DNA of 32,352 nt. It comes from Halomonas halophila (GTDB taxonomy: Bacteria; Pseudomonadota; Gammaproteobacteria; Pseudomonadales; Halomonadaceae). Both the position numbers and the translations under genes were made by a program. Numbering within the stretch: position 1 is the first letter of the stretch; the number at the start of each line of letters is the position of its first letter. Below the pieces are notes generated by a model that saw only the letters and a program-made list of their open reading frames with translations, made no database searches and was not told the DNA's origin. Of this stretch, positions 1 to 32,352 are shown one piece after another. The stretch spans positions 1 to 32,352 of the forward strand of contig DJIP01000029.1 of assembly GCA_002433675.1 (NCBI GenBank). Reading direction: 5' to 3'.

Positions 1-2
1 GC

Positions 3-563
3 GGCAACCAGACGGTGCCGGTGGGCTGGGCCAGCGGCTTTACCCGACTGGGCATGGAGTCGATCGGCGGCCTGTTGCCCTGGAGCTTCGCCATTACCCT
101 GGTGGTGGGCGCCGGTCTCTGGTGGCTGCTGGAACAACGCCCCATCGGCCGCACCATGCTCGCGGTGGGCGACAACGAGGAAGCCGCCCACCTGATGGGC
201 CTGCCCGCGCGCAAGGCCAAGACCCTGGCCTACCTGATCAGCGGCGGTTGCGCCGGGCTCGCCGGGGTCTTTCTGGCCTCGGGCTTTGGCGCCGGCCAGC
301 CGCTGGAGGGACTCGGCTGGGAGTTGACCGCCATCGCCGCCGTCGTCGTCGGCGGCACCCTGCTGACCGGCGGCAAGGGGTCGCTGGTGGCGACGCTGAT
401 CGGCGCCTTGATGCTCGGTCTGATCTTCAACCTTTTGAACTTCGAAAACGGACTTGGCACCTTCAACCTCAGCGCCTACTGGCAGATGGTCATCCGCGGC
501 GCCTTTCTCTTCATCGTGATCGCGATCCAGGTGCAGATCACGCGCACACGCAACACAGGATAA
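3..563 (+). CDS. Sugar ABC transporter permease, RbsC/BPD_transp_2 type (5'-truncated by window edge)
   Basis: The reading frame is open from base 3, so the true start lies before the window and only the last ~187 residues are visible. The fragment is strongly hydrophobic, with about four to five membrane segments. It carries the family signature near [19 protein letters not shown], the cytoplasmic EAA-like loop that contacts the ATPase in ribose/xylose/galactose-type permeases, followed by a glycine-rich [11 protein letters not shown] stretch typical of RbsC relatives. It would be one of the inner-membrane channel subunits of a monosaccharide or sugar-acid importer; the ATPase and binding protein should lie upstream. 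The stop is only 7 bp before the next gene, so it is probably co-transcribed with the sugar-acid enzymes downstream, which suggests the substrate is the acid or sugar they degrade. The exact substrate cannot be read from the sequence. Confidence 0.85.
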
Positions 564-570
564 TCCTCCC

Positions 571-1713
571 ATGTCGACGATCACCTCCATCGAGCTCGAC
601 CTCTACCGACTGCCGCTGAGCGAGCCAATGGGCGATGCCAAGCATGGCGTGCACACCGACTTCGAGGTCGTGACCGCCACCGTCACCACCGCGGATGGCC
701 ATAGCGGCACCGGCTACACCTATACCGGCGGGCGCGGCGGACACGCCATCCTGGCACTGCTCGAGCACGACCTGGCGCCGATGCTGCTGGGGCGTGACGC
801 CGGTGACATCGCCGGCTGCTACGACGACATGCTGTGGCATATCCACTACGTGGGCCGCGGCGGCATCGCCGCCTTCGCCATCTCGGCGCTGGATATCGCG
901 CTGTGGGACCTCAAGGGCCGCCGCCTCGGCCAGCCGCTGTGGCAGATGGCCGGCGGCCAGGGCCGCCAGTGCCAGGCCTACTTCGGCGGCATCGACCTCA
1001 ACTTCTCCCTCGAGCGGCTGCTTGCCAACGTTCAGGGCTACCTCGGCCAGGGCGCCGAGGCCATCAAGATCAAGGTCGGCCGCCCGACCCTTGCCGAGGA
1101 TGTCGAGCGGGTGGCACGAGTGCGTGAGCTGATCGGCCCCGAGCGTCCCTTCATGGTGGACGCCAACTACGCGCTGAGCGTCGATGGCGCCATCGAGGCC
1201 GCCAGAGCCTTCGCGCCCTACGACATCACCTGGTTCGAGGAACCCACCCTACCCGACGACTACCAGGGCTATGCCCGCATCGTCGAGGCGACCGGCATGC
1301 CCCTGGCCATGGGCGAGAACCTGCACACCGCTCACGAATTCGGCTACGCCTTCGAGCAGGCGCGGCTATCCTTTATCCAGCCCGACGCCTCCAACTGCGG
1401 CGGTATCAGCGGCTGGCTCGATGTCGCCCGCCAGAGCCGCCACTACGGCCTGCCCATCTGCAGCCACGGCATGCAGGAATTGCACGTAAGCCTGGTGTCG
1501 GCCCAGCCCAACGCCGGCTGGATGGAGATCCACTCCTTCCCCATCGACCACTACACCCGGCGTCCGCTGGTCCTCGACCAGGGTCGCGCGGTGGCCCCGG
1601 ACAGCCCCGGCATCGGGGTCGAGTTCGACCGCGACCGGATGGCCCCCCATCGCACCGGCGGTGCGCGGCTCGACAGCGACAGCGGTGCCGAGCGCCAGCA
1701 GCACAGCGCCTGA
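571..1713 (+). CDS. Enolase-superfamily (mandelate racemase subgroup) sugar-acid dehydratase/cycloisomerase
   Basis: The 380-aa protein has the capping domain (residues ~5-125) and TIM barrel of the MR/MLE family. Visible catalytic elements are the KIKVG motif with K166/K168, metal ligands at D197 (VDANY), E223 (FEEP) and E249 (MGEN), and the mandelate-racemase-type His H299 in SHGMQELH. Members abstract the proton alpha to a carboxylate and usually dehydrate a sugar acid to a 2-keto-3-deoxy acid. The N-terminal DAKHG and TGYTYTGG stretches and the [11 protein letters not shown] loop resemble, from memory, the 3,6-anhydro-L-galactonate cycloisomerase (ACI) type of agar degraders, but that group also occurs in organisms that do not use agar. 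The next genes (alcohol dehydrogenase, KduD-like SDR, 2-hydroxyacid dehydrogenase) fit a 2-keto-3-deoxy acid route. The start is ATG 7 bp after the permease stop. The C-terminal ~20 residues are polar and may be a disordered tail. Confidence 0.85.
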
Positions 1714-1755
1714 ATTCCCCTACTTCACAACGCCCCGACGACACGAGGAACCCCC

Positions 1756-2775
1756 ATGGAAGCACTGGTCTATACCGGCCCCCGACAGGTCGCGGTCACC
1801 GACGTACCCAAGCCCGCCGAGCGGGCCGGCGCCGTCAAGGTTCGCATGCTCTACTGCGGTGTCTGCGGCACCGATATCGGCATCTACTCGGGCAAGCACC
1901 CGCGCGCCCAGGCACCCCTGGTGCTGGGCCACGAATTCGTCGGTCGCGTCGAGCAGACACCGCCGGACTCGCGCTTCGCGGTGGGCGATCGGGTGGTCGC
2001 CTACCCGCTGATCTCCTGCGGCGACTGCCACCCCTGTCGCAACGGCACCCCGCATGTCTGCGCCAACCTGCGGCTGATCGGCATCGATCGTGACGGAGGC
2101 ATGACCGACCATCAGTGGATCGACGAAAGCGTGCTGTTCAAGGTGCCGGACAGCCTGTCCGATGAGGTGGCGGCCCTGGTGGAGCCCCTTGCAGTGGTGG
2201 TCAGGACCCTGCACCAGGCACGCTTTGCGCTGCTCGACAGCGCAGTGGTGATGGGCGCCGGCCCCATCGGCCTGTTGACCGCCATCGTGCTGCGCCACTC
2301 AGGCGCCTCCCGGGTGATCGTCTCCGACGTCGACGAAGGCCGCCTGGGGCTGTGTCGCCAGCTCGGCTTCGATACCGTGGACGTGCGCAGCGAAAGCCTG
2401 GTCGAGCGGGTGGCCAGCGCCACCGGCGGCGACGGCGCCGACGCCGTGTTCGAGTGCTCCGGCGTCGAGAGCGCGGCGCTGGAGATGACCAAGGTGGTAC
2501 GCGTCGGCGGCACCATCTGCCTGACCGCCACCCACAAGGCGGCCCACGCGGTCAATCTGATCGACGTGAACTTCAAGGAGCTGACCCTGATCGGCTCCCG
2601 GGTCTACACCCACAAGCAGTTCGGCGACGCCTTGGCTCTGGCCGACACCCTGGCCGATGAACTGCGCCAGACCATCACCCAGGTGGTGCCGCTGTCCGAC
2701 GCGGCGGGTGTCTTCGAGATGATCGCCACGCCCTCCCTCAACACCGTCAAGGTACTGGTGGACTGCCAATCATGA
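1756..2775 (+). CDS. Zinc-dependent alcohol (polyol/sugar-acid) dehydrogenase, MDR family
   Basis: The 339-aa protein is a medium-chain dehydrogenase of the sorbitol/threonine/L-idonate type. The catalytic zinc site is C37 in CGVCGTD, with H59-E60 in the GHEFVG motif. The structural zinc site is the four-cysteine cluster C88, C91, C94 and C102. A Rossmann glycine motif (VMGAGPIGLL) follows, with an acidic residue after the second strand (SDVDEGR) that favours NAD over NADP. It probably oxidises a secondary hydroxyl of a hexonate or polyol. Its substrate is likely the product or precursor of the neighbouring enolase-family enzyme. The start is supported by GAGGAA 5 bp upstream of the ATG. Its stop overlaps the next start as ATGA, implying translational coupling. 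The particular sugar acid (L-galactonate, L-idonate or another) is not determinable here. Confidence 0.88.
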   Translation: MEALVYTGPRQVAVTDVPKPAERAGAVKVRMLYCGVCGTDIGIYSGKHPRAQAPLVLGHEFVGRVEQTPPDSRFAVGDRVVAYPLISCGDCHPCRNGTPHVCANLRLIGIDRDGGMTDHQWIDESVLFKVPDSLSDEVAALVEPLAVVVRTLHQARFALLDSAVVMGAGPIGLLTAIVLRHSGASRVIVSDVDEGRLGLCRQLGFDTVDVRSESLVERVASATGGDGADAVFECSGVESAALEMTKVVRVGGTICLTATHKAAHAVNLIDVNFKELTLIGSRVYTHKQFGDALALADTLADELRQTITQVVPLSDAAGVFEMIATPSLNTVKVLVDCQS

Positions 2776-3548
2776 AGCTGTTTGATCTACACGGCCGCAA
2801 GGCCATCGTCACCGGCGGCACCCGGGGCCTCGGGCTCGGCATGGCCGAAGCCCTGCTCGACGCAGGCGCCGAGGTCGTCATCCTGGGCTCGTCGGACAAG
2901 GTCCATGAGGTCGCCTCGGGCCTGTCCACGTCGACCAGCCCCTGTCATGGCGTGGTCGTCGATCTGGCTAGCCGCCAGCAGCGCAGCGAGGGCTTCGACG
3001 CTGCCCTTGCCAAGCTCGGCGGTCGCCTCGACATCCTGGTCAACGCCGCCGGCGTCCAGCGCCGCCACCCTTCCGAGCACTTTCCCGCCGATGACTGGGA
3101 GGCGGTGCTCGAGGTCAACCTGACGGCGGTGTTCGAACTGTGTCAGCTCGCCGCCCGGCATATGCTCGAGCGTGACGTCGAAGGGCCCGACGGCCAGGGC
3201 AAGATCATCAATATCGCCTCGCTGCTGTCGTTCTTCGGTGGCATGACGGTGCCGGCCTACGCCGCCAGCAAGGGCGGTGTGATGCAGCTGACCAAGGCCC
3301 TGGCCAACGAGTGGGCAGCCAGGGGCATCAACGTCAACGCCATCGCCCCGGGCTACATGGCCACCGACATGAATAGCGCACTGCTGGCCGACGAAGGTCG
3401 CAACGCCGAGATCACCGCACGCATTCCCGCCGGGCGCTGGGGCAATGGCGACGACATGAAAGGACCGCTGCTGTTTCTGGCCTCCCCTGCCTCGGACTAT
3501 GTCCACGGTGTCACCCTGCCCGTCGATGGCGGCTACCTCGGCCGCTGA
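2772..3548 (+). CDS. KduD-like short-chain dehydrogenase (2-keto-3-deoxy-gluconate 5-dehydrogenase family)
   Basis: The 258-aa classical SDR has the cofactor motif TGGTRGLG (residues 14-21), NAAG at 91-94, and catalytic S150, Y163 and K167 (YxxxK). The segment from IINIASLLSF through VNAIAPGYMATDM to IPAGRW closely follows the pattern of KduD, which interconverts 2,5-diketo-3-deoxygluconate and 2-keto-3-deoxygluconate in pectin and uronate catabolism. In this operon it could act on the 2-keto-3-deoxy acid made by the enolase-family enzyme. The ATG overlaps the preceding stop by 4 bp, so translation is coupled to the zinc dehydrogenase. Gluconate 5-dehydrogenase (IdnO type) is the main alternative. 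Confidence 0.82.
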   Translation: MKLFDLHGRKAIVTGGTRGLGLGMAEALLDAGAEVVILGSSDKVHEVASGLSTSTSPCHGVVVDLASRQQRSEGFDAALAKLGGRLDILVNAAGVQRRHPSEHFPADDWEAVLEVNLTAVFELCQLAARHMLERDVEGPDGQGKIINIASLLSFFGGMTVPAYAASKGGVMQLTKALANEWAARGINVNAIAPGYMATDMNSALLADEGRNAEITARIPAGRWGNGDDMKGPLLFLASPASDYVHGVTLPVDGGYLGR

Positions 3549-3560
3549 CAGGAGACTTGC

Positions 3561-4523
3561 ATGAAGATCGTCTTTACCGACCTCGATCACGCCAACCACG
3601 ACGTGGAAACCGAGATCTTCAAGCGCGCGGGCTTCGATGTCCCGCTGCTTGAATGCCAAAGCGAAGATGCGCTGATCGAACAGCTCCAGGGCGTCGATAT
3701 CGCCCTGAACCAATACGCCCCCTTCACCCGCCGGGTATTCGAGGCCCTGCCCGATCTCAAGCAGATCGTGCGCTACGGGGTCGGCGTCAACAACGTCGAT
3801 CTCGAGGCCGCCAGCGCCGCCGGGGTCCAGGTCTGCAACGTCCCGGACTACGGCATGCACGAGGTCTCCGATCACGCCCTGGCGCTGAGCCTGGCGCTGA
3901 TTCGCAAGCTGGTGCCGATGAACGCCGGCTGCCAGGCCGGACGCTGGGAGTACGCCGATGCCATGCCGATCCGACGCCAGACCCGGATGACCGCCGGGGT
4001 GGTCGGCCTGGGTCGCATCGGCCGGCTCTACGCCCGCAAGATGGCGGCGCTGGGCTTCAATGTCATCGCCCACGACCTCTACCATCAGCCCAACGCCGAA
4101 GACGGCACCGACCAGCTTCGCTGCCTGGAACTCGATGAGTTGTTCCGGGAGGCCGACGTGATCGGGCTGTTCTGCCCCTTGACCGAGGAAACCCGCCATC
4201 TGGTGGACGCCGCGGCGCTGGAGCGGATGAAGGACTCGGCCTATCTGATCAACACCTCCCGTGGCGGCATCATCGACGAGACGGCCCTGGCCCAGGCCCT
4301 GAAGGAAGGCAGGCTTGCCGGCGCCGCCCTGGACACCACCGAGCAGGAACCCCTGCCCGCCGACAGTCCGCTCAGGGGCATCGACAACTGTCTGATCACG
4401 CCGCACATGGCCTGGTATTCAGAAGACGCCGCGCAAGAGCTCAAGCGCAAGGTGGCCGAAGAAGCGGTGCGCTTCGCCAGTGGCGAGAAGGTGCTGTGGC
4501 CAGTGAACCGACCGAAGGCGTGA
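3561..4523 (+). CDS. D-isomer-specific 2-hydroxyacid dehydrogenase
   Basis: The 320-aa protein has the two-domain layout of the family: N-terminal substrate domain, NAD-binding motif GVVGLGRIGR (residues ~146-155) and the C-terminal dimer signature. The catalytic triad is readable as R234 (NTSRGGIID), E263 (EQEPLP) and H282 (TPHMAWYSE). Its SerA/CtBP-like pattern, including YGVGVNNVD at 72-80, points to an NAD(H) enzyme that reduces a 2-keto acid or oxidises a D-2-hydroxy acid. As the last gene of the operon it may reduce or remove a keto-acid product such as hydroxypyruvate, glyoxylate or a 2-keto-3-deoxy acid. AGGAGA precedes the ATG at good spacing, and a strong hairpin lies 55 bp after the stop. 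The substrate is not identifiable. Confidence 0.85.
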   Translation: MKIVFTDLDHANHDVETEIFKRAGFDVPLLECQSEDALIEQLQGVDIALNQYAPFTRRVFEALPDLKQIVRYGVGVNNVDLEAASAAGVQVCNVPDYGMHEVSDHALALSLALIRKLVPMNAGCQAGRWEYADAMPIRRQTRMTAGVVGLGRIGRLYARKMAALGFNVIAHDLYHQPNAEDGTDQLRCLELDELFREADVIGLFCPLTEETRHLVDAAALERMKDSAYLINTSRGGIIDETALAQALKEGRLAGAALDTTEQEPLPADSPLRGIDNCLITPHMAWYSEDAAQELKRKVAEEAVRFASGEKVLWPVNRPKA

Positions 4524-4578
4524 GGGAACCTCGCTGGGCGCCTGAGCGACCCGATCGAGCGAGCGCCCCTCAAACACA

Positions 4579-4604
4579 CGCCCCCGACGAAGACGTCGGG
4601 GGCG
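4579..4604 (+). terminator. Operon-closing hairpin
   Basis: A perfect 11-bp GC-rich stem (CGCCCCCGACG / CGTCGGGGGCG) encloses a 4-nt loop, 55 bp after the 2-hydroxyacid dehydrogenase stop. Only a weak T-rich stretch (TTGGTATT) follows, so it is a plausible but non-canonical intrinsic terminator. It could act in both directions, because the convergent OsmC-YcaO gene ends at 4753. Confidence 0.7.
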
Positions 4605-4646
4605 TTGGTATTGCAGGCCGTCACAGGGCCTGGCGAGACAGCCGGT

Positions 4647-4712
4647 CAGGTCACCAGGGTGCAGGTCAACTTAGCCAGGTCACCAGAAGCAGGTCACCAG
4701 AGCCAGGTCATC
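4647..4712 (+). repeat. Short tandem repeat, ~14-bp period, 5 copies
   Basis: Five copies of CAGGTCA, three of them extended to the perfect 11-mer CAGGTCACCAG, start at 4647, 4662, 4676, 4690 and 4704, giving spacings of 15, 14, 14 and 14 bp. The array lies between two convergent genes, just beyond the hairpin. It is not a CRISPR because the units are almost contiguous. Function is unknown; a variable-number repeat or protein-binding array are possibilities. Confidence 0.75.
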
Positions 4713-4752
4713 GGCGCCTGACCGTTACGCCGGCACCGTGGGCATGACTCGA

Positions 4753-6945
4753 TCAGCCCTGGGCTTTGGCCAGCTGAGCCCTGCGCGCGTGCAGTTTCTT
4801 GTAGCTCTCGATCAGGCGCTGGTGCTTTTCCAGCCCTTCGAGCGCCATGCTGGTCGGGGTAAGGCCCGGGAAGCGCAGCTCGCCGCTGACCGCGTTGACC
4901 ACGCTGTCCATGGTCTCGTCCCCGAACATGCGGCGCAGGTTGTAGAGGAAGTCGTCGAGCTTTAGCTCGTCATCCAGGGTGATTTCCAGCACCGCCCGCA
5001 CCGCCTGGTAGTAAAGGCCACGCTCGACGGTGTTGTCGTTGTACTGCAGGAACATCTCGACCCGATCCAGCGCCTCCTCGTGCTGACCCAGCGCCAGGTG
5101 GAGCATCAGCTTGAGCTCGAGGATGGTCAGCTGGCCCCACACGGTGTTCTCGTCGAACTCGATACCGATCAGGGTGATGATGTCCATGTGCTCGTCGATC
5201 TGGCTCTCTTCCAGCCGCTCGAGCAGATCCGCAAGCTGGTCGTCGTCGAGACGATGCAGGTTGAGGATGTCCTCGCGGTAGTCCAGCGCCATGTTGGTGT
5301 TGTCCCACACCAGGTCCTCGACCGGATAGACCTCGGAATATCCCGGCACCAGGATGCGGCAGACCGGCGCGCCCAGGTCCTCGTGGACCATCATGTAGGC
5401 TTCCTTGCCCATCTCCTCGAGGATGCCGAACAGGGTCGCCGCCTCCTCGTCGTTGCTGCCGGAGAAGTCCCACTCGACAAACTCGACGTCGGACCTGGCG
5501 CTGAAGAAGCGCCAGGACACCAGCCCGGAGGAGTCGATGAAGTGCTCGACAAAGTTGTTGGGCTCGGTCACCGCCAGCGAGTTGAAGGTGGGCGGCATAA
5601 AGTCATTGAGGCCCTCGAAGCTGCGCCCCTGCATAAGCTCAGTCAGGCTGCGCTCGATGGCGACCTCGAAGCTCGGGTGGGCGCCGAAGGAGGCGAACAC
5701 GCCGCCGGTCTTGGGGTTCATCAGGGTCACGCAGGCCACCGGGAACTGGCCGCCGAGGGAGGCATCCTTGACCAGCACCGGGAAGCCCTGGGCCTCCAGC
5801 GCCTTCACCCCCTCGACGATGTCCGGATACTTCGCCAGCACCTGCTCGGGCACGTCGGGCAGCGCCAGCTCCTGCTCGAGGATCTGGCGCTTCACACCGC
5901 GCTCGAAGATCTCCGACAGGCACTGCACCTGGGCCTCGGCCAGGGTGTTGCCAGCGCTCATGCCGTTGGACAGGTAGAGGTTCTCGATCAGGTTGGAGGG
6001 GAAGTAGATCACCTCGCCATCGGACTGGCGCACGAAGGGCAGCGCAACGATGCCGCGCTCGACATTGCCGGAGTTGGTGTCGATCAGGTGCGAGCCCTGA
6101 AGCTCGCCGTCGGGATCGAAGATCTCCAGGCAGTAGTCGTCGAGGATGCCCTTGGGCAGCTCGTCGTTGGGCCCGGGCTTGAACCACTTTTCGCAGGGGT
6201 AGTGGACGAACTCGCTTGCGGCGATCTCCTCGCCAAAGAACTGATCGTTGTAGAAGAAGTTGCAACTCAGGCGCTCGATGAACTCGCCCAGCGCCGAGCA
6301 CAGTGCGCTCTCCTTGGTCGAGCCCTTGCCGTTGGTGAAGCACATGGGCGAGGCGGCGTCGCGGATGTGCAATGACCAGACGTGGGGCACGATGTTGCGC
6401 CAGGAGGCGATCTCGACCTTCATGCCGAGCTCGGCAAGCATCCCGGTCATGTTGGCGATGGTCTGCTCCAGCGGCAGGTCCTTGCCCTCGATCCAGGTGC
6501 TCTGGCCCTCTTCCGGCTCCGCCATCAGTAGCGCCTGGGCGTCTTCGTCGAGGTTCTCCACCGTCTCGATCTGGAATTCGGGACCGGTCTGCACCACCTT
6601 CTTCACCGTGCAGCGCTCGATGGAGCGCAGGATGCCCTGGCGGTCCTTGTCGGACAAGTCTTCGGGCAGCTCTACCTGGATCTTGAAGATCTGGTTGTAG
6701 CGGTTTTCCGGGTCGACGATGTTGTTCTGCGACAGCCGGATATTTTCGGTGGGGATATCCCGGGCGACGCAGTAGACCTTGACGAAGTAGGCGGCACACA
6801 GGGCAGACGACGCCAGGAAATAGTCGAAGGGGCTCGGCGCCGAGCCGTCACCCTTGTAGCGGATGGGCTGGTCGGTGACGACGGTGAAGTCGTCGAACTT
6901 GGCCTCGAGCCTCAGGTTGTCGAGAAAATTGACCTTGATTTCCAT
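4753..6945 (-). CDS. OsmC-domain / YcaO-domain fusion protein
   Basis: The 730-aa protein has an OsmC-like N-terminal domain (~1-140, with GDGSAPSPFDYFLASSALC resembling the peroxiredoxin-like OsmC fold). A YcaO ATP-dependent cyclodehydratase-type domain follows (~195-550), with the glutamate-rich ATP/Mg motifs LGEFIER, CLSEIFER and ERSLTELMQGR. The C-terminal ~110 residues are helical and TPR-like. YcaO enzymes activate amide backbones with ATP; E. coli YcaO is linked to RimO-dependent methylthiolation of ribosomal protein S12. This fused architecture is, as I recall, a conserved housekeeping form in marine gammaproteobacteria, and no RiPP precursor or partner is nearby. The ATG at 6945 was chosen because residues before it do not fit either domain; its ribosome-binding site is weak. 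No clear terminator lies between it and the symporter gene that ends at 7086. Confidence 0.85.
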   Translation of the reverse strand: MEIKVNFLDNLRLEAKFDDFTVVTDQPIRYKGDGSAPSPFDYFLASSALCAAYFVKVYCVARDIPTENIRLSQNNIVDPENRYNQIFKIQVELPEDLSDKDRQGILRSIERCTVKKVVQTGPEFQIETVENLDEDAQALLMAEPEEGQSTWIEGKDLPLEQTIANMTGMLAELGMKVEIASWRNIVPHVWSLHIRDAASPMCFTNGKGSTKESALCSALGEFIERLSCNFFYNDQFFGEEIAASEFVHYPCEKWFKPGPNDELPKGILDDYCLEIFDPDGELQGSHLIDTNSGNVERGIVALPFVRQSDGEVIYFPSNLIENLYLSNGMSAGNTLAEAQVQCLSEIFERGVKRQILEQELALPDVPEQVLAKYPDIVEGVKALEAQGFPVLVKDASLGGQFPVACVTLMNPKTGGVFASFGAHPSFEVAIERSLTELMQGRSFEGLNDFMPPTFNSLAVTEPNNFVEHFIDSSGLVSWRFFSARSDVEFVEWDFSGSNDEEAATLFGILEEMGKEAYMMVHEDLGAPVCRILVPGYSEVYPVEDLVWDNTNMALDYREDILNLHRLDDDQLADLLERLEESQIDEHMDIITLIGIEFDENTVWGQLTILELKLMLHLALGQHEEALDRVEMFLQYNDNTVERGLYYQAVRAVLEITLDDELKLDDFLYNLRRMFGDETMDSVVNAVSGELRFPGLTPTSMALEGLEKHQRLIESYKKLHARRAQLAKAQG

Positions 6946-7085
6946 GGAGTCAGCACCGGAGTAATGGGTTTGGGTCGTCGGACACTCGCCACCGACAACG
7001 CCTTTGGGGCGCATTATCCAGTTTTCCCCCGGCGACGTCTTGGCCAGCCGGATGAAATTTGCTCGTGATGGCCTGGCGATAACCT

Positions 7086-8804
7086 CTATTGCTTCAGCAG
7101 TCGCGAGACCACCAACTGACACACGGCCACGATCATAAAGAAGCCGGCCCCGAGCCAGGTATCGGCCAGCACCGCCAACAGCAGCGATACCAGCGCGACG
7201 CACAGCACCAGGCGCGGCGCCAGCTCCCGCGACGGCCCGCCGCTGTCCGGCGTGGTGTCCGCGGCCACCGGACGCTCGAGCCGGGCAAACAACTCGTCGA
7301 CCTCTGCCTGGCGGGCGGTGCTTCTTGGCGGGGCGTGAACGAAGCGTGCCAGGTAGACAAAACCGACCACGCTGACGACCTGCAGCACCAGCGAAACCGC
7401 CAGCTTGATATCGACCAGTTGGGAGGGATGGATCGACGGCAGGCCGAGCCACTGGCCCAGGGCCTCGACGTCGAGCCACACGTAGCTCGAGGTGGTCACC
7501 AGGATACCCACCAGTACCCCGCCCCATCCGGCCCAGTCAGGGGCGCCGGTCCTGGCGATGGACAGCATGGCCGGCAGCGCCAGCGGCATCTGGAAGATCA
7601 CCCCGAACATCACCATGATGTCGAACAGGCTGAGGTGGTGGACCTGCCCCAGGGCGATGGCCAGCGTCACGATGATGCTGCCCTGGAGCACCCCGAAACT
7701 ACGGCCGATGGCCACCAGACGCTGGCCGAGCCGCTCGCTCGCCCCCAGCAGCGGCGTCAGCAGGCTGATGATCACCCCGGCGTCACGATTGAGCGAGGTG
7801 GTGATCGGCGCCACCGTGACCGCCAGCATCGCCGCCACCACCAGCCCCAGCACTCCCGGCGGCAGAAAGTCACGGATGAAGTGGACGTAGGCGGCGTTGG
7901 CGGCGTCCTCGCCGAGCGCCGGATAGAGTGCGGCCAGATCGATGCCCGCCTGCCCAATCAGCCAGGGCGGGATAAACCAGCTAACCGGCCCCACCACGAA
8001 CAGGATCGAGGCCAGGGAGGCGGCCTTGCGCGCATCGCGATCACCGTTGGTGGTAAGGAAGCGATAGCTGGAGGTGGCGTTGTTGATGCTGATGCACTGC
8101 TTGACCAGCATCGCCGCCGACCACACGACCATGATGCCCAGGCTGTAGTCGTCGCCACCGATCCAGAAGTCACGGCCGTCGCCGACCACGCTCATGTCGG
8201 TATCGGCGGCAAGCCACAGGCCGAAGCCACCGATGACAAAGGTCAGCACCGCCAGCTGGACCATCTGGATGAAGTTGTTGGCAGACACCACCCAGACCCC
8301 GCCGATCAGCGTCACGCAGATGATGACGGCGCCGATTGCCAGGGTGACAAAGGCCACCCGGACATCGAAGACCGCGCCGAGAAACAGCGACACGCCATAG
8401 AGCGCAATGGACGCGGTCATCAGGGTAAGAAGGATCTGGCTCACCACATAGAAGAGCTGGGTGAACCTGCCGTAGCGCATCCGAATGATCTCGGAGTAGG
8501 TGGACACCCGCAGGCGTCGAAATCGTGGCGCAAAATAGAGCGCCGCCAGCAGAAACCCAAGCGCATTGCCCCAGAAGATCATCAGCACCGAAAAGCCGTC
8601 CTCGTAGGCCTTCTGGGCGGCGCCGGTAAAGGTCCAGGCGGAGAACTGGGTCATGAAGGCGGTGCTGCCCGCCATCCACCAGGGCACCCGCCCTCCTCCA
8701 CGGACGAAGCCGTCCGGCGTCTCGGCGCGGCGGCGATAGGCGATCACCGTGCCGACGATGACCATCAATGCGAGCAACAGCGCGACCCTGTCGAGGGTAG
8801 GCAT
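7086..8804 (-). CDS. Sodium:solute symporter (SSS family), uronate-locus copy 1
   Basis: The 572-aa membrane protein has about 13-14 hydrophobic segments. It shows the SSS hallmarks: the GGGRVPWWMAGSTAFMTQFS region, the FTGAAQKAYEDGFSV helix and the LNRDAG segment where the sodium-site helix 8 is expected. It would import an anionic sugar such as an unsaturated oligouronide or its monomer across the inner membrane with Na+. Related symporters called Toa serve alginate oligomer uptake in Vibrio. It is the last gene of the uronate operon, downstream of the KdgM-like porin. GGAGAA lies 8 bp before the ATG. It shares clear motif-level similarity with the symporter at 10046-11818 but has a shorter C-terminus, so the two may take different-sized substrates or be partly redundant. 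Confidence 0.88.
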   Translation of the reverse strand: MPTLDRVALLLALMVIVGTVIAYRRRAETPDGFVRGGGRVPWWMAGSTAFMTQFSAWTFTGAAQKAYEDGFSVLMIFWGNALGFLLAALYFAPRFRRLRVSTYSEIIRMRYGRFTQLFYVVSQILLTLMTASIALYGVSLFLGAVFDVRVAFVTLAIGAVIICVTLIGGVWVVSANNFIQMVQLAVLTFVIGGFGLWLAADTDMSVVGDGRDFWIGGDDYSLGIMVVWSAAMLVKQCISINNATSSYRFLTTNGDRDARKAASLASILFVVGPVSWFIPPWLIGQAGIDLAALYPALGEDAANAAYVHFIRDFLPPGVLGLVVAAMLAVTVAPITTSLNRDAGVIISLLTPLLGASERLGQRLVAIGRSFGVLQGSIIVTLAIALGQVHHLSLFDIMVMFGVIFQMPLALPAMLSIARTGAPDWAGWGGVLVGILVTTSSYVWLDVEALGQWLGLPSIHPSQLVDIKLAVSLVLQVVSVVGFVYLARFVHAPPRSTARQAEVDELFARLERPVAADTTPDSGGPSRELAPRLVLCVALVSLLLAVLADTWLGAGFFMIVAVCQLVVSRLLKQ

Positions 8805-8960
8805 CGGGGGGTTCTCCGCTAAAAAAGGGGCCGCCCAGGATGACAACTTCCTCAGATGTCGGGTCCCGGAGGACAGGCTCCACGACCGAGGCGGCCCTCG
8901 ATGACAAGCGACCTTGCGAGGTGAAGGCCGTCCTGTGGGTGGTGATAATCGAACGACCGA

Positions 8961-9010
8961 GCGAAGCAAGTGCTTACATTGTGACATTCTCTTGCACAAT
9001 CTTGCTTCGC
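8961..9010 (-). other. Intergenic two-stem hairpin between porin and symporter genes
   Basis: A perfect 10-bp outer stem (GCGAAGCAAG at 8961-8970 with CTTGCTTCGC at 9001-9010) stacks on an inner 6-bp stem (ATTGTG at 8978-8983 with CACAAT at 8995-9000), separated by a 7-nt bulge on one side. It sits 12 bp after the porin stop and about 150 bp before the symporter start. Without a T-run it is more likely an mRNA-stabilising or partial-termination element, which would let the porin be made in excess over the symporter. Confidence 0.6.
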
Positions 9011-9021
9011 CCGGAAGCGCC

Positions 9022-9729
9022 TCAGTAGTAGTACTTGAGGCCTACCCGGGTACGCAACTGGCGCGTATCGGAATCGGAGCTGACGCCGACATCGGACAGA
9101 TCGAAATACGGCATCCAGGAGCCGAAGCGCCGTCCGGCCCCGAAGATCGCATCGTAGGCCTCCCGGCCGTTGTCGAAGATGTCTCTGTCCTCGTTGTGGT
9201 TGTAGTTAAGCTCCAGCCAGTAGCGATAATCCCCGGGACTATAGCTCATCACAAAGGTGATCTTGTTCTGCACATAGTCTTCGCGGTCGTCGTCACTGTA
9301 GCTGGTGTACTGACGCCGATAGCGCAGCGTGGTGGTCAGCGGCAGGCTGCTGGCACGATAGCCGATACGGAACTGCGGCTTGAGGCTGTTGTTGCCGTCA
9401 CCGAAGGTGATCGGCATGCCTGGCTGGATGTACCAGTTTTCATCGAGGGGGTACTTGATGCCCCAGTCGATCTCGCTGTCACCACGGCCGAGATCGGAGA
9501 AAGCGCCCTGGGTACCATCATCTTCGCTTTGCCCAGCGAACTTGGCCTCAAGCCCGTAGTAGAAGATGCCCATGGAATCGCTGACCTTGACCCGGTTGGC
9601 GTGCTGTTCGGTGTGATGCTTGTACTCGTGTCGATAGTCGAGGGTGACCGCTTCAACGCTGGTAGAAATGATGCTGGTGGACATGAACGCAGCGGAAGAC
9701 AGGGCACCGAGGAAGAGTTTCTTGCTCAT
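9022..9729 (-). CDS. KdgM-family oligouronide-specific outer-membrane porin
   Basis: The 235-aa precursor begins with a signal peptide (MSKKLFLGALSSAAFM..., cleavage expected near SVEA|VTLDY). The mature protein starts VTLDYRHEYK, as KdgM-type porins do. The rest shows alternating aromatic/polar beta-strand patterns and ends in KYYY, a typical outer-membrane insertion C-terminus. KdgM is a small 12-stranded monomeric channel for acidic oligogalacturonides; alginate-locus relatives pass oligoalginates. Many Arg residues (YRASS, RYRRQY) would suit an anionic ligand. The start at 9729 has GAGTG 6 bp upstream and begins directly at the signal peptide; a start at 9741 would add four residues. It is followed by a strong hairpin. 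Confidence 0.85.
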   Translation of the reverse strand: MSKKLFLGALSSAAFMSTSIISTSVEAVTLDYRHEYKHHTEQHANRVKVSDSMGIFYYGLEAKFAGQSEDDGTQGAFSDLGRGDSEIDWGIKYPLDENWYIQPGMPITFGDGNNSLKPQFRIGYRASSLPLTTTLRYRRQYTSYSDDDREDYVQNKITFVMSYSPGDYRYWLELNYNHNEDRDIFDNGREAYDAIFGAGRRFGSWMPYFDLSDVGVSSDSDTRQLRTRVGLKYYY

Positions 9730-9737
9730 TGATTCAC

Positions 9738-10007
9738 TCATTGTACTTGTTGCTTGGACGTCGGCGTTTTCGGCAGAGACGGCACATCGGACCTGACCTT
9801 GTCTGGCCCCCCGCAGGGGCCAATATTCAGACGATGCGTGCAAGGTCCGCTGGATAGCGCCCTACCCTCTTGCGGGAAACTACGGCGGCCATGGTCCAGC
9901 GTCTCGAGAAAGTGATAGGCGGGGGGCCGAGCCTCATTGAGGCTCGGGACCAATACCGCCGACAGCAGAATTCCTGTCTTCATGCTGTGGTCTAGATGGA
10001 GTGGCAT
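9738..10007 (-). CDS. Possible small ORF (89 aa) of unknown function
   Basis: An ATG at 10007 is preceded by an excellent ribosome-binding site (AAGGAG, 7 nt spacing), 38 bp after the symporter stop and leading up to the porin start. The predicted product begins MPLHLDHSMKTGILLSAVLV and then becomes proline- and glycine-rich without recognisable domains; I do not recognise it. The strong translation signal is the main argument for it. The poor composition of the C-terminal half argues that it may be spurious, a leader, or a decayed gene fragment. The rest of this 316-bp interval holds nothing else I can name. Confidence 0.3.
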   Translation of the reverse strand: MPLHLDHSMKTGILLSAVLVPSLNEARPPAYHFLETLDHGRRSFPQEGRALSSGPCTHRLNIGPCGGPDKVRSDVPSLPKTPTSKQQVQ

Positions 10008-10045
10008 GATGGATCTCCTTGTTGCTTGTTGTGTTTTCAACGGTG

Positions 10046-11818
<1,773 letters not shown>

Positions 11819-11892
11819 GTTGGCGAACTCGTGTTGTCGTTGTACTTCCACTCGGAAAACTGGAGCCAATCTCTTCCAGGACATGGCGCTGT

Positions 11893-11940
11893 CTGAATTT
11901 CGGGCATAAGGGGGCCATGCCCGGAGAGCCGAAATTTCAG
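11893..11940 (-). other. Intergenic hairpin between lyase and symporter genes
   Basis: An outer arm CTGAATTTCGG (from 11893) pairs with CCGAAATTTCAG (to 11940) with one bulge. An inner GGGCAT (11902-11907) pairs with ATGCCC (11917-11922); the two share a few bases, so they are alternative or slipped pairings. It lies in the 198-bp gap after the first PL17 gene. It may be a partial terminator or processing site that sets a separate level for the symporter. Confidence 0.5.
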
Positions 11941-12016
11941 CTTTCCGAACCATTAACGCTTTTATTTCTGAGTATTACTGAACGGAACGAGGCGCTATTG
12001 CCTCAACATGGAAAGA

Positions 12017-14110
12017 TCATTTCATATATCCCCCTCCCTTCAGGCTGACGTAGTCGGAGCCGGAGGCTGCGTTCGGGGCAATGACCAATGTCTCGCGCCT
12101 CCAGGGGAAGGTAAGCCTTACCTCGATCCGCTCGTCGGCCAGGCGGTCGAACTCCACCGACTTCAGCGTCGGCCTGGCATTCAGGCAGGCTTCATGGGCT
12201 TCATTGAAATAGCCGTGCTGCTCGAAGACATTGACGAACAAGGTCGCCTCGGCGTGACTTCGCGCCATGATCTTCTTCTCATGGCGCAGATTGCGCTCAG
12301 GATCGTTGGCGCCGACCAGCAGCTGCATCGCATTTGTCGGATGCTCCGTCCGCTGGTGCCAGGTGGTGAAACGATCGCCATCCAGCCAGGTCATCGCGTG
12401 GCTGCTGGAGCCATCCTCGGCACCCTGCTGCTCGCCCACCACCCACAGGTGTTGATAGCCGTTGGCCTCGCCCAGCACCTCGAGGGTGTCGCGGGCGGCG
12501 TAGTCCCCCCACCACTTGATGACCTGGCCGGTAAAGTTGAACACGTAGTCGTAGCAGTGACGCTCTTGGCCGCTGGCCTCGACGATGTCGATGAGCAGCG
12601 GATGCTCACAGAGCTCTGTCGTCAGCAGCAGGCAGTGGCGACGCAGCCGGACCCCCGGATAGGCGTCATCGGTCGAGCAGCACACGGCGGTGACACCATC
12701 CAGGTCGCTGCGGTCGACAAACTGCTCGATGCGACCGGCGCTCTGATCTGCCAGACGGTGGTTGCCCCGGTGCTGACTGGACTGGTCCACCACCACCAGA
12801 TTGTGGGCGACCGACTGCTTGGCGTAACCCTCGTTCTCGGCCAGGTAGCGCCCGCCGAACTTGGGCTCCACGTTGACCCAGCGGCAGTAGCCGTACTCAT
12901 TGAGGCGCTCTCGCCCACCGCTGAAGAAGGACAGGCCCAACAGGTCGAAGTGGCCGTGGCCCATGCCATGCTGGCCCGCCGCCACCACCAGATGGTGGCG
13001 CTGCGCGCCCTCTCCCTGCTTGAGGTGGGCCTGCGCTCCCGCGCCATCACTCAGAAGGGCGCTGGGTATCGTGGCCGAGGCCGGCGAGGCGGCGACCGCC
13101 TCGGCCAGGTCTGCGCCGAAACCATGGGCCCAGGTGCCGCGCTGCTGGGCCGCCATGGCGACGAGTTCCGGGTCGGCGCCGTGACGACCAATGTGGACCG
13201 CCAGCGCGATCCGCACCCCCTCGTCATCGATGTCCATGGTGCGTGAGGCGTCATTGAGGGCGGGAAAGGTCCCATCCGGGTAGGCGGTCACCAGCAGCGC
13301 CCGGATGGACTTGCCGATCCTTTGCTGCGAACGTTCGTGGATCGCCAGTTCGGGGCGATGCAGCGCCAGCGCCTCGCCGAACAGGCACAACGGCTGGATG
13401 GCAAAGCGGTGGTAGTAAGGCCCTTCCACGTAGTAGCCATCGGCCGAGAACAGGGTGTCGATCTGGGCCAGAAAGCCGCCGGTTTCTCCACCGCCATCGT
13501 TACCGAGGATCGCCTTGTCGACGATGTCCTGGCGACCGATGACCAGCGCGCAGATACCCGCCGCCGCCACCGCCCACAGGCCGTGATTGTGGATGCGATC
13601 GAAGTCGTGCTCGTAGGTGACAGTGAACATCTCGAGCATGGGGTCGAAAAGCCCCGTCTCGATACGTGTGCGCTGGTCTTCGCTCAGGTCGTCGCGCAGC
13701 AACGAATAGCCGAGCGAGGCCCCCAGCAACCACATCTGCTCATTGAGAATCTGGTGGAACAGCTTGCCTGGCGGGTTGGTGTTCCTGGCCACCTGATAGG
13801 GCATGCCACGATAGATCTCGGCGTAGGCCAGCAGCAGGTCCCGGGCAAAGTCCAGACAGGCGGAATCTCCCCTCACCCGCCCCACCAGGGCGGCCTGCTC
13901 GATCAGCTTGCCGTTGTGCTTGTGGGTGTTGTGCTCGAAGCTCCCTGCCTCGCCCTGCCCGGGCACCACGATCCCTGCGGCCATGGCATCCTCGACCCGC
14001 TGGGCAAGCTCGCCCAGGGTCACGCCAAGCTGACTCGGGGTTCCGTCATGCTCGGCCATCCGCGCCAGGTCGTCCCGCGTCCACAGTAGTCCCATCATCG
14101 TCTTTAACAT
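12017..14110 (-). CDS. PL17-type oligouronide (oligoalginate) exolyase, heparinase II/III fold, copy 1
   Basis: The 697-aa protein has an N-terminal alpha-toroid domain (~1-330) and a heparinase II/III-like beta-sandwich domain (~360-690). Active-site signatures match PL17: N175-H176 in HNHGLW, Y232 in EGPYYHRFA (56 residues after the His, as in the characterised enzyme Alg17c), and GHGHFD at 384-389. PL17 enzymes cleave short uronides to the unsaturated monomer that becomes DEH. There is no signal peptide, so it should work in the cytoplasm after oligomer import. It is preceded by GAGAAG before the ATG at 14110 and follows the second copy by 65 bp. The two copies are colinear through the active site, suggesting an old duplication. 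Specificity for mannuronate, guluronate or glucuronate cannot be told from sequence. Confidence 0.86.
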   Translation of the reverse strand: MLKTMMGLLWTRDDLARMAEHDGTPSQLGVTLGELAQRVEDAMAAGIVVPGQGEAGSFEHNTHKHNGKLIEQAALVGRVRGDSACLDFARDLLLAYAEIYRGMPYQVARNTNPPGKLFHQILNEQMWLLGASLGYSLLRDDLSEDQRTRIETGLFDPMLEMFTVTYEHDFDRIHNHGLWAVAAAGICALVIGRQDIVDKAILGNDGGGETGGFLAQIDTLFSADGYYVEGPYYHRFAIQPLCLFGEALALHRPELAIHERSQQRIGKSIRALLVTAYPDGTFPALNDASRTMDIDDEGVRIALAVHIGRHGADPELVAMAAQQRGTWAHGFGADLAEAVAASPASATIPSALLSDGAGAQAHLKQGEGAQRHHLVVAAGQHGMGHGHFDLLGLSFFSGGRERLNEYGYCRWVNVEPKFGGRYLAENEGYAKQSVAHNLVVVDQSSQHRGNHRLADQSAGRIEQFVDRSDLDGVTAVCCSTDDAYPGVRLRRHCLLLTTELCEHPLLIDIVEASGQERHCYDYVFNFTGQVIKWWGDYAARDTLEVLGEANGYQHLWVVGEQQGAEDGSSSHAMTWLDGDRFTTWHQRTEHPTNAMQLLVGANDPERNLRHEKKIMARSHAEATLFVNVFEQHGYFNEAHEACLNARPTLKSVEFDRLADERIEVRLTFPWRRETLVIAPNAASGSDYVSLKGGGYMK

Positions 14111-14175
14111 CTTCTGACTTCTCGCTGATTGTTGCCGCGGCGATGTGTCTCGCCGGTCAGAGTTCCTGACGCACA

Positions 14176-16353
14176 TCAGGGGGCGTTTTCTACTTCGCTT
14201 AGGCTGACCCAACCGTCCCAGGCCAAGCTGAGTCCATCGACATCGAGCTGGTGATGCCCCCCCTGCTGTCTCGCGCAGGCCAGGTGATACGCCTTGCCCG
14301 AGTCCAGCTCCAGCTTCACGACCAGGTGGGACTCGTCGCCGGCCGCGATGGCGACCCGCGCAAGGCTCGGCCGCGCTCCGCGAGAGATTTCTCGCGCCTC
14401 GTTGAAGTAGCCGTGGGTCTCGATGACCGTGGCGAGGATGTGCCCACGTCCCGATGAACGCGCCATCAGATAGGGTTCATTGCGCAGGTTGTTGTCGGGG
14501 TCGGCCGCGCCGATCAGCCCGTATCCCACGCGGAAGGCGTTGGTGCCCGCCAGGTGGGCGGTGGAGAAGGTATCTCCGTCGAGCCAGGTGACATGTGCAC
14601 AGCGGCCGGGTTCGATCGCCGCGCTCTCGGACAGCTTCCACAGGTGCTGGTAGCCGTTGGCGCTACCGAGCGCCCCCGGCGCCGCGACCGGCTCGAGCGA
14701 AGGGCTTGCGGTCATCAGCTGGCCATTGAGATGCAGCGGGCTGTCGTAGCGATGCGACTCGTCACTGTCGGCGCACTGGATATCGACCAGCAGCGGTTCT
14801 GCCAACTCCGGCAATGTCACCATCACCACGCTGCGCTGTAGCTCGACACCTTCGTAGTAGCCGCTCAGGCGCGCGCTGAGCGCCTGAACCTCTGGCCGGG
14901 ACGTGTCGAAAAACACCAGCTTGCCGTGATTGTCACAGGCCTTGGGGGTGCTGAAGCCGTGCTGGGACTGCTCATCGACGACCAGCGTATTGTGGGCCAC
15001 CGTCTGCTTGGCGTAGCTCTTGTTCTCGGCGGTGTAGCGCCCACCGAACTTGGGTTCGATATTGACCCAACGACAGAAGCCGTAGTCGGTGAGGGTCTCG
15101 CGGCGCCCGTTGTAGAAGCCCAGATGGAGGCCGTCGAAGTGACCGTGATCGAGGGCGCTGTGCAGATTGGGGTCGCTGCCGTGCTGACCGAAGGTCACAT
15201 AGGCCATGGCCTCGTGCCCCGCCTCGGTGGCGGCGCGCAGCACCCCGATGCCGCCCAGGTCGCCGTCGCGGCCATCGGCGATGAACCGGCTGTCGCGTGG
15301 GCCGTGCACCTGACCGCCCCCCTCCAGATAGCTTGCGAGTTGCGGCAGCGTGGCGAGGTAAGGGAGCGGCGTCGACTGGTCGAGCAGAATCTCGCGCAGA
15401 GCCAGCGGTAGATCGCTCTGACGGTAGCGCCCGACCAGGGTCATCGCGCCGAGGATGGCGCCCTCATCGGCAAGCCCCATCGTCCTGGAACTGTCGTTGA
15501 TGGCGATGAATCGTCCGTCCTCGAAGGTCAGCTCATTGAGACAGGTGATCGCCTTGCCGATGATGCCATCGCAATAGTCGTAGATGACGGTGTCGTTGCC
15601 GCTCTGGTAGAGGGCCTCGGCCAGCAGGACCATCGGGCGCAGGGCAAAGCGGTGGTAGTAGGGCCCCTCCAGGTAGTAGCCGTCCGGCGAGAACAGCCGG
15701 TCGAGCTGGGCGTAGAAGCCGCCCGACACGCCATCACCGGCGTTACCGTACAAGGAGCGGTTGACCAGTTCCTTGTCGCCCAGCACCAGCCCGGCGAAGG
15801 CGCCTGCGGCCACCGACCAGATGCCGTGATTGTGGATGACGTCGAAGTCATCGGCGTTGTGATCGGCGATCAGCTGGACCATGGGCACCAGCAGGTGCTG
15901 TTCGATATGCCGCCGTTCACTCTCGTTCAAGGCGTCGCGTACGTTGCTGTAGGCATCGCTGCCGTACAGCAGCCACATGCTCTCGTTGAGACACTGATGA
16001 AACAGCCGACCGGGCGGGTTGCTGTCCTTCGAGACATGGGACGGCAGCGACTCGTAGATATCGGCATAGCCCAGCAGCATCGCCCTGACAAAGGCCAGAT
16101 AGTCGGGATGCTCGGTGACCAGCCACAGCTGCGAGGCCAGATGCAGCTGCTGGTAGTTCTGCTTGTGCCGGGTATGCTCGGCGCCCCCCGCCTCCCCCTG
16201 CCCAGGGATCTGGGGGGGCTCGCCAAGACATGGACGCAGTCTTACCTGATCCAGAATGATCTGCTCCTGATACAGCGCAGGCAGGCGCTTGCTTTCGAGC
16301 GCTTCGCGCAGTTCCTGAATCTCGCTTTTGGTAAACAGCAAGGCGTTATCCAT
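14176..16353 (-). CDS. PL17-type oligouronide exolyase, heparinase II/III fold, copy 2
   Basis: The 725-aa paralog of the next gene shares the same layout: alpha-toroid, then beta-sandwich. N175-H176 lies in HNHGIW and Y232 in EGPYYHRFA, at exactly the same residue numbers as in copy 1. The third motif is DHGHFD (402-407) instead of GHGHFD. The conserved NPPGRLFHQCLNE and KFGGRYTAEN blocks are shared with copy 1 in near-identical form. It lacks a signal peptide and so is probably a cytoplasmic exolyase degrading imported oligouronides to unsaturated monomer. The start at 16353 has a weak GAG-type ribosome-binding site. It lies 112 bp after the SDR gene with a hairpin between. The changed residue beside the catalytic His, and the 28 extra residues, may give it a different linkage preference from copy 1. 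Confidence 0.86.
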   Translation of the reverse strand: MDNALLFTKSEIQELREALESKRLPALYQEQIILDQVRLRPCLGEPPQIPGQGEAGGAEHTRHKQNYQQLHLASQLWLVTEHPDYLAFVRAMLLGYADIYESLPSHVSKDSNPPGRLFHQCLNESMWLLYGSDAYSNVRDALNESERRHIEQHLLVPMVQLIADHNADDFDVIHNHGIWSVAAGAFAGLVLGDKELVNRSLYGNAGDGVSGGFYAQLDRLFSPDGYYLEGPYYHRFALRPMVLLAEALYQSGNDTVIYDYCDGIIGKAITCLNELTFEDGRFIAINDSSRTMGLADEGAILGAMTLVGRYRQSDLPLALREILLDQSTPLPYLATLPQLASYLEGGGQVHGPRDSRFIADGRDGDLGGIGVLRAATEAGHEAMAYVTFGQHGSDPNLHSALDHGHFDGLHLGFYNGRRETLTDYGFCRWVNIEPKFGGRYTAENKSYAKQTVAHNTLVVDEQSQHGFSTPKACDNHGKLVFFDTSRPEVQALSARLSGYYEGVELQRSVVMVTLPELAEPLLVDIQCADSDESHRYDSPLHLNGQLMTASPSLEPVAAPGALGSANGYQHLWKLSESAAIEPGRCAHVTWLDGDTFSTAHLAGTNAFRVGYGLIGAADPDNNLRNEPYLMARSSGRGHILATVIETHGYFNEAREISRGARPSLARVAIAAGDESHLVVKLELDSGKAYHLACARQQGGHHQLDVDGLSLAWDGWVSLSEVENAP

Positions 16354-16411
16354 GTTCTCGACTCACTTCATCTATTCGGTGGGTGGCGGTGCGACGCGGG
16401 GGCGACGGATC

Positions 16412-16448
16412 GCCGAGTCGCCACGCCGTCTGACGAAGGCGACTCGGC
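16412..16448 (-). other. Intergenic hairpin between SDR and PL17 genes
   Basis: A perfect 11-bp stem (GCCGAGTCGCC at 16412-16422 and GGCGACTCGGC at 16438-16448) closes a 15-nt loop, in the 112-bp space between the SDR stop and the lyase start. No T-run follows on either strand. An mRNA-processing or attenuation role within the operon is more likely than full termination. Confidence 0.55.
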
Positions 16449-16465
16449 CTGGAGGGCGGCTGCCG

Positions 16466-17239
16466 TCAGGGGCACATCTGGCCGCCGTTGACGTCGAGCA
16501 CCTGACCGGTGACGTAGCCGCTCGCCGTGTGGGAGGCCAGAAAGACATAGGCCGGGGCCAGCTCCGCCGAGGAGCCGAAGCGCCCCATGGCGATGGTGCC
16601 GCTGATCTTGTCCCGCGTACCCTGATCCTTGTCCTCGTGGAAGGCGGTATCGATTGTCCCGGGCGCCACCGTATTGAAACGAATGTTGTCCTTGGTGAAC
16701 TCCTTGACCCAGTTGCGATGCAGGTTGTGAACCATGGCCTTGCTCCCACCGTACAGCGATGCACCGGGGCCGCCGCCTTCACGCGCGGCGATGGAGCCGG
16801 TGCTGATCACGCTGCTGGTTTCCCCGCTCTGCTCGGCGGACCGGCGCAGGTAGGGAATGGCGTACTTGGTCACCATCACCACCGAGCGGATATTGAGATC
16901 CAGCACCTGATCGAAGAAGGCATCGTCGATGCTCTCCAGGCCATTACGTCCGCCGAGGCCACCGGCATTGTTGATCAGTACGTCGATGCCACCGAGGTGC
17001 TCGGCCGCGGACTCGACCAGCGACCTGCACGCATCGCTTGAACGCACATCGGCCTGAAAGTAGGCCACGTCGGCGCCAGACTCGAACTGCTCCAGCACCG
17101 CCTGGGCACTATCGGCGGAGCGGCTGCCGTGGATCGCCACCCTGGCGCCGGCGCTGGCCAGCGACTTGGCGGCTTCCAGCCCGATACCCGCGGTCGAGCC
17201 GGTCACCAGAATCTTCTTGCCGTTCAGATCGTCAAACAT
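16466..17239 (-). CDS. Short-chain dehydrogenase, candidate DEH reductase
   Basis: The 257-aa classical SDR has TGSTAGIG (14-20), NNAGG (90-94), catalytic S149, Y163 and K167, and the terminal VNGGQMCP. The first gene of the uronate operon is a natural place for the reductase that turns DEH (4-deoxy-L-erythro-5-hexoseulose uronate) from the PL17 lyases into 2-keto-3-deoxygluconate; known DEH reductases are SDRs of this size. After the second strand it has HGSRS with an arginine (R40), which favours NADPH. GAGGC lies 7 bp before the ATG. It is divergent from the KdgR-like regulator and shares its 357-bp regulatory gap. KDG kinase and KDPG aldolase, needed next, are not in the window. The function is inferred from context; the family is certain. 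Confidence 0.82.
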   Translation of the reverse strand: MFDDLNGKKILVTGSTAGIGLEAAKSLASAGARVAIHGSRSADSAQAVLEQFESGADVAYFQADVRSSDACRSLVESAAEHLGGIDVLINNAGGLGGRNGLESIDDAFFDQVLDLNIRSVVMVTKYAIPYLRRSAEQSGETSSVISTGSIAAREGGGPGASLYGGSKAMVHNLHRNWVKEFTKDNIRFNTVAPGTIDTAFHEDKDQGTRDKISGTIAMGRFGSSAELAPAYVFLASHTASGYVTGQVLDVNGGQMCP

Positions 17240-17596
17240 GGACTTGCCTCATGGGTTGTGATGGGAGGAGCCTCGGCCGCCATTGCCAATATTTGTCATC
17301 AGGTGTCGTACAGAAATCGCCGAACCCGCACATAGCGTCTATAAATGAGCATTCTGCGGTAGTCGCCGGACGCTCAATTTGTAAATATTTGGATAGCGTT
17401 TCAGCAACGCTAGCAACGATACGAATTTTTTAAAACGCCATTTCATGCATTTTCTAATTATAACCTTATTCCTAAATAGAATTTGTAGAAATTGCGCGGG
17501 TTCGCGTTGTAGGAGATTGCAGACATACGACAAAAGACGTATAACTCGAAACCAAGAGATAAAACCCTATTTCACAATTTCTGGAATCTTGGCCCT
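17240..17596. promoter_or_regulatory. Divergent regulatory region between the uronate operon and its KdgR-like regulator
   Basis: This 357-bp gap is clearly more AT-rich than the surrounding genes, with stretches such as TTTTCTAATTATAACC and AAATTTGTAAATATTTGG-like sequence, as expected for promoters. It must hold the promoters of the leftward SDR-lyase-porin-symporter operon and of the rightward regulator. I cannot assign -35/-10 boxes with confidence. It contains the perfect inverted repeat at 17394-17412 described separately. I find no small gene in it. Confidence 0.6.
17394..17412. promoter_or_regulatory. Candidate operator: perfect 7-bp inverted repeat
   Basis: TAGCGTT and AACGCTA flank a 5-bp TCAGC centre, giving a 19-bp perfect dyad in the middle of the AT-rich divergent promoter region. 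IclR-family regulators such as KdgR bind palindromes of about this length. The half-site differs from the enterobacterial KdgR consensus (GAAA/TTTC core), so if it is the operator, the specificity has shifted. This is the strongest dyad I see in the gap. Confidence 0.4.
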
Positions 17597-18382
17597 ATGG
17601 CTACTGAAGCGAAGGTCGACAACGTCACAGCGGTACTCAAGGTCATGGCGATCCTGGAGGCTCTGGATGAGGGCGGAGAATCCAGCCTGGCGGTGCTGTC
17701 ACAACGCGCCGTGATGTCAAAGAGCACCGCCTACCGCTTTGTGCAGACACTCAAGAACCTGGGCTACGTCGCCCAGAATCCGGAAAGCGAGAAATACCGG
17801 CTGACGATGAAGGTCTTTGCGCTTGGCAGCTCGGCACTCGGCCAGGCCGACCTGATCAAGATGGCCGACCCCGACATGGCGGCACTGTCCGAGCTGACTC
17901 GCGAAGCCGTGCACCTGGGCACCCTGGACACCACCACCGCCGAAGTGATCTACGTGCACAAGTACAACTCCCACTTCAACCTGTGCATGCACACCCGCAT
18001 CGGCGACCGCAGCCCGGCCTACACCAATTCCATCGGCAAGGCCCTGCTGGCCCACCTGCCCCCGGCGCAGCTCGACGCTCTGCTCGCGAACGTCAAGTTC
18101 GAACCACGCACCCAGAACACCGTGACCACCGAGGCGGCGCTGCGCGAAGAGCTGGCCGAGATCGCCGAGAGCGAGCTGTCCGAGGATCTCGAAGAGATGG
18201 ATGAAGGCGTCTGCTGCTTCGCCACCCCGATCTTCGATCACACCGGCCGCGCCATCGCCGCCCTGAGCATGTCGATCCCGAGCATCCGCTACCACCAGGA
18301 CAAGACCTCGGAGTACAAGCGCATCCTGGTCGAGGCCGGTCGCAATATCTCGGGCAACCTGGGCTACCTGGCGCGTCGCTGA
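17597..18382 (+). CDS. kdgR: IclR-family transcriptional regulator, KdgR-like
   Basis: The 261-aa protein has an N-terminal winged helix-turn-helix (~10-75, with VMSKSTAYRFVQTLKNLGYV closely matching E. coli KdgR) and the C-terminal IclR effector domain (~90-255). The effector part shows EAVHLGTLD, IYVHK, NSIGKALLA, EEMDEGVCCFATPIFD and the closing ISGNLGY, all as in KdgR, which senses 2-keto-3-deoxygluconate and represses pectin/uronate genes. Its divergent position beside the SDR/lyase/porin/symporter operon fits autoregulated control of that operon by KDG. The start has only a weak ribosome-binding site (GGAATC). A very strong terminator follows. Orthology to KdgR is likely by sequence; repressor rather than activator action is inferred. 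Confidence 0.85.
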   Translation: MATEAKVDNVTAVLKVMAILEALDEGGESSLAVLSQRAVMSKSTAYRFVQTLKNLGYVAQNPESEKYRLTMKVFALGSSALGQADLIKMADPDMAALSELTREAVHLGTLDTTTAEVIYVHKYNSHFNLCMHTRIGDRSPAYTNSIGKALLAHLPPAQLDALLANVKFEPRTQNTVTTEAALREELAEIAESELSEDLEEMDEGVCCFATPIFDHTGRAIAALSMSIPSIRYHQDKTSEYKRILVEAGRNISGNLGYLARR

Positions 18383-18408
18383 CGCGACCTCCCTGCCCTA
18401 GCGCCTGT

Positions 18409-18452
18409 CACAACGAAAGAAGCCGCCCCATGGGGCGGCTTCTTTCGTTGTG
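18409..18452. terminator. Bidirectional intrinsic terminator, 21-bp perfect stem
   Basis: Arms at 18409-18429 and 18432-18452 are perfectly complementary around a 2-nt centre, with a GCCGCCCC core and outer AAAGAA/TTCTTT segments that supply the T-rich tract on either strand. It sits 26 bp after the KdgR-like stop and 54 bp beyond the stop of the convergent small membrane protein gene, so it can end both transcripts. Confidence 0.9.
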
Positions 18453-18506
18453 GCCTGTCCCTCGCATCGAGGGCAGGTATCGCTACAGGTCAGTGTGACT
18501 GGCGTC

Positions 18507-18635
18507 TCACACCAGGGTGCGGTGGTCCTTTTTCGCCTCACGACGATCGCGGGCAACGGCGCGGCAGATCAGCAGCAGCACGCCCAGGGTCAGCGCAGGC
18601 CAGATCAATACGTAAAAGCCAAAAAGCAGGGTCAT
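18507..18635 (-). CDS. Small single-helix membrane protein, putative symporter small subunit (42 aa)
   Basis: The short ORF starts at 18635 with GGAG 8 nt upstream and lies 54 bp downstream of the symporter gene on the same strand. The product begins MTLLFGFYVLIWPALTLG, continues as one hydrophobic helix to about residue 26, and ends in a basic cytoplasmic tail (ARDRREAKKDH). Tiny proteins of this pattern, with the IWPALTLGVLLLICRA core, are found beside sodium:solute symporters and are annotated as putative transporter small subunits. It probably associates with the symporter encoded just upstream, as MetS does in other sodium-coupled importers, though no such interaction is shown here. It has no cytoplasmic or periplasmic domain of its own. 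Confidence 0.8.
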   Translation of the reverse strand: MTLLFGFYVLIWPALTLGVLLLICRAVARDRREAKKDHRTLV

Positions 18636-18689
18636 GGGGAATCTCCGTCAGTGGGCGCCGCCAGACCGCGGCGCCCGTTGAACAAGGGT

Positions 18690-20390
18690 TCAGCGCTGGG
18701 TCGCGAGTCCTGCCGGGGCGGGCTTGGGCGGACGCTCGTCGGCTACCGTCACGGCCTCGGCGGCGTCATAGTTGCCGACTCGCTCGGCGATGGTGTCGAA
18801 GTCGAACCGCTCGCGGCTGGCGAGGCTCATCACCACGCATACCAGGGTGCTGGTGCCGTAGGCGGTCAACGACGCCAGCAGCACCGTGTATTCCCTGAGG
18901 AAACCGGTGGCGAACACCAGCATGGCGACAAAGGCAGCGAGCCCGGCAATGGCGCCGGCTACCCGACCGAGGAAGCCGAACACCATCAGCGCGATAATGA
19001 TGCCGCCGCCGATGCTGGCCAGGAACTCGAAGCCAAGGCCGGCCACACCGGTCATCGGCAGCCATTCAAAACGCGCCACGCAGAAGGTCACCATGGCCAC
19101 CAGCACCGAGGTGGTGAAGGCCGCGTTGGTGACCCGGTTACAGAAGCAGCTGGCGATCACCGGGAAGACGATGGCCCCCCACAGAGCCCCGACAAAGACC
19201 AGCATCACCAGAATATCCAGCGAGAAGCTGGCGAAGACGATACCGATGGCGGTGGCCACGATCATGGTGATGCGTCCCACCAGCAGCATGCGGCGGGGGT
19301 CGGCCTTGCCTCGGGCGATGTTCTTGCCGTAGACGTCGGCCATCATGATCGCCGACAGCGCCGACAGGTCGGAATCGGCGGTCGAGGACAAAGAGCCGAT
19401 CACCAGAATAAAGAAGGCAGCGATGAACACCGGCGGCAGGTAGCTCGACACCATCTGCGGGATCAGGTTGTTCATGTCTCCGTTGAGCGGCTCGACCCCC
19501 AGGGTCAGCGCCATCAGGCCGATCATGCCAAGGCCGATGACGATGGCCCCGTAACCCACGGTGGCGGTGAGGAAGGTCGGCTTGATGTGGTCCTCGTTCA
19601 CCGCGAACAGGCGCTGGGAGATGGTCTGGTTGCCGATGGCATAGGCCAGCACCGCGACAAAGAAAGGGGCGCCCTGATTGAGGATGGCGTCCATCGAGAA
19701 GAAGTTGGCCTGCTCGGCGGTGAGGTTGTCGAGCCCGGCCACCAGTTCAGTGGGCCCGCCCATGGCGAAGAACACCGCCGGGATGATCACCACGGCAATC
19801 GCCATCAGCGCCACCAGCTGGGCGAAGTCCGTCATCACAGAGGCACGGAAGCCTGACCACAGCGTATACAGCAGCACCCCGACACCGGCGATGATGACAC
19901 CGGCCTGGAACGACAGCGGCGAAAGCACCGATACCAGCGCCCCGGCGGCGGTAAAGTTGACCATCAGGCTGATGATGCTGCCCAGCAGGTTCGATAGCGC
20001 CAGGATCAGCTGGCTGGAGGAGCCATGACGCGCGTGGATCAGCTCGCCCAGGGTGTGAGCGTTGGGCGCCAGCCGACGGAAGCGGCGCCCGAACGGATAG
20101 ATGAACAGGATCATCAGCGCGCCCCACAGCCCGTAGTGGATCGGGCCGGACACACCATAGGTATAGCCGGAGGTGGCGGCGGCGTAGAAGGAGGCGGCCC
20201 AGATCCAGGTGGCCGTCATGCTGGCGGCACCGATGCCGAAGCCGACCCGGTGGTTCGACACCATGAAGGCATCGGCGTCTTCCTTCTTCTTGCGGATGCT
20301 CAGGGTCAGCAGGTAGGTGCCGCCATAAAAAGCGATCATCAACAGGATGACCGTCAGGGTCGAAAACTGGTGGAGGGAGGCGCTATTCAA
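18690..20390 (-). CDS. Sodium:solute symporter (SSS family), third copy
   Basis: The protein has about 13 membrane segments and the SSS features MTATWIWAASFYAAATSGYTYG and SSTADSDLSALSAIMMADVYG, the sodium-site helix 8 region. It belongs to a different SSS branch from the two uronate-locus symporters (no GGGK/RxxWWM motif), closer to acetate/urea-like or uncharacterised carboxylate carriers. I chose a TTG start at 20390 (AAGAG 8 nt upstream, followed directly by the first helix); an ATG at 20444 would add 18 polar residues behind a poor ribosome-binding site. It is convergent with the KdgR-like gene and followed by a 42-aa partner protein. A short-chain or sugar-acid substrate is possible, but the gene may be unrelated to the uronate operon. 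Confidence 0.85.
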   Translation of the reverse strand: MNSASLHQFSTLTVILLMIAFYGGTYLLTLSIRKKKEDADAFMVSNHRVGFGIGAASMTATWIWAASFYAAATSGYTYGVSGPIHYGLWGALMILFIYPFGRRFRRLAPNAHTLGELIHARHGSSSQLILALSNLLGSIISLMVNFTAAGALVSVLSPLSFQAGVIIAGVGVLLYTLWSGFRASVMTDFAQLVALMAIAVVIIPAVFFAMGGPTELVAGLDNLTAEQANFFSMDAILNQGAPFFVAVLAYAIGNQTISQRLFAVNEDHIKPTFLTATVGYGAIVIGLGMIGLMALTLGVEPLNGDMNNLIPQMVSSYLPPVFIAAFFILVIGSLSSTADSDLSALSAIMMADVYGKNIARGKADPRRMLLVGRITMIVATAIGIVFASFSLDILVMLVFVGALWGAIVFPVIASCFCNRVTNAAFTTSVLVAMVTFCVARFEWLPMTGVAGLGFEFLASIGGGIIIALMVFGFLGRVAGAIAGLAAFVAMLVFATGFLREYTVLLASLTAYGTSTLVCVVMSLASRERFDFDTIAERVGNYDAAEAVTVADERPPKPAPAGLATQR

Positions 20391-20444
20391 GGGCAATTCT
20401 CTTGTTGGTGGAACACAGGCGAGCGACGGCTCATGCGAACGCAT

Positions 20445-21298
20445 GCCGGCACTTCACCGCGAAAAACTCACTAGATGAGCACGACAACGCCAAAGGAATG
20501 CCGCCCATGGACAGGACGAAACTTCCTGGCGATCATCGAAGTCTCAAGAGCCGAAATAAAACGGATTAGTACCGCTTTTTCGGTACAGAAAGGCGTCGGG
20601 ACGCACCCCAGCACATGGCCAGCCATTGCAGCAGGGGCAGGCAGGCCGGTGTTACGCCAATCGATGGGGCGTATCGAAGACGCCAGCAGACCTCAGGTGG
20701 GTCAGGGAGGCGGGCGGCGCGGCATGCAGCGGCCCTGGTCGGTGTAGTGGGGCGACATCTCGGTCCTCTCCAGCGACAACGCAGGAACAGCATTAGACAA
20801 GACAAACAGGTCCCCGCCAGGCCATTGGCCCCGGGGTAATCCAGTCGGGAAGGTGCCACATCCATCCAGCGATGGCACTTCTCCTGGCGGTATAACGCCA
20901 GCTTGGCATCGGATCGCGAGCCAGGATAAAGGCTCGGCGTCCAGAGCGACGTGACGCCTGTAAAAGGCGGGATAAAACCATCGCTGCGGCGCACATACCC
21001 TACTGTGCTGTGCAGAAAATGTCCAACCTGACGGACGAAGGATAATTTACCCATTTTCGACTAGACGTCAAGATAGCGAAATTCTCTCGGATACTGGCGT
21101 AAAACCTTCGGCAATCTCGCCCTTCCCGTTCACACTCATCTCCTCCGGTAGCCGAGCGAAAATCCAGACAACAGGAAACAGGTGCTGTTTGGTCATTTTC
21201 ATCAGCGACACGCTTCGCGCTGGCCCCTATTACTGAAGGCTATCCTGCCCTTCCAGGCGTCAGTTGCACCATGTCAGGTCAACGAGGAGAAGCGGCAA
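20445..21298. other. Gene-poor interval upstream of the two-component system
   Basis: No open frame here has a convincing start, composition or family resemblance. The interval must carry the leftward promoter of the third symporter. It holds a small dyad GTACCG/CGGTAC at 20569-20586 and a dense group of inverted repeats at 20820-20969, described separately. Nothing else is identifiable; decayed gene remnants cannot be excluded. Confidence 0.6.
20820..20969. other. Cluster of five stem-loops in a gene-free interval; possible structured RNA
   Basis: Consecutive inverted repeats lie within 150 bp: GGCCA/TGGCC (20820-20830), GTGCCA/TGGCAC (20853-20858 and 20873-20878), TGGCG/CGCCA (20885-20900), CGAGCC/GGCTCG (20917-20936) and CGCCT/AGGCG (20955-20969). 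Loops of the last two carry AGGATAAA and GTAA. There is no T-run terminator and it does not match tRNA, riboswitch or 6S RNA layouts that I know. It could be a small RNA, a long leader, or chance in GC-rich DNA. Confidence 0.3.
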
Positions 21299-21364
21299 AT
21301 GATAATCCTTACCAACTATTCACTCACCAAGCTCCAAAGTGCGAAGCAACAAAGTCTGCTTTGA
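21299..21364 (+). CDS. Possible 21-aa leader peptide upstream of the two-component system
   Basis: The ATG at 21299 has GAGGAG about 10 nt upstream and encodes MIILTNYSLTKLQSAKQQSL plus one residue, ending about 90 bp before the response-regulator start. It is too short to judge by composition. The good ribosome-binding site and its place in the leader suggest a translated leader, but coincidence is quite possible. Confidence 0.2.
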   Translation: MIILTNYSLTKLQSAKQQSLL

Positions 21365-21422
21365 TCGGGAAAGGGGCGAGACAAGGCGCCGGGAAAAACC
21401 CAACGATCGGTGGTAGGCTTTT

Positions 21423-21455
21423 GTCGATATCAAACGCCAGTTTCGGAATATCGAC
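21423..21455 (+). promoter_or_regulatory. Hairpin covering the response-regulator translation start
   Basis: GTCGATAT (21423-21430) is perfectly complementary to ATATCGAC (21448-21455), which directly abuts the GTG start codon. The likely ribosome-binding bases GGAA (21445-21448) lie at the inner edge of the right arm. The 17-nt centre carries a further AAAC/GTTT pairing. Folding would hide the initiation region, so this may limit or control translation; on DNA it may also serve as an operator. Confidence 0.45.
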
Positions 21456-22112
21456 GTGAGAATCCTGTTTATTGAAGATGACGATATCCTCGGAGATGGA
21501 CTCTCCGAGGGGCTATCGCTGCTTGGCCATCAGGTGGACTGGCTGACCCGTGGCGACACCGCGGCCCACGCCCTTGCCGACAACGCCTTTGACGCGGTCA
21601 TCCTCGACCTGTCCCTGCCGGGCTTTACCGGCATGGAGCTGCTCCGACGCTGGCGGGACGAGGGTTTTCGTGAACCGATTCTGGTACTGACCGCCGACGA
21701 GGATACCCGTCGCTGCGTCGAGGCCCTCAACGAGGGGGCCGACGACTACATCACCAAGCCCATCGACCTGGACGAGCTGGACGCTCGCCTCAAGGCGCTG
21801 CTGCGCCGAGCCCGCGGACACGCCGACAATTTGCTGGAATGCGGCGACATCCGTCTCGACCGAAGCGACAGGCTGGCATGGCTCGGTGGCGAACCGCTGG
21901 ACCTCTCGGCCTACGAATACGTGGTACTCGAAAGCCTGCTGGAGCGACCTGGCCGCGTGGTCGCCCGCAGTCAGCTCGAGGCGCGTCTGTATGGCTGGAG
22001 CGATGGTCCCGACAGCAACAGCCTGAGCGTGCTGATCCACAAGCTGCGCAGCAAGCTCGGTGACAACAGGATCGAGACGTTGCGCGGGCTCGGGTATCGG
22101 GTGTCGCCATGA
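21456..22112 (+). CDS. OmpR/PhoB-family response regulator, QseB/PmrA-like
   Basis: The 218-aa protein has a receiver domain (1-118) with acidic pocket E7-D8-D9, phospho-acceptor D51 (ILDLSLPG), T79 and K101 (TKPID). A winged-helix DNA-binding domain follows (~125-218), ending RIETLRGLGYRVSP. The opening MRILFIEDDDILGDGL and VDWLTRG resemble QseB/PmrA regulators, which act with QseC/PmrB kinases in envelope-stress, metal or hormone-like sensing. The start is GTG, embedded in a hairpin. Its stop overlaps the kinase start as ATGA, so the pair is coupled. The location next to the polysaccharide-synthesis operon could mean it controls it, but the convergent arrangement gives no direct evidence. 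Confidence 0.88.
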   Translation: MRILFIEDDDILGDGLSEGLSLLGHQVDWLTRGDTAAHALADNAFDAVILDLSLPGFTGMELLRRWRDEGFREPILVLTADEDTRRCVEALNEGADDYITKPIDLDELDARLKALLRRARGHADNLLECGDIRLDRSDRLAWLGGEPLDLSAYEYVVLESLLERPGRVVARSQLEARLYGWSDGPDSNSLSVLIHKLRSKLGDNRIETLRGLGYRVSP

Positions 22113-23467
22113 GCACTTTCTATACCGGATTACGCAAGCGCGTGGTGCTGCTGTCGAGTCTACTGATCGTGCTGACCTGGATCGCCAGCTCGCTGGCCAC
22201 CCTCTCCGGTATCGAGCAGGCCTCCGACGAACAACTGGCCCAGCGGGCCGAGGCGGTGGCCTGGCTGATGTTGCGTGCCGCCAGTCAGACCGACGAGCCG
22301 GTCACTGGCGACGCCCTGATCCGCCAGCTGGAACAGATCGGCGACAGCCTGGGCGATACCATGGCCTACGAGTTTGGACGCGCCTCTGACGACCAGGCGA
22401 TGCGCTCCTCCTCCTTTCCTGAGCTCTCGGACGAAGCCACCAACGGATTTTCGCGTCACTCGGGCGATGGCGGTGACTGGCGTGTCTTCACGGCGATGAG
22501 CGAGGATCAGTCCTCCTGGTCCCGGGTCGCCTTTACACCGACCGAGCCCAAGCCGCTGACCGAGATGCTGGTGTTGACCCTGAAACAACCCCTGCTGTGG
22601 TGTCTGACCCTGTTTGGCATCCTGGCCGTGGTGCTCCAGAGCCGCTTCTTCACCCCCTTGAAGCGCATAGAAGATGCACTCGCCGAGCAGGACCTGCTCA
22701 ACCCCCGCCCGCTGGCGCTGGACCCGGCGCGGATGCCCCGCGACGTGCGCCCGCTGGTGACCCAGCTCGACCGGATTCTTGACCAGACCAAGAACCTGCT
22801 GGAAGAGCAACGCACCTTCGCCTACGGCGTCGGACATGAGCTGCGCACCCCCCTGGCCGGCTGTCTCAGCCAGGTGCAGGTGGCCCAGCGCATCGAGGAC
22901 CCTTCCCGCCTCAAGCAATCACTCGCCAAGGCCGAGCGCGCCCTGTTGCAGATGACCCAACTGGTGGATCAATTGCTGCTTCTGGCCCGCACCGACCCGT
23001 CTGCACCGCTGGAGAATCCTTCCCGCATCACCCTCAGCGCTCTGGTGCAAGAGAGCATCGAACGGCGCACCGTCACCGCCCAGCGCGAAGGGGTGGTGCT
23101 CAAGTGGCGCGTCGACGGCCCTCATGACTCAGAAATAGAGGCAAAGCCTGAGCTGATCCGTACCCTGCTGACCAACCTGATCGACAACGCCATCCGCTAC
23201 TCGCCCCGCGGTGGAGAGATCCTCACTCGGGTGGACTGCAGCGACGACAGGTGGCTGGTACTCAGCGTGTCCGACCAGGGCTCGGGCATCGATGCCAAAG
23301 AAAGCAACCAGATCTTTTCGCCCTTCTACCAGAGCGAGACCGGCAAGAGCAGCGGGCTGGGCCTGGCCATCGTGCGCGCCATCGTCAAGGCCCACGGTGG
23401 TGATGTCTCCGCCCACCGCAGGCCGATGCTGGGCACCGAGATCCGCGTGGTCCTGCCCCGGGCCTGA
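22109..23467 (+). CDS. Sensor histidine kinase, QseC/PmrB-like
   Basis: The 452-aa inner-membrane kinase has helix 1 at ~11-32, a periplasmic sensor region ~33-158, helix 2 at ~159-177, a short HAMP-like linker (FFTPLKRIEDAL), the HisKA H-box GHELRTPLA with phospho-acceptor H243, the N-box NLIDNAIRYSP (~356-365), G1 DQGSGID and G2 SSGLGLAIV. It phosphorylates the preceding regulator. The sensor domain (about 125 residues) is acidic in parts (EDQSS, DQAM), which would allow cation sensing as in PmrB, but no FeIII ExxE motif stands out. Translation is coupled to the regulator by a 4-bp overlap. It ends 139 bp before the stop of the convergent AlgK-like gene. Confidence 0.88.
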   Translation: MSTFYTGLRKRVVLLSSLLIVLTWIASSLATLSGIEQASDEQLAQRAEAVAWLMLRAASQTDEPVTGDALIRQLEQIGDSLGDTMAYEFGRASDDQAMRSSSFPELSDEATNGFSRHSGDGGDWRVFTAMSEDQSSWSRVAFTPTEPKPLTEMLVLTLKQPLLWCLTLFGILAVVLQSRFFTPLKRIEDALAEQDLLNPRPLALDPARMPRDVRPLVTQLDRILDQTKNLLEEQRTFAYGVGHELRTPLAGCLSQVQVAQRIEDPSRLKQSLAKAERALLQMTQLVDQLLLLARTDPSAPLENPSRITLSALVQESIERRTVTAQREGVVLKWRVDGPHDSEIEAKPELIRTLLTNLIDNAIRYSPRGGEILTRVDCSDDRWLVLSVSDQGSGIDAKESNQIFSPFYQSETGKSSGLGLAIVRAIVKAHGGDVSAHRRPMLGTEIRVVLPRA

Positions 23468-23606
23468 ATCCGACCTTCGGCCCCAGGCCTGAGCGCGACA
23501 CGCTAGAGCTACGTCTTGCGACGTGGGCCTTGGGAGGTGCGCCCTGGGCCTTGTGCTTTCACCCTGCTGGCGGCGCGCTTCGGTATAGGCGCACCGCAGC
23601 GGATAT

Positions 23607-26234
23607 TCAGCTTTCCAGGTTTGGCGCGTCCATCAGCAACTGATGCAGGGTCTCGATGGCCAGATCCCCCTCGCCTTCGAGCACGCCGTCGAGCCACAGC
23701 AGCGCCGCCTGCTGGTTGGCGGTTTCAAGCCCCCGCGACGCCAGGTAGGCCTTGGCCAGCGCCAGTCGCGCCGAGCCGTGGCCCTCGAGCGCCGCGTCGA
23801 CCAGATACTCGGCGCCACGCTCGCGATCCTGCTCGAGCGCCTGGCCTCGCAGCAGCTCACGCCCCAGGGTCGCCTTGGCCCCGGCATGGCCGGATTCGGC
23901 GGCGGTGGTCAGCCAGCGCCGGCCACGCTCGGCGTCCACCGACAGCGGTCCCTCGCCACGCACCAGGGCGGTGCCCAGGATCTTCTGGGCCGAATCGCTG
24001 CCCGCCTCGGCGGCCTGGGTCAGCCAACGGTCGGCCCGCTCGCCATCGGCGCTGACGCCCTGGCCATCGAGAAAGGCACGGCCGATCAACTGGGCCGCGT
24101 AGGCGTTGCCGGCGGCGGCTGCATCGCGCAGCAGCGACAGGCCTCGCTGGCTATCGGCCGCCACGGCTTCTCCTTCCAGATAGGCCTTGCCCAGCGCCAG
24201 TTGGGCCCCCAGGCGGCCGTGTTCGGCGGCGCGTTCGAGCCAGGCGACGCCCTGTCGCGGATTGGCCGCGACGCCGTCTCCTTCGAGCAGGGCGCGTCCA
24301 AGGTCGACCATGGCGTGGCTGTCGCCCGCCTCGGCCGCCTGTCGCCACAGATCCATGGCCCTGGCGGCGTCCCGGGCCACCCCGATGCCCTCCATGTAGA
24401 TGCGGCCCAGCGGCGCCGCGGCGCTGGTGTCGCCAGCGCTCAGCCCACGGGCAAGCCAGGACCGCGCCTGTACCGGATTGCGGGTGACCCCATTGCCCGC
24501 CAGATACGCCTGGCCGAGCTGGGTCATGGCGCCGGCGTGGCCAGCCTCGGCGGCTCGCCTGAGCTGGCGGATATTGCCGGCGTCGCCCTGTGCCAGACGG
24601 GTTCTCATCAAGGCCTCGCTGGCGGAGGTGTGGCCGGCCTGCTCGGCACGTTTAAGCCACTCGGCCGAGCGCGCCAGATCAACGCCGACACCGGTGCCTT
24701 TGCGGTAGGCGCGCCCGAGCACCAGCATGGCGTAGTCGTCGCCTTGCTCGGCGGCTCGCTCGAGTAGCGAGACGCCCTGGCCTCGACTACCGTCCCCCGG
24801 CAGCTGGCCGGTGAGTCGAGCCTGCCCGAGCAGCGTCATGGCGCGCACATCGCCCTGTTCTACCGCCTGCGACAGCAAGCCCTCGGCCCGCGCCGGGTCT
24901 GCGTCCAGCACCTCACCCTCGAGCAGCGCCGCACCCAGGGTGCGGCGTGCCGCCGCGTGATCCTTGTCGATGGCATCCTGCAGCAGAGTCATCGCGCGCA
25001 GCGGGTCCTGGCCGACGTGATGGCCTTCCAGGTAAGCCTTGCCGAGCTGGTAACTCGCCCAGGGGTGGCCAAGCTGCTGGCCCTGGCGCAGGTGCTCAAG
25101 CGCCAGCTGCGGTTGGGCGGGCACCTTGTCCCCGTCCAGGTAGAGGCTCCCGAGCACGGCGTGGGCCAGCGGGTCGCCCTGTTCGGCGGCCCGGTTCAAC
25201 AGCGCCGTGCCTGCGTCCAGATCCCGATCAAGGCCGTTGCCTTCCACCAGGGCGCGTCCCAGCACCACCATGGCGTTGACGTCCCCGGCGGCCACGGCGC
25301 GATCGAGCCAGCGACGGGCAAGCCGCGCATTGCCGTCGCTGGCCCTGAGGTGGTCACGCCCCAGCGCGGTCATCGCCGACACCTCACCGGCGTTTGCCGC
25401 CCGCGACAGCCATTGCCGCCGCCGTTCACTGTTGCCTGGATGCCAGCCACCCTCGGCGTATAGCTTAGCCAGGTCGACCATGGCCGCGGGTTCGCCGGCT
25501 TCGGCCTCGCGCTCAAGGGCCCTGAGCTGGCGCCGACGATAGTCTTCCACCAGCTCCGGCGCCTCTGCCAGCCAGCCTCCCGGCGCGTGGGCCTCGGCCA
25601 GCGCCGCCATGGCCTGGCTGTCGCCGTCGTCGGCCAGTTCCTGGTACAGCGCCCGGGCCCTTGCCGGATCGGCGCGCACGCCGTCTCCCCCTCGGCTGAG
25701 CAGCGCCGCCAGCCGAGCCTTGGCGTCTCGCCCGACGTCTTCCTTGATGGCCTGCTGGAGCAGGTAGTAACCCAGCAGCTCATCGCGTTGCACGCCGTCG
25801 CCTTCCAGGGTCATTCGCGCCAGGTTCAGCGACGCATGGCCACGAATCCAGGAAGGCGTCGCCACTGCCTTGCGATAAAGTTCGGCCGCGCGCTCGGCAT
25901 CGCGCGGCACGCCAAGCCCCTGGTCGTAGATCTTGGCCAGCTCGTAGTAGCCCTGGGGCAGTCCCTGATGGGTCAATTGCTCGAGCGCCCTGATGGCCTG
26001 CTGTGTATCACCGGCGGCCAGTGCGCGGTCGGCCTCCTCGACGCGGTTCTTGTGCATCCACAGAAGGTTGTTGGCCTGGCCACCGTCGAACAGTGTCTGA
26101 TCTTCGGCGGCAAGCTCCCGTGTTCCGTGGGGGCCCAGGTCGCTTGCGGTGGTGACGCAACCGGACAGCAGTAGCGCCATGCCAGCGGCGCTGCCCCACT
26201 GCCTGGCATTGGTGATCAACGTGGGTGTTGTCAT
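23607..26234 (-). CDS. Very large Sel1-repeat lipoprotein, AlgK-like
   Basis: The 875-aa precursor has a lipoprotein signal peptide with lipobox LLSGC (Cys26). About 20 or more consecutive Sel1-like repeats of ~36 residues follow (pattern AMxxLGxAxLEGxGVxxDxxxAxxWLxRAAExG), filling almost the whole chain. AlgK, the outer-membrane Sel1 lipoprotein that helps place the alginate export porin and contacts the periplasmic synthase parts, is about 475 aa, so this is nearly twice as long. Its place as last gene of an Alg8/Alg44-like operon supports an AlgK-type scaffold role. The start overlaps the AlgL-like stop by 4 bp (ATGA). The DNA repeats reflect the protein repeats. An alternative is a general Sel1 (PelB/BcsC-like or HcpA-like) scaffold. 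Confidence 0.8.
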   Translation of the reverse strand: MTTPTLITNARQWGSAAGMALLLSGCVTTASDLGPHGTRELAAEDQTLFDGGQANNLLWMHKNRVEEADRALAAGDTQQAIRALEQLTHQGLPQGYYELAKIYDQGLGVPRDAERAAELYRKAVATPSWIRGHASLNLARMTLEGDGVQRDELLGYYLLQQAIKEDVGRDAKARLAALLSRGGDGVRADPARARALYQELADDGDSQAMAALAEAHAPGGWLAEAPELVEDYRRRQLRALEREAEAGEPAAMVDLAKLYAEGGWHPGNSERRRQWLSRAANAGEVSAMTALGRDHLRASDGNARLARRWLDRAVAAGDVNAMVVLGRALVEGNGLDRDLDAGTALLNRAAEQGDPLAHAVLGSLYLDGDKVPAQPQLALEHLRQGQQLGHPWASYQLGKAYLEGHHVGQDPLRAMTLLQDAIDKDHAAARRTLGAALLEGEVLDADPARAEGLLSQAVEQGDVRAMTLLGQARLTGQLPGDGSRGQGVSLLERAAEQGDDYAMLVLGRAYRKGTGVGVDLARSAEWLKRAEQAGHTSASEALMRTRLAQGDAGNIRQLRRAAEAGHAGAMTQLGQAYLAGNGVTRNPVQARSWLARGLSAGDTSAAAPLGRIYMEGIGVARDAARAMDLWRQAAEAGDSHAMVDLGRALLEGDGVAANPRQGVAWLERAAEHGRLGAQLALGKAYLEGEAVAADSQRGLSLLRDAAAAGNAYAAQLIGRAFLDGQGVSADGERADRWLTQAAEAGSDSAQKILGTALVRGEGPLSVDAERGRRWLTTAAESGHAGAKATLGRELLRGQALEQDRERGAEYLVDAALEGHGSARLALAKAYLASRGLETANQQAALLWLDGVLEGEGDLAIETLHQLLMDAPNLES

Positions 26235-27508
26235 TGTGTGCCTCCGTTATCGGGTATCAGCGAGACGCCATCGGATTCATTCAGTGCCTCCAGGGTCTGC
26301 TGCCTGTTCGATTCGTCCTCGAGCTCCAGGTGTTGCTGGGCTCCCGGTGCCATGAAAAAGAGCGTCACGTAGCCACCAGCGCTGCGGTTATAGATAGGCC
26401 GGCGTTGCTCGAGAAAGTCGGCGATGCGCGGGTCGTCGAAGCGTGACTGGTAGACCTCCATCCACGCGAAGTACTGGGGATCGGTCAGAAAGCCGCGGTA
26501 CTGCTCGCTGGGCGCCATATCCCCCAGCACGCCCGGGTCATCGATGGCACTCATGGTGAAGTCCACGGCGTCATGGATCGTCTTGCCGTCCACCTCGAGC
26601 GAGAAGATGTCGTAGCCCTGGCGGGCGATCACCTGCATGTTGGTGATCAGGTACAGGAGCGCGTAGTTCTGGTAGTGGGTGGCGCGACGTCCCCGCTCCA
26701 TCTCCAGCGGAAAGGCGCCTTGCTCGGTCATGTCATTGAGCGCCGAGTGGATGGCGCTGACGCCGAAGCGAAACAGCTCGTCGTTGTCCACCAGCACACC
26801 CACCGTGCTGGCATACAGCGCCCGCCGGTAAAAGTGGTTGTTGCAGCAGCTGTTGCCGGCATCACCGGGGATCGCCGAATGCTCAAGCGCCAGATCCTCG
26901 AGCCAGCGCTCGACCCTCTGCCTCGGCTCTTCCAGCCCATCCACCTCGGGGCGCACCACTGAGTAGGCCAGCGCCGCGGCGAAGATCATCGATTCGGTGG
27001 CAAACCAGGCCTGGGGTTCCTCGGGCTCGTAATGGAAGCGAGTCAGGGCGTCCTGACTGGCCCAGTGATCGAGATAGCGCACCAGACAATCGGCGTAGTA
27101 GTCATCGCCGGTGGCGACGTAGGTGCCGGCCAGCAGCGACACGCTGTCCTCGAACTCGAACAGCGGCGCCGAGGCTTCGCGCCACTCCTCGGGGCTCGGG
27201 TAGAAGCCGGGGATGCGCATCTGCGAGGTGATGGGCGGCGGCTGCAACAATTGACGACAGCTGACGCCCTCGCCGAGGGAATCCTGTATCTGCGTCAGGA
27301 TGCTGTTGTCCTGCTCTTCCAGCAGCGCCATGCGCGCCTCGACATCGAAGTAGGACGCCTGCGGGTCAGAGACCCGGTAGTCCTCGAGGTCCAGCGCCTG
27401 GCGCTGCTCCAGGGTCAGGGCGCTGGCCACGGGCAGCCAGCCACCCATCAGCAACGCCAGGCCGCCCGCTCGCGCCAGTCGCGGCAGTGTTATCGCTACA
27501 TTCAGCAT
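26231..27508 (-). CDS. AlgL-like periplasmic polyuronate lyase (PL5 family)
   Basis: The 425-aa precursor has a signal peptide (~1-30, cleavage near VASA|LTLE) and the alginate-lyase alpha-toroid fold. Key residues line up with P. aeruginosa AlgL: N224-H225 in NNHFYRRA, and R272 and Y279 in ERGRRATHYQNYAL, with the same 47- and 7-residue spacings as H202, R249 and Y256. The lysine equivalent to K66 is not seen; the aligned position (TSQMR) appears to be Gln96. AlgL clears stray polymer from the periplasm during export. Some PL5 enzymes, such as Smlt1473, also cut poly-glucuronate. AGGAG before the ATG at 27508 decides the start. It lies between the PL14-type lyase and AlgK-like genes, unlike the Pseudomonas order. 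Activity may be altered by the Lys change. Confidence 0.85.
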   Translation of the reverse strand: MLNVAITLPRLARAGGLALLMGGWLPVASALTLEQRQALDLEDYRVSDPQASYFDVEARMALLEEQDNSILTQIQDSLGEGVSCRQLLQPPPITSQMRIPGFYPSPEEWREASAPLFEFEDSVSLLAGTYVATGDDYYADCLVRYLDHWASQDALTRFHYEPEEPQAWFATESMIFAAALAYSVVRPEVDGLEEPRQRVERWLEDLALEHSAIPGDAGNSCCNNHFYRRALYASTVGVLVDNDELFRFGVSAIHSALNDMTEQGAFPLEMERGRRATHYQNYALLYLITNMQVIARQGYDIFSLEVDGKTIHDAVDFTMSAIDDPGVLGDMAPSEQYRGFLTDPQYFAWMEVYQSRFDDPRIADFLEQRRPIYNRSAGGYVTLFFMAPGAQQHLELEDESNRQQTLEALNESDGVSLIPDNGGTQ

Positions 27509-27534
27509 CGTGTCTCCTGGCCGGCAGCGGGGCG

Positions 27535-28422
27535 CTACCGGCGATAAAATTTGAAGTCGGCAAAGTCCAGGTACTGGTCTCGCGGGGTGCGCCAGGACTC
27601 GCCGGTGCCACCGAAGAAGGTGGAGAACATCAAACCGTCGATGTGGGCGTCCTGGACGTCGCGAAACTCCACGCCGGATACCTCGAGTCGAGGCTCGCCG
27701 TCGATCCACACCCGCATCAGGCCATCCTGACGGTCTGGGTCATTAAGACGGATCTCCTGCTCGACGGTGACCCAGTCGCCACTGGCGAAGTGCCAGCTCC
27801 CACGCCCCAGCGAGGCGCCGTAGGCCGTATCCTGATTGACCACGTAGGCGTAGAGCTCACCCTGACCGTCGCGCCGCCACATGAAGCGGGCGCTGAAGCC
27901 GTTGTCACCGGTGGCCTGGGTGCCGCCGCTGGGCGCCTCGCCCCCATAGAGCCCGGGCAGCTTGCCGCCCTTGACGAAGTCGAAGCCGTCGGGAAAGTGC
28001 AGCCGATAGCGCAGACAGGCGTGCTCAGCGCCGGCCAGCGCCTGGGGCGCAGCGTAGAAGCCCGCACCGCCACGTTTACCATCGCTGGGTGAAGAGGTGC
28101 CCGCGGGAAAGAACGCCCGCAACACGGCTCCCGCCTGGGGGTCCTCGACCAGGCTCAGGTTTTCAAGGCCCCAGTCGCGATGGCTACCGAAGCGCTGCTC
28201 GATGATGTCGTCGATCTCCCCCTCGACGTCGTCGAGATCCGGCGCGAACACGGGTTGCAGCCGCTGCGAACAGGGCGTCGCCGAAACGTCGCTGGTGACC
28301 TCCATGGGGTCGGCCCCTGCCTTCGGCGCCAGGGTGGCCAGCGAAAGCCCCAGGGCGAGCCCGACATACAGCGTCGGTCCGGTCTGTGACTGCGTTGTGT
28401 CGATGGTCTTGTCGGGTTGCAT
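27535..28422 (-). CDS. Exported PL14-type polyuronate (alginate/glucuronan) lyase
   Basis: The 295-aa precursor has a hydrophobic export signal (~16-37, TLYVGLALGLSLATLAPKAGA) and a jelly-roll lyase domain. The motif KGGKLPGLYGG with K154, then S177 and R179 (GFSARFMW) and Y191 and Y193 (LYAYV), reproduces the K/S/R/Y/Y active-site set of the PL14 lyase vAL-1 of Chlorella virus, with almost the same spacing. PL14 enzymes act on alginate, and vAL-1 also on glucuronic-acid polymers. PL20 glucuronan lyases share the same fold and are an alternative. A GGGAG ribosome-binding site precedes the ATG. Encoded inside the synthase operon and followed 26 bp later by the PL5 gene, it probably trims or releases polymer in the periplasm or at the surface. 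Confidence 0.8.
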   Translation of the reverse strand: MQPDKTIDTTQSQTGPTLYVGLALGLSLATLAPKAGADPMEVTSDVSATPCSQRLQPVFAPDLDDVEGEIDDIIEQRFGSHRDWGLENLSLVEDPQAGAVLRAFFPAGTSSPSDGKRGGAGFYAAPQALAGAEHACLRYRLHFPDGFDFVKGGKLPGLYGGEAPSGGTQATGDNGFSARFMWRRDGQGELYAYVVNQDTAYGASLGRGSWHFASGDWVTVEQEIRLNDPDRQDGLMRVWIDGEPRLEVSGVEFRDVQDAHIDGLMFSTFFGGTGESWRTPRDQYLDFADFKFYRR

Positions 28423-28517
28423 CGGTCGCTCCCGTCGGCCCGTTCGGGCCCTCGGTGGCGGTCATCACTGTGGCGGGACCTGGTTGGCCCCGCCACAGGG
28501 GCGTCTCGAGCGCTGCG

Positions 28518-29993
28518 CTAGACGTTCTCGCGCACGCTCTCTTCTACCTGCTCATAGAGGTCCTGGGCCTCGTTGAACACGGCGCGGCCGCCCTGCCAGA
28601 CACGCTCTACGGTCTCGCCGATGATCGGGGTCTCGTTGAAGCGCACGTCCACCGGGGTACCGACGCTGCTGGCAGGCAGCGGTTTCTCGGGAATCAACAG
28701 CACGCTAGCCACGTTCTTCTGCTGGCGGACCCAGCCAGGAAAGCCGGCGCGCGGCTCACGCTCGACATCCAGCGCCACGCTGCGCACCCGGGCGTCGATC
28801 ATGCCGGACTCGTGGGGCAGCGAGATAAAGGCCTTCTGGTTGGGCTCGATTCGCTCGATATCGCTCATGTGAACCAGTGCCTCGACCATGATCTCGTCGT
28901 CGCCGGTGCGCACCAGCGTCATGATCCGCTCGCCCTGGTCGATATAGGTGCCGTCGGCGCTGGACAGCGCCCAGGCCACCAGGCAGTTGCAGGGACTGAA
29001 GATCTCGTTCTGGGCCTGCTCGGCCTCGAGCGCGGCCAGGCGCGAGCTCTGATACTCGCGGGCGGTCTCGAACTGGTCGATGCGGGCCCGCGCCACCGCC
29101 GGTGACACCGTGTCATAGCTCACCGAACTACGACCTGCCGGTTTCGACGAGTTGGCCACACTGACCGGGCCGGAGCCTGCGGCCTCAAGGCTCTGCTCCA
29201 GGTTGTCGATCAGCTGGTCGTTGTACTCCTGGGCGGCCTGGGTCAGGATCAGCCCGGACTGCAGCTCGTGGTTCCTGACACTGGTGAGCTTTTCATCGCG
29301 CTCGACGCTATCCCCGGCGCGCAGACCGTGCTCCATCAAGACGCCGGGCCCGGGAGCGCGCACCTCGATACGCGGCGCACTGACCGCGGCAAAGCTCGGC
29401 TCGATCAGCATGAAGTTGCGATACAGTGCCGCCGTCAACACCAGACCGAGCGCCGCGATACCGGCAACCAGCAGCAGATAGCGGCCCCAGCGACGACCGC
29501 TGCCACCTTTGTGGCTGGCGCCGGCACCTGCGGCGCCCTTGCGCTTGCGCGGTGTCTGGGCATTCTCGCTGCCGACCATCGACTGGGGATCGAGATGGCG
29601 GCCGCTCAGACGCGCCCGGACGATGTCCTTCACCAGCGCCAGGTGCTGCGGCTCGATCGAGGTGAATTCCCAGCCGGTCAGCGGCGCTTCGCCCTGGTGG
29701 GCTTCGGTCTTGTGGCGGCACACCGCCGAGAAGGGCACGATGAACTCGCGCCCGGCTTCCTGAATCCGCAGTTCCGCCTGGATCCAGTCGCCGGGGGCGT
29801 GGCGCTGGTCACCTCGCATGGCCATACCGCCCAGGGAAAGATCGATGCCTCGGGCGTGCTCGCCCTGCGGCATCACCACCTCGAAGTCGGGTGAAACGCG
29901 AATATGGTGGCGCTCACTGCGAGCTTCATGGCTGACCTGATCCATCCGGCTCGCGGTGTCGTCACGCCTGTTGCCGTCGTTGTCTGTGGTCAT
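28518..29993 (-). CDS. Alg44-like PilZ / HlyD polymer synthase co-polymerase
   Basis: The 491-aa protein has a cytoplasmic PilZ domain (~22-135) with the complete c-di-GMP motif: R28xxxR32 and D51xS53xxG56. A basic linker, one membrane helix (~171-191) and a periplasmic HlyD/MFP-like part (~195-480) follow. The periplasmic part has a coiled-coil hairpin (~250-330), longer than in Alg44 of P. aeruginosa (389 aa). Alg44 activates Alg8 when c-di-GMP binds and bridges to the export apparatus. The start at 29993 was chosen as the first Met after which the sequence is protein-like; its ribosome-binding site is weak. It follows the Alg8-like gene after 121 bp. The intact motif means c-di-GMP should gate polymer synthesis post-translationally. 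Confidence 0.87.
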   Translation of the reverse strand: MTTDNDGNRRDDTASRMDQVSHEARSERHHIRVSPDFEVVMPQGEHARGIDLSLGGMAMRGDQRHAPGDWIQAELRIQEAGREFIVPFSAVCRHKTEAHQGEAPLTGWEFTSIEPQHLALVKDIVRARLSGRHLDPQSMVGSENAQTPRKRKGAAGAGASHKGGSGRRWGRYLLLVAGIAALGLVLTAALYRNFMLIEPSFAAVSAPRIEVRAPGPGVLMEHGLRAGDSVERDEKLTSVRNHELQSGLILTQAAQEYNDQLIDNLEQSLEAAGSGPVSVANSSKPAGRSSVSYDTVSPAVARARIDQFETAREYQSSRLAALEAEQAQNEIFSPCNCLVAWALSSADGTYIDQGERIMTLVRTGDDEIMVEALVHMSDIERIEPNQKAFISLPHESGMIDARVRSVALDVEREPRAGFPGWVRQQKNVASVLLIPEKPLPASSVGTPVDVRFNETPIIGETVERVWQGGRAVFNEAQDLYEQVEESVRENV

Positions 29994-30114
29994 GGTTGAT
30001 CCGTTGTGCTTGGTGTCCGATGGGCGCGCACTGCCTGTCGAGCAGGTACGCGCTTTGCGTGTTCTGATACCCCGCGTGGGTGGCCGGCACCCTCCGCGAG
30101 CGGCGCGACGGTGG

Positions 30115-32022
30115 CTAGAGCACCTGCACCTCGAGGCGTTCCAGGGCGATCTCCTGCCCGCCCAGGGACAGCGCGCAGCCGGCATCGACCGGGCAGCTCA
30201 CCCTGGCCTCGCGGCTGGCGGTCAGGCCCGGCAACCTGAGTGCCTGGGCGGCGAATTCGGGACTCAACGACAGCACGGTGGCGTCGCCGTCATCGGCGCC
30301 GAGCAGTCGCTCGACGCGCACTTCGTCCTCGCTGCCCAGCTCGCTTGCCAGCTGATGGTCCAGCGCCACCACGCCGGGGGGCAGGCGCAGCGCCGTGCCT
30401 TCCGGTGCCCGCACTACCGCCTGGGACAGCCAACGATTGTCGCTGCCGGCGTCGGCCTGGTCGGCGGCCAGCTGCTCGCTCAGCAGGTTGGCGCTGGGCA
30501 GATCCGGGGGCTTGAGTGCCCCGGTGACCAGCACCAGTACCAGCACCAATGCGCCCATATGAAAACCATGCAGCAGGTGGCCCATGCGCCGTTGGCGACG
30601 TGCCGCCCGGGGGTCCTCGGGCTCGCCGGCGGCGATGCCCTGCCGCGACCAGGCCTGACGGTTGAAGCGAAAGCTGACGTAGGTCTTCAGCAGCGCACCG
30701 AAGATCTGGTTGTAGTAGAGCAGCGGCAGCCACAGCACGCTGAAGCGGCGACGCTGCAGGGCCAGTACCAGGGTCGCGATACCGCGGGTGAACAGGATCC
30801 ACAGCAGGTAGGCGAAGATGAACGAAGGCCGCACGAACAGCGTGACCAGGATCGCCACCGTGGGACCGATCAGGGTGGTCCACATCGACAGCCGCTGATC
30901 GACCAGGCACCACCAGGTGAACCAGCCCATGGGCCTGGGGCCAAGCTGAATGGCCCTGCCACTGGTGCGCAGCATGTTGCCGTACCAGCGACGCATCAGA
31001 TCCGTGGTGGAATGAAAGAAGCGATGACGATCGGGCAGCTCCTCGAAACCACTGACGTAGACGTCCGGCACGTACAGCATCTTCCAGCCGCGCTTGAGCA
31101 GGCAGAACCAGGTGGACTTGTCGTCCCCGGACAGAAACTTGAAGGTGCCGAAGCGCCAGTGGTCGATATGGTCGCTTTCGACCGTCTGGATAAACTCCCG
31201 CTCCACCGCCACATCGGCGCGAAACACGCTGTAGCGACCGGTCAGCACCAGCTGGCGCTCGGAGATCGACATCGAGCTCATCATCAGGTGACGCTGGGCG
31301 TAGCGCAGGTCGTACCACTCACGGGTAGCGTCGCCACCGGTCACCCTGGCGCGGTTGTTGGTGGTGATGGCGCCCAGGTCCGAGCGCATCAGCAGAAATG
31401 GCAGCGAGCGCTCGAGGGTGCCGGGTTCCAGCAGGATGTCCCCGTCCATCGACACCAGCAGCGACGAGGGCCCGGGCATCTGGCGCGAGATGGCACGCAG
31501 TACCTCGGCCATGGCCGAGCGCTTGCCGTCTCCGCGCTGAAACATGTAACGCACCGACACGTTGGCCGGATGGCCGCATACGTCCATCACGTGCTGGATC
31601 ACGTCGATGTCGGTGCGATCGGACACCGAGGCGAAGATGGTAGTCGGCACGCCGTAGTCGGCGCACTCTTGCACCAGCGCCTCGTAGACCGGGAAGCTCA
31701 CCTCCGGCTCGATGCGAAAGGAGGTGCACAGCACGAAGAGCTCGTCCGGCCGCACGGCCTGGGCCGTGGCGTCGGCGTCACGGCGAAGCTGCGGAAAACG
31801 CACTCGGTTGTACCACAGCGAGCGCGCCGCATGGATGAACCACCAGCTGTAGCGCCAGGCACCGATGGCCCCGATGGCAAAGAAGAAGCTCTGCGACTCG
31901 GGGGAAAAGACGTCGTCGGGCAGCTCCAGTACCAGGATCGTCAACAGCGCCAGCAACAACAACAGGGTCGCAAGCTCGGTGACGCGGCTGGCCCTGGAGG
32001 AGGCGAAGGTCGCCTTGCTCAT
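30115..32022 (-). CDS. Alg8-like family-2 glycosyltransferase (polyuronate synthase) with C-terminal extension
   Basis: The 635-aa inner-membrane protein has two N-terminal helices (~14-34, ~44-66), a GT2 domain (~90-350) and at least four C-terminal helices. Catalytic marks are D193/D195 (MDGD), GDDKSTW (D300, D301, K302) and RRWYGN (344-349), all matching Alg8, which polymerises and translocates mannuronate. Similarity runs through YYNQIFGALLKTYVSF and ends near residue 460. A further helix (~485-502) and ~130-residue acidic, probably periplasmic tail are absent from the 494-aa Pseudomonas Alg8. The excellent ribosome-binding site GAGGAGG overlaps the end of the preceding gene. That gene encodes UDP-glucose dehydrogenase, so the donor may be UDP-glucuronate instead of GDP-mannuronate. 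Confidence 0.87.
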   Translation of the reverse strand: MSKATFASSRASRVTELATLLLLLALLTILVLELPDDVFSPESQSFFFAIGAIGAWRYSWWFIHAARSLWYNRVRFPQLRRDADATAQAVRPDELFVLCTSFRIEPEVSFPVYEALVQECADYGVPTTIFASVSDRTDIDVIQHVMDVCGHPANVSVRYMFQRGDGKRSAMAEVLRAISRQMPGPSSLLVSMDGDILLEPGTLERSLPFLLMRSDLGAITTNNRARVTGGDATREWYDLRYAQRHLMMSSMSISERQLVLTGRYSVFRADVAVEREFIQTVESDHIDHWRFGTFKFLSGDDKSTWFCLLKRGWKMLYVPDVYVSGFEELPDRHRFFHSTTDLMRRWYGNMLRTSGRAIQLGPRPMGWFTWWCLVDQRLSMWTTLIGPTVAILVTLFVRPSFIFAYLLWILFTRGIATLVLALQRRRFSVLWLPLLYYNQIFGALLKTYVSFRFNRQAWSRQGIAAGEPEDPRAARRQRRMGHLLHGFHMGALVLVLVLVTGALKPPDLPSANLLSEQLAADQADAGSDNRWLSQAVVRAPEGTALRLPPGVVALDHQLASELGSEDEVRVERLLGADDGDATVLSLSPEFAAQALRLPGLTASREARVSCPVDAGCALSLGGQEIALERLEVQVL

Positions 32023-32031
32023 GCCTCCTCC

Positions 32032-32352
32032 TCAGCCGTTGGCCACGTGGCGGCGGCCGATGGCGTGGTACTGCAGTCCCGCCTCGCGCACTCGGCTCGG
32101 CTCGAACAGGTTGCGTCCATCGATGATCACCGGACGATTCAAGCGCTCGCGGATGGTGGCAAACTCGAAGCCACGAAAGCTCTTCCACTCGGTGCAGATC
32201 ACCAGGGCATCGGCTCCCTCGAGCGCCTGTTCGGCGGAGTCGACCAGCGCCAGGTCGTCACGCTCGCCATACAGACGCTGGCATTCCGTCTGGGCCTCGG
32301 GGTCGTAGGCGCGAACTCTGGCGCCGACCTCCCACAGCGACTCCATCAGCAC
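32032..32352 (-). CDS. ugd: UDP-glucose 6-dehydrogenase, C-terminal part (5' end beyond window)
   Basis: The visible 106 residues are the C-terminal UDP-binding domain of the nucleotide-sugar dehydrogenase family. RAYDPEA, the ALEGADALVICTEWKSF block, VIIDGRNLF and YHAIGR are hallmarks of UDP-glucose dehydrogenases of the TuaD/Ugd type. The GDP-mannose dehydrogenase AlgD has a different C-terminus (VLVLGNGDE, VDLVGFMP in Pseudomonas). The enzyme oxidises UDP-glucose to UDP-glucuronate with two NAD+. Its stop lies 9 bp before the Alg8-like start, inside that gene's ribosome-binding site region, so the two are surely co-transcribed. This suggests that UDP-GlcA is the polymer precursor. The catalytic cysteine lies outside the window, so only the family call rests on sequence. 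Confidence 0.85.
   Translation of the reverse strand: MLMESLWEVGARVRAYDPEAQTECQRLYGERDDLALVDSAEQALEGADALVICTEWKSFRGFEFATIRERLNRPVIIDGRNLFEPSRVREAGLQYHAIGRRHVANG

What the first reader, a model, noticed from the sequence alone, without database searches (positions are those of the whole stretch)
23607..32352. Alginate-type synthase operon headed by UDP-glucose dehydrogenase: candidate glucuronan (poly-GlcA) assembly system
The Alg8-, Alg44-, AlgL- and AlgK-like genes are unmistakable relatives of the alginate machine. However, the precursor gene 9 bp upstream of the Alg8-like gene is a UDP-glucose dehydrogenase, not AlgD, and a PL14-type lyase (a family with glucuronate-polymer activity) is inserted. 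No AlgA, AlgG, AlgX/I/J/F or AlgE gene is seen. Together this suggests that the alginate polymerisation/c-di-GMP module has been re-used for a glucuronate-based exopolysaccharide. Gene identities are read from sequence; the polymer identity is inference.
Basis: partly seen in the sequence, partly recalled or inferred. Interest (0 to 1): 0.88.

Follow-up and report, generated by a model that had tools for sequence, protein, structure and literature searches.

The report
Glucuronate-type alginate-synthase-like operon in Halomonas
A salt-loving bacterium carries, twice, a set of genes built like the machine that makes alginate but supplied with a different sugar building block (UDP-glucuronic acid), so it probably spins a glucuronic-acid polymer, a material whose bacterial genes have been reported as unknown.

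Summary
On the minus strand, ugd - alg8 - alg44 - PL14 lyase - PL5 lyase - AlgK-like lipoprotein form one operon. The rest of ugd lies beyond the window on the same contig (317-base assembly gap inside it), and a second, paralogous six-gene operon lies on contig C187. The dehydrogenase is UDP-glucose-type (closest solved relative 556 bits; AlgD 205). No AlgD-grade hit was found in this genome or 44 relatives. Of 80 named loci with a related synthase, ugd outscores algD in 74 and algD leads in none. In a 56-protein tree, synthases beside ugd (17) and beside algD (18) are separated by a single change; 995 of 1000 bootstraps of a reduced tree keep the split. PL14 accompanies 16 of 17 ugd-type loci and 0 of 18 algD-type; AlgA 0 of 17 and 12 of 18. 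Four synthase positions tell the types apart (F/N/L/V against R/E/V/T). Best reading: an undescribed sister branch of alginate synthase systems polymerising UDP-glucuronate, probably into beta-1,4-glucuronan, under c-di-GMP control. The polymer is inferred. Against: both lyases are nearest to alginate-type solved enzymes, no outer-membrane pore was found, and hyaluronan-synthase resemblance is shared by an AlgD-type control. New variant of a known kind.

The parts
32032..32352 (-). 3' part of ugd (UDP-glucose 6-dehydrogenase, UDP-binding domain); gene continues to base 33685 of contig C13, with a 317-base N gap from 32353
   Evidence: PF03720 8e-20; N-terminal domain PF03721 1.7e-63 at C13:33128-33685; gap coordinates; UGD type by its N-terminal part and by the paralogue
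30115..32022 (-). Alg8-like processive GT2 synthase, 635 aa: GDGKR 164, DGD 193, LTGR 260, GDD 299, RRWYGN 344; C-terminal beta-rich domain with two mostly conserved cysteines
28518..29993 (-). Alg44-like co-polymerase: PilZ domain with RHHIR and DLSLGG, HlyD-type periplasmic part
   Evidence: PilZ 7e-6, HlyD_3 5e-7; motifs and start codon
27535..28422 (-). PL14 polysaccharide lyase (export signal by eye); KLPG, FSARFMW and ELYAY segments kept
   Evidence: PF21294 2e-65; 5gmt 134 bits, 3a0n vAL-1 30 bits; segments
26231..27508 (-). PL5 (AlgL-like) lyase (signal peptide by eye); CCNNH, EMER and HYQNY segments kept
   Evidence: PF05426 9e-37; A1-III 1hv6 177 bits, 7fhu 102 bits; start and segments
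23607..26234 (-). AlgK-like Sel1-repeat protein, 875 aa, lipobox LSGC (by eye); overlaps the end of PL5 by 4 bp
   Evidence: Sel1 4e-74; NF038194 AlgK 103.5 bits, under its 700-bit equivalog cut-off

Best explanation
The operon is a synthase-dependent exopolysaccharide system of the alginate architecture whose donor is UDP-glucuronate. Ugd oxidises UDP-glucose to UDP-GlcA. The Alg8-like GT2 polymerises it and threads the chain through the inner membrane. The Alg44-like PilZ/HlyD protein switches the synthase on with c-di-GMP. The Sel1 lipoprotein guides the chain across the periplasm to an unidentified outer-membrane exit. PL14 and PL5 lyases trim or clear periplasmic polymer, as AlgL does for alginate. 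With no epimerase or acetylase genes in the operon the product would be an unmodified poly-GlcA, most simply beta-1,4-glucuronan. Shown by sequence: gene identities, motifs, conservation, dehydrogenase type, phylogenetic split. Inferred: donor use by this synthase (about 0.85), homopolymer with beta-1,4 linkage (about 0.65), c-di-GMP activation, lyase roles.
For: Dehydrogenase is UDP-glucose-type. ugd outscores algD in 74 of 80 loci, algD leads in 0 of 80. No AlgD-grade hit in own genome or 44 relatives. One change of dehydrogenase type on the 56-row synthase tree; shuffled labels as clustered in 0 of 500. 995 of 1000 bootstraps keep the split with eight rows left out. PL14 16/17 against 0/18, AlgA 0/17 against 12/18, AlgI 0/17 against 6/18, AlgG 0/17 against 4/18. 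Caenispirillum has a Halomonas-like synthase (63%) but a different ugd (44%), placed after alg44, so linkage to a UGD arose or was renewed separately. Two copies in this genome, both with ugd. Both lyase families act on 1,4-linked uronates (recalled); the PL5 Smlt1473 takes poly-GlcA (PMC11784403, passage).
Against: No product chemistry. PL14 and PL5 are nearest to alginate-type solved lyases. Lyase presence does not exclude a mixed polymer. No outer-membrane pore was identified. The dehydrogenase passes no equivalog cut-off of NCBIfam (best TuaD 487 bits, cut-off 700). Eight synthases on the ugd side of the reduced tree have no dehydrogenase in the stretch held, so linkage is not universal. 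UGD also serves capsules and LPS. The two Halomonas EPS compositions that I saw given are mixed (PMC6962145 passages: P39a only trace GlcA, TG39 27.9% GlcA).
Confidence: 0.68

Rival explanations
1. A GlcA-containing copolymer: like hyaluronan synthase, the single GT2 alternates UDP-GlcA with a housekeeping UDP-sugar (Glc or GlcNAc), so no second precursor gene is needed.
Confidence: 0.17
2. Ordinary alginate (poly-mannuronate) made by this operon, with GDP-mannuronate supplied by an unlinked AlgD, ugd being a bystander.
For: Architecture is alginate-like; lyases nearest to alginate lyases. The assembly is 87% complete, so a gene could be missing from it.
Against: No AlgD-grade protein in own genome or 44 relatives. 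ugd conserved next to the synthase in 74 of 80 loci, with another type of ugd in alphaproteobacteria. AlgA, AlgG, AlgI and AlgJ queries gave 0 of 80. The synthase is on the other side of a supported branch from all 18 algD-linked ones.
Confidence: 0.06
3. The UDP-GlcA is converted before or after polymerisation, giving a polygalacturonate, iduronate-containing or xylose polymer.
For: UDP-GlcA is a branch point (established knowledge); epimerases could be unlinked.
Against: No epimerase or decarboxylase family recurs inside the operon among the ORF clusters; PL5 and PL14 are not families that I know to take polygalacturonate (recalled).
Confidence: 0.05
4. The operon is expressed but the polymer is periplasmic or the system is degenerate, the lyases being the point of the locus.
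For: No outer-membrane pore found; two lyases per operon, duplicated further in several species.
Against: The GKR, GDDKS and RW segments of the synthase are intact in all 17 ugd-linked rows; AlgK-like gene in 72 of 80 loci.
Confidence: 0.04

Closest known systems
Bacterial alginate biosynthesis operons (algD-alg8-alg44-K-E-G-X-L-I-J-F-A, order recalled; here Roseobacteraceae plasmid examples Salipiger, Loktanella, Jannaschia, Tateyamaria)
   Same: GT2 synthase of the Alg8 type and an Alg44-like protein behind a nucleotide-sugar dehydrogenase; Sel1/TPR lipoprotein and PL5 lyase as in the textbook system
   Different: UDP-glucose instead of GDP-mannose dehydrogenase; no AlgA, AlgG, AlgI/J found; PL14 added; different gene order; synthase in a separate branch with F/N/L/V for R/E/V/T
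Glucuronan of Sinorhizobium meliloti M5N1CS and Peteryoungia rosettiformans (PMC10180729)
   Same: Proposed product, beta-1,4-linked glucuronic acid
   Different: The P. rosettiformans polymer is partly O-acetylated (abstract), and genes for glucuronan were called unknown in 2023 (passage). No Sinorhizobium record was among the 14 plasmid records that hold a related synthase; chromosomes not tested
Hyaluronan synthases (7sp6-9, 8snc/e, 8smm/n/p, 9yq2-5)
   Same: GT2 fold and processive membrane architecture; UDP-GlcA use
   Different: No sequence match in the PDB at E 0.001; AlgD-type control is as similar in fold; no PilZ partner (recalled)
Stenotrophomonas maltophilia Smlt1473 (PL5; 7fhu by recall)
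   Same: PL5 family; a member active on poly-GlcA (PMC11784403 passage)
   Different: 7fhu scores 102 bits against 177 for the alginate lyase A1-III; the passage searches of two papers gave no operon context
Pseudomonas acidic polysaccharide Pap (PMC7716237)
   Same: Acidic polysaccharide locus with a UDP-glucose dehydrogenase similar to BceC (PapA)
   Different: Lipid-carrier, polymerase/flippase-type pathway in the authors' model (passages seen); Alg8/Alg44 not among the listed Pap proteins

Membership tests
Alginate biosynthesis system | Alg8-type GT2 synthase | tested here: met
   Relative of algD-linked synthases, 35-41% identity; but in a separate branch
Alginate biosynthesis system | Alg44 PilZ + HlyD co-polymerase | tested here: met
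   Pfam PilZ and HlyD_3 over cut-off; motifs RHHIR, DLSLGG
Alginate biosynthesis system | AlgD GDP-mannose 6-dehydrogenase | tested here: not met
   Dehydrogenase is UDP-glucose-type; no AlgD-grade hit in own genome or 44 relatives
Alginate biosynthesis system | AlgA, AlgG, AlgI/J in the cluster | tested here: not met
   0 of 80 loci at E 1e-5 with Loktanella queries and a second AlgA; 0 of 17 at 1e-6, while the same queries find AlgA in 12, AlgG in 4, AlgI in 6 and AlgJ-like in 6 of 18 algD-type loci, two of which supplied the queries. Divergent copies could be missed
Alginate biosynthesis system | AlgE outer-membrane porin | tested here: inconclusive
   PF13372 absent in own genome, over cut-off in 4 of 44 relatives (one strongly, 239 bits), but also 0 of 2 control plasmids with algD-type operons
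Alginate biosynthesis system | AlgK (NF038194 equivalog) | tested here: not met
   103.5 bits against a 700-bit cut-off; related Sel1 protein only
Alginate biosynthesis system | AlgL PL5 lyase | tested here: met
   PF05426, A1-III 177 bits; under all NCBIfam equivalog cut-offs
Synthase-dependent, c-di-GMP-regulated exopolysaccharide systems | Processive membrane GT2 plus PilZ receptor plus periplasmic TPR/Sel1 protein | tested here: met
   c-di-GMP binding itself not tested
Synthase-dependent, c-di-GMP-regulated exopolysaccharide systems | Outer-membrane beta-barrel | tested here: inconclusive
   No such family recognised among the recurrent ORF clusters of the 80 loci (by eye); none by PF13372 in own genome
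UDP-glucose 6-dehydrogenases | Closer to a UGD than to GDP-Man or UDP-ManNAc dehydrogenases | tested here: met
   2y0c-e 552-556 bits, 1mfz AlgD 205, 4r16 164; distant UGDs 3phl 144, 1dli 111. No NCBIfam equivalog cut-off reached
Glucuronan synthase system | Product is beta-1,4-linked poly-GlcA | not testable with these tools
   Needs chemistry
Hyaluronan synthases | Sequence membership | tested here: not met
   0 PDB sequence matches at E 0.001; fold shared also by AlgD-type control

The most novel reading that the evidence does not exclude
This is the first genetic locus proposed for bacterial glucuronan: an ancient sister branch of the alginate synthase that changed donor between GDP-mannuronate and UDP-glucuronate, marked by a four-residue signature (R/E/V/T against F/N/L-V/V) beside the catalytic motifs, present in about a third of sampled Halomonadaceae genomes and in scattered alphaproteobacteria.
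Probability: 0.6. Interest if true: 0.85.

Novelty: new variant of a known kind. Interest (0 to 1): 0.75.

Why it matters
Glucuronan is an anionic polymer made by very few known bacteria, and the 2023 paper on a wild producer states that its biosynthetic genes and loci are unknown (PMC10180729, abstract and passage). A compact six-gene operon in cultivable Halomonas makes that question directly testable and offers a production chassis. It also gives a natural pair of sister synthases that seem to differ in donor, with a short list of positions to test for nucleotide and sugar choice in processive GT2 enzymes. Finally, genes annotated 'Alg8' and 'alginate lyase' in Halomonas genomes, for example H. 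smyrnensis AAD6 (PMC4523562, passage), would need re-reading as not alginate.

Tried and rejected
Alginate with an unlinked AlgD: rejected. A link with the uronate-degradation genes elsewhere in the window (two PL17 lyases, KdgM porin, symporters): not supported. PL17 is in 5 of 201 Halomonadaceae genomes; besides this one they are four genomes of one genus (g278), none of which is among the 69 with the synthase. No PL17 was found in the 80 loci, though these end within about 10 kb of the synthase and often a few kb past algK. Hyaluronan-synthase resemblance as donor evidence: rejected because the AlgD-type control model gives the same result. Missing AlgE as evidence: weak, the control fails too. 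Known rhizobial glucuronan producers as a positive control: not reached. Nine Rhizobium plasmid records hold a related synthase; the three that I opened carry algD, not ugd. A search from an algD-linked synthase listed no Pseudomonas protein among its best 120 of 2750, so no experimentally studied Alg8 is in the trees; the algD side rests on context-identified relatives. The four diagnostic positions were picked after the fact from 17 and 18 sequences and are confounded with the single split on the tree; they are candidates, not shown determinants. I had no model coordinates, so distances to the donor pocket were not measured. No sigma-70 promoter-like site was found in 23300-32352; uninformative.

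Rows dropped: the 56-row tree leaves out the 6 database proteins of unknown context and L012, L016, L054, L061, L072, L088 and L112 of the first tree, and, of the later set, L165 (scores like L164) and L180 (partial second match of G650). Of the 80 loci, 24 had gone into the first tree. One search drops eight further rows, all without a linked dehydrogenase. The 63 proteins of alignment A3, on which the signature was re-counted, are my choice among the 240 listed.
Full report
1. What is there. The window is bases 1-32352 of contig C13 (43269 bases) of a 4.28 Mb, 87% complete assembly. It ends exactly where a 317-base run of N begins. On the minus strand lie, in order of transcription, the end of a dehydrogenase, an Alg8-like GT2, an Alg44-like PilZ/HlyD protein, a PL14 lyase, a PL5 lyase and an 875-residue Sel1 protein. 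Spacing is short: 9 bp between ugd and alg8, 26 bp between PL14 and PL5, a 4-bp overlap between PL5 and AlgK, and about 100 bp at the two other joints. Fetching the rest of the contig gave the missing front of the dehydrogenase, up to base 33685.

2. The dehydrogenase. In this genome PF03721 finds two strong dehydrogenases, 215 and 209 bits, and three weak hits of 29.4 bits or less. The two strong ones are the ugd of C13 and a second ugd on contig C187. C187 (18871 bases) carries a second operon with the same six genes in the same order: ugd, alg8 (66% identical), alg44, PL14, PL5 (with an N run), AlgK, then an aldo/keto reductase; an Ig/cadherin-repeat protein that looks like a LapA-type adhesin (by eye) starts divergently upstream. 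The C187 Ugd matches a UDP-glucose dehydrogenase, 2y0c-e (BceC of Burkholderia by recall), at 552-556 bits, AlgD 1mfz at 205 and a putative UDP-ManNAc dehydrogenase 4r16 at 164; all 20 entries above AlgD in the list are UDP-glucose-type or, in one case, of unstated sugar, but three distant UDP-glucose enzymes (3phl and its variant, 1dli/1dlj, 7kws) fall below AlgD. The readable 339 residues of the C13 Ugd are 77% identical to the C187 one and 36-37% identical to three AlgD proteins. No NCBIfam equivalog cut-off is reached; the best-scoring equivalog is TuaD (UDP-glucose) for the C187 Ugd and AglM for the three algD-type proteins scanned.

3. Conservation. A scan of one genome for each of 84,980 species gave 375 relatives of the synthase; the best 80 were kept. 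By record title 74 are Halomonadaceae and six are alphaproteobacterial (Caenispirillum, Thalassobaculum, a Geminicoccaceae, a Rhodobacteraceae and two unclassified). In these 80 loci: ugd outscores algD in 74, no dehydrogenase in 6, algD ahead in 0; alg44 78, PL14 76, PL5 76, AlgK 72; AlgA, AlgG, AlgI, AlgJ queries 0. Most of the eight incomplete loci are short or end near the synthase. The usual order is ugd-alg8-alg44-PL14-PL5-algK; in Caenispirillum and Thalassobaculum ugd sits between alg44 and PL14. Extra PL5, PL14 and AlgK copies occur in tandem in some Billgrantia, Modicisalibacter, Salinicola and Halomonas loci. In a sample of Halomonadaceae, 69 of 201 genomes have the synthase, three of them twice.

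4. Is there an AlgD elsewhere? An alignment of ten context-identified AlgD proteins was searched in this genome, 44 of the genomes behind the 80 loci and two plasmids with algD operons (47 in all). The plasmids, which contributed to the profile, score 719 and 731. Nothing in the other 45 exceeds 315 bits. The two hits in this genome are the two ugds, and the overall best (G381) lies by its coordinates at the operon ugd of L036; the others were not checked one by one. AlgD genes outside the profile score 385-481 by single-protein tblastn against AlgD queries, while the ugd-type loci score 210-239, so a true AlgD should have stood out.

5. Contrast with algD-linked synthases. Named plasmids of Salipiger, Loktanella, Jannaschia and Tateyamaria carry nucleotide-sugar dehydrogenase, synthase, an Alg44-like protein, sugar-phosphate nucleotidyltransferase, a beta-helix or NosD protein and, in two, MBOAT, with 'alginate O-acetyltransferase AlgF' annotated in Loktanella. 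Three Rhizobium plasmids also have algD. Class-wide samples gave 10 of 369 gammaproteobacterial genomes, this one included, and 23 of 385 alphaproteobacterial genomes, Caenispirillum included. Of the 9 gammaproteobacterial loci fetched, 3 have algD, 6 neither. Of 23 alphaproteobacterial loci fetched from 22 genomes, 8 have algD, 1 ugd, 14 neither.

6. Phylogeny. In a first tree of 48 and a second of 56 synthases, ugd-linked and algD-linked rows separate. On the second, 17 ugd and 18 algD labels need one change when the 21 unlabelled rows are not counted; the algD rows lie in a 27-row side with support 99/94. Leaving out eight unlabelled rows, a separating branch has support 99/97 and a UGD/AlgD split is in 995 of 1000 bootstrap trees. 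Eight unlabelled rows fall on the ugd side there. Accessory genes follow the split: PL14 16/17 and 0/18, PL5 16/17 and 5/18, AlgK 16/17 and 8/18, AlgA 0/17 and 12/18, AlgI 0/17 and 6/18, AlgG 0/17 and 4/18. The queries come from Halomonas and from two of the 18 algD loci, and related rows are not independent, so the Fisher values printed there are not probabilities of independent events. The one point of independence is Caenispirillum: its synthase lies inside the Halomonadaceae, its ugd does not (42-49% to Halomonadaceae ones, 49-54% to other alphaproteobacterial ones) and sits elsewhere in the operon.

7. Synthase residues. Four columns separate the groups under the thresholds: F161, N223, L257, V259 (numbering of this protein, which itself has Q257) against R, E, V, T. 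All 18 algD-linked rows read R/E/V/T; of 17 ugd-linked rows, F161 and V259 hold in 17, N223 and L257 in 16. Each lies in or within three residues of a conserved motif in sequence (GDGKR 164, TTNN 220, LTGR 260); that these line the active site is inferred from GT2 enzymes in general (recalled). Of the database proteins chosen for alignment A3, 31 of 34 found from this synthase read F-N-[LV]-V and 27 of 29 found from an algD-linked one read R-E-V-T. Some synthases without a dehydrogenase nearby have other combinations, for example LNVC or RQLA.

9. Lyases and regulator. The PL5 is nearest to A1-III alginate lyase (177 bits) and then to 7fhu, which I recall to be Smlt1473 (102 bits); the CCNNH and HYQNY segments align with A1-III, and entry 4f13 shows F at the Y that I recall as catalytic Tyr246. 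The PL14 is nearest to 5gmt (134 bits), then 6kcw (44), then vAL-1 (30). So the lyases fit a 1,4-linked polyuronate but do not choose between mannuronate and glucuronate. The PilZ motifs RxxxR and DxSxxG (recalled as the c-di-GMP motifs) are present as RHHIR and DLSLGG.

10. Literature. Ten searches of open-licence PMC papers listed nothing whose title, abstract start or searched passages describe a ugd-alg8-alg44 operon. PMC10180729 (outline with abstract, passages) says that genes and loci for glucuronan biosynthesis remain unknown. PMC4523562 (passage) lists an 'Alg8' and an alginate lyase in H. smyrnensis without further interpretation there; H. smyrnensis AAD6 is locus L084 here, with all six genes. 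Passages only were also seen of PMC2643945, PMC11784403, PMC4683990, PMC6962145, PMC7716237 and PMC10850567; PMC8511899 was searched for operon terms without a match. Most subscription papers and all preprints were outside the library.

11. Verdict. This is a distinct, widespread branch of alginate-type synthase systems with a UDP-glucuronate supply; poly-glucuronate is the simplest product, not a proven one.

Noticed in passing
window 571-20444: A uronate/oligo-uronate degradation region: two tandem PL17 lyases (16353-14176, nearest solved relatives all alginate lyases; and 14212-12017, recognised from the 42% match at 12143-13990), SDR 16466-17239, IclR regulator 17597-18382, SSF symporters, KdgM-type porin 9022-9843, mandelate-racemase-type enzyme 571-1713, Zn-alcohol dehydrogenase 1756-2775, SDR 2772-3548 (KduD-like by eye), 2-hydroxyacid dehydrogenase 3561-4523. 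PL17 occurs in 5 of 201 Halomonadaceae genomes, the other four in one genus.
   Followed up: partly
L009 17261-18871 (contig C187): A repeat protein (Big_9, cadherin-like; LapA-type adhesin by eye) starts divergently from the second ugd-alg8 operon, suggesting co-regulated matrix genes.
   Followed up: no
L044 10001-20498: Caenispirillum salinarum (alphaproteobacterium) carries a Halomonas-type synthase operon with an alphaproteobacterial-type ugd placed behind alg44: apparent horizontal transfer with dehydrogenase replacement.
   Followed up: partly
L110, L111, L112: Very long Alg8-like proteins (about 880-892 aa) in three gammaproteobacterial genomes, with a PilZ- or HlyD-like neighbour (by eye) and no dehydrogenase found in the stretch held.
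   Followed up: no
L167, L168, L170, L171: Synthases without linked dehydrogenase that carry neither signature (LNVC, RQLA, RQLS): possible further donor specificities.
   Followed up: no
L106 10679-13069: A reading frame beside an Alg8-like gene begins like a nucleotide-sugar dehydrogenase for a few residues only (by eye), perhaps a remnant.
   Followed up: no
window 30115-30510 (C-terminal part of alg8): A C-terminal beta-rich domain with two mostly conserved cysteines (residues about 505-635), shortened in the Vreelandella protein P0092 and others.
   Followed up: no
window 21456-23467: OmpR-type response regulator and a histidine kinase (best NCBIfam match QseC, under cut-off), convergent with the end of the operon; role in its control unknown.
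   Followed up: no
window 4753-7527: Protein with OsmC and YcaO domains.
   Followed up: no
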